This document shows positions 1-64,000 of a stretch of 64,000 nucleotides of DNA, piece after piece. The stretch comes from Herbiconiux moechotypicola (lineage in GTDB: Bacteria > Actinomycetota > Actinomycetes > Actinomycetales > Microbacteriaceae). Under the pieces are notes generated by a model. It had not been told where the DNA came from, made no database searches, and was given only the letters and a program-made list of their open reading frames with translations. Position 1 is the stretch's first letter, and the number at the start of each line of letters is the position of its first letter. Made by a program: the position numbers and the translations under genes. The stretch is taken from the NCBI RefSeq assembly GCF_024979255.1, contig NZ_JANLCN010000004.1, positions 1-64,000 of the forward strand. Reading direction: 5' to 3'.

Positions 1-858
1 AAAGCGCTCGGCGCCGACACCGGGATCTCGAAGTCCGAGGTGTCACGGATCTGCGGCAACCTCGACGAAGACGTCGCCGCGTTCCGCGACCGACCACTGG
101 CCGACCAGCACTACCCGTATGTGTTCCTCGACGCCACCTACTGCAAAGCCCGTGTCGGACGGCGCGTCGTGTCCCAGGCGGTAGTCATCGCGGTCGGAGT
201 CGCCGCAGACGGGCGCCGGGAGATCCTCGGATTCGAAGTCGGAGAGACCGAGTCACAACCGTTCTGGACCACGTTCCTGCGGTCCCTGAGAGCGCGCGGT
301 CTGGGCGGGGTGCAGTTGGTGATCTCCGACGCTCACACCGGCCTGATCGCGGCGATCCAAACCGTGTTCGCCGGCGCCTCGTGGCAACGCTGCAGAGTGC
401 ACTTCATGCGCAACGTGCTCTCGAACGTCCCGAAGACGGCCGGGCCGATGGTCGCGTCGATCATCCGCACGATCTTCGCCCAACCCGACACCGAGCACGT
501 GAGAGCCCAGTTCGACGAAGTCGTGCGTATGCTCACCCGCTCGCACCCGAAGGTCGCCGGCATGCTCGACACGGCCCGTGATGACCTCCTCGCGTTCACC
601 GAGTTCCCCGCCGCGCATTGGCGGCAGATCTGGTCCACGAACCCTCTCGAGCGGCTCAACAAGGAGATCAAACGCCGCACCGACGTGGTCGGCACCTTCC
701 CGAACCCCGCCGCGCTACTGCGACTGGCCGGGCACGTCCTGATCGAGCAACACGACGAATGGGACGGCGCCGACCGCCGCTACTTCAGCGAGCACTCCAT
801 GGCCCTACTCCTGACCGAACCCGAGGAGGTGGCAATCCCAGAACTGACCGCGGCATAA
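1..858 (+). CDS. IS256-family transposase, 3' part (5' end outside window)
   Basis: This is the transposase of an IS256-family (mutator-type) insertion sequence. The frame is already open at base 1, so the gene starts upstream; a GTG at 40 is only an internal codon. The visible part carries the family signature: LDATY (first catalytic Asp), ISDAH with a conserved VHFMRN block after it (second Asp), and LERLNKEIKRR (catalytic Glu). About 285 residues are visible of a protein usually near 400 residues long, so the N-terminal DNA-binding region is missing from view. The stop is TAA at 856-858. It borders the defence genes that follow and suggests that the island was assembled or moved by mobile elements. 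Whether the element is intact cannot be judged because its left end is not visible. Confidence 0.93.
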   Translation, partial: KALGADTGISKSEVSRICGNLDEDVAAFRDRPLADQHYPYVFLDATYCKARVGRRVVSQAVVIAVGVAADGRREILGFEVGETESQPFWTTFLRSLRARGLGGVQLVISDAHTGLIAAIQTVFAGASWQRCRVHFMRNVLSNVPKTAGPMVASIIRTIFAQPDTEHVRAQFDEVVRMLTRSHPKVAGMLDTARDDLLAFTEFPAAHWRQIWSTNPLERLNKEIKRRTDVVGTFPNPAALLRLAGHVLIEQHDEWDGADRRYFSEHSMALLLTEPEEVAIPELTAA

Positions 859-1289
859 TCAACACAAGCTGATCCCGCACGGTGTCGAGAAACTCCACCA
901 CACAGCGGGACGTCACCGGCGCAGGCGAGAAGAGGGACAAGAGAAGTGGGTAAGTAGAAGAACAAATTGAACAGCAACAAGGTGCAGGGAGGAGTGATCG
1001 GGAGAGGGGCATGCAGATGACGAAGTGGGATGCGGCCATTTTGGACTGGTCGAGCGTGGTCCGGGTCGCGGACGTGGACGGGGATTCGGTGGGCCCGCGG
1101 AGGGCTGGCTGGTACGGGGAGCGTGGAGACTGTGGGGTCGCGGACGATGCCGAGCTCGTGTCCGAGCTGTGGAGCAGCGCGACATTTGCGGTCGCCGGCT
1201 ACCGCCACACGAGGTCCGTCGAGTCGGGACTCATTACGGCTGTGCGGGCTGAGTAGGCGAGTAGGCCAGTCTGCTGGTCGACTGCCGCG
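859..1289. other. Non-coding stretch after the IS256 transposase
   Basis: I see no convincing gene here. The first 60 or so bases probably contain the right inverted repeat of the insertion sequence, around 885-920 (a GTCGAG...GGGACGTCACC-like end), but it cannot be confirmed because the left end lies outside the window. From about 930 base use becomes A/G-rich, then ordinary. A short open frame at 1011-1256 has no ribosome binding site that I can see and no recognisable motif. Confidence 0.5.
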
Positions 1290-2081
1290 ATGGCCTGGCA
1301 GAATATCGATGTGTCCGACGCCATCAACGGCTTGTTCGATCCCAGCCTTAGCGAGACTCCGCCCTCGATTGACCTCGTTGCGCTGAGACAGCTTCTTCAG
1401 GCCCAGGCGAACACGATCGTGGCGGTGGGCACTGGGGGCGAGCGCATCCAGAACGTGGACGCTCGCTGGCAACGAGACACTCGCACGCTTAATGCGAACT
1501 TCCGGCGTCTTGGACTACAGCCTCCGTTTCCTTGGGGTGGACTATGGGACTGGTACGGGTACTACTCGCAGAATCTCGCAACATACCAAGAGCGCCGAAG
1601 TCACGTGCGCGACCTAACCGAAACCGCGCTTGCCCAGCTTGAGATGGCTGAGGCGCGCGGAGGCGTTCACGACCCCGCTGCCGACGACGACACTCCAACG
1701 TGGCAGAATCTCAACGGGCGCATCTCGGGGCTAGTTGAAGAGTACTCGAGTGCTCGGGATCGCGATGGATGGCAGGACGTTGGACGACGAAGCCGCGAGA
1801 TTCTCATCGACTTTGGCAAGCTAATCGCGGACCCAGCCATTGTTCCTGAAGGGCAGGAAGCCCCGAAGGGCGCAGACGCGAAGGCTTGGTTCGACTTGTT
1901 TCTGGCGCGATACGCGAGTGGTCGTGACAAGTCAGAGTTGCGATCTACGATGCGTGCTGTCTGGGACCTCGCTCAGAAGGTAACTCATGGAGACATCGCG
2001 GATGTCGACGCATTCGCTGCTGCACAGGCGACCGTCATGGTGGTACGCACGGCGCAGAAACTGCAGCGTGACGCTGAATAG
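1290..2081 (+). CDS. Unrecognised 263-residue soluble protein in defence island
   Basis: I do not recognise this family. The protein is hydrophilic, rich in Asp, Arg and Gln, without a signal peptide or membrane segment, and probably mostly helical. The last 60 residues (WDLAQKVTHGD followed by an Ala-rich helix) vaguely resemble the C-terminal helical tails of abortive-infection or HEPN-type proteins, but a full R-x4-6-H motif is not present. ATG at 1290 is the first in-frame start; no strong Shine-Dalgarno is visible. Its GC content is clearly lower than in the metabolic genes further right, in keeping with acquired DNA. The next gene starts 11 bases after the stop, so the two probably form an operon. 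The position between a transposase and CBASS makes a defence role plausible but unproven. Confidence 0.7.
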   Translation: MAWQNIDVSDAINGLFDPSLSETPPSIDLVALRQLLQAQANTIVAVGTGGERIQNVDARWQRDTRTLNANFRRLGLQPPFPWGGLWDWYGYYSQNLATYQERRSHVRDLTETALAQLEMAEARGGVHDPAADDDTPTWQNLNGRISGLVEEYSSARDRDGWQDVGRRSREILIDFGKLIADPAIVPEGQEAPKGADAKAWFDLFLARYASGRDKSELRSTMRAVWDLAQKVTHGDIADVDAFAAAQATVMVVRTAQKLQRDAE

Positions 2082-2092
2082 GGGGCAATGCC

Positions 2093-2338
2093 GTGGCTAA
2101 CTTCGATGAGGACACGCTTTGTGCCATTGGAGAATTGATCGCGCTTGGCGAGCAGGAGGGGTTCGGCATCTCCTTCGAACCGGACGTCGATGGCTGGCGA
2201 GTCGGATTCTTGTGTGGAACGGGAGGTGGTGAGCTCTCCAGTGATTTCGATCTGCGGAGCGCCGCGCGGGGCGCCGTTCGACCACTGCTAGAACTCTCTG
2301 CGCGTCACGTCGCCAATCGGCGGGATCGACAGCGGTAG
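2093..2338 (+). CDS. Small unrecognised protein, 81 residues
   Basis: This small acidic protein probably forms an operon with the 263-residue gene that ends at 2081. A GTG start at 2093 sits six bases after a GGGGGC stretch that can act as ribosome binding site. The sequence has a predicted helix (residues 5-22), then a beta-rich stretch with aromatic residues (FEPDVDGWRVGFLCGTGGG), then a second helix ending in Arg-rich residues. I recognise no family. Its size and pairing would fit an accessory or immunity partner of the upstream protein, but nothing in the sequence proves this. Confidence 0.55.
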   Translation: MANFDEDTLCAIGELIALGEQEGFGISFEPDVDGWRVGFLCGTGGGELSSDFDLRSAARGAVRPLLELSARHVANRRDRQR

Positions 2339-2612
2339 CAGATGGTTCCTGCTCGGGACGGCAGGCTAAGCAGCCACGCTGGCAGAGATGGGGCCGTCTC
2401 CTCAGCGGGAGCTGCCCGACAGCGACGCTAATCGAGGCCTGAGACGACCGAACAACGGAAGCCGTCACAGGTCGGATCGCCTGGAAACGGCAACAAGTCG
2501 TATGTGGGGAGCTCGAGCAGGCGCATTAGATGCCACGATTTGATCCTTTACTGGGAACGAGCATTCTCGCAATCAGTGTTATTCGGACGCCTCGTGGTGC
2601 GTCTGCACTATC

Positions 2613-4316
2613 TCAAGCTTTCGCGTCGCCAGCCGCGTCGCTCCTGTTCTGGAGCGGCAGGAACACCGACGTGCGGGTCCGGGTGGATGCCGCATGCGGC
2701 AGGGTGAACAAATGGACTCCCGCAGTCGGCTCAAGAAGTTGTGTGGCGAGGAGCGAGACCATGACACCGGCTGCGGCGGCGAGGTCGGCTGCGGAGCCGT
2801 GAAAGGTTGGGACTGAGCAACCGCGGGTCGGAACGAGCATGCCGTGTGTCCCGCTCGACCACATTGAGTGGTACTCCTCCAGGGATGGGTCGGCCCCGAC
2901 GAGGCTCCCGGCCCTGGCATCCAGTTGCGCCATGGTGTGCGCGCTCCCCGCCGGCTTGACCAGGACCATTCCGACTGACGCGGTACGGGGGTCGACGGCT
3001 ACCTGCGCCACCAGGATGTGCTCCGAAAGCGAAGCGAGGAACTGTCCGAACGCCATGTTGACGGTGGCGTCGATGGCGAGATCGGGTTCGTGCAGTTCGC
3101 CGGTGCTATGGAGCCCCAGGATGTCCACGTCGAGGTCGTCGCGGATCGCGCGAAGCCGAGCGGCGAGGGCAGCCTGCTTGCTTGCACCGATGTCCTCTTC
3201 GAGGAAGTTCTGTCGGACCAGCAGTCCGCCCGAGATGGCAGCGGGGTCTGACAGCACGATTCCCTTCGCCCCAGCTCGTGCAACAAACTCGGCTATCCAG
3301 GATCCGAGGCCACCGCATCCGAAGATCATCACCGTACGACCGACGAAGGATGCCGTAGGGCGGGTCGAGTCTCGACGTGTTGTCACCGACGGCCTCTCAT
3401 CGGACACGCGCCACCAGTCGAGTGTCGGATCTCCTGGCTCGCCTCCTGAGCGGAGCGCATCCGCGACTTCAGCCGTCAACGCACCGACCAGAATGTGCGG
3501 TGCGCCGCCGGCGGGATGCGGAACAGCCAGAATGAATGGCTGCGGCGATGATTCTGGGTTCCGTTTCGCTGCGGCGATGAGCATCACGGAGAGTGAGCCA
3601 GCTTTGGTCGGCACCCCGGGCGCGGGCTGACCGCCTCGACTCAGCGTCGGGTCGTCGAGGAGCATTGCGAGCTCAAACAATGTGGTGCCGGTGCCCAGCG
3701 GCAGGTGCGCGGGTGCGGTCACTATCGGAGCGCGAAGACCATCAGCGCCGTCCGAGACGGTGAAGTCGAATCGGCGGTCAGTTCGGTCGACGAGAGTCGC
3801 GCGACCCGCATTCTTGCCGATCTCATCCCGAATGACGACAGTTGGAGTTGACGCTGTCGCATGCGAAGTCCCGCCGATGGCGTGGTAGAGCGACGTGTGC
3901 GGGTCGAACTTTCCGGCGGCGGCGTCTGCGAACCAGCCCCATAGGCGGTTGAGGAATCCGGCGGCGCCGTTGCCGGGGTTCCATTCTCGGTTCGGGTCCA
4001 GGTAGATACACAGGACCATGCCACAAAGCACGTGCGGATAGCCGACGAATCGTGAGTGGGTGACGTGAACCAATGGCGGCCGGGAGGAGTTCGCCGGAAT
4101 CGAGATTTCCACGATCTCGGTCGGCTCCAGGTCCAGTCCACCCTCGTCCTGGACTAGGCCACCGGTGTGGATCCCGAGCTGGACCGGCATCTCGCCAGCG
4201 TCGGTGAGTCTGCGACGCTCACGAACAATGACGAGTTCAGGATGCGCGCGAGCGACGGCGTCCAGGTCGGCGAGAAACTGTTCCTGCCACAGCGAACGAA
4301 CGGGCCCGCGGCTCAA
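2613..4316 (-). CDS. cap2: CBASS Cap2-like E2-E1 ubiquitin-transfer-like protein
   Basis: This is a ThiF/UBA-type activating enzyme fused to an E2-like domain, the Cap2 protein of type II CBASS. In characterised systems Cap2 attaches the C-terminal glycine of the CD-NTase to cellular targets and so primes it for signalling. The order is: an E2-like domain at residues about 1-150 with Cys103 in VLCIYLDP followed by EW; a middle region, probably the inactive adenylation-like domain, about 160-320; then an active adenylation domain with the nucleotide loop FGCGGLGSW (332-340). The likely E1 catalytic cysteine is Cys500 in RGCSVPTFHG. The length of 567 residues matches full-length Cap2. The ATG overlaps the stop of the CD-NTase gene by four bases, so the two are co-translated. 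No Cap3 (JAB peptidase) gene lies next to it. Confidence 0.9.
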   Translation of the reverse strand: MSRGPVRSLWQEQFLADLDAVARAHPELVIVRERRRLTDAGEMPVQLGIHTGGLVQDEGGLDLEPTEIVEISIPANSSRPPLVHVTHSRFVGYPHVLCGMVLCIYLDPNREWNPGNGAAGFLNRLWGWFADAAAGKFDPHTSLYHAIGGTSHATASTPTVVIRDEIGKNAGRATLVDRTDRRFDFTVSDGADGLRAPIVTAPAHLPLGTGTTLFELAMLLDDPTLSRGGQPAPGVPTKAGSLSVMLIAAAKRNPESSPQPFILAVPHPAGGAPHILVGALTAEVADALRSGGEPGDPTLDWWRVSDERPSVTTRRDSTRPTASFVGRTVMIFGCGGLGSWIAEFVARAGAKGIVLSDPAAISGGLLVRQNFLEEDIGASKQAALAARLRAIRDDLDVDILGLHSTGELHEPDLAIDATVNMAFGQFLASLSEHILVAQVAVDPRTASVGMVLVKPAGSAHTMAQLDARAGSLVGADPSLEEYHSMWSSGTHGMLVPTRGCSVPTFHGSAADLAAAAGVMVSLLATQLLEPTAGVHLFTLPHAASTRTRTSVFLPLQNRSDAAGDAKA

Positions 4317-5296
4317 CCGGCGCGTCCCGAGAGGCTGGTCGACGCGGGCGCGGACTTGGGCTCACCGAACGGCGCGCTCGACTCGGATGCTGCCGGCGCC
4401 TTGAAGCCGTCACCGAAGAGTGCCTGCCACTTCGCCACGCTGTCATCCTTGTCGGTCGAGTAGTAAGCGGCGTCCGCGTCTGCGGCGTACGTGTGGATTC
4501 GGTCGCGGAAGTTCGCGTAGGTTTCCTGTGTCCAACGGTGGTCGAAGCTGGCGCCGGAGCCGGAGGGGTCCATGATGACGGGCTTCGTGGGGTTGGCCTG
4601 GAGGTATTCATCGAGGTCGCTGACGATGTGCAGCAGTGCGGTTGGGACGTTCTTGTAGTAGCCCGTGTCGCCGAAGGTACGGAAGGCGCTCACCTGCTCA
4701 CCGAGGAGCGTAGTGAGGATGACGGAGCGGGTGCCCTTGAAGGATCCCCGGTGGTCGCGAAGGAACTTCACGAGGCGAATGACCCGACGAAGGTTGCCGC
4801 CAGCGACGGTGTCCTTCTCCTTCATCCACTTGGTGAACCCCTCGGGGTCGGTCAGCTCCCAGTTGTTGTCCTCATAATTCGCGACGTACTCGAGGCCACC
4901 GCGCGTGATGGCGGGGACGATGTCGATGTGGCACGAGTTCGCGTAGACGACACGTACGCACCGGTTCTTCCGATTCACCGGCATCTGCCCGTAGACGGAG
5001 TTGCGCACCAGCGCCGACTTCACGTTCGTGAGGAAGTCCTTCGCGGACCATTCCGGATCGTCCTCGAGGTACAGCATGAAGTCCGCGTCGAACTCGTTCT
5101 TGCCGACCGGATTGATGATCGTCCGGTGCGCCCATGAACCCTGCTTGCTCATGCCGAGAACGCGCGGGCCGAGTTCGCTGTCGTTCTGAAGAGCAGAGTA
5201 GATCTTCGCCACTCGGTCGTCGAGCGTGTCGAGCCGGAACTGACTTAGGTTGACGGTGTCTCGGAGCAGTACTCCGAAATGATCCTCCAGCTGCAT
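4313..5296 (-). CDS. CBASS CD-NTase (cyclic oligonucleotide synthase)
   Basis: This is a cGAS/DncV-like nucleotidyltransferase that should make a cyclic di- or trinucleotide alarm signal on phage infection. The nucleotidyltransferase core is visible: GS at residues 53-54 (KQGSWAHR), the acidic pair D70/D72 in EFDADFMLYL, and a third acid D125 in HIDIVP. I chose the ATG at 5296, giving 327 residues, because GGAAGGGAT stands nine bases upstream and the family start fits; an upstream ATG at 5350 would add 18 unconvincing residues. The protein ends in a flexible Ser/Ala/Pro tail finishing in Gly (GRAG), as needed for conjugation by Cap2. The exact clade and product cannot be told from sequence alone. 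Confidence 0.92.
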   Translation of the reverse strand: MQLEDHFGVLLRDTVNLSQFRLDTLDDRVAKIYSALQNDSELGPRVLGMSKQGSWAHRTIINPVGKNEFDADFMLYLEDDPEWSAKDFLTNVKSALVRNSVYGQMPVNRKNRCVRVVYANSCHIDIVPAITRGGLEYVANYEDNNWELTDPEGFTKWMKEKDTVAGGNLRRVIRLVKFLRDHRGSFKGTRSVILTTLLGEQVSAFRTFGDTGYYKNVPTALLHIVSDLDEYLQANPTKPVIMDPSGSGASFDHRWTQETYANFRDRIHTYAADADAAYYSTDKDDSVAKWQALFGDGFKAPAASESSAPFGEPKSAPASTSLSGRAG

Positions 5297-5402
5297 GACC
5301 GGATCCCTTCCAATTCGGATACTTGTCACCAAGCACCGCCGATGAATCACAACGGTGTAGTTCTATGATAAAGAAGGCCTCCGACATCGAGATGGGGATC
5401 GT
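5297..5402. promoter_or_regulatory. Divergent CBASS intergenic region
   Basis: This 106-bp gap lies between the minus-strand CD-NTase/cap2 operon and the plus-strand effector gene, so it must hold the promoters for both. It is AT-richer than the genes around it. A TATGAT hexamer at 5364-5369 on the plus strand (overlapping TATCAT on the minus strand) is a possible -10 element, but no clear -35 or operator repeat stands out. Confidence 0.45.
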
Positions 5403-6551
5403 ATGGCCCGTAGGAAGACGCAAGTCGCGAGGTCCCGTATCGGCGAAGCCGTGATTCGCGAAATCTGGGTTCGCGCAGCTGGCCGCTGTGTGCTGTGCTC
5501 GTCCTATCTTCTCGGCGGCGGTCGCACCTACTTCCACCACATTCCCCACGGGCAGGTCGCTCACAACGTAGGCGCGACCACGGGAAAGAAGTCACCACGC
5601 GGAAAGTCCTCTCTCACGCTCGACGAGCGCGCTCTCCCGGAGAACCTGCTACTCCTGTGCCACCAATGCCATCGGATGGTCGACGACATAGGCGCGGAGA
5701 AGATCTACAACGAGGAGTACCTCGCCCGACACAAGCGCGAACATGAGGATCGCGTTCGCCAAGTGACGAACTTCGCCACCGTGACACCAGCGGCGGTCGT
5801 TCGTGTTACTGGCAGAATCCGCGGGACACTCTCGGCCGCAACTGACCGACAGGTCGGGGCGGCTCTTCACTATGAGGATCTCCGACCGGCCGGCGAGCAT
5901 CCGCATGACTCGGAGTATGTCGTGACCATCGAGTCCGAGGACACCGATTCCTGGGTGTGGGATGAGGGCTCCAAGAAGATCGCGACCAGGCTCGCGGCAC
6001 TTCGTGACTCCCCGCACGCCACTGTCGCAGTCTTTGCGATGGCACCGATTCCGCTGCTGGTTTTCCTCGGTTCGCAACTCGACGATAAATCCGACATTCG
6101 AGTGTTCCCCCGATTCCGCGACGCCGAGGATCTCGCGTGCTGCTGGCGGAATGAACCGGCCACGCCTGCAGTATTTGAGCTGTCCTCGTCAGTCGCCGAT
6201 GCGACCGCCAAGGACGTCGTCGTCGCAGTAAGCGTCTCCGGCGTTGTGGACGCCGACCGGGCGCAGGCGGACCTTATCGGCGCTCCCCGTGTGTCTCTCC
6301 GCGCGAGCGAGCTCGGGCCGGATGCGATTCAGACGAAGTCGGACCTCACCGCATTCGCGTCCGCTTGGCGACGCACCCTTGCGAAAGTGGAGTCGGACTA
6401 CCCAGCATGCGAACGGATACACCTTCTGGCAGCCGTGCCAGTCGTCGCAGCGGTGGCGTGCGGTCAACATCATATGCGGGATGCCCAGCCGGCCCTGGTT
6501 GTCTATCAACGTGCCGCCGAAGAGTATGTCGAGGCGTTGACAGTCTCCTGA
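5403..6551 (+). CDS. cap5: CBASS effector: HNH endonuclease-SAVED fusion (Cap5-like)
   Basis: This is a 382-residue effector with an N-terminal HNH nuclease and a C-terminal SAVED cyclic-nucleotide sensor. Such proteins degrade DNA after binding the CD-NTase product, killing or stalling the infected cell. The HNH part shows Cys29/Cys32 (RCVLCS), His45/His46, then PENLLLLCHQCHRMVD, which supplies Asn81, Cys86, Cys89 and His90; the cysteine pairs should bind structural zinc. The SAVED-like region runs from about residue 130 to 380 with the usual alternating hydrophobic strands. The ATG at 5403 is preceded by an AGATGGGGAT stretch. Unusually, the gene faces away from the CD-NTase and cap2 genes instead of lying in one operon with them. 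Assignment to Cap5 rather than another HNH-SAVED type is by domain order. Confidence 0.88.
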   Translation: MARRKTQVARSRIGEAVIREIWVRAAGRCVLCSSYLLGGGRTYFHHIPHGQVAHNVGATTGKKSPRGKSSLTLDERALPENLLLLCHQCHRMVDDIGAEKIYNEEYLARHKREHEDRVRQVTNFATVTPAAVVRVTGRIRGTLSAATDRQVGAALHYEDLRPAGEHPHDSEYVVTIESEDTDSWVWDEGSKKIATRLAALRDSPHATVAVFAMAPIPLLVFLGSQLDDKSDIRVFPRFRDAEDLACCWRNEPATPAVFELSSSVADATAKDVVVAVSVSGVVDADRAQADLIGAPRVSLRASELGPDAIQTKSDLTAFASAWRRTLAKVESDYPACERIHLLAAVPVVAAVACGQHHMRDAQPALVVYQRAAEEYVEALTVS

Positions 6552-6583
6552 CCATCAATGACGGCACGTCCAGCAAGGCTCAG

Positions 6584-6625
6584 ACCACAGACCACAGACC
6601 ACAGACCACAGACCACAGACCACAG
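6584..6625 (+). repeat. Six perfect tandem copies of ACCACAG
   Basis: Six uninterrupted 7-bp copies stand 32 bp after the effector stop codon and before the convergent mrr-like gene. The period of seven would change the reading frame with each unit gained or lost, but no gene spans it. It is best read as a simple microsatellite, possibly of variable length between strains. Confidence 0.95.
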
Positions 6626-6719
6626 CCGCAGCGACGGTCGCCCCCGCGGCCCACGCAAAACGCTCTGACTGTCAAGACGTCAGCGCGAATCGCCAACTCC
6701 TCCAGCCTGGAGCGCATTC

Positions 6720-7745
6720 CTAGCCTTCCGCGATGTCCGCAACAACGAGCACTCGCGTCAATGGGACAACCGAACGCCACATCTCCGAAAGCTCCGAATA
6801 GTTCTCGAGCACCATTGTGACAACATCTTCCCCGGAGAGGAGCCGCAGGCCGGGACGCTGGCGCTCGATCGCGAGAGCGTCACGGGAGTAGCCGCCGAGA
6901 GTGATGAAGAGCAGCAGCTCGCCCTGACCTTGCGTGCCGATCAGCTGTTGTACGTCTGGCGCGCCGACCGTGCCCGTGTGGTGTTTGCACTGGACCTTGA
7001 TCAGAGGTGGTTCTATTCCAAGCGGGTCGCGATGTGCGATGACATCGACTCCGCCGTCCTGGGAGTACTGAGTGACTCGAGCTTGATAGCCGACGGCGCG
7101 AAGAAGCGCGGCCGTGAATTCTTCGAAGTCCTGGTGGCTAAGTCGCTTGTGAAGCGTCTCAAGGACGAAGTCACGGGTGTGTCTTTCAATCCGTGACGCG
7201 CGAGGCTCGTCGATCTCGTCCTCGCTTGCGGTCTGGTCCGCCACCAGGTCGATGGTCTTGGCCAGATCGTCGAGTGATTGCTCCGGGCTCTCTAGCGCCG
7301 CGAGGAACTCGTCGATGTGCCGGCGAACCCGGAAAACGGCTAGAACGGAGCCGATCTCATACAGCGCTGCTTGCGAGAACAGTGAACGAGGCAGGCCGAC
7401 GCGCTTCCACTCGACGCGTCGTCGGTGACGATGAGCTGAGGCGGAGGGCTCGAAGAAGTAGTCACTAGCGATCACTCCTAGGTTGATCGTCGAGTTGGGT
7501 TTGTAAGGCGCTACGACCACATCGCCAATCTGCATCTCGTCGCGAAAACGAGTGAGTACTCCCGCTTGGCCTGCGATAGATCGCACCTTCGCGTCCGGTT
7601 CGGCCGCCGTGAGCGCAGCCTTGATGCCGTCACGGCCCGCGGCGATTCCGGTGAGGTCTGAAAGTTCGTCCCAGCCGAGGCTGATGAAGCCGTCGTCGAT
7701 GAGCTCCGTGGTCAAGGTGTTGTTGTGCACGCCCCACGCATTCAC
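6720..7745 (-). CDS. Mrr-like restriction endonuclease, last gene of hsd operon
   Basis: This 341-residue protein has a C-terminal Mrr-type PD-(D/E)xK nuclease domain: D230-G-G-V-D234 followed by V-Q252-C-K254 and the typical VGAPDVQQLIG helix. The N-terminal 140 residues (MNAWGVHNN..., IGDVVVAPYK...) look like the small DNA-reading domain found in front of many Mrr-like restriction proteins. Such proteins often cut modified foreign DNA (type IV restriction). The ATG overlaps the hsdR stop codon by four bases, so it is translated as the fourth gene of the type I operon. Whether it acts alone or together with the Hsd complex is not evident. Confidence 0.85.
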   Translation of the reverse strand: MNAWGVHNNTLTTELIDDGFISLGWDELSDLTGIAAGRDGIKAALTAAEPDAKVRSIAGQAGVLTRFRDEMQIGDVVVAPYKPNSTINLGVIASDYFFEPSASAHRHRRRVEWKRVGLPRSLFSQAALYEIGSVLAVFRVRRHIDEFLAALESPEQSLDDLAKTIDLVADQTASEDEIDEPRASRIERHTRDFVLETLHKRLSHQDFEEFTAALLRAVGYQARVTQYSQDGGVDVIAHRDPLGIEPPLIKVQCKHHTGTVGAPDVQQLIGTQGQGELLLFITLGGYSRDALAIERQRPGLRLLSGEDVVTMVLENYSELSEMWRSVVPLTRVLVVADIAEG

Positions 7746-10700
7746 GATGTGGATCCTCCCGTAGTCCCTTGGACTGACTTGGACTTCAGGTACTCGTACA
7801 ACATGGCCGGCAGCGCTTTGCCGAGCTCGGTGAAGAGACCGCTGTCGCTGAGCATGTCGTCAATGAACGCCGGCGTCTCCTCGCGCACCTCCACCACGGC
7901 TTTCGTGAACGCCTTCGGCAGTGCCGGAGACTCTGCGAACTGCTGCGGCGTGTTGACCTCGGCCTGCTTCGCGAGGTCATAGTCGAGGGCGAGTTTGCCA
8001 ACGATGTGGTTCATCGTGATTTCGATAACACCGACGCCGTACTTGTCGCCGAGGCGTTCGTTGAGCTTGTGGATGATCTCCTCAAGCGCCGAGCGATGCT
8101 TCTCGTGGATGGCGCCTGAGCCGATCGCGGTAATCGGATCCAGCCCCGGCCCCTGCTCGAGGCTCAACTTCACCGATTCACCAGCGCTGATCTTGTAGCC
8201 GACCAGGCTCACGTCTGTGATGTCGACCGGCTCGATGATCGTCGCAGTGGACAACTGCGGGAGGATGCGGCGGAAGAAGTACTGCCGGCGAGGAAGGTCG
8301 GTGTCTTCGAGGTTACGGGCCTGAGAGATGAAGTCGTAGAACTTCACGAAGTTCCCCACGTCCGCCTTGAAGAGCCGCAGCTCGTCCTGCTCGGTCTTGT
8401 CGTCATCCAGGACCGAGGCGACCCACCGTTTCTGGAATCGACCCACCGTCGGCGCGGTCGCCGCCGACACCTTAGAGTTCGCGTTCACCCCACCGGTAAG
8501 GGCGGCGTCGAACGCCTGCTCGACCTCCGCCATGTCGTAGATTCCTGCGGAGTCGAGCTTCACGACGAGGTCGTAGATCAGGTTTGGGTCCGTCGTCGCG
8601 GTGAGCGTCGCCTTCCGGTAGTACGGCAGGAAAGCGTCCAGCACTTCGACGGGGTCGTTGACGAAGTCGAGGACGAAGGTCTTGTCCTTGCCTGGGTACG
8701 TGCGGTTCAGTCGAGACAGGGTCTGCACGGCTTGCACGCCGCCGAGCTTCTTGTCGATGTACATCGCGACTAGGCGGGGCTGGTCGAACCCGGTCTGGAA
8801 CTTCTCCGCCACGATCATCACGTTGTACGTCGCCGGCTTGAACGCCTCGGCAAGATCCGACGGCACCCCCGGGTTCTGGGTCCGCTCCGTCAGTCCCTCA
8901 CCGACATCGTCCGGGTCCTCTACCGTGCCCGAGAACGCGACCAGCGACCTCACATCTCGCACCCCCGCATCCGAGATGTAAGTGTCGAGGTACTTCTTCC
9001 ACCGCACGGCCTCGATACGTGACCCGGTGACGACCATCGCCTTCGCCTTGCCGTCCAGCAGGGGCTGCACGAAGGCGCGGAAGTGGTCGACGACGATCTT
9101 CGCCTTCTGGCTGATGTTCGTCGGATGCAACCTGACGTACTGCACCAGCGCCTTCACCGCGGTCGACTCGTCGACCTCCCCGGCACCGTCGTAGTCCGAA
9201 TCGGGATGCTGCAGCTTCCACGCCACCTTGTAAGGCGTGTAGTTCTGCAGCACATCGAGGATGAACTTCTCTTCGATCGCCTGATGCATCGAGTACAGGT
9301 CGAACGGCTCCGGCAGATCCCCACCCTCCGGGACACGCCCGAACAGTTCCAGGGTCTTCGCCTTCGGGGTCGCGGTGAACGCGAAGTACGAGATGTTCGG
9401 GGCGGAGGCGCTGACCTCCATCGCCCACTGCAGGTACGCATCCGAATCGATCGGGGCACCCTCAGCGACCGCGGCCTGCTCGTCCGGGGACAGTACCTTC
9501 GTCAACGCGCCCGCGGTCGACCCGGTCTGCGACGAGTGCGCCTCGTCCGCGATCACCGCGAACCGGCGCCCCTGCAACTCCGGCAGGGTCTGGATCGCGG
9601 TGATCAGCGCCTCGAACGACTGGATCGTCACGATCACGATGTTCTTGCCACCGGTCAACGCGGCGGCGAGCTGCTTCGACTTCGACTCGCCCGCATCCTT
9701 TGTGATCGACTGCACCACCCCGGCCTGCTTCTCGAACTGTGAGATAGCGTCCTGCAGCTGCTTGTCCAGCACCGTCCGGTCGGTAACCACCACGACCGTG
9801 TCGAACACCCGCACGTTCTGGTCATCGTGGAGCTGGGAGAGGCGGTGCGCGAGCCACGAGATCGAGTTCGTCTTCCCCGACCCCGCCGAGTGCTGCACCA
9901 GATACCGGTTCCCCGGCCCTTCGGCCCGCGCCGCTTCCACGAGCCGGGTCACGGCTCGCCACTGGTGATAGCGCGGGAACAGGACCTTCTCCGTCTTCGT
10001 CTTCTTGCCCGTGTCGGGGTCGAGGTCGACCTCGACCTGCAGGTGCACGAACGACCCCAGCAGCTGCAGCCAGGTGTCGCGATGCAGGATCTCTTCCCAG
10101 AAGTACGCGGATGCCGACCCGTCCAGGTTCACCGGGTTCCCGGCTCCTTCATCCGCACCCTTGTTGAACGGCAGGAACCGCGTCTTCGGCCCGGCGAGCT
10201 TCGTGGTCATCTGCACCTCGGAGTTCGACACCACGAAATGCACTAGCGACCGCTTCGCGAACCCGAATAGCGGCTCACCCGCCGGTGACCTGTCGAACCG
10301 GTACTGGTTAACCGCGTTCCCGATCGACTGCGTGAAGTCTGTCTTCAACTCGACTGTCGCGACCGGGATGCCGTTCACGAACAGCACCAGATCCAACGCC
10401 TTGTTCGGATGCTTCACCGAATAGTGCACCTGACGCATCACCCGCACCCGCATCTTCCCGTATGCCTCAAGCGTGTCCGGGTTCTGCGTAGTCGCCGGCC
10501 GGAACTGCGCCAACCGGAACTTCACCGCACCCCCGTGCAGCGGCACCATCGAGAAACCCTCATGCAGAATCCGGATCGTCCCCCCGTTCTTCAACGGATC
10601 CAGATCCAGCGACTTCGCGAGGCGGGCCAGGATGCTGTTGCCCGCGGCTTTTCGCTGCGCGTCGGTGTCGCCGGGGCGAACGACCTTGGCGAACTCGATT

Positions 10701-10864
10701 GACTGCGAATCCTCCAGCCACCCGAGGACGTCCTCGGGGAACAGCGCGAGCTCACGGTCGTAACCGGCATCAGTCGGCGAATACAGCCACCCGCTGGCGG
10801 CGAGATGCTCGGCAATCTCGCTCTCAAGCACCGACTCCAGATGCGCCCCAGCAACACCATTCAT
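7742..10864 (-). CDS. hsdR: Type I restriction enzyme R subunit (nuclease-translocase)
   Basis: This is the motor and nuclease subunit of a type I restriction-modification system. I placed the start at the ATG at 10864, which overlaps the hsdS stop (ATGA) and gives 1040 residues, the usual size; the frame stays open upstream but that sequence is antisense-like. The N-terminal nuclease shows the LDLVLFVNGIP...VELK core. The helicase part has Walker A QHSAGSGKTNS and the DEAH box IADEAHSSQTG, then a TATPK helicase motif, followed by later helicase motifs (KFQTGFDQP, LSRLNR). It translocates DNA using ATP and cuts unmethylated foreign DNA far from the recognition site. No truncation or frameshift is seen. 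Confidence 0.96.
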   Translation of the reverse strand: MNGVAGAHLESVLESEIAEHLAASGWLYSPTDAGYDRELALFPEDVLGWLEDSQSIEFAKVVRPGDTDAQRKAAGNSILARLAKSLDLDPLKNGGTIRILHEGFSMVPLHGGAVKFRLAQFRPATTQNPDTLEAYGKMRVRVMRQVHYSVKHPNKALDLVLFVNGIPVATVELKTDFTQSIGNAVNQYRFDRSPAGEPLFGFAKRSLVHFVVSNSEVQMTTKLAGPKTRFLPFNKGADEGAGNPVNLDGSASAYFWEEILHRDTWLQLLGSFVHLQVEVDLDPDTGKKTKTEKVLFPRYHQWRAVTRLVEAARAEGPGNRYLVQHSAGSGKTNSISWLAHRLSQLHDDQNVRVFDTVVVVTDRTVLDKQLQDAISQFEKQAGVVQSITKDAGESKSKQLAAALTGGKNIVIVTIQSFEALITAIQTLPELQGRRFAVIADEAHSSQTGSTAGALTKVLSPDEQAAVAEGAPIDSDAYLQWAMEVSASAPNISYFAFTATPKAKTLELFGRVPEGGDLPEPFDLYSMHQAIEEKFILDVLQNYTPYKVAWKLQHPDSDYDGAGEVDESTAVKALVQYVRLHPTNISQKAKIVVDHFRAFVQPLLDGKAKAMVVTGSRIEAVRWKKYLDTYISDAGVRDVRSLVAFSGTVEDPDDVGEGLTERTQNPGVPSDLAEAFKPATYNVMIVAEKFQTGFDQPRLVAMYIDKKLGGVQAVQTLSRLNRTYPGKDKTFVLDFVNDPVEVLDAFLPYYRKATLTATTDPNLIYDLVVKLDSAGIYDMAEVEQAFDAALTGGVNANSKVSAATAPTVGRFQKRWVASVLDDDKTEQDELRLFKADVGNFVKFYDFISQARNLEDTDLPRRQYFFRRILPQLSTATIIEPVDITDVSLVGYKISAGESVKLSLEQGPGLDPITAIGSGAIHEKHRSALEEIIHKLNERLGDKYGVGVIEITMNHIVGKLALDYDLAKQAEVNTPQQFAESPALPKAFTKAVVEVREETPAFIDDMLSDSGLFTELGKALPAMLYEYLKSKSVQGTTGGSTS

Positions 10865-12105
10865 ACCGCCACCCCCACATCGAACTTCCCCGTCACCGCA
10901 GCCGAAATCAGTGCGGAACGACGCTCGCGAGCGAGCATGATAGATCGTCCGGCAACGGCGACGGCCTCGTCGAGCCTTCCGAGGTGCTCGTCGAGCTCCG
11001 CCACAAGCTTGATCTGGGCCTCGATCGTGCAGAGGGGTAGAGGCAGATTTCCGACCAACGTCTTGTTCGTCGACGCGAGATTCGTCGTTTGCACGGCGGT
11101 GGTCTCGAAGTGCCGGCGCGAGGGGCTGGCGTCGAGCCACCTCATCAAGAATCGCGCGTCAAGGTTGGGTCGGACCTTGACGGCGAACACGTGGTTCTGG
11201 TGGAGCATGGGCTCGACTTCACCGGACCACAGGGCTCCGCGGCCGAGCTTGTCGCGGTCGCCGCCTTCGGTCATCAAGACGTCACCGTCGCTCAGCATTG
11301 ACTGACGTGCCCGGGCCTCGGGCACTCGAATCGTCTTGATCTCGTCTAGGTCGACCCGGCCGACCTGGACATTTGCAACGCGCAGGTATGGCCACTCAGG
11401 ATCCGCTGGGTCTCCGTCGCCACCGAGAGTTATGCCGGTCTGGATCGTGGCGCAGTATTTCAACCGCGTGGGCTTCGCGTCCAGTCGCACGAATGCGTCG
11501 TCGATCGAGGCAGAGCGGCGTTCGGTGAGAAGGGTGATGAGTTCCTCGTTCTTCGCGATGAACGCGTCGATCTGAGCGGTCTCCCGATCCAGATAGTCCG
11601 CAATCGCACGTTGCTCATTGAGCTCCGGGTAAGGCAATGGGATCAGGGTGAACTGCCCGTAGCGGATCGATTGCCCGTCGCGGAGTTGATCGGTCGTGGT
11701 CTGGAGAGCCTGGATATAGAGATCACTCTTGAACAGGTATTTGAAGAATCGCGGTTCTAGCGCCATCTTCGGCTTAAGCACCGTGTATGCCGCACTCACC
11801 TTGCCAGGGATGCCCGCAAATTCGAGTCCGCCCTGAAAGCTCCGAAGATGGCTGACGTAGTCGCCCGCCTCGACGTGACGCATGTTGTCAGCGCCGGAGA
11901 GGTTCAGAACCACCTTGTTGCCGGTGATCTCCATGTACTCGGCCTGCGGCAGCACACCGTATTTCTGGGAGGGCGTCAGGTGCACGTCGGTCGCGGAGCT
12001 CTTTTGTTTGCGTTCGCCGAAGAGAGCGCGCGCAGGGACAACGGACCAGGCCGCCGGAGTATCCCCGAGCCACCCCACTCCGGAGCCACGGAGCTCTCTT
12101 GTCAT
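10861..12105 (-). CDS. hsdS: Type I restriction enzyme specificity subunit
   Basis: HsdS chooses the bipartite DNA target for both methylation and restriction. The 414 residues have the standard plan: target-recognition domain 1 (about 10-140), a conserved spacer helix around NEQRAIADYLDRETAQIDAF (about 165-200), target-recognition domain 2 (about 215-350) and a second conserved helix near the C-terminus (EAQIKLVAELDEHLGRLDEAV). ATG at 12105 overlaps the hsdM stop by four bases, and its own stop overlaps hsdR by four. The recognition sequence cannot be predicted by eye. Confidence 0.95.
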   Translation of the reverse strand: MTRELRGSGVGWLGDTPAAWSVVPARALFGERKQKSSATDVHLTPSQKYGVLPQAEYMEITGNKVVLNLSGADNMRHVEAGDYVSHLRSFQGGLEFAGIPGKVSAAYTVLKPKMALEPRFFKYLFKSDLYIQALQTTTDQLRDGQSIRYGQFTLIPLPYPELNEQRAIADYLDRETAQIDAFIAKNEELITLLTERRSASIDDAFVRLDAKPTRLKYCATIQTGITLGGDGDPADPEWPYLRVANVQVGRVDLDEIKTIRVPEARARQSMLSDGDVLMTEGGDRDKLGRGALWSGEVEPMLHQNHVFAVKVRPNLDARFLMRWLDASPSRRHFETTAVQTTNLASTNKTLVGNLPLPLCTIEAQIKLVAELDEHLGRLDEAVAVAGRSIMLARERRSALISAAVTGKFDVGVAV

Positions 12106-14051
12106 GCTTCGACCGCCGTGAGCATCGCCCGGAGGTCATCCATGACGGTGTCGAGGTCGCGGTCGATCTCTTCGAGCGGGCGGGGTGGGACGTACTTGTA
12201 GAAGTGGCGGGTGAAGGGGATCTCCGCGCCCTCTTTGGTCTTGGCGTGGTCGACCCAAGCGTCGGGAGCGTACGGGAGGACTTCGCGGGCGACGTAGGCG
12301 TCGGCATCCTCATCCCACGGCACGTTCTCCGTGTCCCGAAGCGAAGCATCCGCCTCAGGGTTCGCCTTCGCATCAGTGCAGGTGTCGGCGGTGTCGTCCT
12401 GCTCGCCGAGATCGGTCGTCACCGTCTTGAGAAGCGAGGCGGGGAGGGTGAGGCCTTCGGCTTTCGCGGCATCCTTCAGCACCTTCTGGAACTCAGCACG
12501 GTTCTTCCACACCGTGTCAGTGCCGAGCCGGTCGAGAGCGGCACGCAGGGCTCCGGCATCCGCCTCGTTCAGTTTCTGGATGGACTTGGCTTCGAAGACC
12601 GTGTCGATGCGCTCGGGGGTGGCGTGCCAGTTGAGTTTGAGGGGGCGTTCGACGGTGATGGTGCGGTAGAGGAAGTCCTCGTTGCGGAAGATCTTCGAGT
12701 GCTCGCCGTCCTCGAATCCGGCGTAGAGTCCGACGATGGTCTCAATGTTCTTCGGGGACAGTTCGTTGCGCTTAGAGCCGAGGCCCTTGCGGAGCTTTGT
12801 GGACATCTCACGGCCGTCGATGAGCTGCACCCGGCCCTTGCGGTTCTCATCTTTGCGGTTGGTGAGGACCCAGATGTAGGTGGAGATGCCGGTGTTGTAG
12901 AACATGTCCTTCGGCAGCCCGATGATCGCCTCGACGAGGTCGTTGTCGAGCAGCCACTTACGGATGTTCGACTCGCCGCCGCCAGCGCCGCCGGAGAATA
13001 GCGGTGACCCGTTGAGGACCATCGCCATCCGGGATCCGCCATCTTCCAGCTTGCGCATCTTCGACACCAGGTGCAGCAGGAACAGCATCGCCCCGTCACT
13101 GACTGCGGGGGTGCCGGGACCGAACCGGCCGTTGAACCCGAGCTTCGAATGTTCGTCGTCGACGTAGCTGCGCTGGTCTTTCCAGTCGACACCGAACGGT
13201 GGGTTGGACAGGCCGTAGTCGAACTTCTTGTCGTCGAAGTGGTCCTCGGTGAGGGTGTCGCCGAGGGCGATGTTGTCGACGTCCTGACCCTTGATTACCA
13301 TGTCGGCCTTGCAGATCGCGTACGACGCGTCGTTGTAGTCCTGCCCGTACAGGCTCAGCTGGATGCCCGGGTTCAGGGTGCGGAGGTACTCGTCGGCGAC
13401 GGAGAGCATGCCGCCGGTGCCCGCGGTTGGGTCGTAGATGGACCGCACCACGCCCGACTTCGACAGGGCGTCGTCGTCGAGGGCGAACAGCAGCTCGACC
13501 ATCAGCTTGATGACCTCGCGCGGGGTGTAGTGGTCGCCGGCGGTCTCGTTCGACTTCTCGTTCGCGAACCGGATCAGCTCCTCGAACACCAGGCCCATCT
13601 GGATGTTGCTGACGGTGCGGGGGTGGAAGTCGGCTTGGGCGAACTTTTCCGTCACCGCGAACAGCTTGTTCTTCTCCGCCAGCTTGTTCAGCGTTTTGTC
13701 GAACTCGAACCGCTCGAAGATGTCCCGCACGTTCGGCGAGAACCCGGCCAGGTAGGACGAGAGGTTCGCACGGAGGTCGGCAGGGTCGGCGACCAGCTTG
13801 GCGAAGTCGAACGGAGAGGTGTTGTAGAACTGGTTCCCCGATGCCTTCTGCAGCGTGATCACCTGGAGCACCTCGGGGAGGTCCTCAATTCCCGTTGCCG
13901 CGTCGAGGACCGCGGGCTTCGTGTCCGCAAGGATCGCATCGAGCCGGCGGAGCACCGTGAATGGCAGAACGACCGACCCATACTCCGAAGGCTTGAATGG
14001 GCCCCGAAGGGACTCCGCGATGTTCCAGATGAAGGCGACGTGATTGACCAC
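12102..14051 (-). CDS. hsdM: Type I restriction-modification DNA methyltransferase subunit
   Basis: HsdM is the N6-adenine methyltransferase that protects host DNA. It shows the N-terminal helical domain (FIWNIAESLRGPFKPSEYG), the SAM-binding motif YDPTAGTGGML and the catalytic motif LSNPPFGVDW. I prefer the GTG at 14051 as start (649 residues) because homology begins right after it and GAGAG stands upstream; a GTG at 14168 would add 39 residues without family character. It is the first gene of the hsdM-hsdS-hsdR-mrr operon. A tail rich in acidic residues and Thr around residues 560-600 is a little unusual. Confidence 0.95.
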   Translation of the reverse strand: MVNHVAFIWNIAESLRGPFKPSEYGSVVLPFTVLRRLDAILADTKPAVLDAATGIEDLPEVLQVITLQKASGNQFYNTSPFDFAKLVADPADLRANLSSYLAGFSPNVRDIFERFEFDKTLNKLAEKNKLFAVTEKFAQADFHPRTVSNIQMGLVFEELIRFANEKSNETAGDHYTPREVIKLMVELLFALDDDALSKSGVVRSIYDPTAGTGGMLSVADEYLRTLNPGIQLSLYGQDYNDASYAICKADMVIKGQDVDNIALGDTLTEDHFDDKKFDYGLSNPPFGVDWKDQRSYVDDEHSKLGFNGRFGPGTPAVSDGAMLFLLHLVSKMRKLEDGGSRMAMVLNGSPLFSGGAGGGESNIRKWLLDNDLVEAIIGLPKDMFYNTGISTYIWVLTNRKDENRKGRVQLIDGREMSTKLRKGLGSKRNELSPKNIETIVGLYAGFEDGEHSKIFRNEDFLYRTITVERPLKLNWHATPERIDTVFEAKSIQKLNEADAGALRAALDRLGTDTVWKNRAEFQKVLKDAAKAEGLTLPASLLKTVTTDLGEQDDTADTCTDAKANPEADASLRDTENVPWDEDADAYVAREVLPYAPDAWVDHAKTKEGAEIPFTRHFYKYVPPRPLEEIDRDLDTVMDDLRAMLTAVEA

Positions 14052-14442
14052 AGGTAGGTACTCTCGCTGGTAGGGCAACGAACAGACGGCAGGTGCCGCC
14101 GCGAACTCTTCCATCTTGTCGTATCGGCTTCGACACCGCGTCGGCGGCTCGGGCCGTCGGGCCGCCACCGTTGCACCGTGTCATCGATGTCTTGATGCAG
14201 AAACGTCAGAGATGTCCGGACACATCACGCGGGAGGCAATTCCAGGGTGGTGCTCCGTGCCCACATTTTGCCCACAATTGGTTTCAGAACAGCCTGATTC
14301 AGCGTCATCGACGTGATCCAAGAATCGCGGAAATACGCGGAAGTAACTGGTCCACGGGGCTGTCGCGGACTCGTCTAACGAGTTCGAGTCCCTCCATGGG
14401 TGCCGGGTGACTATCGGCAACCTATCCGGCCTTGCGGCTGGA
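14052..14442. other. Upstream region of the hsd operon
   Basis: No gene is convincing here. The stretch must contain the promoter of hsdMSR-mrr. From about 14215 to 14340 it is less GC-rich. The only clear structure is a nested inverted repeat at 14367-14391, described separately. Confidence 0.5.
14367..14391. repeat. Nested inverted repeat, possible alternative hairpins
   Basis: GGACTCG at 14367-14373 pairs with CGAGTCC at 14385-14391, and inside it ACTCGT at 14369-14374 pairs with ACGAGT at 14378-14383. The two pairings exclude each other. The right arm reads GTTCGAGTCC, like a tRNA T-loop, but the flanking bases do not form a T-stem. It may be a remnant of an integration site in a tRNA gene or a regulatory hairpin. 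Confidence 0.5.
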
Positions 14443-14601
14443 CTACCCGGCTGCATTCTTGAAACTCTCGTGGAGCCACAGGTTGTCGGCGCAGTCTTCC
14501 GAGCATGCTCGGTGGTTGTAGATCATCGCCGCACGAAGCATTCGTACGCCGCAGTGGTCGCACCGTCGCACCCGCCTCGCGAATGGGTTGTAGATGCTCA
14601 C
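14443..14601 (-). CDS. Tiny zinc-ribbon-like protein, 52 residues (CxxC-x15-CxxxC)
   Basis: This short gene starts with a GTG overlapping the stop of the minus-strand ribbon-helix-helix gene by four bases (GTGA), so the two are probably co-translated. The protein has Cys14-x2-Cys17 and, after 15 residues, Cys33-SED-Cys37-ADNLW, a pattern fit for one zinc ion. It is similar to the 63-residue protein at 15573-15764, which shares CxxC-x15-CSxDCADxLW. I know no named family. It may bind nucleic acid or be the partner of the upstream regulator; a small toxin is another possibility. Confidence 0.65.
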   Translation of the reverse strand: MSIYNPFARRVRRCDHCGVRMLRAAMIYNHRACSEDCADNLWLHESFKNAAG

Positions 14602-14744
14602 AGTGGCGCTCGCTTCACGTACTCGCGGAGCGCCCGGGAGATCACTGCGTCGATGTCCTCGCCTCGTGCCGCGGCGATGAGACGAGCCGTCCGTTCAAGC
14701 TCGTCGGGAACCCTGGCGATGAGCTGCGTTGTCGTGGCTGTCAT
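14598..14744 (-). CDS. Ribbon-helix-helix type regulator or antitoxin, 48 residues
   Basis: A 48-residue protein with the look of a ribbon-helix-helix DNA-binding dimer: an N-terminal beta strand (TTTQLIARVPD), helix 1 (ELERTARLIAARG), turn, and helix 2 (DIDAVISRALREYVKRA). Such proteins often repress their own operon and act as antitoxins. Its start is only 16 bp from a perfect 14-bp palindrome, and a second ribbon-helix-helix gene is divergent on the other side. It overlaps the following small cysteine-rich gene by four bases, an arrangement typical of antitoxin-partner pairs. Confidence 0.65.
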   Translation of the reverse strand: MTATTTQLIARVPDELERTARLIAAARGEDIDAVISRALREYVKRAPL

Positions 14745-14759
14745 GCCTCAACTTTACGC

Positions 14760-14773
14760 GGTGTGGCCACACC
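14760..14773. promoter_or_regulatory. Perfect 14-bp palindrome between divergent RHH genes
   Basis: GGTGTGGCCACACC is a perfect palindrome in the 80-bp gap between two divergent ribbon-helix-helix genes. It lies 16 bp before the minus-strand start and 52 bp before the plus-strand start. It is a strong candidate operator for one or both proteins, controlling both directions. Confidence 0.6.
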
Positions 14774-14824
14774 CGACAAGACATAGATGATGATCACTCG
14801 CCATATGTCTGCGACACTTGTGAC

Positions 14825-14998
14825 GTGCCGAATCAGCCGAAAACACCGAAGCGGGGATTTCGCATCCCTACTGACCTTTACGAGGCGGCCCAGGCCAAGG
14901 CGGCCAGTGAGGGTCGAACTATCAGCGATGTCGTTCGCGAGGCCTTGCATCTGTATGTGGAGGGCACCGCGGCGGGCGGTGCCGGCCTGAAGTCCTAA
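14825..14998 (+). CDS. CopG/Arc-type ribbon-helix-helix protein, 57 residues
   Basis: The sequence KRGFRIPTDLYEAAQAKAAS followed by EGRTISDVVREALHLYVEG is a clear ribbon-helix-helix fold: strand, helix 1, turn, helix 2. The GTG at 14825 is the only reasonable start, although no strong ribosome binding site precedes it, so the gene may be leaderless or weakly translated. It is divergent from a second small ribbon-helix-helix gene with a palindrome between them. No obvious toxin follows directly. A solitary antitoxin-like regulator is the best reading. Confidence 0.65.
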   Translation: MPNQPKTPKRGFRIPTDLYEAAQAKAASEGRTISDVVREALHLYVEGTAAGGAGLKS

Positions 14999-15177
14999 AG
15001 CCGTGCGCTGGCCAGGCTGGCGACGTTAAGTCGCCGGGTGGAGTCGGCTTGATCGCCAATGAATGCCGTTGACACCAGGCGCCTGCGGTCAGGGAGCTCG
15101 GGCATCACGAGGTCGCTACGGCGTTGCGGGCCCGCCTAGCGAGCCTTGAATGCGCCTGCGGCGGCGGCGCTCGCAAA

Positions 15178-15453
15178 TCATGCTCTGAGGTCTGGCCAGT
15201 GCTGGGGCAGTAGCTCTTCTATGGTCACCTCGAGGACTTGGGCGAGCGCCATGACGTTCCGGAGTGAGGGGTTGGCGGGCGTGCCGGGCATCGACTCGCC
15301 GCGCTCGAACTTCTGGTAGGTGTAGCGGCTGAGGCCGGCCGCGTAGGCGACCGCCTCCTGGCTGAGGCCGCGGGCGTGGCGATGATGCTCGAGCGAGCGG
15401 CCGAGCTCTCGCGCGAAGTCGGGCCAAGATCCTTGAGGAGTGCGGCGGGGCAT
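15178..15453 (-). CDS. XRE-family helix-turn-helix transcriptional regulator
   Basis: This 91-residue protein is almost entirely a lambda-repressor-like DNA-binding domain. Residues about 12-70 show helix 1 (FARELGRSLEHHRHARG), the helix-turn-helix LSQEAVAYAAGLSRYTYQKFERG, and two further helices with a Leu-rich end (VMALAQVLEVTIEELL). It lacks a sensor or dimerisation extension. It is transcribed away from the small cysteine-rich gene at 15573. A role in controlling nearby mobile or defence genes is likely but not shown. Confidence 0.88.
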   Translation of the reverse strand: MPRRTPQGSWPDFARELGRSLEHHRHARGLSQEAVAYAAGLSRYTYQKFERGESMPGTPANPSLRNVMALAQVLEVTIEELLPQHWPDLRA

Positions 15454-15572
15454 CCAACCAGCTTGATCGCCCTGTCACCTATGAATGGCCTCTTGTATAT
15501 GGCACAATGATCGCATGGACACGCGACGTGGCCACATGACCAGCGGGCACACTGCGAAGAAAGGTGGGAGCC

Positions 15573-15764
15573 ATGCTTCGGATGAGAGCTCCGCACACCC
15601 GCATGCGCCGATGTCGACAGTGCGATCTTCGCGTGGCACAAGCCGAGATGGTGAGCGGATGGAGCGCATGCTCCATGGATTGCGCCGACGAACTCTGGAG
15701 GCGGCTGCACGACGCCGAAGGCATCCACGCGGTGTACCAGTTGCTGCGCTACCGCAGACGCTGA
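15573..15764 (+). CDS. Tiny zinc-ribbon-like protein, 63 residues (paralogue)
   Basis: The ATG at 15573 is well placed after AAAGGTGGGAG; an in-frame GTG at 15564 is inside that ribosome binding site. The protein has CRQC, then after 15 residues CSMDCADELW, the same CxxC-x15-CSxDCADxLW pattern as the 52-residue protein at 14443-14601, and an Arg-rich start and end (LLRYRRR) that could touch nucleic acid. The C-terminal half adds a helix not present in the shorter paralogue. I know no named function. A second copy within 1.2 kb argues that both are real genes. Confidence 0.65.
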   Translation: MLRMRAPHTRMRRCRQCDLRVAQAEMVSGWSACSMDCADELWRRLHDAEGIHAVYQLLRYRRR

Positions 15765-15882
15765 GAAAGACCCTCCCGCATCACCCCCAAACGCCGGCGC
15801 CGACAAATATTAGCGTTCACATTAGGGCCAACCCCGCGATAACGCCATCCCCGAAAATCGATCCACATCGTGATGATTTCGC

Positions 15883-15902
15883 AATTGTGAAGGCTCACAA
15901 TT
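15883..15902. promoter_or_regulatory. LacI-type operator upstream of ytfQ
   Basis: AATTGTGA at 15883-15890 and TCACAATT at 15895-15902 form a perfect inverted repeat with a 4-bp spacer (AGGC). It resembles the E. coli lac operator, and a LacI-family gene closes the operon. It overlaps the proposed promoter, so binding would block RNA polymerase. Confidence 0.8.
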
Positions 15903-15913
15903 TGTGTCATGCT
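15885..15913 (+). promoter_or_regulatory. Possible sigma70-type promoter of the ytfQRT operon
   Basis: TTGTGA at 15885-15890 and CATGCT at 15908-15913 are separated by 17 bp and could be -35 and -10 elements. The -35 lies inside the LacI-type inverted repeat. The start codon is about 90 bp downstream. The -10 match is modest. Confidence 0.45.
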
Positions 15914-16003
15914 TCTGGCCCAGCGGCACCGATGTGGTTGTCGCACCCGGCACCACACGCAGCAACGACGCGGCCGGGAGGCTGAACAGAGAGGTTCAAC
16001 GCG

Positions 16004-16996
16004 ATGAAGAAGACGTTCATCGGGCTGGCGGCGGCGGGGGCCATGCTCCTCACGCTGGCCGGCTGCGCCGGCGGGGGAGACACGACCGCCGGCAGCTCCG
16101 AAGGTCCCAAGCCGGTCGACGAACTCGTCGTCGGGTTCGCCCAGGTCGGCGCCGAGAGCGGCTGGCGCACGGCCAACACCACCGACATCCAGGCCGCGTT
16201 CAAAGACGCCGGCATCGAGCTCAAGTTCTCCGACGCGCAGCAGAAGCAGGAGAACCAGATCAAGGCCATCCGCTCCTACATCCAGCAGGGCGTCGACGTG
16301 ATCGCGTTCTCGCCCGTGGTGGAGACCGGATGGGATGCGGTGCTCAACGAGGCGAAGGCCGCCGGCATCCCGGTGGTGCTCACCGACCGCGCCGTCGACT
16401 CGCAAGACGACTCGCTCTACGTGAGCTTTCTCGGCTCCGACTTCGTCGAAGAGGGCAAGAAGGCGGGCGACTGGGTGGTCGAGGAGTACAAGGACTCCAC
16501 TGACCCCGTGAAGATCATCCAGCTCGAGGGCACCACCGGGGCCGCTCCCGCCATCGACCGCGCCGAGGGCTTCGCCGACGTGATCGCCGCCGACGACAAG
16601 TTCGAGGTGGTCGCCAGCCAGACCGGCGACTTCACCCGGGCCGGCGGCAAGCAGGTCACCGAGGCGCTGCTCAAGTCGAACCCCGACGTCGACCTCATCT
16701 ACGCCCACAACGACGACATGGCGCTCGGCGCCATCGAGGCGATCGAGGCGGCCGGACTCACCCCGGGCGTCGACATCAAGATCGTGAGCGTCGACGCGGT
16801 GAAAGACGGCATGCAGGCCCTCGCCGATGGCAAGATCAACTTCATCGTCGAGTGCTCGCCGCTGCTGGGCAAGCAGCTCGTGCAGATCGTCGAGCAGATC
16901 AACAACGGCGAGACGCCCGAGAAGCGCATCATCACCGAAGAGACCACCTTCGACCAGGAGCAGGCTGTCGCGGCCCTGCCCGACCGGCAGTACTAG
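16004..16996 (+). CDS. ytfQ: Sugar ABC transporter substrate-binding lipoprotein (YtfQ-like)
   Basis: This is the extracellular binding protein of a carbohydrate uptake ABC transporter. It has a lipoprotein signal peptide with lipobox LAGC (Cys21). The mature part follows E. coli YtfQ, the galactofuranose-binding protein, closely: VGFAQVGAESGWR, QQKQENQIKAIRSY, SPVVETGWDAVL, LTDRAVD, then AIDRAEGF and YAHNDDMALGAIEAI. The length of 330 residues is normal. It heads the operon, behind a LacI-type operator. Galactofuranose is the likely ligand by family, although related proteins bind other pentoses and hexoses. Confidence 0.9.
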   Translation: MKKTFIGLAAAGAMLLTLAGCAGGGDTTAGSSEGPKPVDELVVGFAQVGAESGWRTANTTDIQAAFKDAGIELKFSDAQQKQENQIKAIRSYIQQGVDVIAFSPVVETGWDAVLNEAKAAGIPVVLTDRAVDSQDDSLYVSFLGSDFVEEGKKAGDWVVEEYKDSTDPVKIIQLEGTTGAAPAIDRAEGFADVIAADDKFEVVASQTGDFTRAGGKQVTEALLKSNPDVDLIYAHNDDMALGAIEAIEAAGLTPGVDIKIVSVDAVKDGMQALADGKINFIVECSPLLGKQLVQIVEQINNGETPEKRIITEETTFDQEQAVAALPDRQY

Positions 16997-17082
16997 CAGC
17001 AGGGTGACGGATGCGCGGGCGGGCACCGCGCATCCGTCACCGCCGCCGCACCACCAGAAGTCCCTCGAAGAAGAGAGATCAC

Positions 17083-18759
17083 ATGACCGCACCCGTCGTC
17101 GAGATGACCGGCATCTCCATCTCGTTCCCGGGCGTGAAAGCGCTCGACGGCGTCGACTTCCGCATGTTCCCCGGCGAAGTGCACTCGCTCATGGGCGAGA
17201 ACGGGGCGGGCAAGTCGACCATCATCAAGGCGCTCACCGGGGTGTACCCGATCGACAGCGGCTCGATCGTGGTCGACGGCGCCACGGTGTCGTTCAGCGG
17301 GCCGGCCGCGGCCCAGGCGGCGGGCATCGCCACCGTCTATCAAGAGGTGAACCTGCTGCCGAACCTGTCGGTGGCCGAGAACATCCTGCTCGGGCGGGAA
17401 CCGCGCCGGTTCGGATCGATCGACGGCCGGGCCATGCGGCGGCGGGCGAAGCAGCTGCTCGAAGGGCTCAACCTCGACCTCGACCCCGGGTCGCTGCTCG
17501 GCTCGCACTCGCTCGCCGTGCAGCAGCTCGTGGCCATCGCGCGGGCGATCGACATCGACGCCAAGGTGCTCATCCTCGACGAGCCCACCTCGAGCCTCGA
17601 CGCCGACGAGGTGGCCGAACTGTTCCGGGTCATCCGGTCGCTGCGCGACTCGGGGGTGGCCATCCTCTTCGTCTCGCACTTTCTCGACCAGATCTACGAG
17701 ATCACCGACCGGCTCACCGTGCTGCGCAACGGCCGGCTCGTGGGGGAGTACCTCACCGAGGAGCTGCTGCGCATCGACCTCGTGCAGAAGATGATCGGCA
17801 AGGAGCTCACCGCCCTCGACGAGATCGGCCGGCGATCGCACACCGCAGAAGCGGCGGCGGCCGCGGCCGACGACCGGCCCGCGGACTTCGTGCGGGCGGA
17901 GTCGCTCGGGCGCAAGGGAGCCATCGAGCCGTTCGACCTCGTGGTGGGCGAGGGCGAGGTGATCGGGCTGGCGGGGCTGCTCGGCTCAGGGCGCACCGAA
18001 CTGGCGCGCTTGCTCGGCGGCATCGACCGCTCCGACTCGGGGCGGCTCGAGATCACGGGAGCGGGCACGCGGCTGCGCACCCCTCGGCAGGCCATCTCGC
18101 GGCGGATCGCCTACTCGTCGGAAGACCGGCGGGGCGAGGGCATCATCGACGATCTCACCGTGCGCGACAACATCGTGCTCGCCCTGCAGGCCGACCGCGG
18201 CTGGTTCAGGCCCATCCCCAAGAAGCGGCAGGAGGAGCTCGCTCAGAGCTACATCCAGGCCCTCAACATCCGCCCCGCCAACGCCGACGCGCTCGTGCGC
18301 AACCTCTCCGGCGGCAACCAGCAGAAGGTGCTGCTGGCACGCTGGCTGGCCATCGCACCCCGCCTGCTCATCCTCGACGAACCCACGCGCGGCATCGACA
18401 TCGGGGCCAAGGCCGAGATTCAGAAGCTCGTCTACACCCTCGCCGAGAACGGGATGAGCGTGGTGTTCATCTCGGCCGAACTCGAAGAGGTGCTGCGCCT
18501 CTCGCACCGGGTCGCCGTGCTGCGCGACCGGCGGCTGGTGGCCGACATCGAGAACGATGGGCTGACCGTCGACGCGCTGCTCGCGCTCATCGCCGACGGG
18601 TCGGTGGCCGACGAGCAGGCTCCGGATGCGGGGCAGGCCCCGGATGCGACACAGGCTCCGGATGCGGGGCGTCCCGCCGACGCCGGTGTCGGTCGCCCCG
18701 CCGAGAACCCGGGCTCCGCATCCGACCCCACCTTCGAGACCACGGGAGACCGACGATGA
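17083..18759 (+). CDS. ytfR: Sugar ABC transporter ATP-binding protein (two ABC domains)
   Basis: A 558-residue ATPase with two fused ABC domains, as in YtfR, RbsA and MglA. The first domain has Walker A GENGAGKST and Walker B VLILDEPTSSLD; the second starts at about residue 265 with a degenerate Walker A (LLGSGRTEL), as usual for this family, signature LSGGNQQK, and Walker B LLILDEPTRGID. I chose the ATG at 17083, after AAGAGAGATC, and not an earlier frame-open GTG. The C-terminal 45 residues are an Ala/Pro/Asp-rich repeat (QAPDAGQAPDATQAPDAG) not seen in standard homologues. The stop overlaps the permease start by four bases. Confidence 0.94.
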   Translation: MTAPVVEMTGISISFPGVKALDGVDFRMFPGEVHSLMGENGAGKSTIIKALTGVYPIDSGSIVVDGATVSFSGPAAAQAAGIATVYQEVNLLPNLSVAENILLGREPRRFGSIDGRAMRRRAKQLLEGLNLDLDPGSLLGSHSLAVQQLVAIARAIDIDAKVLILDEPTSSLDADEVAELFRVIRSLRDSGVAILFVSHFLDQIYEITDRLTVLRNGRLVGEYLTEELLRIDLVQKMIGKELTALDEIGRRSHTAEAAAAAADDRPADFVRAESLGRKGAIEPFDLVVGEGEVIGLAGLLGSGRTELARLLGGIDRSDSGRLEITGAGTRLRTPRQAISRRIAYSSEDRRGEGIIDDLTVRDNIVLALQADRGWFRPIPKKRQEELAQSYIQALNIRPANADALVRNLSGGNQQKVLLARWLAIAPRLLILDEPTRGIDIGAKAEIQKLVYTLAENGMSVVFISAELEEVLRLSHRVAVLRDRRLVADIENDGLTVDALLALIADGSVADEQAPDAGQAPDATQAPDAGRPADAGVGRPAENPGSASDPTFETTGDRR

Positions 18760-19808
18760 ACGCCCTCCTCCTGCGCACCGTCACGAGCCGGCTGTTCTGG
18801 CCCGTCGTGATGCTGCTCGCCCTCGTGGCGATCAACGTGATCGCCTTTCCCGGCTTCCTCACCATCACGGTGAAGGATGGCCACCTCTTCGGATCGGTGA
18901 TCGACATCCTCCGCAACGGGGCGCCGACGCTCATCATCGCGGTGGGCATGACGCTCGTCATCGCCACGCGGGGCATCGACCTCTCGGTCGGGGCCGTGGC
19001 GGCGATCTCGGGGGCGGTGGCCTGCTCCATCCTGCTCGGCTCCTCCGACCCCGGCTCGTTCGGAACGGTGGCCGTGGCGGTCGCGGTGGCGCTGCTCATC
19101 GCGCTCGTGCTCGGTGTGTGGAACGGGTTCCTGGTGTCGGTGATCGGCATCCAGCCCATCATCGCCACGCTCATCCTCATGACGGCGGGTCGCGGGGTGG
19201 CCATGCTCATCACCGAGGGGCAGATCCTCACCGTCGACAGCGCCCCGTTCAAGGCGCTCGGCTCGGGGTTCTGGTTCGGGTTGCCGGTCGCGGTCGTCAT
19301 CGGCGCCGTCATCTTCGCGCTCGCCGCGCTGCTCACCCGGCGCACGGCGCTCGGCATGCTCATCGAGTCGGTGGGCATCAACCCCGAGGCGAGCCGGCAG
19401 GCCGGAGTGCGAGCTCGCGGTCTCCTCTTCACCGTCTACACCTTCTGCGCACTCTCGGCGGGGATCGCGGGGCTCATCCTCACCGCCAACCAGACCGCGG
19501 CCGACGCCAACAACACCGGGCTGTTCATCGAGCTCGACGCCATCCTCGCGGTGGTGATCGGCGGCACCTCCCTCGCGGGCGGGCGCTATTCGCTCGCCGG
19601 CACCCTCATCGGCGCCCTCGTCATCCAGACGCTCGTCACCACGGTCTACACGGTCGGCATCCCGCCGATCATCACCATGGTGTTCAAGGCGGCCGTCGTC
19701 ACCGCGGTGTGCCTCCTCCAGTCGCCCGCCACCAACGCCGCGTTCGCGCGGCTGCGTCAGCGCATTGCCGCGCGCCACGCCCGAGTCAAGGAAGCAGCAG
19801 CATCGTGA
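18756..19808 (+). CDS. ytfT: Sugar ABC transporter permease (YtfT-like)
   Basis: This 350-residue membrane protein is a BPD_transp_2 permease with about ten hydrophobic segments. Family marks are GMTLVIATRGIDLSVGAV, NGFLVSVIGIQPIIATL and the repeat ALVIGG-like loop AVVIGGTSLAGGRYS that contacts the ATPase. The ATG at 18756 overlaps the ATPase stop (ATGA), and the gene ends in a GTGA overlap with the second permease, so translation is coupled. Together with the next gene it forms the heterodimeric channel seen in ytfT-yjfF operons. Confidence 0.92.
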   Translation: MNALLLRTVTSRLFWPVVMLLALVAINVIAFPGFLTITVKDGHLFGSVIDILRNGAPTLIIAVGMTLVIATRGIDLSVGAVAAISGAVACSILLGSSDPGSFGTVAVAVAVALLIALVLGVWNGFLVSVIGIQPIIATLILMTAGRGVAMLITEGQILTVDSAPFKALGSGFWFGLPVAVVIGAVIFALAALLTRRTALGMLIESVGINPEASRQAGVRARGLLFTVYTFCALSAGIAGLILTANQTAADANNTGLFIELDAILAVVIGGTSLAGGRYSLAGTLIGALVIQTLVTTVYTVGIPPIITMVFKAAVVTAVCLLQSPATNAAFARLRQRIAARHARVKEAAAS

Positions 19809-20884
19809 CGTCGACCCTCGACCGCCCGTCCGCCGGAACCCCCTCGGGGCGCGGGTCTCGCCGCTCAGCGGGCAGCGCCGGCAGCAGCACCCACGGCCGC
19901 AGCCGCAGCCCGTTCGACCGGCTGCGCGACGTGCTCACGAGCCCCAAGTCGGGGCCGGTGCTCGTGACCGCGGTGCTCTTCGTCGCCGTCTTCGTCGCCG
20001 GCGGCATCCGCTACCGGGGATTCTTCTCGGGGCAGGTGTTCCTCAACCTCTTCGTCGACAACTCCTACCTCATCGTGCTCGCGGTGGGCATGACCTTCGT
20101 CATCCTCACCGGCGGTATCGACCTCTCGGTGGGTGCGGTGGTGGCACTGTCCACCATGATCGCGGCCAGCCTGCTGCAGAGCGGATGGTCGCCCGGGGTG
20201 GTCATCCCGCTCATCCTGGTGCTCACGAGCGTGCTCGGGCTGCTCGTGGGGCTCATGATCCACGTGTTCAAGGTGCAGCCGTTCATCGCGACGCTGGCGG
20301 CCATGTTCCTCGCGCGCGGGCTCTGCTACGTCATCTCTAAGGACTCCATCTCCATCACGGAGCCCACCTTCGTGGCGCTCGCCGTCACGCGCATCCCGCT
20401 CGGTGGTGGACTCAGCATCACGCCGAGCGTGGTGATCGCCCTCGTGGTGGTGGCCGTGGCCGTGTGGGTGCTCGGGTTCACCCGGTTCGGCCGCACCGTC
20501 TACGCCATCGGCGGGAGCGAGCAGTCGGGAATGCTGATGGGGCTCCCGGTGGCGCGCACGAAGGTGATCGTCTACGTGGTGAGCGGATTCTGCTCGGGCC
20601 TGGCCGGCGTGCTGTTCTCGTTCTACACGCTCTCGGGCTACCCGCTCACGGCCATCGGCACCGAGCTCGACGCGATCGCCGCGGTGGTCGTCGGCGGAAC
20701 GCTGCTCACCGGCGGCTACGGGTTCGTGCTGGGGTCGGTGCTCGGCGTGCTGGTGCTCGGGGTCATCCAGACCATCATCACCTTCGAGGGCACGCTGTCG
20801 TCGTGGTGGACCAAGATCTTCATCGGTGCGCTGCTGCTGGTGTTCATCATCCTGCAGAAGGTGCTGACGGCGCGCAGGAGGTGA
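19805..20884 (+). CDS. yjfF: Second sugar ABC transporter permease (YjfF-like)
   Basis: This is the second BPD_transp_2 permease, 359 residues, with GMTFVILTGGIDLSVGAVVAL, KVQPFIATLAAMFLARGLCY and AAVVVGGTLLTGGYGFVLGS. The GTG start at 19805 overlaps the ytfT stop. The first 45 residues are a Ser/Arg/Gly-rich cytosolic extension (GRGSRRSAGSAGSSTHGRSR) longer than in E. coli YjfF. The order ytfQ-ytfR-ytfT-yjfF is the same as in enterobacteria, which supports the assignment. Confidence 0.91.
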   Translation: MTSTLDRPSAGTPSGRGSRRSAGSAGSSTHGRSRSPFDRLRDVLTSPKSGPVLVTAVLFVAVFVAGGIRYRGFFSGQVFLNLFVDNSYLIVLAVGMTFVILTGGIDLSVGAVVALSTMIAASLLQSGWSPGVVIPLILVLTSVLGLLVGLMIHVFKVQPFIATLAAMFLARGLCYVISKDSISITEPTFVALAVTRIPLGGGLSITPSVVIALVVVAVAVWVLGFTRFGRTVYAIGGSEQSGMLMGLPVARTKVIVYVVSGFCSGLAGVLFSFYTLSGYPLTAIGTELDAIAAVVVGGTLLTGGYGFVLGSVLGVLVLGVIQTIITFEGTLSSWWTKIFIGALLLVFIILQKVLTARRR

Positions 20885-20954
20885 GGCGGCCAGAGGCCCC
20901 CACCCCCGCGATAATACGTAGACGCGCAGAACCCCGCGCCGATGAGGACCCACG

Positions 20955-21989
20955 GTGACTGAAGACGACAAGGCGAGAGCCGCCACGATCTTCGATGTCG
21001 CGCGCCTGGCGGGAGTGTCGCACCAGACCGTGTCGCGGGTGCTCAACGACCTGCCCAACGTGCGGCCGGCCACCCGGCAGCGGGTCGAGAACGCGATCCG
21101 GCAGTTGCGCTACGTGCCGTCACCGGCCGCCCGGGCGATGGTGACGCGGCGCTCGCGCACCATCGGGCTCATCACCACGGGGTCGGCCGACTTCGGGCCG
21201 TCGTCGACCGCGCTGCACTTCAACGAGACGGCACGGGATGCGCGCTACGCGGTGATCACCGCCGGGCTGCTCGAGGCGGATGCGGTGCACGTGCGCAGCG
21301 CCGCCGAGCTGCTGGTGCGGCAGAACGTCGAGGCGATCGTGCTCATCGCGCAGCAGCGCGCCGCGGTGGAGGGGCTGGCCGGGGTCGATCTCGGGGTGCC
21401 GGTGGTGGCGGTGGCGTCGGAGGATCGCGGGGCGGCGCATCGGGTGTCGCTCGACCAGTACGGGGGTGCGCGGGCGGCCGTCGATCGTCTGGTGGCGCTC
21501 GGGCATCGGGACATCCGGCACATCGCCGGACCGCCCGACTCGATGGACGCGGCCGAACGGATGCGCGGCTGGTTCGGCGGGCTCGCCGCACACGGGCTGG
21601 TGAGCCGCGAGCCGCTCGTGGGGGACTGGACGCCGGCGAGCGGGTACGCCCACGGGGTGCGGCTGGCGGAGGAGCGGGCGGCGACGGCGGTATTCGTGGC
21701 CAACGATCAGATGGCGCTGGGACTCATCCGGGCCTATACCGAGGCCGGGCTCTCGGTGCCGGGCGACGTGAGTGTGGTGGGGTTCGACGACATTCCGGAG
21801 GCGGCGTTCTTCTCGCCGCCGCTCACGACCGTGCGGCAGGACTTCACGGTGCTCGGCAGGGCGGCGATGGAGACGGTGCTCGAGGTGCTGGGGGAGCGGG
21901 CGGCGCCCGCGGATGGCGCGCCGTGGGCCGGGGTGACGCTGGTGGAGCGGGCGAGCACGGCGGCGCCGGCGGTGGTGTACGTGCCCTGA
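20955..21989 (+). CDS. LacI-family transcriptional regulator of the sugar operon
   Basis: A 344-residue LacI/GalR repressor. The N-terminal helix-turn-helix reads IFDVARLAGVSHQTVSRVL with hinge helix region SPAARAM, followed by a periplasmic-binding-protein-like sensor (residues about 65-340) with the FVANDQMALGLIRA and GFDDIPEA motifs. The GTG start lies 70 bp after yjfF. As the operon carries a LacI-type inverted repeat at 15883-15902, this protein is the natural candidate to bind it and to respond to the transported sugar. Confidence 0.93.
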   Translation: MTEDDKARAATIFDVARLAGVSHQTVSRVLNDLPNVRPATRQRVENAIRQLRYVPSPAARAMVTRRSRTIGLITTGSADFGPSSTALHFNETARDARYAVITAGLLEADAVHVRSAAELLVRQNVEAIVLIAQQRAAVEGLAGVDLGVPVVAVASEDRGAAHRVSLDQYGGARAAVDRLVALGHRDIRHIAGPPDSMDAAERMRGWFGGLAAHGLVSREPLVGDWTPASGYAHGVRLAEERAATAVFVANDQMALGLIRAYTEAGLSVPGDVSVVGFDDIPEAAFFSPPLTTVRQDFTVLGRAAMETVLEVLGERAAPADGAPWAGVTLVERASTAAPAVVYVP

Positions 21990-22037
21990 GTTCTGCCAGT
22001 GGTGGACACGGGCGGCGGGCGCTGCCACGCTGAAGCC

Positions 22038-23396
22038 ATGAGCGCAACGATGCCGCGGTACACGGACGACTACCTCCGCACCCTCACCTCGGCCGCGTAC
22101 CTCTGGGCCTGGCCGCTCATCAACATGCACAACCGGCAGTCGGTCATGAGGGCGGTGCCGCATCCGGGGCTCATGGGCGGCATCGTTCCGGTGGCGCCGC
22201 TCGGTTCGCTGTGCATGCTGCACGACTACGTCGAACCGCAGGAGCGCCTCGTCGCGTGCCCGAATCAGGATGTCGCCTACGGCTTCGGCATGGTGGCCGC
22301 GGAGGCCGGACCCTCCGTCATCCAGGTGCCCGACTTCGGGGAGCGGTTCTGGGTGTACCAGGCGGTCGATCAGCGCACCGACTCGTTCGTGCAGCTCGGT
22401 GCGATGTACGGCACCGCGCCCGGCTTCTATCTCCTGGCGCCGACGGGGTGGAGCGGCGAGGTGCCGGAGGGGATAGCCGGGGTGTTCCGCTTCGACACCG
22501 CGGTCGGCGTCGTCATCCCGCGGGTGTTCATGGACGACACCGCCGAAGACCGGGAGGCGATCCAGCCGCTCCTCAACGGCATCAGCATGTATCCCCTCAC
22601 AGAGTTCGACGGCACCGTGAAAACGGTGGTGTGGGCGGACTGCCCGTCTTTCCCCGCTGCGGATGCCACCGGATCAGGAGCCGAGACCAGGTGGGTGGCG
22701 CCCGAGGCCTTCCCCGAGTCGCTCCGGGCGGTGCTCGACGAGGTGCCCGCCCGGGACGGGGAGGCGGCGCTGTACGACTGGTTGTTCACGCTCACGGAGG
22801 CCGCGGCTGCCGACCCGCATGCCCACGACGTGATCGTCGGTGCCGCGACGTCGGCCGACAGCGGCCTGGTGCAGGAGCTGTTCGAGTTCCGCAACATCGG
22901 AACCCCGGCGACCGGCAACTGGTCCACCACGCGAAACGGCGCGCACTTCGGCACCGACTACCTCACGCGCACCGCGATGGCGAAGGCCAACATCTTCGTG
23001 AACAGCGCGAACGAAACCTGCTACTACTACCTCGACGTCGACGCATCCGGTGACCGGCTCGACGGCACGCGCCGATACAGCGTCACGTTCCCGTCGGACG
23101 GGCTGCCGCCGGTGAAGGGGTTCTGGTCGCTCACGCTCTACAACGAGCACCACTTCTTTCACGAGAACGATCTGCACCGCTTCTCTCTCGGCACCAAGAA
23201 CACCACCCTGCAGTTCGCCGACGACGGCGCGCTCACCCTGACCGCCGGCGGTCCCGCACCTGCCGACCCCGCGGAGTCGGCGAACTGGCTCCCCGCGCCG
23301 GAGGGACCGTTCTCGCTCTTCCTCCGCGCGTATTGGCCCACGGAGGCGGTGCTCGAACAGTCGTGGACTCCACCGGATGTCGTGCGCGTGAACTGA
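22038..23396 (+). CDS. DUF1254/DUF1214 domain protein
   Basis: This 452-residue protein has the DUF1254 domain in its N-terminal half (AYLWAWPLINMHNRQ, NQDVAYGFGMVAAEAGPSVIQVPDF, then RFWVYQAVDQRTDSF) and the DUF1214 domain in its C-terminal half (LPPVKGFWSLTLYNEHHFF, LYNEHHFFHENDLHRFSLG). No signal peptide is seen. The ATG at 22038 is preferred over a GTG at 21999, because the family begins there. The biochemical role of this family is not established; homologues occur in many soil bacteria and often near membrane or transport genes. It has its own transcription unit. Confidence 0.85.
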   Translation: MSATMPRYTDDYLRTLTSAAYLWAWPLINMHNRQSVMRAVPHPGLMGGIVPVAPLGSLCMLHDYVEPQERLVACPNQDVAYGFGMVAAEAGPSVIQVPDFGERFWVYQAVDQRTDSFVQLGAMYGTAPGFYLLAPTGWSGEVPEGIAGVFRFDTAVGVVIPRVFMDDTAEDREAIQPLLNGISMYPLTEFDGTVKTVVWADCPSFPAADATGSGAETRWVAPEAFPESLRAVLDEVPARDGEAALYDWLFTLTEAAAADPHAHDVIVGAATSADSGLVQELFEFRNIGTPATGNWSTTRNGAHFGTDYLTRTAMAKANIFVNSANETCYYYLDVDASGDRLDGTRRYSVTFPSDGLPPVKGFWSLTLYNEHHFFHENDLHRFSLGTKNTTLQFADDGALTLTAGGPAPADPAESANWLPAPEGPFSLFLRAYWPTEAVLEQSWTPPDVVRVN

Positions 23397-23499
23397 GCAC
23401 CGGATCCGCCTTCGCACGCAGCGCGGCCGGCCTGTACAAAGGCCCTGGGATGCCGGTAGCTTTCAAGCGGGTTGGTTCGCCGTGGACGGGGGAATGGCA

Positions 23500-24996
23500 A
23501 TGGGGTCAGACAGCAGCGTGGCGACGAACCGGCGCCGGATGCGCGGACGAATCGGAGCGATGATCGGTGCGATCGCGGTGATCGCCGGCACGATGCTCGC
23601 CGGAGGTCTGCCCGCCTCGGCGGCGCCGGGCGACGAGGGCGAGTCCGACTCCGCGCCGTTCGTCAACACCGTGCCGCCTGTCATCAGCCCGGAGGACCCG
23701 GTGTGGGGCATGCCGGGCGCCGACACGCTCACCGCCACACCCGGCACGTGGAACCAGAAGTACGACTCCATCTCCTACCGCTGGTTCGTCACCGACCAGG
23801 ACGGCAACCCCTCCACGCAGTATCCCGACTACGTCTCGACCGACAACCCGTGGAAGACGGGCAACTCCTCCGGCAAGTACGCCGGCCAGTTCTTCGTGGT
23901 GCAGGTGCACGTGTTCCTCAACGACGGCACCTACGGCACGGCGGTGAGCGATCCGGTCTATTTCGCGCCCCAGGGGCTGCAGTCGGGCAAGGTCTCGATC
24001 GACGGCGACGGTGTCGTGGGCTCGAAGCTGAAGGCCAAGTTCGACGACTGGGAGGTTCCGCCGAACGGTGAGGCGTACGACTACGAGTTCTCGTGGGCGG
24101 CGAACGGCGTCCCCATCCCCGAAGCGACCTTCGACACGTGGAAGGTCACTTCCGAGTACGCCGGGCAGAACATCACCGTCACGATGGTCCTCCAGGCCGA
24201 GGGCTACTACGTCACCCCCGTCGTCTCCGACGGGCTGCAGATCGCCGACGTGCAGAACGTGGTCGCGGGCGAGACGGTCGACGCCACCGAACTGCCGGAG
24301 GGAGGCGTGGAGTTCGTGCTCGCCGACCCGGGGGCGCCGGCCTGGCTCGACTTCGGTGCGCCCGACGAATCCGGGGCCGTGACGGTGTCGGCGCCCGTCT
24401 TCATCACGACGCCGGTCGCGGCGGTGTCGATCCCGGCGGGCACGACGATCTCGAGCAGCGACCCTGCGTGGCAGGGGCTCGTCGCCCTTCCCGGGGTCGT
24501 CGACGACGTGGACGTGCCTGTCGAGGCGGGGTCGCGCGCCGACGTCGCGCTCGCGGTCGAACTGGGCGATCCGGATGCGACGCTCACCTTCAGCCGCACG
24601 GTTCGCCTCCTGCTGGTGGGCCAGGCCGGCCAGCTCGCGGGCTTCGTGCCCGGGGGCGGCGACAGCTCGGCGTTCAGCGAGATCGCGCTCGCCTGCGACG
24701 CCGACTCGCGCGAGGCCGCAGACCAGCAGTTCGACGGGGCGGCGCTCGCCTGCTCGATCGACGTCGACAGCGACCTCGTCATCCAGACGCGGCACTTCAC
24801 GACCTTCGTCGCCTACACTGTCACGGCGGCCGCCTCGACGCCCACTCCGACCCCGACACCGACCTCGACGACCGCGGCTTCCACCCTCGCCGCGACCGGA
24901 TCGCCGATTGCGCCGCTCCTGATCGCGGTGGTGCTTCTCGGAACCCTCGGCCTCGCCTCCGTGGCCGTCGCCCGACGTGCAGTGCGGAAGGGCTGA
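23500..24996 (+). CDS. Sortase-anchored cell-surface protein (LAATG signal)
   Basis: A 498-residue exported protein. The N-terminus has an Arg-rich stretch, a hydrophobic core (IGAMIGAIAVIAGTMLAGG) and a likely cleavage after PASA. The C-terminus has a Thr-Pro repeat spacer, the motif LAATG, a hydrophobic helix and a basic tail (RRAVRKG). This is the layout of a sortase substrate of the LAxTG type used by class E sortases of high-GC Gram-positives. Between them are two or three beta-rich Ig-like segments (TPGTWNQKYDSISYRWF and a second one about residue 165-260). I chose the ATG at 23500, six bases after GGGGGA. The ligand or partner is unknown, and no sortase gene is in the window. Confidence 0.85.
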   Translation: MGSDSSVATNRRRMRGRIGAMIGAIAVIAGTMLAGGLPASAAPGDEGESDSAPFVNTVPPVISPEDPVWGMPGADTLTATPGTWNQKYDSISYRWFVTDQDGNPSTQYPDYVSTDNPWKTGNSSGKYAGQFFVVQVHVFLNDGTYGTAVSDPVYFAPQGLQSGKVSIDGDGVVGSKLKAKFDDWEVPPNGEAYDYEFSWAANGVPIPEATFDTWKVTSEYAGQNITVTMVLQAEGYYVTPVVSDGLQIADVQNVVAGETVDATELPEGGVEFVLADPGAPAWLDFGAPDESGAVTVSAPVFITTPVAAVSIPAGTTISSSDPAWQGLVALPGVVDDVDVPVEAGSRADVALAVELGDPDATLTFSRTVRLLLVGQAGQLAGFVPGGGDSSAFSEIALACDADSREAADQQFDGAALACSIDVDSDLVIQTRHFTTFVAYTVTAAASTPTPTPTPTSTTAASTLAATGSPIAPLLIAVVLLGTLGLASVAVARRAVRKG

Positions 24997-25072
24997 AACG
25001 GGGAACTGAACGGGCGTTCCGTGCTCACTGCGGGGGCATGGGGCGGTGCCGGTGCTCGCGGGGCGCACGGCG

Positions 25073-26017
25073 TCAGGCGCGCGCGAGCGCTCCCTCGAGC
25101 CAGGTCTGGGCGCGGGTGATGAGGGCCTGGGCGACCGGGGTGGTGGCGGCCCAGTTCTCGAAGCCGTGCACGCCGCCGGCGACGACGTCGGTGTGCACCT
25201 CGACTCCGGATGCGCGGAGGCGGTCGGCATAGGCGCCGTCCTCGGCGGCGAACAGCTCGATGTCGGCCCAGCTGAGGAAGGCGGGTGGGAGGCCCGTGAG
25301 GTCGGGGCGGCGCGCGGGGGAGGCGTAGGGCGGCACGGCTGCGTCGGAGGGGTCTCCGGGCGCCCGGCCGAGGTAGCCGCTCCATCCCTCGCGGTTGCTC
25401 GCGTTGTTCCACACGAAGTGGTCGAGCGCGTCGAGCGACCGGTCGGCGGCGGTGCGGTCGTCGATCATGGGCGCGAACAGCCACTGTGCCACGGGTTGCA
25501 CGCCGCCCTCGTCGTGGAGGCGCTGCACCAGCCCCGCGGCCAGCCCGGCCCCGGCGCTCTCACCGCCGATCGCCAGGCGTTCGGGGTCGACGCCGAGGTC
25601 GCCCGCGTGAGCGACCAGCCACGACCAGGCCGCGTGCACGTCGTCGTGGGCGGCGGGGAACGGATGCTCGGGAGCGAAGCGATAGTTCGCCGACACGATC
25701 ACGAGGCCGAGCCGCTCGGCCGTCGACAGGCACAGGCTCTCGTCTTGCTTCGCGTCGCCGAAGAGCAGGCCGCCGCCGTGAATCCACAGCAGCGCGGGGG
25801 CCGCAGCATGAGTCGGCGCCGCGCCGCCACCAGCCGCCTCCACCGGCTCATACACACGCACGGATGCCGTCGCGAGCTTCACCGTGCGCACCCGCACCGC
25901 CTCGCTGCGCGGCACCCGCAGCATCCGCACCGCCACCCGCAGCAGCCACCGCGGTGCCTTCGCCTGGGCACGCTTCATCGGCTCCCGCAGCTCCGGCAGC
26001 ACCGCCTCGATCTCCAC
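25073..26017 (-). CDS. Alpha/beta hydrolase of the hormone-sensitive lipase type
   Basis: This looks like a carboxylesterase of the HSL family. It has the oxyanion motif HGGG (ALLWIHGGGLLFGD), the nucleophile elbow GGESAGAGLA, and the later Asp/His pair within DIELFAAEDGAYADRL and VHGFENW. No signal peptide is present. I give a GTG start at 26017 (314 residues); an ATG at 25979 with GGGAG upstream is an equally possible start. The frame is open much further upstream, but that stretch is antisense to the next gene. It is divergent from the membrane-protein gene at 26055. The substrate is unknown. Confidence 0.88.
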   Translation of the reverse strand: MEIEAVLPELREPMKRAQAKAPRWLLRVAVRMLRVPRSEAVRVRTVKLATASVRVYEPVEAAGGGAAPTHAAAPALLWIHGGGLLFGDAKQDESLCLSTAERLGLVIVSANYRFAPEHPFPAAHDDVHAAWSWLVAHAGDLGVDPERLAIGGESAGAGLAAGLVQRLHDEGGVQPVAQWLFAPMIDDRTAADRSLDALDHFVWNNASNREGWSGYLGRAPGDPSDAAVPPYASPARRPDLTGLPPAFLSWADIELFAAEDGAYADRLRASGVEVHTDVVAGGVHGFENWAATTPVAQALITRAQTWLEGALARA

Positions 26018-26054
26018 GCCCCCAGTATCCCGCGCCGGACGGTAGCGTGGGGCC

Positions 26055-26693
26055 GTGGAGGTGCCCAAGCGCACGCGGCCGAACTGGATCGCGGTCATGC
26101 TGTCGTCGAGGCGATGGCTGGTGGCGTGCGCCATTTCGGTCTCGCTCTTCATCGCGTCTCTCGCGACTTCGGCGGGCTGGCTCACCTGGATCGCGGTGGT
26201 GGGCGGGGTGCTGTCGGTGACCGGGATGCTCAACTGGTGGAGCGCGGGATTCAGGCCGACCGGAGTGCGCATGCTGATCACGAGGCTCACCGTGATCGGT
26301 CACGACGACGCAGTGCCCCTGCGATGCTCCATCGAGTTCTTGGAGGCCATGGCCGCGATGCGGCTCGACGCCGAAGACCTCACCCCGCTCGACTACCTCG
26401 CCTACACCGACGACGAGACCGCGTTCGCCGTGTGGCAGCTACGCCGGGGCGAGGCCGACGCGCTGTTCCGCTGCGAGTGGGCTGCGGTGGCGAGGGCCGA
26501 GTTCGGTGAGGCGCACAGCGGCACCGCGATCGAGCGGGCCATCGTGCTGGTGCTCGCGCCCGAGGCGGCCGGGGTGCGCATCCCGCTCGCCTTTCAGGAG
26601 CTGGCGGGGCGGAGGCTGCGGCCGGTCGACGACGAGGCGCTCCACGCGCGAGCCGAGTGGCTCGAACGGCGGGTGGCGGCGCAGTCCGCCTGA
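26055..26693 (+). CDS. Unrecognised membrane protein, 212 residues
   Basis: Two hydrophobic segments stand near the N-terminus (residues about 20-40 and 43-62), followed by a soluble cytosolic part of 150 residues without a motif I recognise. The soluble part is mixed alpha/beta and acidic. It is divergent from the esterase gene and ends only 5 bp before the convergent FBP-type gene. The GTG start at 26055 follows GGGGCC, and an internal start is possible. It appears to be a lineage-specific protein. Confidence 0.7.
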   Translation: MEVPKRTRPNWIAVMLSSRRWLVACAISVSLFIASLATSAGWLTWIAVVGGVLSVTGMLNWWSAGFRPTGVRMLITRLTVIGHDDAVPLRCSIEFLEAMAAMRLDAEDLTPLDYLAYTDDETAFAVWQLRRGEADALFRCEWAAVARAEFGEAHSGTAIERAIVLVLAPEAAGVRIPLAFQELAGRRLRPVDDEALHARAEWLERRVAAQSA

Positions 26694-26698
26694 TCGGC

Positions 26699-27190
26699 TC
26701 AGCTCGTCTGCCTCACCGAGCGCGCGAAGGCTTCGGCGTGCAGCTGCAGGCCGGTGATGTTGTCGAGACGGGCCGCCTCGGCGTCGAAGCCGATGTAGGC
26801 CATCGGAGGGAGCTTGCGCACGTTCGCCGAGCATCCGAAGTCGGCACAGATGAGGGTGCCGATCGTGTTGCCGTTGCGGCCCGCGGCGCCCGCGCGCTTG
26901 GCGGAGTAGAACACCACCTCGTTCGTGAGGTTCACGTCGGAGCACCACGAGCACTGCGCACGGGAGAGCGGCCTCTTGTCGGACTGCTTGAGCACGACGC
27001 CGACGGGCTCGCCGTCGACCTCCGCCACGACGTAGCTGCGGCGGGCGAGCTTGCGGTCGTGCCAGCCGAGGTAGTCGAGCGAGTCGAACGACAGCGTCTC
27101 GAAGTCGGGCGGAAGGGTCACGTCGGAGACCTCTTTTCGTGACGCGTTGACGAAAGAGGCGCGGATCTGTTGTTCGGTCAAGGACAGCAT
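26699..27190 (-). CDS. FBP-type treble-clef zinc-finger protein
   Basis: This protein resembles the FBP C-terminal domain, a treble-clef zinc finger found in elongation factor G-binding proteins of the FusB type and in many actinobacterial proteins. The zinc ligands are CSWC (in RAQCSWCSDVNLTNEVVFYS) and the later CADFGC with the family ending SANVRKLPP. FusB-like proteins free EF-G from ribosomes and give fusidic acid resistance; whether this one does so is not known. I chose the ATG at 27190 (163 residues); one at 27208 is also possible. It stands alone, convergent with the membrane protein gene. Confidence 0.83.
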   Translation of the reverse strand: MLSLTEQQIRASFVNASRKEVSDVTLPPDFETLSFDSLDYLGWHDRKLARRSYVVAEVDGEPVGVVLKQSDKRPLSRAQCSWCSDVNLTNEVVFYSAKRAGAAGRNGNTIGTLICADFGCSANVRKLPPMAYIGFDAEAARLDNITGLQLHAEAFARSVRQTS

Positions 27191-27433
27191 CGTGGAATCA
27201 CCAATCACCGATCGAAATCGGTCTTCAGGCCGGACGGCCGGGGGAGTGCCCGCGAATCACGCGGGCGGAGATCATGATCGCGCGACGCACTGCCGCGCGC
27301 AGGGGCTACCGAGGGAAACGGCTACCTGGTGCCGGCGAGAACGACGCCGGCGACCTCCCCACGCCCCGCGGGCGACATGATTCGACTGGTGGATGACACA
27401 TGATGATTCTACCGCCGCTCTCGACAGGTGTGG

Positions 27434-27787
27434 TCAGTCCGCCTGATCGGGGGCGGTGATGTAGAGCTTGCGCAGCCCCGCCTCGGTGCGCCACACCGTG
27501 CGGTCGCCCTCGCGGAGCGTGACGACGTCGCCCGGACCGATCGTGACGAACGGTCCGTCGCCGATGCTCAGCTCGCACGAGCCGGACAGCACCACGAACA
27601 CCTCGTCGACCTCCACGTCGCGGGCGGTGCCGGCGGTGAGCTCCCACAGTCCGTAGGCGGCACCGGAGACCGCGCCCAGTTCGAGGAAGCCGGTGCGGGG
27701 TTCGCCCTCCATCACGAGCTCGGCCGGCAGCGCCTCGAGCGGCAGCTCGGTCGAGAGCGAGCGGTGGATGCGGTCGGCGGTCGTCAT
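27434..27787 (-). CDS. Small cupin-domain protein, 117 residues
   Basis: A single-domain cupin. The two halves of the beta barrel are seen in VDEVFVVLSGSCELSIGDG and PGDVVTLREGDRTVWRTEAGLRKLYI. The usual first-motif histidines are absent, so metal binding is doubtful; it may be a binding or sensing protein rather than an enzyme. The ATG at 27787 is the natural start. The frame is open for nearly 100 codons upstream, but without cupin character. Confidence 0.85.
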   Translation of the reverse strand: MTTADRIHRSLSTELPLEALPAELVMEGEPRTGFLELGAVSGAAYGLWELTAGTARDVEVDEVFVVLSGSCELSIGDGPFVTIGPGDVVTLREGDRTVWRTEAGLRKLYITAPDQAD

Positions 27788-27922
27788 GATCCCGAATCCT
27801 ACGCGGGGCGGGTGGCGGGGACCCAGGTCCCGCCCGTAACCCGGCTGAAACGAGCGGTCGGTAGGCTGCGGGATGCGCGCCGGGAGTCCGGTGCGAGCGA
27901 GACGTGAGCGGGAGGAGGCGAC

Positions 27923-27994
27923 GTGAGCGAGCACGAGTTCTCGAGCTACCCGTCGTCGTGGAACCGCGGCGCCATCGCGCACGGGCACAGGTAG
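27923..27994 (+). CDS. 23-codon ORF with very strong Shine-Dalgarno, possible leader peptide
   Basis: A GTG at 27923 follows GGAGGAGG with a spacing of about five bases, one of the best ribosome binding sites in the window. The frame codes for 23 residues rich in Ser, His and Trp/Tyr (starts MSEHEFSSYPSSW, ends AHGHR) and stops with TAG at 27992-27994. A GC-rich hairpin (28005-28027) follows at once, and the flavin monooxygenase starts at 28083. This layout fits a leader peptide controlling the gene by attenuation or coupling. I do not recognise the peptide. Confidence 0.5.
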   Translation: MSEHEFSSYPSSWNRGAIAHGHR

Positions 27995-28004
27995 AGACGC
28001 CACC

Positions 28005-28027
28005 GGGCGGGCCTTCGAGCCCCGCCC
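28005..28027 (+). promoter_or_regulatory. GC-rich hairpin between short ORF and monooxygenase gene
   Basis: GGGCGGG at 28005-28011 pairs with CCCGCCC at 28021-28027 across a 9-base loop. It starts 11 bases after the stop codon of the 23-codon ORF and lies 55 bases before the monooxygenase start. No U-run follows directly, so it may act as an attenuator or hide a site, not as a plain terminator. Confidence 0.5.
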
Positions 28028-28082
28028 CGCGCATCCGATTCTCTCCTCACTCATTCGTCTCAGCCTGAAAGACCGTGCCCTC

Positions 28083-29405
28083 ATGACCGACGGAAAGCTC
28101 CGCCTCGCCCTGTTCCTCTTCCCCGGCTACCACCTCGGTGCCTGGCGTCTGCCCGACGCCGTGCCCGAGCTCGACCTCGGCATCGAGCACTACGTGCGCG
28201 CCGCCGAACTCGCCGAGGCCGCCAAGCTCGACGCCGTCTTCTTCGAAGACCAGGCCGCCGTGCGTCGCAGCAACGACATGCTCGCCGGCGACCGCTACGG
28301 CGTCGCCAACCCCCGCTCCATCCACTTCGACCCCACGATGGTGCTGCCCGCCCTCGCCATGCGCACCAGCCGCCTCGGCCTCGCGGCGACCTCCACCACC
28401 ACCTTCAACGACCCCTACAACCTGGCCCGCCGGTTCTCCACTCTCGACCACCTCAGCCACGGCCGCGCCGGCTGGAACCTCGTGACCTCGTTCAACGAGG
28501 ACGAGGCGCAGAACTTCGGCCTCGAGACCCACGTGGCGCACGCCGACCGCTACGCCCGCGCGAGCGAGTTCGTCGACGTGGTCACCGGCCTCTGGGACGG
28601 GTGGGATGCGGACGCGATGGTGCACGACAAGGAGAACGGCGTGTTCTTCGACGTCGACCGGATGCGCTTCCTCCAGCACGAGGGCGAGCACTTCCGGGTG
28701 CGTGGGCCGCTCACGACGGGGCGGAGTCCGCAGGGGCGGCCCGTCATCTTCCAGGCGGGGTCGTCGGAGCCCGGCCGGGCGCTGGCGGCGCGCACCGCCG
28801 ACGTGGTGTTCACGCTGCAGTCCGATCCCGAGTCGGCGAAGGCCTTCCGCGATGACATCCGGGCCCGTGCCGCGGCGTTCGGGCGCGACCCCGACACGGT
28901 GAAGATCCTCGCCGGCATGACCCCGATCGTGGGCGACACCGACGAGGAGGCGTGGGCGCTGCGCGACCGCATGATGGAGCTCATCCCCGAAGACCTCGCC
29001 ATCTCGAACCTCATGCCGCTCGCCGGCGGCTACGACTTCAGGCAGCACGACCTCGACGGGCCGATGCCCGAGCTGCCCGAGTCGAACGCCGGCAAGTCGC
29101 ACCGGCAGGCGATCATGGACATCGCCCGGCGCGACGGACTCTCCATCCTCGAGACCGCCCGCTACTTCGCCGAGGGCAGCTACTTCAAGATGATCGGGTC
29201 GCCCGCCACCATCGCCGACACCATGCAGGCCTGGCTGGAGGCGGAGGCGGTGGACGGGTTCCTCGCGGTGCCCACGCATTTCCCGACCGGCGTGGAGGAC
29301 TTCACCCTGAAGGTGGTGCCGGAGCTGCAGCGGCGGGGGCTGTTCCGCACCGAGTACGAGGGTGCGATGCTGCGCGAGAACCTGGGGCTGGCGCAGCTGG
29401 ACTGA
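28083..29405 (+). CDS. FMN-dependent monooxygenase, NtaA/SnaA/DszA family
   Basis: This 440-residue protein is a luciferase-like flavin monooxygenase. The NtaA/SnaA/DszA group marks are LFPGYHLGAWR at the start, SRLGLAATSTTTFNDPYNLARRFSTLDHLSHGRAGWNLVTS (residues about 95-135), and the C-terminal GSPATIADTMQAWLEAEAVDGF. Members use reduced FMN to oxidise C-N, C-S or similar bonds, for instance in nitrilotriacetate, dibenzothiophene sulfone or pristinamycin precursors. The FMN reductase partner is not in the neighbourhood. The upstream short ORF and hairpin suggest post-initiation control. Substrate unknown; scavenging of organic sulfur or nitrogen is a fair guess. Confidence 0.92.
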   Translation: MTDGKLRLALFLFPGYHLGAWRLPDAVPELDLGIEHYVRAAELAEAAKLDAVFFEDQAAVRRSNDMLAGDRYGVANPRSIHFDPTMVLPALAMRTSRLGLAATSTTTFNDPYNLARRFSTLDHLSHGRAGWNLVTSFNEDEAQNFGLETHVAHADRYARASEFVDVVTGLWDGWDADAMVHDKENGVFFDVDRMRFLQHEGEHFRVRGPLTTGRSPQGRPVIFQAGSSEPGRALAARTADVVFTLQSDPESAKAFRDDIRARAAAFGRDPDTVKILAGMTPIVGDTDEEAWALRDRMMELIPEDLAISNLMPLAGGYDFRQHDLDGPMPELPESNAGKSHRQAIMDIARRDGLSILETARYFAEGSYFKMIGSPATIADTMQAWLEAEAVDGFLAVPTHFPTGVEDFTLKVVPELQRRGLFRTEYEGAMLRENLGLAQLD

Positions 29406-29441
29406 CCTGGTTAGCGTGGCCGGTGGGGAGGCTCGACGACC

Positions 29442-30638
29442 GTGGGCGGGGTGGCAGGTGGGGTGAGCGCGGCGGGGCCGGGCGGCGGTGGTACTCACAT
29501 CGGCGGCGCTGGCGGGCGGGCGGTCTGGATCGACGTCGCGCGCGGCGTGTGCGTCATCCTCGTGGTGCTGCTGCACGTGCGCATCTTCGTGTTCGAGCCG
29601 CTCGTGCCCGAGGAGGTCGACACCCGCGCCTGGCGCGAGTTCACCGAGTTCTTCGGCCCCTTCCGGCTGCCCCTGCTGTTCGCCCTGTCGGGGCTGCTCG
29701 TCTCCGAACGGGTGCGGCACGGCTGGGGCGACCGCCGCAACCTGCTGCGTGTGGCCTCCTCGTACTGGATCTACCTCGTGTGGCTCACCGTCTTCGCGCT
29801 GATGTCGCTCGCGGTCACCGCATCCGGTGTGCCCTTCAAGATCCACTCGGTGCCCGACTACCTGCTGCAGCTGGTGCTGCCCGACACCATCCTGTGGTTC
29901 GTGTTCGCGCTCGCCGTGTATGTGGCCGTGCTCACCACCCTGCACCGGGTGCCGTGGCCTGTGGTGCTCGGGGTGTTCGCGGCCGTAGCCGTCGGGTCAG
30001 GGCTGGTGCCCGCATCCGATGCCGAGGCCATGTGGGTGCACATGCTCTACTTCGGGGTGTTCTTCGCGGTCGGGGTGCACCTGCCGCGCGTGCTCGTGTG
30101 GCTGGCGGGCGGGCGGATGCTGCCCAAGCTGCTGGTGTGCCTGGTCGCGTTCGTGGGGCTGCTCGAGCTGTGGGAGCTGACCTCGCTCGGCGACATGCTC
30201 GAGTCGGGTCTGCGGCTGGTGCGGGATGCGGCGGCGATCGCGCTCGCGGTGGTGGTGTGCAGTCTGGTGAGCCGGGTGCCGGGGGTGTCGCGCGTGCTCG
30301 CGGGGGTGGGGCGGCGCACGCTGCCGGTGTACGTGATGCAGTTGCCGTGGTTGTGGGCGCTGTATCTGCTGCCATTCGTGCGCTCGCTGCACGGCAGTGA
30401 CGTCGCTCTGTACCTCGGGCCGGTGGTGGCGACGGCCGTGATCGTGGGCGGCTCGCTGCTGCTGCACGCGGGGATGGAGCGCACGCCGTTGCGGTACGCG
30501 TTCCGGTTGCCGCCGGTGCTTGTGGCGCGCATCCTGGGGCCGGTCGGTGCCGGTGCGGGTGGTGCCGATGCCTCTGCCGGAGGCTCAGCCGAGGGTGGTC
30601 GTGCGAGGGCCTTCCGCTCGGAGGCTCCGGGTCACTAG
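29442..30638 (+). CDS. Membrane acyltransferase (acyltransferase family 3)
   Basis: A 398-residue integral membrane protein with about ten hydrophobic segments. The start RAVWIDVARGVCVILVVLLHV is the typical first membrane helix of acyltransferase-3 proteins, with the conserved Arg and His. Other marks are the PFRLPLLFALSGLL segment and the late TLPVYVMQLPW. Such proteins O-acylate sugars or peptidoglycan-linked polymers. The GTG start at 29442 leaves a Gly/Ala-rich head of 25 residues; a later start is possible. The tail is Ala/Gly-rich and disordered. Confidence 0.88.
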   Translation: MGGVAGGVSAAGPGGGGTHIGGAGGRAVWIDVARGVCVILVVLLHVRIFVFEPLVPEEVDTRAWREFTEFFGPFRLPLLFALSGLLVSERVRHGWGDRRNLLRVASSYWIYLVWLTVFALMSLAVTASGVPFKIHSVPDYLLQLVLPDTILWFVFALAVYVAVLTTLHRVPWPVVLGVFAAVAVGSGLVPASDAEAMWVHMLYFGVFFAVGVHLPRVLVWLAGGRMLPKLLVCLVAFVGLLELWELTSLGDMLESGLRLVRDAAAIALAVVVCSLVSRVPGVSRVLAGVGRRTLPVYVMQLPWLWALYLLPFVRSLHGSDVALYLGPVVATAVIVGGSLLLHAGMERTPLRYAFRLPPVLVARILGPVGAGAGGADASAGGSAEGGRARAFRSEAPGH

Positions 30639-30669
30639 AGTTCGAGCAGATGCGGGAGGGGGCTCCACC

Positions 30670-31512
30670 ATGACGTTGACCGATGCCGAGCTCGGCGAGA
30701 TCGAAGCGGCGAACTCCTCGGGCAAGACGCCCGTGGTGTTCGTGCACGGACTGTGGCTGCTGTCGAGCAGCTGGAAGCCGTGGCGCGACCTGTTCGAAGA
30801 CCAGGGGTACGCCACGCTCGCGCCCGGCTGGCCCGACGACCCGGCCACGGTCGAGGAGGCCAAGGCCGACCCGGATGCGTTCGCCGGCAAGATGGTGCAG
30901 CAGGTCACCGACCACTACGCCGAGGCGATCGCGGCGCTCGACCAGTCCCCGGTCGTGATCGGCCACAGCTTCGGCGGGCTCATCGCGCAGAAGCTCGCCG
31001 GGCAGGGGCTCAACGCCGTAACGGTGGCGATCGATCCCGCCCAGTTCAAGGGCGTGACCGCGCTGCCGACCTCGGCGCTCAAGTCGGCCGCGCCGGCGCT
31101 GCTGCGGTTCAACCACACCAAGCACGGGGTGACGCTCACGTGGGAGCAGTTCCAGTTCGGGTGGGTGAACGCGCTCGACGAGGAAGAGGGGCGTTCGCTC
31201 TACGACACCTACCACGTGCCGGCGTCGAGCGTGCCGATCTTCCAGGCGGCGACGGCGAACTTCAACCCGTTCGCGGAGACGAAGGTCGACACCGAGAACC
31301 ACGAGCGCGGGCCGTTGCTGCTCATCGCGGGGGCTTCGGACAACACGGTGCCGCAGGTCGTCGTGGAGAACGAGTACCGTCTTCAGGCGAAGAACCCGGG
31401 GGATACGGAGCTGGCGATCATTCCGAATCGGGGGCACTCGCTGATCATCGACTCGGGGTGGCGTGAGGTGGGCGACACGGCGCTGGAGTTCGTGCAGCGT
31501 TACCTGCCGTAG
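30670..31512 (+). CDS. Alpha/beta hydrolase, 280 residues
   Basis: The fold and catalytic residues are clear: oxyanion motif VFVHGLWLLSSSWKPW, nucleophile elbow GHSFGG (VVIGHSFGGLIAQKLAG), and an acid and histidine near the end (GASDNTVPQ, NRGHSLIIDSGW). No signal peptide is present. The ATG at 30670 is chosen, as upstream frame-open sequence has no relation to the family. Substrate is unknown; homologues are annotated as haloperoxidase-like or esterases. It starts 31 bp after the acyltransferase stop and could be co-transcribed. Confidence 0.9.
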   Translation: MTLTDAELGEIEAANSSGKTPVVFVHGLWLLSSSWKPWRDLFEDQGYATLAPGWPDDPATVEEAKADPDAFAGKMVQQVTDHYAEAIAALDQSPVVIGHSFGGLIAQKLAGQGLNAVTVAIDPAQFKGVTALPTSALKSAAPALLRFNHTKHGVTLTWEQFQFGWVNALDEEEGRSLYDTYHVPASSVPIFQAATANFNPFAETKVDTENHERGPLLLIAGASDNTVPQVVVENEYRLQAKNPGDTELAIIPNRGHSLIIDSGWREVGDTALEFVQRYLP

Positions 31513-31557
31513 GGGGCGCCGCACGGCGGGTTGCGTGAGGTTGGTATGAGCGCAGCT

Positions 31558-31983
31558 TCAGAAGGTGAGTGTGCCTGAGAAGTACCTTTCCGATCTGTCG
31601 TTGAAGCATGCGCCGCGCATTCGAGCGCTGACGTAGAACGTCTTCGCTGGGATCAGTTGCGAACCTGTGGTTGCAAGGCCGAAGACTTTCGTACCCGTCG
31701 GGCTCGTCCAGGTCGGAGACGTTGTGAAGTGGGTGTTCGACGTGTCGCGGAGGCTGAGCGCGGTCGAGCCACCGCACTGCGCGGTCGTGGCCATCGCCAT
31801 GGAGATTGTGCCAGTTCGGGCGTGATACCGCGCCGTCGTATAGTTCACAAGTGCGCCTGGATCAGGGGTTGCTCCCGTGATGGTCTGCGACACCGCATAC
31901 GCCGCTGCCGGTGCGAGGACAATCAGGAAGAATGTCATCAACGCGGCGATCGCGCACGTAGCCGCGCGGTCGAGGGCGCTCAC
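31558..31983 (-). CDS. Secreted protein A1 of a duplicated cassette
   Basis: A 141-residue exported protein with a signal peptide (hydrophobic core IAALMTFFLIVLAPAAAYA). The mature part is beta-rich with TITGATPDPGALVNYTTAR, AQCGGSTALSLR, and a repeated-looking segment FTTSPTWTSPTGTKVFGLATTGSQLIP, ending with YVSARMRGACF and YFSGTLTF. Two cysteines may form a disulfide. It has a paralogue at 33164-33580 with more than half the residues the same by eye. The ATG overlaps the stop of the upstream partner gene by four bases. I do not know the family. Confidence 0.8.
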   Translation of the reverse strand: MSALDRAATCAIAALMTFFLIVLAPAAAYAVSQTITGATPDPGALVNYTTARYHARTGTISMAMATTAQCGGSTALSLRDTSNTHFTTSPTWTSPTGTKVFGLATTGSQLIPAKTFYVSARMRGACFNDRSERYFSGTLTF

Positions 31984-32540
31984 CTCTCCCCTTCAATCTG
32001 CTCGATGAACCCGCTGCAGGTGCCGATGCGGTAGTCCTGCTCGAGCGTCTTCGGCCCTTCGCCAGCCTCGACTGGGTCGACTACCGCAGTTTTCCAGAGG
32101 TCGACGTCTGGATAGTGGTCCTTCACCGCAGGCAGGCCGGTGAACTTGTCAATCTCAGCCAACGCGGTCCGCTGCCCTGCGCTGTCGTTCGTGTCGACCG
32201 CTTCGAGATAGGCATGTTCCCAGGTGCACAGCCAGTAGAACGACGCAGTGATGCCCGCGAGGCCGTCTTCATTGACTACGCCCTCGTCGGCCATATTGCC
32301 GGGCGGGTTCGCGGGCCATTCCGTGCCAGGAGCTAGCTCTTCGGGGAAGGTCGAGGTATCGGCTTTCCAGATTCCCGGCATTTCTGTTGCCGCATGGAAA
32401 GTGGAGGGCGCTGCGGGCTGACTCTCGTTGACCGCCGATGCGGCCATGGCGACTCCGCATGTGGACGCGAGCGCAGTGATGCCTGCCGCTGTGATCAAGG
32501 CTGCGCGGACAGGCCGAGAGCTCTGGCGTTGGTGTTTCAT
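31980..32540 (-). CDS. Secreted protein B1 of a duplicated cassette
   Basis: A 186-residue exported protein; the ATG at 32540 is the best start (an upstream ATG at 32564 lacks support and lies in the conserved promoter stretch). The signal peptide has the core ALITAAGITALAS, followed by ACGVA-like or CGVAMAASA sequence, so it may be a lipoprotein or cleaved at an AxA site. The mature part contains TEMPGIWKADTSTFPE, EWPANPPGNMADE, and WLCTWEHAYLEA, with IDKFTGLPAVKDHYPDVDLW, DPVEAGEGPKTLEQDY and a late Cys. A close paralogue lies at 33577-34149. First gene of a two-gene operon. Function unknown. Confidence 0.8.
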   Translation of the reverse strand: MKHQRQSSRPVRAALITAAGITALASTCGVAMAASAVNESQPAAPSTFHAATEMPGIWKADTSTFPEELAPGTEWPANPPGNMADEGVVNEDGLAGITASFYWLCTWEHAYLEAVDTNDSAGQRTALAEIDKFTGLPAVKDHYPDVDLWKTAVVDPVEAGEGPKTLEQDYRIGTCSGFIEQIEGER

Positions 32541-32627
32541 ATCGCTGACTGTAGGGAGTCCCAAACCTGAAGAAAATACACAATTGGTTCACTGTTGATC
32601 AGGCGCGCGTAGGGATAACCTCGTGCG
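32541..32627. promoter_or_regulatory. Conserved divergent promoter region, copy 1
   Basis: This 87-bp gap contains GACTGTAG, then GAG, ACCTGAAGAAAATACAC, and TTGGTTCACTGTTG. Almost the same string stands at the same place in the second cassette (34150-34236), although the lipoprotein genes it faces differ. That conservation points to a shared operator or promoter for divergent transcription. Confidence 0.65.
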
Positions 32628-33119
32628 ATGCAGATCCTGAGGCCGATTCGAGTTGCTGCGGCCGCGCTCGTCACGGTTGGTGTCACAGTGCTCGGCGGGT
32701 GCGCGGAAGTACCCGATTCTCTTGCTGATGAGTCGCTGACACCTGTCGTCGAGTCACCAACTGTTGCCACCCCTCAGCCGGTCTCCGACGATCTCGAGTC
32801 GACGTGCGGCGAGGTTTCGCGGGCGCTGAGCGGGTACTTCAACGCTGACGACGGGTACTCCCGAGGAGAGCTGACGGCGGATGAGTGGATTGCCGAAGTG
32901 CACGCATCCACGGCGGTGCTCGAACTACTTCTGGAAAAAGACTCCTCGGTCGAAGTGGGGGCCCTGGTGGGGGGTGCCCGCCTAATTCCTGAGGACCCTT
33001 CGCCAGGATTCGTCGCAACCAACTCTTCGAGTTATCCGGCTGGGCCCATCGTCGAGGCGTGCGAGGAGAACGGCACACCGATCGATATCACGAGGCGTTA
33101 CCCTGCCGAGCCGAGGTGA
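32628..33119 (+). CDS. Lipoprotein, 163 residues, divergent partner of cassette 1
   Basis: The signal peptide ends in a lipobox VLGGC (Cys25), so the protein should be membrane-anchored outside. The mature part is acidic with a Ser/Pro/Thr-rich linker, then a short helical domain (STCGEVSRALSGYF, DEWIAEVHASTAVLELLLEK) and a C-terminal region with a second Cys. I recognise no family. It is divergent from secreted proteins B1 and A1 and shares their promoter region. It differs strongly from the lipoprotein of cassette 2. Confidence 0.8.
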   Translation: MQILRPIRVAAAALVTVGVTVLGGCAEVPDSLADESLTPVVESPTVATPQPVSDDLESTCGEVSRALSGYFNADDGYSRGELTADEWIAEVHASTAVLELLLEKDSSVEVGALVGGARLIPEDPSPGFVATNSSSYPAGPIVEACEENGTPIDITRRYPAEPR

Positions 33120-33163
33120 TCGGTGGGTGCCGCTGCTTTCGATCGGTTGGTGCTCGCGGCGAG

Positions 33164-33580
33164 TCAGAAGCTGAGAGTGCCAGAGAAGAATCGCTCGGAG
33201 TCGGGGATGTAGCACCTGCCGGTCATCCGCGCGCTCACATAGAAGACTCCCTTCGGGATGAGCTGCGAGCCGCTGGTCGCGAGCCCGAAGTACTTCGTTC
33301 CCGTGGGGCTCGTCCAGGTCGGTGAGGTCGTGAAGGGAGTCCCAATGCCGTTCCTCAGGCTGAGCGCGGTCGACCCTCCGCACAACGCCACGGTTCGCAT
33401 CGACATGGAAAGAGTTCCGGTCTGAGCATGATTGCGTGCGGTCGTGTAGTTCTCGAGCCTTCCGGGGACGGGTGTCTGGCCCGTGATGACCTGAGTGAGT
33501 GCATACGCGGTGACGCCAGGTCCGGCGATCAACGCAGTGATGGCGAACACGGTGGCCAGAGTCTTTGTGAGCATCTTCAT
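33164..33580 (-). CDS. Secreted protein A2 of a duplicated cassette
   Basis: The paralogue of A1: 138 residues, signal peptide core TLATVFAITALIAGPGV, then QVITGQTPVPGRLENYTTAR, ALCGGSTALSLR, FTTSPTWTSPTGTKYFGLA and the ending FYVSARMTGRCY, RFFSGTLSF. The same two cysteines are kept. The ATG at 33580 overlaps the stop of B2 by four bases. Both pairs have kept order, overlap and strand, so the cassette was duplicated as a unit and both copies are under selection. Confidence 0.82.
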   Translation of the reverse strand: MKMLTKTLATVFAITALIAGPGVTAYALTQVITGQTPVPGRLENYTTARNHAQTGTLSMSMRTVALCGGSTALSLRNGIGTPFTTSPTWTSPTGTKYFGLATSGSQLIPKGVFYVSARMTGRCYIPDSERFFSGTLSF

Positions 33581-34149
33581 TGGTTGGCTCCGTTGAAGTC
33601 GGAGAGGCTGTTGCAGGTGAGCCCGTGAAAGTCTTCTTCGATTGTCGAGGGGCCTTCGCCGGCTCGCACGGGGCCGACCACCGACTCGAGCCACAGATGT
33701 GCATCGGGGAAGTGTGCCTGAACCGCGGGCAGCTCGGGAAACTTGTCGATCTGCTCGAGCGCGGCGTGCTGGCCCTCGATGTCTTGCTTCTCGAATGCAT
33801 CTAGGTACGCGCGTTCCCAGGTGCATAACCAATACGTCGAGGCGATCATCGCCGACATTCCGTCTTCGTTGGCCACATCTTCGTCGGTCATGTTGCCCGG
33901 CGGATCGGTCGGCCATTCGGCACCCGGAGCTAGTGCCTCAGGGAACGTCGATGTGTCTGCCTCCCAAATCCCCGGCATCTCGGTTGGATCGTGAAATGTC
34001 GGGGTGGTCGTCGCCGCCAGAGGGGGCTCGTGTGCGTTCATCGCGGACGCTGCTGCGGCGACTCCGCACGCCGAGGCGAGCCCAGCCACTGCGGTGGCGA
34101 GGAGAAGTGTGCGCCGAATGCTCGGCACTGTCGGCCGTTTGTTGTTCAT
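33577..34149 (-). CDS. Secreted protein B2 of a duplicated cassette
   Basis: The paralogue of B1: 190 residues from the ATG at 34149. The signal region reads LLLATAVAGLASACGVAAAASA. Conserved blocks are TEMPGIWEADTSTFPE, EWPTDPPGNM, YWLCTWERAYLDA, IDKFPELPAV, HFPDAHLWLESVV and AGEGPSTIEED, with conserved cysteines. An insertion of four to five residues (ATTTPT) distinguishes it near residue 45. It is followed by A2 with a 4-bp overlap. Confidence 0.82.
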   Translation of the reverse strand: MNNKRPTVPSIRRTLLLATAVAGLASACGVAAAASAMNAHEPPLAATTTPTFHDPTEMPGIWEADTSTFPEALAPGAEWPTDPPGNMTDEDVANEDGMSAMIASTYWLCTWERAYLDAFEKQDIEGQHAALEQIDKFPELPAVQAHFPDAHLWLESVVGPVRAGEGPSTIEEDFHGLTCNSLSDFNGANQ

Positions 34150-34236
34150 GGCACCGACTGTAGAGAGATCCTCACCTGAAGAAAACACACCGTTGGTTGA
34201 TTGTCTTGTCGGCGAACGTCGCGTTACGTTCGGCGA
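34150..34236. promoter_or_regulatory. Conserved divergent promoter region, copy 2
   Basis: This gap shares GACTGTAG, GAG, ACCTGAAGAAAACACAC and TTGGTTGATTGT with the region of cassette 1 (32541-32627). The two copies match along about 50 bases with few differences, more than expected unless the sequence is needed for control or the duplication is recent. Confidence 0.65.
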
Positions 34237-34872
34237 ATGCGGATCCGACCACTAGCGGGGGCCGGCCTGGTTATCATCGCCTGCGGCCTGTTCCTCGCTG
34301 GCTGCGCAGGCGGGCAAGAAACAAGCCTGCCCACGCCGGGCGCTGCTGCAGACTCTGCGTCAGCTGATCCCGTCACCGACGCAAATCTGGCTTCGCTCCG
34401 AAAGTCGCTGCAGAACGAGTTTCCTCAGGCAGAGGTGCCTGACGTCGAGGTCGTCCGATACATCGCCGAGGATGAGTATGGACAAGTGAGGGCGCAATGT
34501 TTGACCGATGCGGGATTCCCGACCACGGCCGGCGACGACGGTGGCCTCGGGGGTTCGTTCACTCGGGACCGCGCTCAGGAACACGCGCTCGCGAACTACG
34601 TCTGCGCAGCCAAGTTTCCGTTGGACCCCAAGTACCAGGTCCCTCTCACCGCCGATCAGGTCTCCGTCCTATACGACTACTTCGTCGATGCATTGATCCC
34701 ATGTCTCGTGGACCATGGCCACATGATCGGGGAGCCGCCCACGCGGGAAGGGTTCTTCCGTGACTTCGCCGAAGGCCGACAGTGGACTCCGTACCTGGAT
34801 CTCGGTCGAGATGCTGCGCTCAGCGAGCTCGAGAAGGCGTGTCCGTCAGTGCCCGACGACTTGGTCGAGTAG
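34237..34872 (+). CDS. Lipoprotein, 211 residues, divergent partner of cassette 2
   Basis: The signal peptide is followed by lipobox LAGC (FLAGCAGG, Cys23). A Ser/Ala/Pro linker leads to a domain with PDVEVVRYIAEDEYGQVRAQC, an ANYVCAAKFPLDPKY stretch, YDYFVDALIPCLVDHGH and a final KACPSVPDD; the four cysteines may form two disulfides. The pattern resembles small actinobacterial lipoproteins of unknown function. The ATG at 34237 is chosen; the GTG-like upstream frame has no signal. It faces B2/A2 across a conserved promoter region. Confidence 0.82.
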   Translation: MRIRPLAGAGLVIIACGLFLAGCAGGQETSLPTPGAAADSASADPVTDANLASLRKSLQNEFPQAEVPDVEVVRYIAEDEYGQVRAQCLTDAGFPTTAGDDGGLGGSFTRDRAQEHALANYVCAAKFPLDPKYQVPLTADQVSVLYDYFVDALIPCLVDHGHMIGEPPTREGFFRDFAEGRQWTPYLDLGRDAALSELEKACPSVPDDLVE

Positions 34873-34970
34873 ATGCGACGAGCGGTCAGCTGCTCGGGTG
34901 AGTCTGTAGCCCGCCTTGGCGCGCCACACGAGGCGGCTCGCTGCCCGGGTCGTTTGCGCATCAACCCTGC

Positions 34971-35576
34971 TCAGTGAGAGTTCTTCTCGAAGAGCAAGGC
35001 GATCCGGACAGCTTCGACGCGAGAGCCCACACCGAGCTTGCGATAGATACGATGGGTGTGGTGCTTCACGGTGCCTTCGGCGAGGTTGAGGTGGCCGCCG
35101 ATGGTTCTGTTCGAGTAGCCGAGTGCGAGGAGCTTGAAGACATCGCGCTCGCGAGCAGTCAACGGCAGGTGCTCGGATGCTGAATCGCGGGACGACTCCG
35201 AGCGCGGTGGAGCGTCTGGGTTGACCGCTCTGAGGAGATCGTCGAGAGTCGCGCGGGCGGTGAGATGCGCAGTCATCCCCACTGCGACTTCGGAGTCGCG
35301 TGGCTTGTGAACCCGCCACGGACTCAGTGCGAGTATCCGGGCGCTCGGCCATCTCTGTCGCATCGCTCGTGGATCCAGTGCTCCTGGCGGGCTTGCGGCC
35401 GGGTCTGAGATCAGCACCACGACCTGCGGCGGCTGGTGGCCGATCGACTCGTGCTCCTCAACTCCTGCTTCGGAGGGATGAGTCAGCGTGATCCCATACT
35501 GGGTGGAAAGGAGCGCGACGATACCCTCGCGAACCAGCTCCGGACCGCCGACGACGGCGACACGCGTGCCCTGCAT
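34971..35576 (-). CDS. LuxR-family regulator with degenerate receiver
   Basis: A 201-residue protein built like a NarL response regulator. The C-terminal DNA-binding domain is intact (LTARERDVFKLLALGYSNRTI, EGTVKHHTHRIYRKLGV). The N-terminal receiver-like domain lacks the acidic pocket: VDDH is replaced by VVGGP, and the place of the phosphorylated Asp is not acidic (VVVLISDP). It should therefore be controlled without phosphorylation, for example by a ligand or partner. No histidine kinase is nearby. It is divergent from the giant exoprotein gene, with an inverted repeat near that gene's start. Confidence 0.88.
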   Translation of the reverse strand: MQGTRVAVVGGPELVREGIVALLSTQYGITLTHPSEAGVEEHESIGHQPPQVVVLISDPAASPPGALDPRAMRQRWPSARILALSPWRVHKPRDSEVAVGMTAHLTARATLDDLLRAVNPDAPPRSESSRDSASEHLPLTARERDVFKLLALGYSNRTIGGHLNLAEGTVKHHTHRIYRKLGVGSRVEAVRIALLFEKNSH

Positions 35577-35688
35577 GAGTCCCGCCTTCCCGCTCGTGTC
35601 ATCCCGAGCGCTTCAGAGTAGTCAAAGAAATGAGGGATGCTTGCTGAATTCCACACCCAACCTTCGTTCACTCGACTCGCCTGACGAT

Positions 35689-35706
35689 CGCTCACTATCG
35701 TGAGCG
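35689..35706. promoter_or_regulatory. Inverted repeat just before the exoprotein start codon
   Basis: CGCTCAC at 35689-35695 and GTGAGCG at 35700-35706 pair across a 4-base spacer, ending two bases before the GTG start. It could bind a dimeric regulator or form a hairpin that hides the start. No Shine-Dalgarno is visible apart from it. Confidence 0.55.
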
Positions 35707-35707
35707 C

Positions 35708-38700
35708 GTGATCAGAACTCGACCCTGCGCTCGCTGGCTGACGGCGTCGCTGCTGGCGACCACGCTTTTCCTCACCGCCGTCGTGGGTGACCAAACCGCG
35801 TTCGCTGAGGTGCCCGACAGCCCTCGCGTCGACGAGCAGCCGGTCGAGGGCGAGCAGCGGGGAGACCTTCCTGCCGATGGTTCAGGGAGCGTTGCCGAAG
35901 GGGATCGCGACCGCTTGCTCGGGTCTGAGTGGGCGGAGAGCGAAGACATCGCCTGGGCTCTCGCAGGCGATAGATCCGGGATGCACGTGCTTCGAGCGGC
36001 AGCTCGTGAGGGATATGCCTGGTCGCAGGTGGCCTCGCTCACGGCGGTCGGCATCGAGACCGACAGGTGGATCGGAAACGGCTGCCTCGCACCCGACGGG
36101 CGAACCCTTGCCGTGGTCTACGGGGCTCGCACCTTCACCAATGACGACCAGACCATGAATCGTGGTGGGTTCGGAGCGCTGATCGACATCGTCGACGGAA
36201 CGGTCACTGACCTCGGCCGGGGCTACAGCATGTCGTACTTCAACCCGGGCTGCGGCGTCGGCGATGAGGTCGCCTTCAGTGCCTTCGCCGACGACTTCGC
36301 CCGTACGCGGGTCGACGTCGTCGATATCCGATCACGCGAGATCGGGTGGCAGGTCGAGGCAGCGGGACAGATCACCTCGGCCACGATGTCGGCCGAGGGG
36401 CTCGTCGGCTCCGGCGCGCACGGCGTGGTTTCGGTGGGTCGCGACGGAGCGACGACCCCACTCATCGAGACATCGAGCGTTCCGTACGACATTCGCGCAG
36501 GACGCGACGGCAGCTTGACGTTCCTCACGCAGACGGACGGTGTTGCATATGTGAACTACGCGAGCGACCCGCTCAGCGGTACCGATCTCGTCGTGCTTGC
36601 CACGGGCCCTGCCGATGAGGTGACCTCGACCCAGGCCGCGACAGGAGATGTCTTCGTGACCGGTGCGCAGGTCGATTCACTCGTCACTGATATGCCTGAC
36701 GACCTGCGGATGATCGACGCTGCATGGCGGTCGACGGCGAGTTCGCGAGGTGAGTTGGTGGTCTCGCCGGTCAAGGTGAGTGATGTTCCGGCCTCCGATC
36801 CCACGACGACCCAGTCGATCGAGCTGGACGCAGTCTCCACGACGACCGCGGCGCGGGTCGGGTTCTCCGCCAGCGCTGTGGCGTTCGACGCGGATTCTAC
36901 GACGACCAGTGAATCTGTGCTCACCGGCGGACGTGGTGCCGGCTCGGCCACCGAACAGATCGAAAGCGAGCGCGTGTGCGCGGTGCCGCGCAACGACCCG
37001 GGCAGTCAAGCCCTGCAGCCCAAGCCACGCCAGGTCGAGTGGGCGGTGGATCGAGCAGTCAAGGGAACGCTGACCGTCTCGCGCCCGGCCGGCTGGAAAA
37101 ACCTCGGCATGCCTGCCTACACCCCGCAATCGCTCTTCCCGAAGCCGGCGTTGAACGGCGGCGGCACGATTCCGGCCCAGGTGCTCTTGGGTGTGCTCGC
37201 TCAGGAATCGAATCTCTGGCAGGCCTCGACTTATACGACCCCCGGAGTCACCGGTAATCCCCTGATCGGGAATTTCTACGGGAACGACCGATCAGCGAGT
37301 GAGGACGACTTCTGGGACATCGACTTCTCGAAATCCGACTGCGGTTACGGAGTTGGGCAGATTACCGACGGGATGCGGATGGCCGGTCGTGAGGGTGGGG
37401 CGCCCACCGCATTGCCTGTCGCCCAGCAGAGAGCGATCGCACTCGACTACGCGGCGAATGTCGCGAAGTCCGTTCAGATGCTCAGCGAGAAGTGGAACAC
37501 GACGCGAGCCGCAGGTCTGACGATCAACAATGGCGACTCGCGCTACCTCGAGAATTGGTTCTTCGCAGTGTGGGCGTACAACACAGGGTTCTACCCCGAC
37601 AAGAAGGACGGGTCGCCCTGGGGTGTCGGCTGGCTCAACAACCCGGCCAACCCCGCGTGGGATCCCGCGCGTGGCCCCTTCCTGGATCGGAGTCCAGGCG
37701 ATGCTGCGACTCCCCAGCACTGGCCTTATCCCGAGAAGGTGATGGGTTTCGCGGCACACCCGATCGATCTCTTCGAAGACGAAGACACAGCCGTCCAGGC
37801 CTTCCGTCCCGCCTACTGGCTCGCCTCCGACGGGCGTGACGGCGAGCTCAACCGTGCCACCGTGAAGCCGCCCATCAATACGTTCTGCAAGGCCTCGAAT
37901 TCGTGCGCTCCTGGCACCAAACAACAACCGTCCGACCCCGCCGAGAAGCCCGGTCCCTGCCTGCACAAGGATGGCGCCGGTGCCTACGACCTGAAGTGCT
38001 GGTACCACGGCAACGCCACCTGGAAGGGTGACTGTGACAGCCAATGCGGCCGCGAGTTCATCCGCTTCGACCCGCCGAGTTCCTACCCCAACGAAGAGCC
38101 CGACGCCACGAGCTTCCCGCCGAACTGCACCCCCGCGGGCCTTCCCCCTGGAACTCTCGTGATCGACGACATCCCGAACGGCACCAGGTCTTCCCGGCCC
38201 TCGGTGTGCGGTTCACCAGTCGCCTCGAATGGCTCGTTCTCTTTCGCCTTCGGCGCCGACGCGGACGGTCGCTACCCGTCCAAAATGGACCTCCACCAAC
38301 TCGGCGCCGGCTTCAACAGCCACTTCTACTTCGCCCACACCCGCACTCCTGGCAGCAAACCTGACACCTACCACGGCGGAAGCTTGAACGTCACTGGCAC
38401 CTGGACGCTCGGAAGACCGCTATCCCAATGGGCGCGAGTCCTGGTTCACCTGCCAGATCATGGTGCGTGGACGCAGCAGGCCGTGTACAAGGTCAACCTT
38501 GGCGACGGCACGATAAAACAGCGGGCGCTGCTGCAACGTCAAGGAGCGAACACCTGGGTGAGTATCGGCGCCTTCAACTTCTCCGGGACTCCTAGTGTCT
38601 CGCTGACGAATGTGACGCAAGACGGGATCGGGATCGATGACATCGCCTGGGACGCCGTCGCAATTCAACCACTCACCACCAAACCCTCCGACTTCGTCGT

Positions 38701-40546
38701 GGCCATGGGCGACTCCTTCTCGTCTGGTGAAGGCGCGTCATCCTTCGATGGAGCTGACTACTCCCGTGAGTCGGACAGCTTCGGGGCCGACCCTCAGCTT
38801 CGCAACGCGTGTCATCGCTCCTCGCAGGCTTGGTCGCGCAAAGCGGCAATAGGCTCCAGTAGCACTCCGACCGGGGCGCGTGCAGATCGCTTCGACCCGA
38901 CGCTCGACTATCACCTCATCGCCTGCTCTGCCGCACAATCGGAGAACATCTTGCCGGCACTCGGAGCGCAGAACGCGGTCAATGACAAGAATGAAGGGCA
39001 GTACCACGAACTCTCGCAGATTGATCGTGGCTATCTAGACGAGAACACCACCCTCGTCACCCTCTCTATCGGCGGCAATGACGCAGGCTTCGCTGATGTC
39101 ATCCAGCAATGTGTGCTCAGATTCCCGTCCCCGTTGGACTGCAAGGCGAGCGTACTCGAGGGCGAGACCGTGTCCGCGGAACAGACCCTCATCCGACGGA
39201 CGACTACAGAGATTCCAATTTCGGTTGCGACGGTGTTGAAGCAGATCCAAACGAGAGCGCCGAACGCCACGATTGTCCTGATGGGATACCCGGCGCTGTT
39301 CGAAACCGGCGGGGACTGTGTCCTGGTGAAAGACTCCGATCGGCCGTGGCTCAACCGCGTCGGGAAAGATCTCAACTCGGCGCTCCTCGCCGCAAGGAAC
39401 GCGGCCAACACTACCGATCATCCAGTCATCTTCGCCGACCCGACAACAGTGTTCTCAGGGACAAACCTCTGCACCCCAGCCGGGGTGTCCAGCAACACCG
39501 GGCTCGTATTCACGTTCACGCCTGGGGATCGCCCGCTCTTCACCAGTGGGGGAAAGCCAGTGTCTCAACAGTCTTTTCATCCGAACGTGCTCGGCACTGG
39601 GATGTATGCGCGGGTACTGATGGAATCGATCGGGAAGGGCAACTTCGTCTTCGCTCGGATCGCCGACGGTGATCGATACAGCACGAGCGCAGCTGTCTCT
39701 AAGTCTGCATTTCCCGACAGTGGCGCCGGGGCGAAAACAGTGTGGATAGCGAGTGGGGAGAACTTCCCCGATGCGCTGAGTGCGGGGCCGGCAGCTGCAA
39801 AGCAAGAGGCGCCTCTTCTACTGACCGCGAGCGGATCACTTCCCGACGTCGTGAAGGCAGAACTGCAGCGTCTTCATCCGTCCAAGATCGTGTTGGTCGG
39901 GGGAACCACCTCAGTGTCCGACGTTGTTCGAACTCAACTCGAGAACATTGCTCCGACTCAGCGTCTCAGCGGTGTCGACCGCTACGCCGCCAGTCGCGCC
40001 ATCGCGGACTACGCCTTTGGACTGGGTGCGACAAGAGCCTACGTAGCGACCGGGGCCGATTTCCCGGATGCCATATCGGCCGGAGCGGCGGCAGCGGCCA
40101 CGAAGTCGCCTCTGATCCTTGTCAACGGCAAGGAGAGCTCGTTGGATGAGGTGACTAGGCAATCGCTGGCGGCATTGAAGGTGTCGAACGTCACGGTGGT
40201 GGGTGGTCCCACCTCGGTGTCGCCGGGGTTGGAGCTGTCACTTTCGCGCTCCTGGAAGGTCCAACGTGTCTCGGGGACCGACCGCTATGCGGCGTCGTTC
40301 GCGGCAAACGCACGTCTCTATGATTCGGCGAGCACTGTTTTTCTGGCGGCAGGTGCTGGCTTCCCCGACGCGCTGGCAGGCGCAGCGCTGGCAGCACGAC
40401 ACAAGGCGCCACTCTTCCTTGTGCCGTCGAGCTGTATTCCGCGTGCGGTACTAGAGCGCGTTCGGGAAGTTAGGGCAACGAGAGTCACTGTGATCGGTGG
40501 AGCAAACAGTGTCTCTGATGCGGCGACGATTCCGACGGTCTGCTGA
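35708..40546 (+). CDS. Giant secreted cell-wall-binding protein: transglycosylase-like, golvesin-like, SGNH hydrolase
   Basis: A 1612-residue exported protein. After the signal peptide (to about residue 35) come: a beta-propeller-like region (about 60-430); a lytic-transglycosylase-like domain (about 475-660) with PAQVLLGVLAQESNLWQAS, CGYGVGQITDG and WAYNTGFYP; a Cys-rich linker; a golvesin-C-terminal-like beta domain (about 840-990, HFYFAHTR, WARVLVHLPDHGAWTQQAVY); an SGNH/GDSL hydrolase (about 995-1315) with GDSFSSGEGA (Ser1003), TLSIGGNDAGF and late FHPN; and three cell wall binding repeat 2 units (about 1318-1612: DRYSTSAAVSK, DRYAASRAI, DRYAASFAAN, each with VGG or IGG). It should bind and remodel the cell wall or an outer polymer. 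The start is GTG at 35708. Confidence 0.88.
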   Translation: MIRTRPCARWLTASLLATTLFLTAVVGDQTAFAEVPDSPRVDEQPVEGEQRGDLPADGSGSVAEGDRDRLLGSEWAESEDIAWALAGDRSGMHVLRAAAREGYAWSQVASLTAVGIETDRWIGNGCLAPDGRTLAVVYGARTFTNDDQTMNRGGFGALIDIVDGTVTDLGRGYSMSYFNPGCGVGDEVAFSAFADDFARTRVDVVDIRSREIGWQVEAAGQITSATMSAEGLVGSGAHGVVSVGRDGATTPLIETSSVPYDIRAGRDGSLTFLTQTDGVAYVNYASDPLSGTDLVVLATGPADEVTSTQAATGDVFVTGAQVDSLVTDMPDDLRMIDAAWRSTASSRGELVVSPVKVSDVPASDPTTTQSIELDAVSTTTAARVGFSASAVAFDADSTTTSESVLTGGRGAGSATEQIESERVCAVPRNDPGSQALQPKPRQVEWAVDRAVKGTLTVSRPAGWKNLGMPAYTPQSLFPKPALNGGGTIPAQVLLGVLAQESNLWQASTYTTPGVTGNPLIGNFYGNDRSASEDDFWDIDFSKSDCGYGVGQITDGMRMAGREGGAPTALPVAQQRAIALDYAANVAKSVQMLSEKWNTTRAAGLTINNGDSRYLENWFFAVWAYNTGFYPDKKDGSPWGVGWLNNPANPAWDPARGPFLDRSPGDAATPQHWPYPEKVMGFAAHPIDLFEDEDTAVQAFRPAYWLASDGRDGELNRATVKPPINTFCKASNSCAPGTKQQPSDPAEKPGPCLHKDGAGAYDLKCWYHGNATWKGDCDSQCGREFIRFDPPSSYPNEEPDATSFPPNCTPAGLPPGTLVIDDIPNGTRSSRPSVCGSPVASNGSFSFAFGADADGRYPSKMDLHQLGAGFNSHFYFAHTRTPGSKPDTYHGGSLNVTGTWTLGRPLSQWARVLVHLPDHGAWTQQAVYKVNLGDGTIKQRALLQRQGANTWVSIGAFNFSGTPSVSLTNVTQDGIGIDDIAWDAVAIQPLTTKPSDFVVAMGDSFSSGEGASSFDGADYSRESDSFGADPQLRNACHRSSQAWSRKAAIGSSSTPTGARADRFDPTLDYHLIACSAAQSENILPALGAQNAVNDKNEGQYHELSQIDRGYLDENTTLVTLSIGGNDAGFADVIQQCVLRFPSPLDCKASVLEGETVSAEQTLIRRTTTEIPISVATVLKQIQTRAPNATIVLMGYPALFETGGDCVLVKDSDRPWLNRVGKDLNSALLAARNAANTTDHPVIFADPTTVFSGTNLCTPAGVSSNTGLVFTFTPGDRPLFTSGGKPVSQQSFHPNVLGTGMYARVLMESIGKGNFVFARIADGDRYSTSAAVSKSAFPDSGAGAKTVWIASGENFPDALSAGPAAAKQEAPLLLTASGSLPDVVKAELQRLHPSKIVLVGGTTSVSDVVRTQLENIAPTQRLSGVDRYAASRAIADYAFGLGATRAYVATGADFPDAISAGAAAAATKSPLILVNGKESSLDEVTRQSLAALKVSNVTVVGGPTSVSPGLELSLSRSWKVQRVSGTDRYAASFAANARLYDSASTVFLAAGAGFPDALAGAALAARHKAPLFLVPSSCIPRAVLERVREVRATRVTVIGGANSVSDAATIPTVC

Positions 40547-40551
40547 ACAGC

Positions 40552-41091
40552 ATGAGCGTTGGTTCGCGTATCCAGGGGTGCTTCATCTTCGTCGTGGGGT
40601 CGATCGGCGCGCTTGTCGCGCTGGTGCTGCTGATCTGGACGCTGCTGCCGCTGATGACGTTCTTGCCATCGGCGGAGGAGCAGGAGGCGGCGGAGCAGGT
40701 GCGGAACGCAGTGCGTAACGGTGCCGAGGTGTTCGGGGAGCTGGCAGAGGAGTCGTCGGAGGGCGAGCTCGCCAAGTCGCTGGCGCGAGGTGAGACGGGA
40801 TTCACGACGACACTGGTGGGTAAGTCGATCGCAGAAGTCGATGCCATGTCGTTCCCCTCGGGGGATGTCGAGGTCTACGACATAGATGCCGACATGCTCA
40901 CCATCACCGTGATCGGACTCGGGTACGCGTCGGGAGCGGGTTGGATAAGCAGCAGCGCGTCCGCCTACGGCTGCGCGGAGTTAACGGCGAAGCCGGGAAG
41001 CAACGAGGTAGACGTGAGGAACGTCGAGTGCGAAGAACCCGTGCTGACGGGGATCGGGTCGCACTGGGGGAGCGCGGTGAGCGCCACGTGA
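40552..41091 (+). CDS. Membrane-anchored unknown protein, 179 residues
   Basis: One long hydrophobic stretch (residues about 9-38, FIFVVGSIGALVALVLLIW and onward) followed by a helical acidic segment and a beta-rich extracytoplasmic domain (FTTTLVGKSIAEVDAMSFPS, MLTITVIGLGYASGAGW) with two cysteines near the end. It begins five bases after the exoprotein stop, so both are probably co-transcribed, and it may anchor or assist that protein. No family recognised. Confidence 0.75.
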   Translation: MSVGSRIQGCFIFVVGSIGALVALVLLIWTLLPLMTFLPSAEEQEAAEQVRNAVRNGAEVFGELAEESSEGELAKSLARGETGFTTTLVGKSIAEVDAMSFPSGDVEVYDIDADMLTITVIGLGYASGAGWISSSASAYGCAELTAKPGSNEVDVRNVECEEPVLTGIGSHWGSAVSAT

Positions 41092-41214
41092 ACAATTGAG
41101 GCGCAACCCGCATCCGCCGCACCAGCCCGACTCCCACCCGGCGGCCCGTCACCGCTTCTGACGGTACGATTGTGAAAGAAGTCACCTCTCGTGGCTCACG
41201 AGGGGGATGAATTC

Positions 41215-41391
41215 ATGAAGGCTTTCGCGTGCGGAGACGTCGTGCCGGGCTGCGCCGCCAGTTGGACGGCGACGAGCGATGACGACCTGCTGGTGCTGGT
41301 GGGCGCCCACGCCCACGCCGCCCACGGCATCGAGGAGGTCACTCCCGAGCTCGTCGACAGCGTGACCCGACACATCGTGGCGCTCTCCTGA
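41215..41391 (+). CDS. DUF1059 small protein, 58 residues
   Basis: A short DUF1059-type protein: MKAFACGDVVPGCAASW at the start with the two typical cysteines, a hydrophobic core (LLVLVGAHAHAAHG) and the ending VTPELVDSVTRHI. The ATG at 41215 follows AGGGGGAT. The family has no settled function; it is common in actinobacteria and sometimes fused or adjacent to other domains. Its stop TGA overlaps a CTG that is the only possible start for the next EAL gene. Confidence 0.85.
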   Translation: MKAFACGDVVPGCAASWTATSDDDLLVLVGAHAHAAHGIEEVTPELVDSVTRHIVALS

Positions 41392-42509
41392 CGCAGCCCG
41401 CCGACTGGCCGGCGCTGCTCGACGCGCTGGCCGGCGGAGTCGGCGTCGAGATCGCCTATCAGCCGATCGTCGACACGGCGCGCGGGGTGGTCGCCGGGTA
41501 TGAGGCGCTGGCGCGGTTCCGTGACGGCGACCTCGAACGGCTCCCCACCTCGGAGGTGTTCGGCCGGGCGCGCGAGCTGGGCCGGGCCGCCGCACTCGAA
41601 GCGGCCTGCCTGCGGGCGGGGCTCGGCGATCGAGACGGGCTACCGTCCAACTGCTTCCTCACCGTCAACGTCTCTCCCGGGTTGCTGCCCGAGCCGGAGA
41701 TCCGCGCGGTGTGGGACGATCATCCCGATCTGCGCGGGGTGATCGTCGAACTCACCGAGCGCAGCCGCATCGACTCCTACACCGGGCTCGAACCCCAGCT
41801 CGATCGGCTGCGGGGCACGGGGGCGCTGATCGCCGTCGACGACGCGGGGGCCGGATACGCGGGGCTGACCAGGATGCTCGCGCTGCGGCCCGCGCTCATC
41901 AAGCTCGACCGCGAACTGGTGAGCGGCATCGACCGCGACGAGGCGAAGCGGGCGCTCGCCGAGATGATCGGCGGCTTCGCGGCGCGCATCGACTCGTGGC
42001 TTCTCGCCGAGGGGGTGGAGACCGAGGCGGAGTACGCCACGATCGCCTCGCTCGGCATCCCGCTCGCGCAGGGGTACGGCATCGCGCGGCCCGGTCCGGC
42101 GTGGCCGGAGCTCGCGCGGGCGCTGCCCGTGATGCCGGCACCCGCGGGGGCGTCGTCGCTCGCCCGGCACGTGGGAGAGGGTGTACCGGCCGCGCGATCG
42201 GTGGCGGAGGCCGCCCAGGTGCTCGGCGCGCATCCCGAGACCCGCACGGTGGTGCTGGTCGACGAGTTCGACCGGCCCACCTCGGTGGTGGACAGCGAGA
42301 GCGCCGCCCTGGGGGTCGTGTCGACCGGTTTGCGGATGAACCTCGACACCCCGGTGCGTGAAGCGCTCCTCCGCGCGGTCACCCGCGACAGCGCGGAACG
42401 GTACGACCCGGTGATGCTCACCGACAGCGCCGGGCGCTACGCCGGGATCGCCCGCATGGAACGCCTCATCACGGCGGCCCTCGGCGGGTGGCAGACTACC
42501 GGTCTATGA
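41388..42509 (+). CDS. EAL-domain cyclic-di-GMP phosphodiesterase (likely CTG start)
   Basis: The protein has a complete EAL domain: IAYQPIVDTARGVVAGYEALARF, NVSPGLL, IVELTE, VDDAGAGYAGL, IKLDRELV, AEGVET and QGYGIARP, so it should hydrolyse c-di-GMP. A CBS-like region follows (residues about 250-370). There is no ATG, GTG or TTG between the in-frame stop at 41280 and the GTG at 41487, and that GTG would cut off the first conserved strand and the YQPI motif. The CTG at 41388 overlaps the DUF1059 stop (CTGA) and is the only start that keeps the domain whole, unless a frameshift fuses both proteins. The stop overlaps pdxY by four bases. Confidence 0.8.
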   Translation: MTQPADWPALLDALAGGVGVEIAYQPIVDTARGVVAGYEALARFRDGDLERLPTSEVFGRARELGRAAALEAACLRAGLGDRDGLPSNCFLTVNVSPGLLPEPEIRAVWDDHPDLRGVIVELTERSRIDSYTGLEPQLDRLRGTGALIAVDDAGAGYAGLTRMLALRPALIKLDRELVSGIDRDEAKRALAEMIGGFAARIDSWLLAEGVETEAEYATIASLGIPLAQGYGIARPGPAWPELARALPVMPAPAGASSLARHVGEGVPAARSVAEAAQVLGAHPETRTVVLVDEFDRPTSVVDSESAALGVVSTGLRMNLDTPVREALLRAVTRDSAERYDPVMLTDSAGRYAGIARMERLITAALGGWQTTGL

Positions 42510-43357
42510 GAATCCTCTCCATCCAGTCCGCCGTGGCCTACGGGCACGTCGGCAACTCGGCCGCCGTCTTCCCGCTGCAGCGCATCGGGGTGGAGGTGAT
42601 GCCGGTCTACACCGTGAACTTCTCCAACCACACCGGGTACGGGGCGTGGCGCGGGCCGCTGATCGACCCCTCGGACGTGGCCGCCGTGCTCACGGGTATA
42701 GAGGAGCGCGGGGTGTTCCCCTCGGTCGACGTGGTGCTCTCGGGCTACCAGGGTGGCACGGGGATCGGCGACGTCATCATCGACGCCGTGCGCCGGGTGA
42801 AGGAGGCCAACCCCGACGCCATCTACTCCTGCGACCCGGTGATGGGCAACGCGAACTCCGGATGCTTCGTGGCCCCCGAGATCCCGGTGCTGCTGCGTGA
42901 TCGGGTGGTGCCGGTCGCCGACCTCATCACGCCGAACCAGTTCGAGCTCGGCTACCTCACCGGCACCGAGCCGGTGTCGCTCGACGAGACGCTCGACTCG
43001 GTCGACGCGGCGCGGGCGATGGGGCCGTCGACGGTGCTCGTGACCAGTGTGCTGGACGCGGCCGAGAGCGAGGGCGTGATCGGCATGATGGCCGTCGACG
43101 ACGAGGGGGCGTGGCTCGTGCGCACCCCGCTCATCCCGATGAAGGTCAACGGCTCGGGCGACGTGACGGCGGCGCTGTTCACCGCGCACTACCGGCGCAC
43201 CGGCAGCGCGGCGGAGGCGCTCGAGCGCACGGCGTCGAGCGTGTTCGACCTCATTCAGGCCACCTTCGACGCGGGCTCGCGGGAGCTGCTGCTCGTCGAA
43301 TCGCAGGAGTTCTTCGCCCACCCCCGCCTTCAATTCACCGCCCAGCGCCTCCGCTAA
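42506..43357 (+). CDS. pdxY: Pyridoxal kinase PdxY
   Basis: A 283-residue pyridoxal kinase that phosphorylates pyridoxal in vitamin B6 salvage. Marks are LSIQSAVAYGHVGNSAAVFPLQRIG, the NHTGYG motif, the substrate loop VLSGYQG, DPVMGN, and the anion-hole region VNGSGDVTAALF. The ATG at 42506 overlaps the EAL gene stop (ATGA). Linkage of B6 salvage to a c-di-GMP phosphodiesterase is unusual and may be only an operon of convenience. Length is normal. Confidence 0.93.
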   Translation: MRILSIQSAVAYGHVGNSAAVFPLQRIGVEVMPVYTVNFSNHTGYGAWRGPLIDPSDVAAVLTGIEERGVFPSVDVVLSGYQGGTGIGDVIIDAVRRVKEANPDAIYSCDPVMGNANSGCFVAPEIPVLLRDRVVPVADLITPNQFELGYLTGTEPVSLDETLDSVDAARAMGPSTVLVTSVLDAAESEGVIGMMAVDDEGAWLVRTPLIPMKVNGSGDVTAALFTAHYRRTGSAAEALERTASSVFDLIQATFDAGSRELLLVESQEFFAHPRLQFTAQRLR

Positions 43358-43384
43358 GCAAAGGGTAGCGATTTATCCTTTGCT
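43357..43384. promoter_or_regulatory. Inverted repeat upstream of fic
   Basis: AGCAAAGG at 43357-43364 and CCTTTGCT at 43377-43384 form an 8-bp inverted repeat with a 12-bp spacer, just upstream of the fic start at 43396 and touching the pdxY stop. It is AT-rich for the region. It may be an operator, possibly for the Fic protein's own C-terminal winged helix, or it may act as terminator of the pdxY operon. Confidence 0.6.
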
Positions 43385-43395
43385 AAGATCGAGGG

Positions 43396-44595
43396 ATGAA
43401 CACAGAGTCTCGCGAGTGGCCCGCCGTCGCGTACGAGACGCTGCCGTGGCATCGCAGCGGTGACGACATCGGGTCGCGGAGGTCGATCAAGGCGTCCATC
43501 GGGCCCTACGACGCGGCCATTCCGCCGAAGATCGCCACGCTCGACGTGACCGTGCCCAGTGGGATCCTGGCCGAGGCCGATGACGCCACGAACGAGATCG
43601 CGCGCTTCGATGCCGCCGTCGGCTCGCTCACGGCACCGTTCTCGTCGATCCTGCTGCGCACCGAGAGCGCCTCCAGCTCGCAGGTCGAGAACATCACCTC
43701 CAGTGCCAAGCAGTTGGCGCTGGCCGAGATCCGCCGATCGACCTCGGGTAACGCCCGGCTGGTGGTGGCGAACGTGCGCGCCATGAAGGCGGCCATCGAG
43801 CTCGCGGACAGACTGGATGCCGAATCGGTGATCGACATGCATCGCGCTCTCCTGGAGGAGAGCGATCCCGGCATCACGGGGCACTGGCGAGACGTGCAGG
43901 TGTGGATCGGTGGTGGTGGGTTGTCGCCTCACGCGGCGGCATTCGTTCCCCCGGCACCGGCGAGGGTTCCCGAACTCATGGACGACCTCATGGAGTTCAC
44001 CCAGCGCGCCGACATTCCGCTGCTGGCGCAGATCGCGATCGCCCACGCCCAGTTCGAGACCGTGCACCCCTTTCCCGATGGCAACGGGCGCACCGGCCGG
44101 GCCCTGGTGCAGGGCATGCTCCGGGGCGGCAGGCTCACCCGCTCGGTGATCGTGCCGGTCTCGGCCGGACTGCTCCACGATCTCCCGCGCTACATCGAAG
44201 CGCTCACCGCCTACCGCAGGGGAGCCATCGAGCCGATCATCGAAGCCTTCGTGGAGGCGTCGTTCGCCGCGATTCGCAACGGATGGGTGCTCGTCGATGC
44301 CCTGCAGGCGACCCGCGACCGATGGGATTCGGTGCTCGTAGCCCGATCGGACTCGTCGGTGCACGCGCTGAAGACGATGCTCCTCCGTCAGCCCGTGGTC
44401 TCGGCGACGACGGTCGCGGAGGGCTTGGGAGTGAGTGAGGTGACCGCCCAGACGGGGATCGACCGTCTCGTCGACTCGGGCATCCTGAGGCAGGCCGGTG
44501 GCGGTCAGCGCTACCGGCTGTACGAGGCGCGGGAGGTGCTGGAGGCGCTGGACGCGTTCGCGGCGAGGGCTCGGAGAAGTGGACGGGGCGCTTAG
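43396..44595 (+). CDS. Fic-family AMP-transferase with C-terminal winged helix
   Basis: A 399-residue Fic protein. The catalytic loop HPFPDGNGRTGR (from His224) is canonical, so it should transfer AMP to a protein Tyr, Ser or Thr. An inhibitory motif of the S-x3-E-N type is present in the N-terminal part (SSQVEN, residues 94-99), where Glu98 would keep it self-inhibited. The N-terminus (WPAVAYETLPWH...) matches the long Fic/DUF4172 group, and the C-terminus (about 310-395) is a winged helix (TVAEGLGVSEVTAQTGIDRLVDSGIL) that could bind DNA. The inverted repeat ahead of the gene would suit autoregulation. Target unknown. Confidence 0.93.
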   Translation: MNTESREWPAVAYETLPWHRSGDDIGSRRSIKASIGPYDAAIPPKIATLDVTVPSGILAEADDATNEIARFDAAVGSLTAPFSSILLRTESASSSQVENITSSAKQLALAEIRRSTSGNARLVVANVRAMKAAIELADRLDAESVIDMHRALLEESDPGITGHWRDVQVWIGGGGLSPHAAAFVPPAPARVPELMDDLMEFTQRADIPLLAQIAIAHAQFETVHPFPDGNGRTGRALVQGMLRGGRLTRSVIVPVSAGLLHDLPRYIEALTAYRRGAIEPIIEAFVEASFAAIRNGWVLVDALQATRDRWDSVLVARSDSSVHALKTMLLRQPVVSATTVAEGLGVSEVTAQTGIDRLVDSGILRQAGGGQRYRLYEAREVLEALDAFAARARRSGRGA

Positions 44596-44610
44596 GTTAG
44601 CCTTACCATA
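44592..44610 (+). promoter_or_regulatory. DtxR/IdeR-type iron box upstream of gltB-like operon
   Basis: TTAGGTTAGCCTTACCATA matches the 19-bp DtxR/IdeR consensus (TTAGGTTAGSCTAACCTAA) at 16 of 19 positions; the left half is perfect. It overlaps the fic stop codon and lies about 50 bp before the gltB-like start, in promoter position. Iron-loaded DtxR would repress the operon, so the genes should be on when iron is scarce. Confidence 0.75.
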
Positions 44611-44662
44611 GCCAAGCCGTCCCCGGTTGGGGAGAGTATCCCGACCGGATCGGAAGCCGCCT

Positions 44663-47600
44663 GTGAAGAACACCCGCCTCGGACTGTATGACCCTGCCCG
44701 CGAGTCGAGCGACTGCGGCGTCGGCTTCATCACCCGCAAAGACGGCGTGCAGACCCACGACGTGATCCTGCGTGGCGACCAGGCGCTGTGCGCCATCCCG
44801 CACCGCGGCGGCATGTCGTCGGAGGGCGTGGGCGACGGCGCGGGCGTGAGCATCGACCTCTCGGTCGAGTTCTTCAGCGCGCTCACCGGCCGCGCGCTCG
44901 AGCCGGGGCTGTTCGGCGTGGCCAACCTGTTCATGCCCGCCGACCCCGGCGCGTGGGAGGCCGCGGGCGAGCTCGTCTCCGAGCAGCTCGCCGCCACCGG
45001 GCTCGAGGTGCTGCTCGTGCGCGAGGTGCCCACCGACGACTCCTCGACCGTGGCCGCCGCCGCGGCCTACCAGCTGCAGATCGTGCAGTGGGTGTTCGCC
45101 GCCCCCGAGGAGTGGACGCGCGCCGAGGTCGACCGCGCCGCCAACACCGCGCTGCTCGCGATCGAGAGCGCCGCCTTCGACCCCGCGCGCCCCGAGCTCG
45201 CCGGCCTCTACCCGCTCTCGCTCAGCGCACGCACCCAGGTGCTCAAGGGCCGCCTCAACGCCGGCGAGGTCATCTCGTACTTCACCGACCTGCTCGACGA
45301 GCGGCACAGCGTGCGCACCCTCTACTTCCACACCCGCTTCTCCACCAACACCGAGCCGCACCCGAGCATGGCGCAGCCGTTCCGCATGATGGCGCACAAC
45401 GGCGAGCTCAACACCGACCGCAAGAACCGTCTCTCCGACGAGGCCCTGGCCACGAGCCGGTCGCGGCGTATCGTGCGCCCGCCCGGCCAGTCCGACTCCA
45501 GCCGTCTCGACCAGACCCTGCAGAGCCGCGTGTTCGACGACGGGCTCGACTTCGTCGAAGCCGTCGTGTCGCTCATGCCTCCGGCGTGGGAGAACGACCG
45601 CTCCCTCCCCGGCGAGGTGCGCGACATGCTCGAGTTCTTCTCCCTCTACGAGGAGAAGAACGACGGTCCCGCCGCCCTCATCTTCAGCGACGGCGACGTG
45701 GTGGGCGCCCGCCTCGACCGGCTCGGCCTCCGCCCCCTGCGGTCGGTGGAGACGGCCGACTACCTCATGGTCTCCTCCGAGGCCGGCCAGGTGGCCTTCC
45801 CCCACTCCGAGGTGGTGCACCGAGGCCGTATCGAGGCGGGCGGGATGCTCTACCTCGACCACCGCACCGGGCGCATCCACCGCACCCGCGAAGCGCTCGA
45901 GATGCTCGCCTCCCGTCGCGACTACGGTGCGCTGCTAGCCGACGCACGGGTGAACCTCGACGAGCTGCCCGCGCCGGAGTTCGACCGCGGCACCTCGACG
46001 CTCGGCTACCAGGGCGACCTCAGCCCGGCCGGCCGCTATGTGGCCTACTCGCTCAACCAGGAGAGCTTCCGGTTCATGATGGACCCGATGCTCGCCTCCG
46101 GCGCCGAGCGCATCTCGGCCATGGGTTACGGCAACGCCATCAACGCGCTCAGCGACCAGGAGGGCGGCATGGCGAAGTACTTCTCGCAGCGCTTCGCCCA
46201 GGTCACCAACCCGCCGCTGGACAGCATCCGCGAGGCCGACGGCATGAGCATGCGGGTGGCGCTCGGCGCGAAGCCCGACGGCGGTTCGGGCGGCGGCGTG
46301 CAGCTCGTGGTGCAGACGCCGGTGCTCAGCCACCTCGACATGGTGCGCCTGCGCGAGCAGCGCCTGGTGCCGCTGCAGCGCTTCGACCTGCTCTACGCGC
46401 CCGAGGTGAACGACACCGCCGCGAACGCGCGGTCGGTTCAGGATGCACTCGGCGCGCTCTGCGACGACGTGGAGGCCTTCGCGCGCGAACACGGCGGCAT
46501 CGCCGTCGTGAGCGACCGCAACGTCTCCACCACGCGGGCCCCGTTGCCGCTGGTGCTCGCCCTGGCGGCGGTGAACCAGCGCCTCATCGAGACCGGGCTG
46601 CGGCTGCGGGTGTCGATCGTGGCCGAGAGCGGTCAGCTGCCGTCGTCGCATCACGTGGCCGTGGCACTCGGTTTCGGCGCCTCCGCCGTCTACAGCCTCT
46701 CGGCGCGGCTGCGCGCCGAGGAGAAGTACCCGAGCCCGGCCATGCCCGCCGACGAGATCACGGCCACCGACCTCGCGTTCGGCAAGTTCCGCAAGGCGGC
46801 CGAGAAGTCGCTGGCCAAGACCATGGGCCGAGTCGGGCTCTGCACGGTGGAGAGCTACATCGGCGGCGAGTTCTTCGAGCCGAACTACCTCGACACCTCC
46901 GACCCGGTGCTGGCGCCCATCTTCCCGCACCTCGACGCCCCGGTCGGCGGCGTGGGGTTCGAGCGGATCGCCCAGGCCGCCAGCGACTGGCACGCGCGGG
47001 CCTGCGCGGTCGAGAACGAGAACCAGATCCCGCTGCTCGGGCTGTTCAAGGAGCGGGCGGAGGGTGCCGGGCACTCCTTCGGCACCACCGCGGTGCGCGG
47101 GTTCGCGGGCATGACCGAGGAGCCGATCGAGTTCGGGCGTGAGGAGGGTGGCGGTGCGGCGGTCGGCGCTGCTCCGGGTGCGACCGCTCATGACGAGAGC
47201 AGCGAGCACAGGGCGCTCCGGCTGCTCACCCTGGGTCAGCTCGAAGACGCCTTCGGGCTCGACGACAAGGCCTACGCCCACAGCGGCTACGAGGCCCTGA
47301 CCGACGAGCAGATCGACGCCTTCCGCATCACCCCCGGCTACCGCGACTTCGTCTCCACCACCGTGGCCGAGCGGCTGCGGCGGCCGAGCGCGCTCCGCGA
47401 CGTGCTGGCGCTGCCGGCCGACGTGACGGCGCTCGGAACGGCCGAGGAGTTCGCGCTCGAGCTGCGCCGGTTTTCGGCGCACGGCAACAGCAGCATCCTG
47501 GTGCGCGGTCTCGCGGTGACCGCGACCGACGGCGGCGACGCATCCGGAGCCTTCGCGCTGCGCCTCACCGACACCGACGAGGTCGACGTGCTGCGCCACG

Positions 47601-50266
47601 AGGCGTTCGCCGCCTTTCTCTGGGAGGTCGACCCCGGGGGCCTCGTGGTGCACGGGGTCGACTCCGAGGGTGTGCACGTCACCGCCACGGGCACGCTGCG
47701 CGCCTTCCTCGAGCTGCTGCGCCCGGCTCCCGACCGGGTGCCGCTCGACGAGGTGCAGCCGGCCCACGAGATCACCCGCACCCTCGCCTCGGGGGCGATG
47801 AGCCACGGTGCGCTCGTGGCCACCGCGCACGAGGCCGTCGCCCACGGCACCAACATGGTGGGCGGCATGTCGAACAGCGGCGAGGGCGGCGAGAACCTCT
47901 CCCGCTACGGCACCATCCGCGGCTCGCGCATCAAGCAGTTCGCCTCGGGGCGCTTCGGGGTGTGGGCGGGGTACCTCGCCGACCCGATGCTGCAGGAGCT
48001 CGAGATCAAGATCGGCCAGGGCGCGAAGCCGGGCGAGGGCGGGCAGCTGCCCGCGCCCAAGGTGACCGTCGACATCGCGGCGGCCCGTGGCGGCACCCCG
48101 GGCATCGAGCTCATCTCGCCCCCGCCGCACCACGACACCTACTCCATCGAAGACCTCGCTCAGCTCATCCACGACTGCAAGGCCGCGCGCGTGCGGGTGA
48201 TCGTGAAGCTCGTGTCGAGCGAGGGCATCGGCACCATCGCCGTCGGCGTGGCGAAGGCCGGCGCCGACGTCATCAACGTGGCCGGCAACACCGGCGGCAC
48301 GGGTGCTGCGGCGGTGACGAGCCTCAAGTACGCCGGCCGTTCGGCCGAGATCGGCGTGGCCGAGGTGCACCAGGCCCTGCTCGCCAACGGCCTGCGCCAG
48401 AAGGTGACGCTGCGCTGCTCGGGCGCGCACCAGACCGGCAGCGACGTGGTGGTGTCGGCGCTGCTCGGCGGCGACAGCTTCGAGTTCGGCACCACGGCGC
48501 TCATGATGCTGAAGTGCGTGATGGCCAAGAACTGCAACATCAAGTGCCCGGCCGGCCTCACCACCAACCCCGAGGTGTTCGACGGCGACCCGCGGGCGCT
48601 CGCGCAGTACCTGCTCAACATCGCGCACGAGATCCGCGAGATCCTCTCGCGCCTCGGCCTGCGGTCGCTCCGCGAGGCGCGGGGTCGCACCGACCTTCTG
48701 CAGCTGCTCGACCACCCCGCCAGCGTGGGGCGCCTCGACGTGCGCGCCATGCTCGCCCCGGTCGAGGAGAAGATCGTGACCGACCCGATCTACCTCGAAA
48801 AGGACTTCGAGGTCGACGACACCCTGCTCGAGGCCGTGCGCGCCGCCCTGGTCGAGCGGGCCGAGCCCTCGGTCCGCCTCGGCGGCATCAGGCTGCGCAA
48901 CCGCAACAAGTCGGTGGGCGGCCAGTTCTCCATCGACATCGAGCGGATGCTCAATCACGGCCCCGAGGCCGGCGCCCTCGCCGCGCTCCCGGCCGTGCGC
49001 ACCGACGACCGCGGCCGCCGCAGCCTCGTGCCCGACGCGGTCGAGATCCACACCACCGGCTCGGCGGGCCAGTCGTTCGGCGCGTTCTGCAACGACGGCA
49101 TCCTGCTCTCGCACACGGGCACCGCGAACGACGGCGTGGGCAAGAGCGCGTCGGGCGGCCGCATCGTCGTGCGCGATCCCGGTGGGGGCAGCCTCGAGCG
49201 CGGCGGGAACGTGCTCATCGGCAACTTCGCGCTGTTCGGCGCCACCGGCGGGCGCACCTTCGTGGCGGGCGAGGCCGGCGACCGGTTCGCCGTGCGCAAC
49301 TCCGGTGCCACCGCCGTGGTGGAGGGCATCGGTGAGTTCGGCTGCGAGTACATGACCGGCGGTGCCGTGTTCAACCTCGGCGGCTTCGGCAAGGGCCTCG
49401 GCAACGGAATGAGCGGCGGGTTCCTCTACCAGTACGACCCCCGGGGTGAACTGGCCGACAAGGTCTCCGCCGACTCGCTGGTGACCTTCCCGATCACCGA
49501 CGAGGCCCATGGCGGGTTCCACGAGCAGGCCGCGCTGCTGCTGCTCGAGTGGCACCTCGAGGCCACCGGCTCCCCGCTCGCCGCACGTCTGCTGGAGAAC
49601 TGGGACGAGGAGCGACAGCACGTGTTCTGCGGCATGCCGCGAGCGCTGCTGCTCTACCAGGACGCCGACGCCATCCTCGCGGCCAAGACGCGCAAGGAGC
49701 TGCTCGACGAGCTCGCCACGGCCGTGGCCACCGACAAGCTGCGAGCGTTCAAGACCGACTACCGTGACAGTCACCCGGTGCTCGGCGGGCAGGTTCCCGG
49801 CGCCGATGACGCGGGCGGCGACATGTTCTCGCTGCTGTCGTCGTACACGGTGCTGAGCGTGGCCCAGGAGATCGCGCTCGAGCGCGTGCCAGGAGCCGCG
49901 GGAGCGGCCGACCCGCGGGTGCAGGACGCGGTGCGCAAGCTCGTGCTCACCGAGGACTTCTTCGTGATGCAGAAGGTGCTGCGCTACCTGCGCGACACCC
50001 TCGAGGTGTTCGGCGACGACGAACTCGCCACCCTCATCGCGATGAAGCGACTCGACGACTACAAGCGGGCGCTCGCGCTCCGCAACGTGCTCGGCATGGA
50101 TGCGCCGGGCACCTACGGCTGGATCCTGCACCAGCAGGCCAAGAACGCGGGGCGCCTCCGGCAGGCGAGGTTCGACGAGCTGCTGGCCTCGGCCGCGCTC
50201 GACGACCTGGCGCGGCGGGCGGCCGCGGAACCCGGGCTCGCCGCGGCGGCGGGAGCGGGATCGTGA
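44663..50266 (+). CDS. gltB: Glutamate synthase large-subunit-like protein (GltB-like)
   Basis: A protein of 1867 residues with the full GltB layout. Cys18 of SSDCGVGF is the expected glutaminase nucleophile after removal of a short propeptide; [10 protein letters not shown] and AHNGELNT confirm the amidotransferase. A central domain ([28 protein letters not shown]) leads to the FMN domain ([38 protein letters not shown]) and a [3Fe-4S] site with Cys1285, Cys1291 and Cys1295. The GXGXG beta-helix domain ([29 protein letters not shown]) ends near residue 1600, followed by an extra helical tail. GTG 44663 follows GGAAG. It is about 350 residues longer than usual, spacing of the third Cys is one less, and the usual DGGLKTG is CSGAHQTG. 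No gltD is next to it. Confidence 0.9.
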
Positions 50267-52056
50267 CCGGCGTGCACATCCCGGCCGACGCCCCGTTCAG
50301 CACCGCCCAGCGCACCTGGCTCGGCGGATTCTTCGCAGGGATCGCGGCGCTGCGCGCGCTCACGCCCGACGCCGCCTCCGGCGCCGGAACCCTCACGGTC
50401 GACGCCCTGGTGGGCACCCAGACCGGCAACAGCGAGTTCCTCGCCCAGGACCTCGCTGCGGCGGCCCGGCAGCGCGGCATCGTGGTGCGCACCGCCGAGC
50501 TCGACTCCGTGAGCGTGGAGCAGCTGGCCGCGATGCCGCTCGTGCTCGTCATCACCTCCACCTACGGCGAGGGCGAGATGCCCGACAACGCCGAGCTGTT
50601 CTGGGAGGCTCTGGCGGCGGAGGGGGCACCCCGGCTGGAGGACACCCGGTTCGCGGTGCTCGCGCTGGGAGACAGCGGCTACGACGACTTCTGCCAAGCG
50701 GGCAAGCTGATCGACCTGAGGCTCGAGCAGCTCGGCGCCATGCGCCTGGTGCCGCGGGTGGACTGCGACGTGGACTACGAAGACGCCGCGGCGGGGTGGA
50801 TCGCGGACGTGGTGGAGCGGCTCGCGGTGGAGGTGCCGGCCGGCGGGGGTACGGCCGGCGGGGGAGCGGCCGCCGGGGCCGGGGCTGGCGGGGCCGGAGC
50901 CGTCCCCGCGACGGAGGCGGGCGCCGCCCCCGCCGCCCGCCAGCGCTCGCCCTGGAACCGCAAGACCCCCTATCCCTCCCGCCTCGCCGTCAACCGCATC
51001 CTCTCGGGCGACCGCAGCGCCAAGGAGATCAGGCACTATGAGCTCGACCTCGGCGACAGCGGCATCGCCTACGCCTCCGGCGACGCGCTCGCCGTGGTGC
51101 CCGAGAACGATCCCGCCCTGGTGGCCGAGGTGCTGACGCAGCTGGGCATCGACCGCGACGAGGAGGTGGCCGGCGCCGCGCTCGGCGAGCTGCTGCACAC
51201 GGCGTGGGAGATCCGCACCCCCTCCAAGGAACTGCTCGCGGCGATCGCCGAGCAGCAGCCCGCGGGCGACCTCGCCGCGGTGCTCGCGCACAGCGACCGA
51301 GACATGCTCGAGAGCTGGCTGTGGGGCCGCGACACCCTCGACGTGCTGCGCACCGCTCCCGGCCTGAGGTTCGAGCCCGATGCCCTGCCCGCGCTGTTCC
51401 GGCCCCTGCAGCAGCGGGCCTACTCCATCTCGTCGAGTCCGCTCGCGAGCCCCGACCGCATCCACCTCACCGTGGCCTCGGTGCGGCACGGCGACGACGG
51501 CCGGATGCGCGGAGGCGTCTGCTCGACGCACCTGGCCGACCGGCTCGCGGCCGAGCATCCGGTGGGCGTCTACCTGCAGCCGAACGCCGCGTTCCGGCTG
51601 CCGGCGGACGACGACGCACCCGTGGTGATGATCGGTCCAGGCACGGGCATCGCGCCCTTCCGCGGCTTCTTGCAGGAGCGGGAGGCGCGCGGCGGGTCGG
51701 GCCGCAACTGGCTGTTCTTCGGCGACCAGCACCGCGACAGCGACTTCATCTACGAGCAGGAGCTCGGCGCGTGGTCGGCGAGCGGCGTGCTCACCCGCCT
51801 CGATCTGGCGTTCTCGCGCGACCAGGCCGAGAAGGTCTACGTGCAGACCCGGATGCGCGAGCACGGCCGCGAGCTCTACGACTGGCTCGAACAGGGCGCG
51901 TCGGTGTACGTGTGCGGCGACGCCTCGCGCATGGCGAAAGACGTGGACCGGGCGCTGCACGACGTGATCGCCGAGCACGGCGGCGGGGCCGCCCGGGCCG
52001 AGGAGTACGTGGCAGGGCTCAAGCGCGCCAAGCGCTACGTGCGGGACGTGTACTGA
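50263..52056 (+). CDS. CysJ-like diflavin reductase (flavodoxin-FNR fusion)
   Basis: A 597-residue NADPH-dependent diflavin reductase like the sulfite reductase flavoprotein subunit. The flavodoxin-type FMN domain shows [25 protein letters not shown] and [14 protein letters not shown] (residues about 40-190). A Gly/Ala-rich linker follows (about 190-225). The FAD/NADPH part has RAYSISSSP (FAD), [23 protein letters not shown] (NADPH) and [13 protein letters not shown], ending in Tyr as in the family. GTG 50263 overlaps the gltB-like stop by four bases. No cysI or nitrite reductase is nearby, so its electron acceptor is probably the GltB-like protein, the HemS-like protein or both. Confidence 0.9.
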
Positions 52057-53048
52057 TGGCGGGCGAGAAGGAAGCGGCTCGTAGCGCGAGGCTGCAGGAT
52101 CTGCTCGGGCGTGAGGGGCTGACGGTACGCGAGCTCGACCTCACCGCCGCCCAGCTCGGAGCGCTGCTGCCGCTGCTCGGTCACGCCGTGGCGGAGACCG
52201 CGAACCACGCCGTGGAGATCAGCCAGTCTGGCGCCTACCGGGAGGCCGGCGTGTGCGGCGAGGCGTTCGGAACCGGCGGCGGTGACGGCGCGTCGGTGCG
52301 GTTCCACCCCGAGTCGGTCGGCACCGCGGTGGTCTGTGCGCCCTCCGAATCGGCGGGGCACGGCGATCACGTGGGCGACGGTGCCGGATGCGCGCTGGAG
52401 GTGTTCACGCCGGCCGGAGAGTCCGCCCACCGGGTGCGACTCCACGCCGCCGCCGACCGTCGGCTCGCGGAGCGGGTGGCGCGGGGTGAGTTCCGTCCTG
52501 ACCCCGTGTCGCGCATCCCGTCGTCGTGGCGCACGAGCGGCACGGCCGCGTGGCCCTACCGACCCTGGGCCGACGTGGGCTGGGAGGGCGCCGACCAGCT
52601 CGCCCAGCTCGACGAGATGCTCACCGACGGCGGCGTGAGGCGCAGGCGACGGCTCGCGACCGGCGGCGGGGCGCCGATGTCGCCCCGCGAGATCGACGTG
52701 ACCGTGCTGCCGCTCGTGCTCGAACACCTCTGCGCCAGGGGTCTGCCCGTCACCGCGGCGGTCTTCGCTAGCGGGGTCATGCAGGCCGCCGCCGGACGCG
52801 TGCACGCCGTCGCCCGGGCGGGTGACCGCATCCGGGTGCTCGTGGGCGGCGCCGTGATCGAGCTCGACCCGGTGGCCGCCGCCGATGCGCTGGTCGTGAA
52901 CGCCCACGGTGTGCACGGCCCCACCGCGGCCGTGGAGCTGTACGACGGCGACGGCGCGTGCGTGGTGGCGTTCACGCAGCTCGGCATGGTCGGCACCTCA
53001 GACCACGAGGCCTGGCAGCATCTCACCGGTTCCCTGCCCGCCGCCTGA
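52056..53048 (+). CDS. HemS/ChuS-like haem-binding or haem-degrading protein
   Basis: A 330-residue protein that follows the two-repeat plan of HemS/ChuS/HmuS. The first half contains LLPLLGHAVAETANHAVEIS, then GAYREAG, VRFHPESVG, LEVFTPAGESAHRVRL; the second half contains LPVTAAVFASGVMQAAAGRVHAVARAG, AAADALVVNAHG and the ending AAVELYDGDGACVVAFTQ with AWQHLTGSLP, all in the order seen in haem-utilisation proteins. ChuS breaks haem open and accepts electrons from a cytochrome P450 reductase-type donor. ATG 52056 shares its A with the stop codon of the diflavin reductase (TGATG), so they are coupled. With an iron box ahead of the operon, iron release from haem is the likely job. Confidence 0.8.
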   Translation: MAGEKEAARSARLQDLLGREGLTVRELDLTAAQLGALLPLLGHAVAETANHAVEISQSGAYREAGVCGEAFGTGGGDGASVRFHPESVGTAVVCAPSESAGHGDHVGDGAGCALEVFTPAGESAHRVRLHAAADRRLAERVARGEFRPDPVSRIPSSWRTSGTAAWPYRPWADVGWEGADQLAQLDEMLTDGGVRRRRRLATGGGAPMSPREIDVTVLPLVLEHLCARGLPVTAAVFASGVMQAAAGRVHAVARAGDRIRVLVGGAVIELDPVAAADALVVNAHGVHGPTAAVELYDGDGACVVAFTQLGMVGTSDHEAWQHLTGSLPAA

Positions 53049-53069
53049 CGGCGGGCGTAGGGTGGCCGC

Positions 53070-53354
53070 ATGGCACGCGAGTTCGAGCACGACACCGAGA
53101 AGCACCGCTACACGCTGAAGGTCGACGGGGCGCTGGTGAGCGCGGTCGACTACGTGGCGAACGAGGGCACGGTCTCGTTCACCCACACCTTCACCGATCC
53201 CAAGCAGCGCGGCCACGGCTACGCCGGCGAGATCGTCGGCTTCGCGATCGACGACGTCGAGGCGCGCACCGAGGACCGGGTCATCCCGATGTGCTGGTAC
53301 GTGGGCAAGTGGTTCGACGAGCACCCCGAACGGGCGCACCTTCTCACCCGCTGA
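53070..53354 (+). CDS. GNAT-type N-acetyltransferase, YjdJ-like, 94 residues
   Basis: A short Gcn5-related acetyltransferase of the YjdJ/NATD1 group. Marks are VSFTHTFTDPKQRGHGYAGEIVGFAIDDVEAR, where RGHGYAG binds acetyl-CoA, and IPMCWYVGKWFDEHPE at the end. Most of the usual substrate-binding half is missing, as normal for this mini-GNAT group. It begins 21 bp after the haem gene and may belong to the iron-box operon. A terminator follows. Confidence 0.9.
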   Translation: MAREFEHDTEKHRYTLKVDGALVSAVDYVANEGTVSFTHTFTDPKQRGHGYAGEIVGFAIDDVEARTEDRVIPMCWYVGKWFDEHPERAHLLTR

Positions 53355-53372
53355 TTGTTGCTAGAGTGATGC

Positions 53373-53398
53373 GTGGGGAGGGCTTCGGCCCTCTCCAC
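53373..53398 (+). terminator. Intrinsic terminator after the iron-box operon
   Basis: GTGGGGAGGGC and GCCCTCTCCAC pair over 11 bp (one G-U pair) around a TTCG tetraloop. The stem is followed only by a weak T stretch (CATTTAACG). It lies 18 bp after the GNAT stop and about 90 bp before the MFS transporter gene. Confidence 0.78.
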
Positions 53399-53486
53399 CA
53401 GCATTTAACGGCCGGTTTCCTTCTGCCGGCACGAGCCTGATCGGCTCCCGGGGCGTACGTTCGATCGCGTCTCGAGGAGGTGCGCG

Positions 53487-54992
53487 ATGGCGCAGAAGAA
53501 GGATGCGGTGGGCGACGACGCGCCCCGCAAGAGCGTGCGGAGCCTGGTTCCGGCGCGCATGGACCGGCTGCCGTGGACGAGGTTCCACTGGATGGTGGTG
53601 TTCGGACTCGGTGTCTCCTGGATCCTCGACGGCCTCGAGATCCAGATCATCGCCTCCAACGGCTTCCAGGAGTCGCTCGGCATGGACTCCGCCCAGGTCG
53701 GTCTCGCCGGCACCATCTACCTCGTGGGCCAGGTGGTGGGTGCCCTCGTGTTCGGCCGCTTCGCCGACAAGTGGGGGCGCAAGAAGCTCTTCATCATCAC
53801 CCTCGCCGTCTACCTCGTGGGCTCGGCGGCAGCGGGTCTGTCGCCGAACATGGAGTTCCTCTTCGCGATGCGCTTCGTGGCCGGGCTCGGCATCGGGGGC
53901 GAGTACGCGGCCATCAACTCGGCCATCGACGAACTCATCCCGAGCCACTACCGCGGCCGGGTCGACATCGCCATCAACGGCACCTACTGGGGCGGCGCCG
54001 CCCTCGGCTCCGTGGCCAACCTGTTCTTCTTGAACCCCGACAACTTCGCCGAGAACATCGGCTGGCGGCTCGCGTTCTTCATCGGCCCGATCCTCGGTCT
54101 CGTCATGATCTACATGCGACGGCACATCCCCGAGAGCCCGCGCTGGCTCATGACGCACGGCAAGGAGGACGTGGCCGAGAAGACCGTCGACGAGATCGAG
54201 GCGCGGGTGGAGAAGGACACCGGCAAGAAGCTCGACCCCGTGCCCGACGACCAGGCCATCGAGGTGACGCCGCTGGACCGCATCCCGTTCCGCCGCATCG
54301 CCTCCGTGCTCATCCGCGACTACCCCAACCGCACGGTGGTGGGGCTCACCATGATGATCACGCAGTCGTTCCTCTACAACGCCATCTTCTTCACCTACGC
54401 GCTCGCGCTGCAGAACTTCTACGGGGTCGAGAACGATGCCGTGCAGTACTTCTTCTTCCCCTTCGCCATCGGAAACCTCCTCGGGCCGCTCGTGCTGGGG
54501 CACCTCTTCGACACCTGGGGTCGGCGCAAGATGATCCTGCTCACCTACGGTGTCGCGGGCGTCATCCTCACCGTCTCGGGCTTCCTGTTCCAGGCCGACG
54601 TGCTGAACGCCACCACGCAGACGGTGTTCTGGTGCGTGTCGTTCTTCTTCGCCAGCGCCGGGGCCTCCTCGGCCTACCTCACGGTGAGCGAGCTGTTCCC
54701 GCTCGAGATGCGCTCGCAGGTCATCTCGTACTTCTTCTCGATCGGCCAGATCGTGGGCTCCGTCGCCCCCGTGCTGTTCGGTGTGCTCATCGGCGACGGG
54801 GAGGACCGCGGGCCCATCACGATCGGCTACATCGGCGCGGGGCTGCTCATGCTGGTGGGCGGAATCGTGTCGTTCATCTTCGGGGTGAACTCCGAGCGCA
54901 AGCCGCTCGAGGCCATCACGAGCCCGCTCTCGGCCGTCAACCCGGGCAAGACGGCGGTGGAGGGCGAACGCACCACGCGACCGCGCGGCTGA
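53487..54992 (+). CDS. Major facilitator superfamily transporter (sugar-porter-like)
   Basis: A 501-residue MFS transporter with twelve membrane segments. Marks include GRFADKWGRKKLF between helices 2 and 3, FVAGLGIGGEYAAINSAIDELIP, PESPRWLM in the central loop and the second-half repeat LFDTWGRRKM. It resembles inner-membrane metabolite and aromatic-acid or sugar symporters; the substrate is not clear. ATG 53487 follows an excellent GAGGAGGT ribosome binding site. The gene forms its own unit after the terminator and is convergent with the beta-helix lipoprotein gene (5-bp gap). Confidence 0.9.
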   Translation: MAQKKDAVGDDAPRKSVRSLVPARMDRLPWTRFHWMVVFGLGVSWILDGLEIQIIASNGFQESLGMDSAQVGLAGTIYLVGQVVGALVFGRFADKWGRKKLFIITLAVYLVGSAAAGLSPNMEFLFAMRFVAGLGIGGEYAAINSAIDELIPSHYRGRVDIAINGTYWGGAALGSVANLFFLNPDNFAENIGWRLAFFIGPILGLVMIYMRRHIPESPRWLMTHGKEDVAEKTVDEIEARVEKDTGKKLDPVPDDQAIEVTPLDRIPFRRIASVLIRDYPNRTVVGLTMMITQSFLYNAIFFTYALALQNFYGVENDAVQYFFFPFAIGNLLGPLVLGHLFDTWGRRKMILLTYGVAGVILTVSGFLFQADVLNATTQTVFWCVSFFFASAGASSAYLTVSELFPLEMRSQVISYFFSIGQIVGSVAPVLFGVLIGDGEDRGPITIGYIGAGLLMLVGGIVSFIFGVNSERKPLEAITSPLSAVNPGKTAVEGERTTRPRG

Positions 54993-54996
54993 GGGC

Positions 54997-56169
54997 TCAG
55001 GATGCGCAGGGTGCGTTGGAGAGGGCGTCCGGCGCGGGCAGCGAGTCGAGCAGGGCGACGTTGTCGCACGAGACGGCGTTTCCGGCGCCGAGGGCGTCGC
55101 CCGACAGCTTCACGGCGAAGCCGTCGGGGTCGCGAAGCGCGAAGGTGTTGGCCGAGAACTCGTTGCCGGCGCCCCAGCCATCGACGATCACGTGCACCTG
55201 CGCGCCGTCGACCGGTGCACCCGTGCCCTCGTTGCCGGTCACGCGCCAGCCGGAGCCCTTGACGTCGAGGAGGGAGTCGGCCGCCGACATACCGGTGCCG
55301 TCGAGCTGGTTGCCGCGGATCTCGCCTCCGGTCGTGCCCTCCTTCACGTCGATCGACTCGGCCGAGGTGGAGGCGATGACGTTGCCGACCACGCGGTTGC
55401 GGTCGCTGCGGTCGGGCTCGCACGCCGAGACGTCGCACCAGTTCGACTCGGCGCTGCCGACGTACACGCCCTCGCCGAAGCGCTCCTCCCGCAGGCCGGT
55501 GTCGGAGATCGTCGAGCCGATCAGCAGGTTGTCGCCCGAGCCCGCCCTGAAGTGCACGGCCTCGTCGCCGGTGCCCGACACGGTGAGCCCTCGCAAGACG
55601 GTGTCGGTGGTGGCATCGAGCATCACGCCCTTCTGGCCGCCCCGCACGGCGAAGCCCTGCAGCACCCAGTGCGCCGCGCCGTCGAGGTGGAGGGTGTAGC
55701 CGGAGTCGACCTCGCCGCCCTCGAGAACGGCGCCCGTTCCGACGGCGCACAGCAGGATCGGATCGTCGGCCGTGCCCTGCGCGGTGGCGGTGAAAGTGCC
55801 TTCGTACCGACCGTCGGCGAGCGCGATGACCGACCCGGGCCGGGCGGCGGCCAGCGCGCGCGTCAGTTCGGCGCCGGTCGAGACCACGGTGGAGGTGGCT
55901 CCGGATGCGGGGGCGCCGGCCGGAGGACAGGCGACGGGCGCGGCCTCGGGCTCACCCCGGAGCAGATCGGGGTCGACCTCGACGGGGGCGATGTCGGCAG
56001 GGTCGGCGACCGATCCGTCGCCCGCCGTCGGACCGGCGGTCTGCGTGCCACCGCCGGGTGAGGAATCCCCTGGCAGCCAGTAGGCGGTGCCCGTGCAGGC
56101 GCCGAGCGCGAGCGACACAGCCGCCCCGAGCGCCACGGCCACCGCTCTCGAGGTGTGCCGGGCCCGCAT
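54997..56169 (-). CDS. Secreted right-handed beta-helix lipoprotein
   Basis: A 390-residue exported protein. The signal peptide has the lipobox ALGAC (Cys25), then a linker rich in Gly, Ser and Thr. The rest (about residue 85-390) is a right-handed parallel beta-helix of the pectate-lyase type, with many short repeats such as GTVVR-like rungs: DTVLRGLTVSG, GDNLLIGSTISDTG, RNRVVGNVIASTSA, GEIRGNQLDGTG, GNEFSANTFAL. Such proteins bind or cut acidic polysaccharides, or epimerise uronates. It is divergent from the glycosyltransferase gene, suggesting one polysaccharide system. Confidence 0.86.
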   Translation of the reverse strand: MRARHTSRAVAVALGAAVSLALGACTGTAYWLPGDSSPGGGTQTAGPTAGDGSVADPADIAPVEVDPDLLRGEPEAAPVACPPAGAPASGATSTVVSTGAELTRALAAARPGSVIALADGRYEGTFTATAQGTADDPILLCAVGTGAVLEGGEVDSGYTLHLDGAAHWVLQGFAVRGGQKGVMLDATTDTVLRGLTVSGTGDEAVHFRAGSGDNLLIGSTISDTGLREERFGEGVYVGSAESNWCDVSACEPDRSDRNRVVGNVIASTSAESIDVKEGTTGGEIRGNQLDGTGMSAADSLLDVKGSGWRVTGNEGTGAPVDGAQVHVIVDGWGAGNEFSANTFALRDPDGFAVKLSGDALGAGNAVSCDNVALLDSLPAPDALSNAPCAS

Positions 56170-56350
56170 CCGTTCAGCTTACGCACCCGGTGCGAGCACT
56201 CGCGGTCGCCACCCGAACGGGGGGTCGGGCGCTCCTCGCGTGCGGGGTGTCGCCGTCATTACACTGGCACAGGCCCTCTCCCGGAGGCCGCGAGCACCCA
56301 CTCGACCCGACCCGCGTGCACCACCCTGATGAGAGGCTGACGGCTCACCC

Positions 56351-57625
56351 GTGCCCAGTGACCTTTCGTCGTTCCTCGACGACCTCGGCCGCACCATCAT
56401 GTGGCTGCTGCCCTTCGGCGTGTTCGGCATCGTGTCGTGGAGCTTCTGGCTGGTGCGCAAGCTCATCTCGGCGTCGACGAAGCCGGTCGTCAACGACTTC
56501 CGCACCACGACGACCGTGGTGGTGCCCTCCTATCGGGAGGATCCCGAGGTGCTGCTGCGGTGCCTCGCCGGCTGGCGGCGGCAGAAGCCCTCGCGCATCG
56601 TCATCGTGCTCGACCTGGCCGATGTCGAGGCGCAACGGCGCATCGAGGCGCTCGGGCATCCCGACGTCGAGGTCATCATGTTCAAGCACCGGGGCAAGCG
56701 CTCGGCGCTCGGCGTCGGCATCCGGGCGGCCGACACCGAGCTCGTCGTGCTGGTCGACTCCGACACGGCCTGGGAAGACGGGATGCTCGCCGCGATCCAG
56801 ATGCCGTTCATCGACTCGGCGGTTGGGGCGGTGAGCACGAGGCAGAACGTGTACCTGCCCAAGACCAGCACCTGGCGGCGGGTGGCCGACTGGATCATCG
56901 ACCAGCGCTACTACGACTACGCGCCCGCGATGGGGCGGTTCGGCGGCGTGATCTGCGCGTCGGGGCGCACCAGCGCGTACCGGCGCGAGATCATCCTGCC
57001 GAAGCTGCCCGACCTCGAGCACGAGATCTTCCTCGGCAAGGAGTGCGTGGCGGGCGACGACGGGCGGCTCACCTGGCTGGTGCTCTCGGAGGGGTACCGG
57101 GTGACGCACCAGGACTCGGCACGGGCGCTGTCGATGTTCCCCGACACCTTCCGCGCGTTCGTGAAGCAGCGGGTGCGCTGGAGCCGCAACTCGTACCGCT
57201 GCTATCTCACGGCCATCCGTCGGGGCTGGATCTTCCGGGTGCCGTTCATCTCGCAGATCACGGTCATGCAGATCCTCTTCACGCCCGTGTCGATGGCTAT
57301 CGCGCTGGTGTACATCTTCCACTCGCTCACGGCGCCGCTGCCCTGGCTGGCGTTCTCGATGGCGCTGCTGTGGGCCTTCGTGGGCCGCGGCATCCGGGGC
57401 ATCTCGCACCTGTGGCGGCGGCCGGAGGACATCGTCATCCTGCCGCTGGTGACGGGGATCACGGCGCTCGTGGCGCTGCCGATCAAGCTGTTCGCCCTGT
57501 TCACCATGAACACGCAGGGGTGGCTCACGCGCTCGGCCGACTCGGTGGGCGGCGAGGGGCAGAGCGAGGCGACGCTCGTGGCGCGCGCCGGCGACGGGGC
57601 CGTGGGGGCGGGCCGTGAGCGCTGA
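56351..57625 (+). CDS. Membrane glycosyltransferase family 2 (hyaluronan/chitin synthase-like)
   Basis: A 424-residue processive-type GT2. A membrane helix at the start (WLLPFGVFGIVSWSFWLVRKL) is followed by the GT-A domain with VVVPSYRED, LVDSDTAWEDG (metal-binding DSD), the acceptor motif GDD (AGDDGRLTW) and RVRWSRN (R-x-x-R-W type end motif), then three or more membrane segments (FTPVSMAIALVYIF, LAFSMALLWAFVG, VTGITALVALPIKLF). Such enzymes make and export beta-linked polysaccharides. GTG 56351 is the start. It overlaps the next gene by 11 bp, so both are coupled. The sugar used is not evident. Confidence 0.9.
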   Translation: MPSDLSSFLDDLGRTIMWLLPFGVFGIVSWSFWLVRKLISASTKPVVNDFRTTTTVVVPSYREDPEVLLRCLAGWRRQKPSRIVIVLDLADVEAQRRIEALGHPDVEVIMFKHRGKRSALGVGIRAADTELVVLVDSDTAWEDGMLAAIQMPFIDSAVGAVSTRQNVYLPKTSTWRRVADWIIDQRYYDYAPAMGRFGGVICASGRTSAYRREIILPKLPDLEHEIFLGKECVAGDDGRLTWLVLSEGYRVTHQDSARALSMFPDTFRAFVKQRVRWSRNSYRCYLTAIRRGWIFRVPFISQITVMQILFTPVSMAIALVYIFHSLTAPLPWLAFSMALLWAFVGRGIRGISHLWRRPEDIVILPLVTGITALVALPIKLFALFTMNTQGWLTRSADSVGGEGQSEATLVARAGDGAVGAGRER

Positions 57626-60122
57626 CGACGAGCCGGATGCGCGGGGTGCGGATGCGGGCGGGCCCACGGCCGAGGAGCGCGGTGACACCCTGGGAAGGGG
57701 GCCGCGCGCGCTGGTGAGAGTGGCGGTCGCCGCGGTGTTCGTGGTGGCACTGGTCGCGGTGGTGCTGGTGGTGAACGGGGTGCCGCATCGGGTGAGCCAG
57801 TTCGTCGGCGGGATCGTGAGCGCGGCCTCGGGTGCGGACTCCGCGACCGTCGGCCCCACCGCCTCGGCCAGCGCGGTGCCTTCCGCGTCGGCCAGCGCGG
57901 TCCCTTCCGGGTCGGCCAGCGCGGCCCCTTCCGCGCCGGCCAACGCCGTGCCCTCCGCATCCGCCACCGCGGCTGCGACGGCGCCCACCCCCACGCCCAC
58001 TGCCGGTGCCCCGGCCATCTCGGGCGACCAGGCGCTCATCGACGCCGCCCACGCGGTCGAAGCCACCCTTCGACCCGGCACCACGCAGGAGCCGTACCCC
58101 GTCGACGCCGACGACCTGCACCAGGCGGAGCTCGTGCAGGCGAACGACACGCGCTGGGCGCTGCTCTCGCGCGGTCTCGGCCTCGACGCGGGTGCCGTCG
58201 GAACCATCGTCGTGCTGCCCGCGATCGACCGCGCGTACACGCTGACCGACCTGATCGAGCGGGGCGCGGTCACGCGCGTCGACGACGCCACCTTCCTCGT
58301 GGGCAAGACCGTGTTCGTCGCCCGCGGCGCCACCCTCGACCTGCAGGGTGCCGGCCAGACCCTCCGACTCTCCAGCGGCGCATCCGGGTTCTCGCCCCTC
58401 GTCGTGTGGGGCGGCACGCTGAAGCTCGGCGGAGCCGAGGGGGCGCCGCTCGCCATCACCTCGTGGGACACGGCGGCCGACGCGCCCGACACGACCGTCG
58501 CCGACGGGCGTGCTTACATCCGGGTCAACGAGGGGACCGTGGCGATCGATCGCGTCGGGCTCTCCGACCTCGGGTTCTGGAGCGGGCGCACCGGGGGCCT
58601 CGCGCTCACCGGATCGAGCTCGTGGGCGTCGACCGGCAGCATCGCGAACACCACGATCGACCGCGATCACGTCGGCCTGTATGTGGAGTCGGCGGCGAAG
58701 GTGCGGCTCGGCTCGTCGGTCGTCTCCGACTCGGTACGGGCCGGGGTGCTCGTGGGGTCCGACGTGGTCACGGTCGACATCGCCGACAGCACCGTGCGCG
58801 GGTCTGGCGCGAGCGGCGTCGACGTGCGCCAGGGCGCCTATGACGTCTCGGTCACGGGCTCGACGCTGAGCGGCAACGCCCACTACGGCCTCGAGGTCGA
58901 CGGGAGCCCGCGTGCCGAGGGCGCGAGCGCAGGCGGGTTCACGCCCGAGAACTCGTGGGGGCTCGAGGTCTCGGGCGACACGTTCACCGGCAACGGCAAG
59001 GGCGGCGCGACGGTGACCGGGATGAGCGATGTCGCCTTCGACGACGTGGCGATCGACGAGCGGCGGTCGGGACTGGTGCTCACCGACTCGCAGGGGTCGA
59101 TCGCCGACAGCACGGTGGAGGTGGACTCGGGCGACGGCATCGTGCTCGCGGGCCCGCTCACCTCGGTGACGGTGAGTGGCACGACCGTCACGGGTACGGG
59201 GCCGTCGGCGATCGCCGTGCGCGACGGAGCCGACGACGTCACCCGCACGGGCAACGACACCTCGGGGTGGACGGAGCGGTGGCAGGCGCTGATGTGGCTC
59301 GAGGCGCATCCGCTGGCGCTGCTGTGGGGGCTGCTGCTGGTGATCCCAGTGCTCGGGTTCGCGTTCGTGTTCTATCGGGCACGGCGGCAGCGGCGCATCC
59401 GTGAGCTCGTCGAGGCGGCGACCATCGCGCTCGCCGCCCGCGACGTGGCGCGCTACGAGGCGGGGCGCGGCGATGACGTCTCCGGGCCGGAGGACACCGA
59501 GGCGGGTCGGGAGCCGGCTGCCGGGCACGAGAGGCTCGACCCGCTCGACGAGGCGGTGGACCAGTGGGCGCGTGAGCTGCATCAGGCCGCCGGAGGAGCC
59601 CCGGATGTCGGCTCGGAGGCGACAGCGACTCACGACGCCGCCGACGAGGACTCCGAACCCGTGCACGGCGTGCCGCTGCGAGGGCCGAGGCGGCGAGTGC
59701 CGAAGTCGCCGGCGCGCACGACGGCGCGCTATGCGCCGGTGCAGAACGAGACGTGGCTGCTCGGCGGGCCGTTGAGCGCCCGCGACCACGGAGTCGGGGA
59801 GACCGCCCGCCCGCCGGGGGCCGCGCGCGCCGGCGGGGCGTCACCGACGGGTCAACCGGTGAGCGGGCGATCGTCGGCGGCTCCTGCGATGACGTCGAGC
59901 CGTGCTGACGGTGAGGCGGCAGCGGTGCGTCCGGCGCAACCACGACCGGCGCCGATGGTGGCGCACACGTCGATCGGGCGGTTCTCCTCCGTCGAGGAGC
60001 TCGCCGTCACCGCCGTGCTCGACGCGGGCAAGCCCGTCGACCGTGTGGCCGCCGCACTCCGGGTGCCCGTCGGCACCGTCGCGGGCTGGGTCGCCAAAGC
60101 CCGCCGCGCCCGCGGCGAGTAG
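57615..60122 (+). CDS. Membrane-anchored beta-helix protein with cytosolic helix-turn-helix tail
   Basis: An 835-residue protein. After a short cytosolic head come a membrane helix (residues about 37-58), a Pro/Ala/Ser-rich stalk made of 8-residue repeats (ASASAVPS, about 83-115), a long extracytoplasmic beta-helix (about 200-545: ITSWDTAAD, VAIDRVGLSDLGFW, SGVDVRQGAYDVSVTGS and further rungs), a second membrane helix (about 565-585, ALLWGLLLVIPVLGFAFVF), and a long cytosolic tail. The last 45 residues (SVEELAVTAVLDAGKPVDRVAAALRVPVGTVAGWV) look like a helix-turn-helix of the transposase/sigma-70 region 4 type. GTG 57615 overlaps the GT2 gene. It may sense or process the polymer; a direct link to DNA is possible but unproven. 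Confidence 0.78.
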   Translation: MSADDEPDARGADAGGPTAEERGDTLGRGPRALVRVAVAAVFVVALVAVVLVVNGVPHRVSQFVGGIVSAASGADSATVGPTASASAVPSASASAVPSGSASAAPSAPANAVPSASATAAATAPTPTPTAGAPAISGDQALIDAAHAVEATLRPGTTQEPYPVDADDLHQAELVQANDTRWALLSRGLGLDAGAVGTIVVLPAIDRAYTLTDLIERGAVTRVDDATFLVGKTVFVARGATLDLQGAGQTLRLSSGASGFSPLVVWGGTLKLGGAEGAPLAITSWDTAADAPDTTVADGRAYIRVNEGTVAIDRVGLSDLGFWSGRTGGLALTGSSSWASTGSIANTTIDRDHVGLYVESAAKVRLGSSVVSDSVRAGVLVGSDVVTVDIADSTVRGSGASGVDVRQGAYDVSVTGSTLSGNAHYGLEVDGSPRAEGASAGGFTPENSWGLEVSGDTFTGNGKGGATVTGMSDVAFDDVAIDERRSGLVLTDSQGSIADSTVEVDSGDGIVLAGPLTSVTVSGTTVTGTGPSAIAVRDGADDVTRTGNDTSGWTERWQALMWLEAHPLALLWGLLLVIPVLGFAFVFYRARRQRRIRELVEAATIALAARDVARYEAGRGDDVSGPEDTEAGREPAAGHERLDPLDEAVDQWARELHQAAGGAPDVGSEATATHDAADEDSEPVHGVPLRGPRRRVPKSPARTTARYAPVQNETWLLGGPLSARDHGVGETARPPGAARAGGASPTGQPVSGRSSAAPAMTSSRADGEAAAVRPAQPRPAPMVAHTSIGRFSSVEELAVTAVLDAGKPVDRVAAALRVPVGTVAGWVAKARRARGE
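57861..57956 (+). repeat. Four tandem 24-bp repeats coding for ASASAVPS-like stalk
   Basis: Four 24-bp units (57861, 57885, 57909, 57933) encode eight residues each, such as ASASAVPS, ASASAVPS, GSASAAPS and APANAVPS. The unit keeps the reading frame, so changes in copy number would only lengthen or shorten the stalk of the membrane-anchored beta-helix protein. Confidence 0.85.
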
Positions 60123-60293
60123 CCCGCGCGGGTGGTCCATTCCGCCTGCATCTCGCGCATCCGTCCCTCGCGGAGTGGATCGAGCGGTCACCAAGTGCCC
60201 TCTGGTGCTTCGGCGGGGGCACCTTCTGCCGGGTCGATCGCGGTGTGACCCCGCCACCCTCATCCGCACCCGTGCGGCGGGCGGTGGCACGGG

Positions 60294-60896
60294 CTACGGG
60301 GCGGGGGCGGGAGCAGAGGCGCGCGCGGTGTCGAGGAGGTCGCGGGCGGTGGCGAGGAACGCGTCGAGGGCGGCCTCGGGGGAGTCGAGGTAGCCGCCGA
60401 CGAGGGTGCCGTCGCGGAGGAGCACCAGCGAGGCTGCCGTGCGGAGCGCGGCCGGGGCCGGCAGCCCCGCCTCGGTGAGGCGTTCGCGGAGGGCGCCGGC
60501 GAACCAGGCCCGGTGGGCGGTGACGATCCGGCGCACCGCGCTCCGCGCATCCGGATACTCGGCGGCGGCGTTGATGAAGGGGCAGCCGCGGGTGTGGTGG
60601 CGCCGCACGTCGTCGGCGATGCCGCGCAGCACGGCGTCGACCGCCGCCCACGGATCGGTGGTGTCAGGAGCGGGGAAGGAGGCGCGCAGCGAGGCGTCCT
60701 CACGCTCGAGGTAGGCGGCGACGAGCTGCTCCTTGCCCGCGAAGTAGCGGTAGAGCGTGGCTCGAGTCACCCCCGCCTCGCGCACCACGCGGTCGACACC
60801 CACCCGCGTGATGCCCTCGCGGTAGAACAGCTCCGACGCCACCCGCAGCAGCCGCTCGCGCGCCTCGGAGAGCGTGGGGCCGACGTCGCTGGACAC
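60294..60896 (-). CDS. TetR-family transcriptional regulator
   Basis: A 200-residue TetR repressor. The DNA-binding domain is clear: RERLLRVASELFYREGITRVGVDRVVREAGVTRATLYRYFAGKEQLVAAYLERED. The ligand-binding part includes RGCPFINAAAEYPD, a hallmark of a TetR group often found with efflux or detoxification genes. GTG 60896 is the start. A likely operator stands 16 bp upstream, between this gene and the divergent NRPS gene, so control of itself and of the NRPS is probable. Confidence 0.92.
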   Translation of the reverse strand: MSSDVGPTLSEARERLLRVASELFYREGITRVGVDRVVREAGVTRATLYRYFAGKEQLVAAYLEREDASLRASFPAPDTTDPWAAVDAVLRGIADDVRRHHTRGCPFINAAAEYPDARSAVRRIVTAHRAWFAGALRERLTEAGLPAPAALRTAASLVLLRDGTLVGGYLDSPEAALDAFLATARDLLDTARASAPAPAP

Positions 60897-60911
60897 CCTC
60901 GCAGCCTAGCG

Positions 60912-60923
60912 GAACGACCGTTC
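60912..60923. promoter_or_regulatory. TetR-type operator GAACGACCGTTC
   Basis: GAACG and CGTTC form an inverted repeat with a 2-bp spacer in the 130-bp gap between tetR and the NRPS gene. The sequence resembles operators of other actinobacterial TetR proteins. It is closer to tetR, but could affect both promoters. Confidence 0.6.
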
Positions 60924-61026
60924 TGCCCGAGTCACCCGCCGTTCACCTCCCGGTCACCTGGCGTCACTACCGTGGCCGACGCGTACGGTGGACAGGGATT
61001 TCGGACGCCGACCGGAGGGGCATCGC

Positions 61027-64000
61027 GTGACAGACGACGACTTGCGGGCTCAGGCCGCCGGCGACGCCGCTGGGCGCGCTGGCGCGGCCCAGCCCGTGGG
61101 CGACCAGGCGGTGCTCGATGCGGGAGACCGCGCGGCCCCGGTGCGCACCCTCGTCGACGTGCTCACGCAGACCGCGGCCGAGCATCCCGACGCCCTCGCG
61201 CTCGACTCGCCCGAGGGCGCGGTCAGCTACCGCCGTCTCATCCGCCTGGTGAACGCGCAGGCCGCCGACCTCACCATCGGCGGGGTGCGACGCGGCGACA
61301 AGGTGGGCATCCGCATCCCGTCGGGCACCCGTGAGCTCTACGTGTCGATCCTCGCGGTGCTCGCGGTGGGCGCGGCATACGTGCCGGTCGACGCCGACGA
61401 CCCCGAGGAGCGCGCGCGACTCGTGTTCGGCGAGGCGAAGGTGGTGGGCGTCGTGGGCGTGGGCGGGGTGTTCACTCCGAGCGCGGCAGCGGCGTCGGAT
61501 GGGCGCGACGGGGCTGCGGATGCACGGGGCGGCCCAGCGGCGAACACGGCAGTGGCGAACGCGGCAGTGGCGCAGGCGGCCGGCGGCCATGCCGCGGTAG
61601 AGCCGCCCACGCTCGCCTCGCCCACCGGCACGATCCCGGCGCTCGGCGCGCCGCATCCCGACGACGACGCGTGGGTCATCTTCACCTCGGGTTCGACGGG
61701 AGTGCCCAAGGGCGTCGCGGTCACCCACCGTTCGGCGGCGGCCTTCGTCGACGCCGAGGCCCGGCTGTTCCTGCAGAGCGCGCCGATCGGCCCGACTGAC
61801 CGTGTGCTCGCCGGGCTCTCCGTGGCCTTCGACGCCTCGTGCGAGGAGATGTGGCTCGCGTGGCGCAACGGCGCCTGCCTCGTGCCCGCTCCGCGCTCGC
61901 TCGTGCGCTCGGGCGTCGATCTCGGCCCCTGGCTCATCGCACACGGCATCACGGTGGTGTCGACCGTGCCCACCCTCGCCGCGCTCTGGCCCGAGGAGGC
62001 GCTCGAAGCGGTGCGCCTGGTGATCTTCGGCGGCGAAGCCTGCCCGCCCGAACTCGTGGCGCGCATCGTCGCCCGTGGGCGGGAGGTGTGGAACACCTAC
62101 GGCCCCACCGAGGCGACCGTCGTCGCCTGCGGTGCCCTGCTCGACGGCGGGCCCGTGCGCATCGGTCTCCCACTCGACGGCTGGCGCCTCGCCGTGGTCG
62201 ACGCCGTGGGTGCGCGCGTCGCCGAGGGCGAGACGGGCGAGCTCATCATCGGCGGCGTGGGGCTCGCGCGCTACCTCGACCCGGTGAAGGATGCGGAGAA
62301 GTACGCTCCCTTCCCCTCGCTCGGCTGGGAGCGGGCCTACCGCAGCGGCGACCTCGTGCGCTTCGAGGCCGAGGGCCTCGTGTTCGTGGGCCGGGCCGAC
62401 GACCAGGTCAAGCTCGGCGGGCGCCGCATCGAGCTCGGCGAGGTCGACTCCGCGTTGCAGGGCCTGCCGGGGGTGGCGGGAGCTGCGGCTGCGGTGAAGA
62501 CGACTCCGGCCGGCAACCAGATCCTCGTGGGTTACCTCGCACTCGCCGACGGTGCCGAGTTCGATCGCGAGGCCGCCAACGCGCGCCTGCGGGAGGAGCT
62601 GCCGGCCGCGCTGGTGCCGCTTCTCGCGGTGGTCGACGCACTGCCGACCCGCACCTCGGGCAAGGTGGATCGCGCGGCGCTGCCGTGGCCGCTGCCCGGC
62701 GGCGCGGGCAGCGGGCCGGGAGCGGGCGGGTCAACCGGCTCGGGGAGCGCGGATGCGGGCGACGACGGCCGACCGGGCGCCGACGGCGGGGTGGACGGCC
62801 TCACTCCCACCGCGGGCTGGCTGGCCGAGCGCTGGACCGCCATCCTCGGCATGCCCGTCACGAGCGCCGACGACGACTTCTTCGCCCACGGCGGCGGCTC
62901 GCTCTCGGCCGCGCAGCTGGTCTCCGCCATCCGTGAGCGCTTCGCGGAGACGCGTGTCGCCGACATCTACGACCACCCGCGTATCGGGGCGCTCGCCGAC
63001 GAGCTCGACGCGCGGGCGGGTGTCGTGGGCGCAGTGGGCACGGGCGCCGGCGCGGGCCCGGGCGCAGCGGGTCGCACGGGTGCAGTTGGCGGGGCGGGCG
63101 CCTCTCGCGGCCCCCAGCGCACCCTCCGCGTGACCCCGGCGTCGAGCCGCATCGTGCAGACCCTGCTCGGCATCCCGCTGCACATCCTCGTCGGCCTGCG
63201 CTGGACCGTCTACCTCGCCACGGCGAACAACCTCCTCGCCGCCTGGACCGGCGCGAGCTTCGTGCCCACCCTCGACTGGTGGGTGATCGTGCTCGGCTTC
63301 GTGCTCTTCGTCACCCCGCCGGGGAAGATGCTCATCTCGGTGGTGGCGGCGCGCATCCTGACCGCGGGCCTGAAGCCGGGCGCGTACCCGCGCGGCGGCA
63401 GTGTGCACCTCAGGGTGTGGCTGGCCGAACAGGTGGCGCAGATGGCGGGCGCGGTGAGTCTCGCGGGTGCGCCGTGGATCCTGTACTACGCCCGCGCGCT
63501 CGGCGCGAAGATCGGGCGCGGGGTCGACCTGCACTCGCTGCCGCCCATCACGGGCTGGATCAGCATCGGCGGCCGGGCCGCGATCGAGCCCGAGGTCGAC
63601 CTCGCGGGGCACTGGGTCGACGGCGACACTTTCCGCATCGGCCGCGTGCACGTGGGCGCCGACGCCACCGTGGGCTCGCGGAGCACGCTGCTCGGCGGCA
63701 CCACCATCGGGCGCGGTGCCGTGGTGGAGCCGGGCGCCGTGGTGTCGGGCCGGGTTCCGGCGGGCGAGCGGTGGGCGGGGTCGCCGGCGGGGCGCGTCGG
63801 TCCGGCTCGGCGCGACTGGCCGGCCGTGCGTCCCGCCCCGGCGAGGCGCTGGCTGGTCGCCTACGCGCTCGGCTCGCTCGCGATGGCGGCCATGCCCGCG
63901 ATCGCCGTGGTGCTCGCCGCCCTCGTGCTCGGGGCCGGCATCGCAGGGTCGGCCTCGCTCGCCGAGGCCGCGTGGCGTGCTGCGGCTCTGATGCCGCTGG
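61027..64000 (+). CDS. Pls/PosA-type non-ribosomal peptide synthetase, partial (3' end outside window)
   Basis: The open frame runs from GTG 61027 to the window end, 991 codons so far. The adenylation domain shows IFTSGSTGVPKGVAVTH (about residue 217-235), AFDASCEEMWLAW, NTYGPTEATV, and GRADDQVKLGGRRIELGEVD. The thiolation domain has DDFFAHGGGSLSAAQL (phosphopantetheine Ser at about residue 621). Membrane segments follow (PLHILVGLRWTVYL, WWVIVLGFVLFV), then left-handed beta-helix repeats of the type seen in Pls/PosA (GRVHVGADATVGSRSTLLGGTTIGRGAVVEPG, cut here by more membrane sequence). This layout matches epsilon-poly-L-lysine synthetase-like enzymes, which polymerise one amino acid through isopeptide bonds at the membrane. 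Confidence 0.88.
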   Translation, partial: MTDDDLRAQAAGDAAGRAGAAQPVGDQAVLDAGDRAAPVRTLVDVLTQTAAEHPDALALDSPEGAVSYRRLIRLVNAQAADLTIGGVRRGDKVGIRIPSGTRELYVSILAVLAVGAAYVPVDADDPEERARLVFGEAKVVGVVGVGGVFTPSAAAASDGRDGAADARGGPAANTAVANAAVAQAAGGHAAVEPPTLASPTGTIPALGAPHPDDDAWVIFTSGSTGVPKGVAVTHRSAAAFVDAEARLFLQSAPIGPTDRVLAGLSVAFDASCEEMWLAWRNGACLVPAPRSLVRSGVDLGPWLIAHGITVVSTVPTLAALWPEEALEAVRLVIFGGEACPPELVARIVARGREVWNTYGPTEATVVACGALLDGGPVRIGLPLDGWRLAVVDAVGARVAEGETGELIIGGVGLARYLDPVKDAEKYAPFPSLGWERAYRSGDLVRFEAEGLVFVGRADDQVKLGGRRIELGEVDSALQGLPGVAGAAAAVKTTPAGNQILVGYLALADGAEFDREAANARLREELPAALVPLLAVVDALPTRTSGKVDRAALPWPLPGGAGSGPGAGGSTGSGSADAGDDGRPGADGGVDGLTPTAGWLAERWTAILGMPVTSADDDFFAHGGGSLSAAQLVSAIRERFAETRVADIYDHPRIGALADELDARAGVVGAVGTGAGAGPGAAGRTGAVGGAGASRGPQRTLRVTPASSRIVQTLLGIPLHILVGLRWTVYLATANNLLAAWTGASFVPTLDWWVIVLGFVLFVTPPGKMLISVVAARILTAGLKPGAYPRGGSVHLRVWLAEQVAQMAGAVSLAGAPWILYYARALGAKIGRGVDLHSLPPITGWISIGGRAAIEPEVDLAGHWVDGDTFRIGRVHVGADATVGSRSTLLGGTTIGRGAVVEPGAVVSGRVPAGERWAGSPAGRVGPARRDWPAVRPAPARRWLVAYALGSLAMAAMPAIAVVLAALVLGAGIAGSASLAEAAWRAAALMPL

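Follow-up and report, generated by a model that had tools for sequence, protein, structure and literature searches.

The bacterial NADPH glutamate synthase (GOGAT), GltBD, is the described system closest to the locus presented here. The two [4Fe-4S] clusters of its GltD subunit account for 8 of the 11 iron atoms in each canonical alpha-beta pair. N-methylglutamate synthase (MgsABC) is built from glutaminase, GXGXG and FMN parts that are separate subunits. Two published accounts report that canonical glutamate synthase is lowered under iron limitation or in a state resembling iron starvation (PMC3751524, PMC9938188).

The window analysed, a stretch of 64 kb, carries behind an iron box three overlapping genes that code for a GltB-like protein, a CysJ-like reductase and a HemS-like protein. 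We lean towards the hypothesis, drawn from sequence comparisons, that the product of this operon is a glutamate-synthase isoenzyme for iron starvation, in which a flavin-only NADPH reductase would replace the Fe-S protein GltD. No description of the pair formed by the first two genes, or of the trio, came up in searches of the open-access literature.

Operon layout and predicted iron control

The DtxR/IdeR-type iron box (44592..44610, no strand assigned) overlaps the stop codon of the Fic gene found upstream (43396-44595). Its sequence, TTAGGTTAGCCTTACCATA, agrees at 16 of 19 positions with TTAGGTTAGSCTAACCTAA, which we take to be the DtxR/IdeR consensus and use as the yardstick of the score. 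The 152 control windows, each 410 bp long and taken from the same 64 kb, score 11 at best, and 40 simulated windows read on one strand contain no match of 14 or more. On both strands, only two other matches score at least 12, each exactly 12, one overlapping the box and the other lying 320 bp further. The gltB-like gene starts 52 bp after the end of the box and overlaps the cysJ-like gene by 4 bp, which overlaps the hemS-like gene by 1 bp. This arrangement, score and overlaps included, is the one that the first-pass annotation of this DNA had described. The Rfam search for a riboswitch or other known RNA in the leader (window positions 40000-56000) returned a single microRNA match at chance level (E 0.62), and in six related loci it returned tRNA only. 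A conserved leader was noticed in Agrobacterium-type loci.

The operon is predicted to be under DtxR/IdeR iron control. This assignment is well supported because a close IdeR homologue is encoded in the same genome, the box is conserved at the promoters of related pairs, and similar boxes stand beside siderophore genes of the genome; operator and regulator of a DtxR/IdeR regulon are both present. With Curtobacterium left out, 27 of 35 promoters of actinobacterial pairs have a box scoring at least 13, compared with 7 of 1983 control windows and, among other gene starts, 4 of 281. Four of the seven other boxes in the genome precede SIP, siderophore-binding or FecCD genes and a fifth adjoins an HtaA gene. 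Upstream of the canonical gltB of the same genome the best score is 9. The idea of a single iron-repressed operon, put forward in the first-pass annotation, is supported by these observations. Curtobacterium pairs have no convincing box (0/17 with a score of at least 13), and the DtxR/IdeR boxes of proteobacterial pairs (2/28) were counted as none. The RirA-like site of Rhizobiaceae pairs is weak, as it shares half of its length with the -35 element.

The GltB-like protein and its CysJ-like partner

The GltB-like protein (44663..50266, + strand) is 1867 residues long and starts at a GTG codon. Pfam finds GATase_2, Glu_syn_central, Glu_synthase and GXGXG in its sequence, corresponding to a class II glutaminase domain with Cys18, a central domain, an FMN/2-oxoglutarate domain and a GXGXG domain, to which two family-specific regions are added. 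The first is an insert between the central and FMN domains. The stretch that holds it (47045..47686, + strand) has a top PDB match of E 0.32 and, at E up to 1, none in Pfam. The second is a C-terminal region of about 210 residues (49625..50263, + strand) for which the window protein gives neither PDB nor Pfam matches at E up to 1.

The motifs for glutamine and 2-oxoglutarate use are kept. The glutaminase cysteine, placed before HRGG, is present in 81/81 GltB-like proteins, and the HNGELNTD and SDS motifs of the glutamine site in 79/79. A loop of 12 residues, presumably the 2-oxoglutarate site, is likewise found in 79/79, is invariant in an alignment of 31 rows and is identical in all 12 fetched canonical domains. 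The Fe-S motif (48515..48547, + strand) is different: C-x5-C-x3-C replaces C-x5-C-x4-C in every one of the 81 GltB-like proteins. We examined 21 other glutamate-synthase domains, the canonical one of the same genome and 20 fetched; three stretches stop just short of the motif, and the 18 that reach it (own canonical and 17 fetched) all have C-x5-C-x4-C. At the FMN site, the residues preceding GGTG are GNT in the GltB-like proteins versus GHD, GFD or GFE in the others, and another acceptor is therefore possible. The GltB-like proteins group in a clade apart from other glutamate synthases.

The second gene (50263..52056, + strand) encodes a CysJ-like NADPH diflavin reductase of 597 residues with FMN and FAD domains (Pfam Flavodoxin_1, FAD_binding_1 and NAD_binding_1), which PDB entry 6efv matches over its full length (E 1e-123); the domain search of this protein found no Fe-S domain. 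The gene lies directly 3' of the gltB-like gene in 80/80 loci, truncated where the contig stops in L037, L039 and L059, and a mirror-tree comparison of the two proteins gives r 0.96 for 78 pairs versus at most 0.10 for shuffles. The pair is the constant unit, which crosses phyla and is also found on plasmids. A shared genomic context beyond it was considered and rejected, as the flanks vary. A flavodoxin gene comes after the pair in two Rhodococcus loci, and mevalonate genes beside the Curtobacterium pairs were taken as lineage neighbours. The pair is uncommon (4 of 396 genomes of the phylum, own genome included) and therefore does not answer a general need of iron starvation. The own genome also has the canonical genes at C1, where gltB scores 1630 bits and gltD 685 bits, and canonical GltB is found in 38 of 42 other pair genomes.

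A putative low-iron glutamate synthase and the competing explanations

In the mechanism that we propose, Fe-IdeR bound to the box would repress the operon when iron is plentiful and the operon would be made when iron is scarce. The CysJ-like protein would then pass electrons from NADPH via its FAD and FMN to the altered Fe-S cluster and on to the FMN of the GltB-like protein, which would release ammonia from glutamine and reductively aminate 2-oxoglutarate to glutamate. The CysJ-like protein may dock onto the C-terminal family-specific region. GltD, with its two clusters, would be dispensed with. The Fe-S cluster of the GltB-like protein is probably still needed, since its three cysteines are invariant, so that the saving of iron would be partial. 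We are evenly divided on the broader proposal of a new, horizontally moving and iron-repressed class of glutamate synthase, having a cytochrome-P450-reductase-type flavoprotein for GltD, an Fe-S cluster of altered spacing and two novel domains, that would keep the GS/GOGAT route at low iron. If correct, such a dedicated version would show how some bacteria maintain nitrogen assimilation on little iron and would clearly exemplify the swap of a whole reductase subunit for a flavin-only one. It would also make the non-standard Fe-S site of a glutamate synthase available for study.

The GltB-like protein might instead aminate a different 2-oxo acid, or use another amine, to yield an iron-starvation metabolite such as a siderophore precursor. 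The unusual FMN-site residues and Fe-S spacing, together with the two regions without a known family, are consistent with this explanation, but it sits uneasily with the invariant 2-oxoglutarate loop and with the Pfam search of a few dozen neighbours, in which no family of siderophore biosynthesis appeared; we consider it unlikely. The pair could also be an iron-release enzyme that reduces ferric siderophores or haem and uses glutamate synthase as its scaffold. Genes for a siderophore receptor, esterase or binding protein, or for FecCD, are neighbours in at least 6 of the 80 loci, and iron-uptake genes also accompany the pair on a Ketogulonicigenium plasmid. However, none was detected by blastp with few queries, on partial annotation, in the other 74 loci, and the full glutaminase and 2-oxoglutarate apparatus that is kept would be superfluous for a ferric reductase, making this role improbable.

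The third gene codes for the HemS-like protein (52056..53048, + strand; 330 residues, ATG start). A longer ORF from 51204 was rejected as it overruns the cysJ-like gene. The Pfam HemS match covers the C-terminal half of the window protein, and the profile of its family matches HemS 2j0r over the full length (E 8e-37), indicating the two-repeat HemS fold by sequence profile alone. The first-pass annotation saw here a haem-breakdown system driven by the CysJ-like reductase, with the GltB-like protein as helper. The common operon, the HemS profile and the HtaA-type gene next to another box speak for it, but the hemS-like ORF is open in only 26 of 80 related loci (three contigs end too early for a call) and in 0/17 of Curtobacterium, and identity to the window copy is 18-39% for HemS-like proteins versus 61-76% for GltB-like ones. 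The column aligned with the axial histidine of HemS, which we take to be His196, has His in 1 of 25 HemS-like proteins; in the next column 13 have His and 11 have Gln, the residue of the window protein, and a misalignment by one residue is possible. Haem breakdown fed by the reductase is thus very doubtful. The claim that the three genes are kept together stands for the first two and fails for the third. The GltB-like protein is no accessory, since it accompanies the reductase in every locus. The HemS-like protein would be an optional accessory, perhaps serving haem or iron handling, and the core glutamate-synthase model gives its gene no role.

A plain sulfite reductase subunit next to a redundant gltB is hardly credible: CysJ (TIGR01931) is the top named model for the CysJ-like protein (579 bits, cut-off of 668 not reached) and a NIR_SIR (CysI-type) protein is encoded somewhere in 38 of 42 other pair genomes, but in those 38 the nearest listed NIR_SIR gene lies some 40 kb away from the pair (G212), the reductase is co-inherited with the GltB-like protein, and NIR_SIR is absent from the other four and from the own genome, for which this reading is already refuted unless the 99.9%-complete assembly misses cysI.

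Comparison with known systems

The GltB-like protein shares with GltBD the GltB domain order, the glutaminase cysteine, the 2-oxoglutarate loop and the FMN and GXGXG domains. The operon differs from GltBD in its CysJ-like partner, which stands where GltBD has GltD, and in its iron box, and the protein differs in the C-x5-C-x3-C spacing in place of the [3Fe-4S] motif C-x5-C-x4-C, the extra insert and C-terminal region, the separate clade and a score of 1010 for an NCBIfam GltB cut-off of 1047. As a single chain of 1867 residues it falls outside the MgsABC type. The CysJ-like protein has the FMN, FAD and NADPH domains of CysJ from NADPH sulfite reductase in full length, but it stays under the model cut-off, sits 3' of the GltB-like protein and belongs to a genome without a CysI-type partner. 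The HemS-like family resembles HemS/ChuS haem-binding proteins in a profile that matches the whole of HemS 2j0r and departs from them in not keeping the axial histidine, in being very divergent and in being missing from some loci. The predicted system recalls the swap of flavodoxin for ferredoxin in iron starvation, where, likewise under iron control, a flavin carrier stands in for an Fe-S one; the difference is that here an enzyme appears to have had its entire reductase subunit exchanged.

Operon layout and constancy of the gene pair

The first-pass annotation described a 16/19 DtxR/IdeR-type box leading into three overlapping genes, an arrangement borne out by coordinates, common direction and overlaps. 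The box (44592-44610) precedes, on the + strand, the gltB-like gene (44663-50266), the cysJ-like gene (50263-52056; 4 bp overlap with the former) and the hemS-like gene (52056-53048; 1 bp overlap with cysJ-like), which starts at ATG 52056, the ORF start at 51204 not being used. In 152 control windows taken from the same 64 kb, no match to the box consensus is better than 11/19. The stop codon of a Fic-domain protein gene (43396-44595) overlaps the iron box. Elsewhere in the window are found a type I restriction system (7742-14051, - strand) with HsdR- and HsdM-like proteins and a further ORF between them, and a 1612-aa ORF (35708-40546) with CW_binding_2 repeats, GDSL-lipase-like and golvesin-like stretches and a codon score low for its length.

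Scanning genome contigs with the window's GltB-like protein as query yielded 399 relatives; the analysis covers the best 80 of them, so that remoter members lie outside this view. Across these 80 loci the proposed three-gene unit holds as a pair but not as a triplet: the CysJ-like gene is directly 3' of the GltB-like gene in 80/80, counting L037, L039 and L059, where the contig ends inside it, and a HemS-like frame follows in 26/80. Of 79 gene pairs measured, 49, the window's included, overlap by 4 bp (gap -4 bp), and the tree distances of the two proteins correlate at 0.96 (78 pairs; at most 0.10 over 500 shuffles). The flanking genes otherwise vary among genera. The pair of Corynebacterium relatives L051, L053, L056 and L059 is divergent from a ribulose-phosphate epimerase gene and a ribD (riboflavin) gene, possibly a linked flavin supply.

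Within the best 80 of 399 relatives the pair is common to Actinobacteria, Alphaproteobacteria and one Methylobacillus. Curtobacterium copies cluster with Streptomyces copies in trees of the pair, and the GltB-like C-terminal region is found in nine plasmid records, yet only 4/396 genomes sampled from the phylum carry the pair, the Herbiconiux genome among them. For these reasons we read the pair as a putative horizontally moving module.

Probable iron control and neighbouring genes

Boxes scoring at least 13 occur in 27/35 actinobacterial pair promoters outside Curtobacterium, window included (L035, whose gene start was not called, is excluded), which are not 35 independent events because the loci are related. 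The controls give 7/1983 tiled windows and 4/281 other gene starts. A close homologue of IdeR is present in the Herbiconiux genome (E 5e-76 against 7b1v, 1e-73 against IdeR 1fx7). In the 4.28 Mb of this genome a degenerate version of the box, designed so that the window's site would qualify, is found at 8 sites when up to 2 mismatches are allowed, and the reversed pattern at 0. Four of the seven other sites lie upstream of iron genes (SIP, two Peripla_BP_2, FecCD), one is between the 3' end of an HtaA gene and a gene for a family-less secreted protein, one precedes an AraC-type regulator and one a family-less secreted protein.

Boxes of this score are found at 0/17 Curtobacterium and 2/28 proteobacterial pair promoters. 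About 80-130 bp upstream of the Curtobacterium pair (L029, L032, L040 and others) there is a conserved GTAGCATCGCCTCACCGCA-type stretch with a CCCACAGGGCCCGACTGCCAC leader; these upstream regions hold no good DtxR box, and control of the pair may be of another kind in this genus. The RirA motif, given as TGA-N9-TCA in PMC8822346, is present at the promoter in 10 of the 27 proteobacterial loci scanned, in nine of them 21-26 bp before the inverted repeat GTCAG-N5-CTGAC or a variant, and elsewhere upstream in five further loci. This RirA-type signal is weak because the TGA falls on the -35 element and the loci are related. Rhizobial promoters (L065-L076, L083, L103, and L080 without the repeat) share TTGACT and a TATAGG-type -10. 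The repeat or a variant occurs in 14/27 loci scanned, and in Agrobacterium-type loci the promoter is followed by some 200 nt of leader in which GC-rich stretches are conserved; Rfam gave no match for either of the leaders searched (L066, L083). These features possibly point to a novel regulator or RNA element.

In at least 6/80 loci (L035, L077, L086, L100, L101, L105) genes for iron uptake are found close to the pair; for the other loci the screen consisted of blastp with a few queries. A plasmid of Ketogulonicigenium vulgare carries the pair with a HemS-like gene (annotated as hypothetical; profile E 4e-51), and after them come genes for an AraC regulator, a TonB siderophore receptor and a siderophore binding protein.

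The HemS-like third gene

HemS-like frames, counted at E up to 1e-3 so that a more diverged relative could escape, follow the pair in 18/35 other Actinobacteria, 0/17 Curtobacterium and 8/28 Proteobacteria; in L037, L039 and L059 the contig stops short of the possible position, and L044 has a remnant. The window's protein has a match in 7/199 genomes of the family Microbacteriaceae, the Herbiconiux genome included, two of the matches being weak (E 6e-6, 3e-4). A 25-member HemS-like profile matches HemS over its length, but the column aligned to the HemS axial His, which we take to be the haem ligand, is His in only 1/25 members; at the following position 13 members have His and 11 have Gln. 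Two Rhodococcus loci have a stand-alone flavodoxin gene directly 3' of the CysJ-like gene in place of HemS-like (L079:17285-17728; L081:17282-17731).

A candidate low-iron glutamate synthase

The glutaminase Cys is kept in 81/81 GltB-like proteins, and an 11-letter motif and a 12-letter loop, presumably the 2-oxoglutarate site, in 79/79 aligned. From these conserved motifs we infer a glutamate-forming reaction and iron saving. Iron starvation would most likely lift Fe-IdeR repression of the operon; electrons from NADPH would then most likely travel by way of the CysJ-like protein's FAD and FMN into the GltB-like subunit. There glutamine and 2-oxoglutarate would most likely be turned into glutamate with no need of GltD, the Fe-S protein. 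Such an enzyme is physiologically sensible because the canonical one is reported as lowered under iron shortage or linked to iron sparing: Caulobacter gltBD genes are lowered under iron limitation (PMC3751524), GltB drops in strain CPTF during an iron-starvation-like state (PMC9938188, which also cites glutamate synthase in the B. subtilis iron-sparing response), and gltB2 mRNA is a putative target, of unaffected stability, of the Staphylococcus iron-sparing sRNA IsrR (PMC9410917).

Several points count against the proposed mechanism. The GltB-like protein differs in residues near the FMN, and its invariant cysteines suggest that it still holds a cluster; the module is rare; and a glutamate synthase leaves the HemS-like gene unexplained.

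Canonical gltB and gltD are also present in the Herbiconiux genome, at a separate place (C1). Canonical GltB is present in 38 of 42 pair genomes searched, from 42 of the 80 loci (matches of at least 474 bits); the four exceptions are Mycetocola reblochoni and three metagenome bins, with split pieces in one of the bins. The long GltB-like protein of M. reblochoni (L060) seems the only full GltB of its genome. A search for NIR_SIR proteins found none in the Herbiconiux genome nor in 4/42 pair genomes (three Curtobacterium and Mycetocola), so that in these there is no siroheme sulfite reductase for the CysJ-like protein to serve; the other 38/42 have one, the nearest among the matches listed about 40 kb from the pair. 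The CysJ-like protein has no second match in the Herbiconiux genome at E up to 0.001.

In the plasmid records the GltB-like protein is called glutamate synthase-related protein or gltB, and the window's copy, L028 and L066 fall just under the NCBIfam GltB cut-off. Between the central and FMN domains lies an insert of about 170 aa that has no convincing match among PDB chains (best E 0.32), the C-terminal region of about 210 aa has no PDB match, and Pfam gives no family for the window's copies of either at E up to 1. Searches of open-access full texts turned up no description of the pair. All 79 long GltB-like proteins fall into one clade (support 0.925) of an FMN-domain tree rooted at its midpoint. 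The Fe-S motif of the GltB-like proteins is spaced C-x5-C-x3-C in 81/81 (78 loci, window, L035 and L037), a sample slightly biased because one of the six scan patterns partly covered the motif, whereas the spacing is C-x5-C-x4-C in the canonical GltB of Herbiconiux and in 17/20 domains fetched from host genomes, the remaining 3 stopping just short of the motif. We class the pair as a putative glutamate synthase variant, distinct from GltBD.
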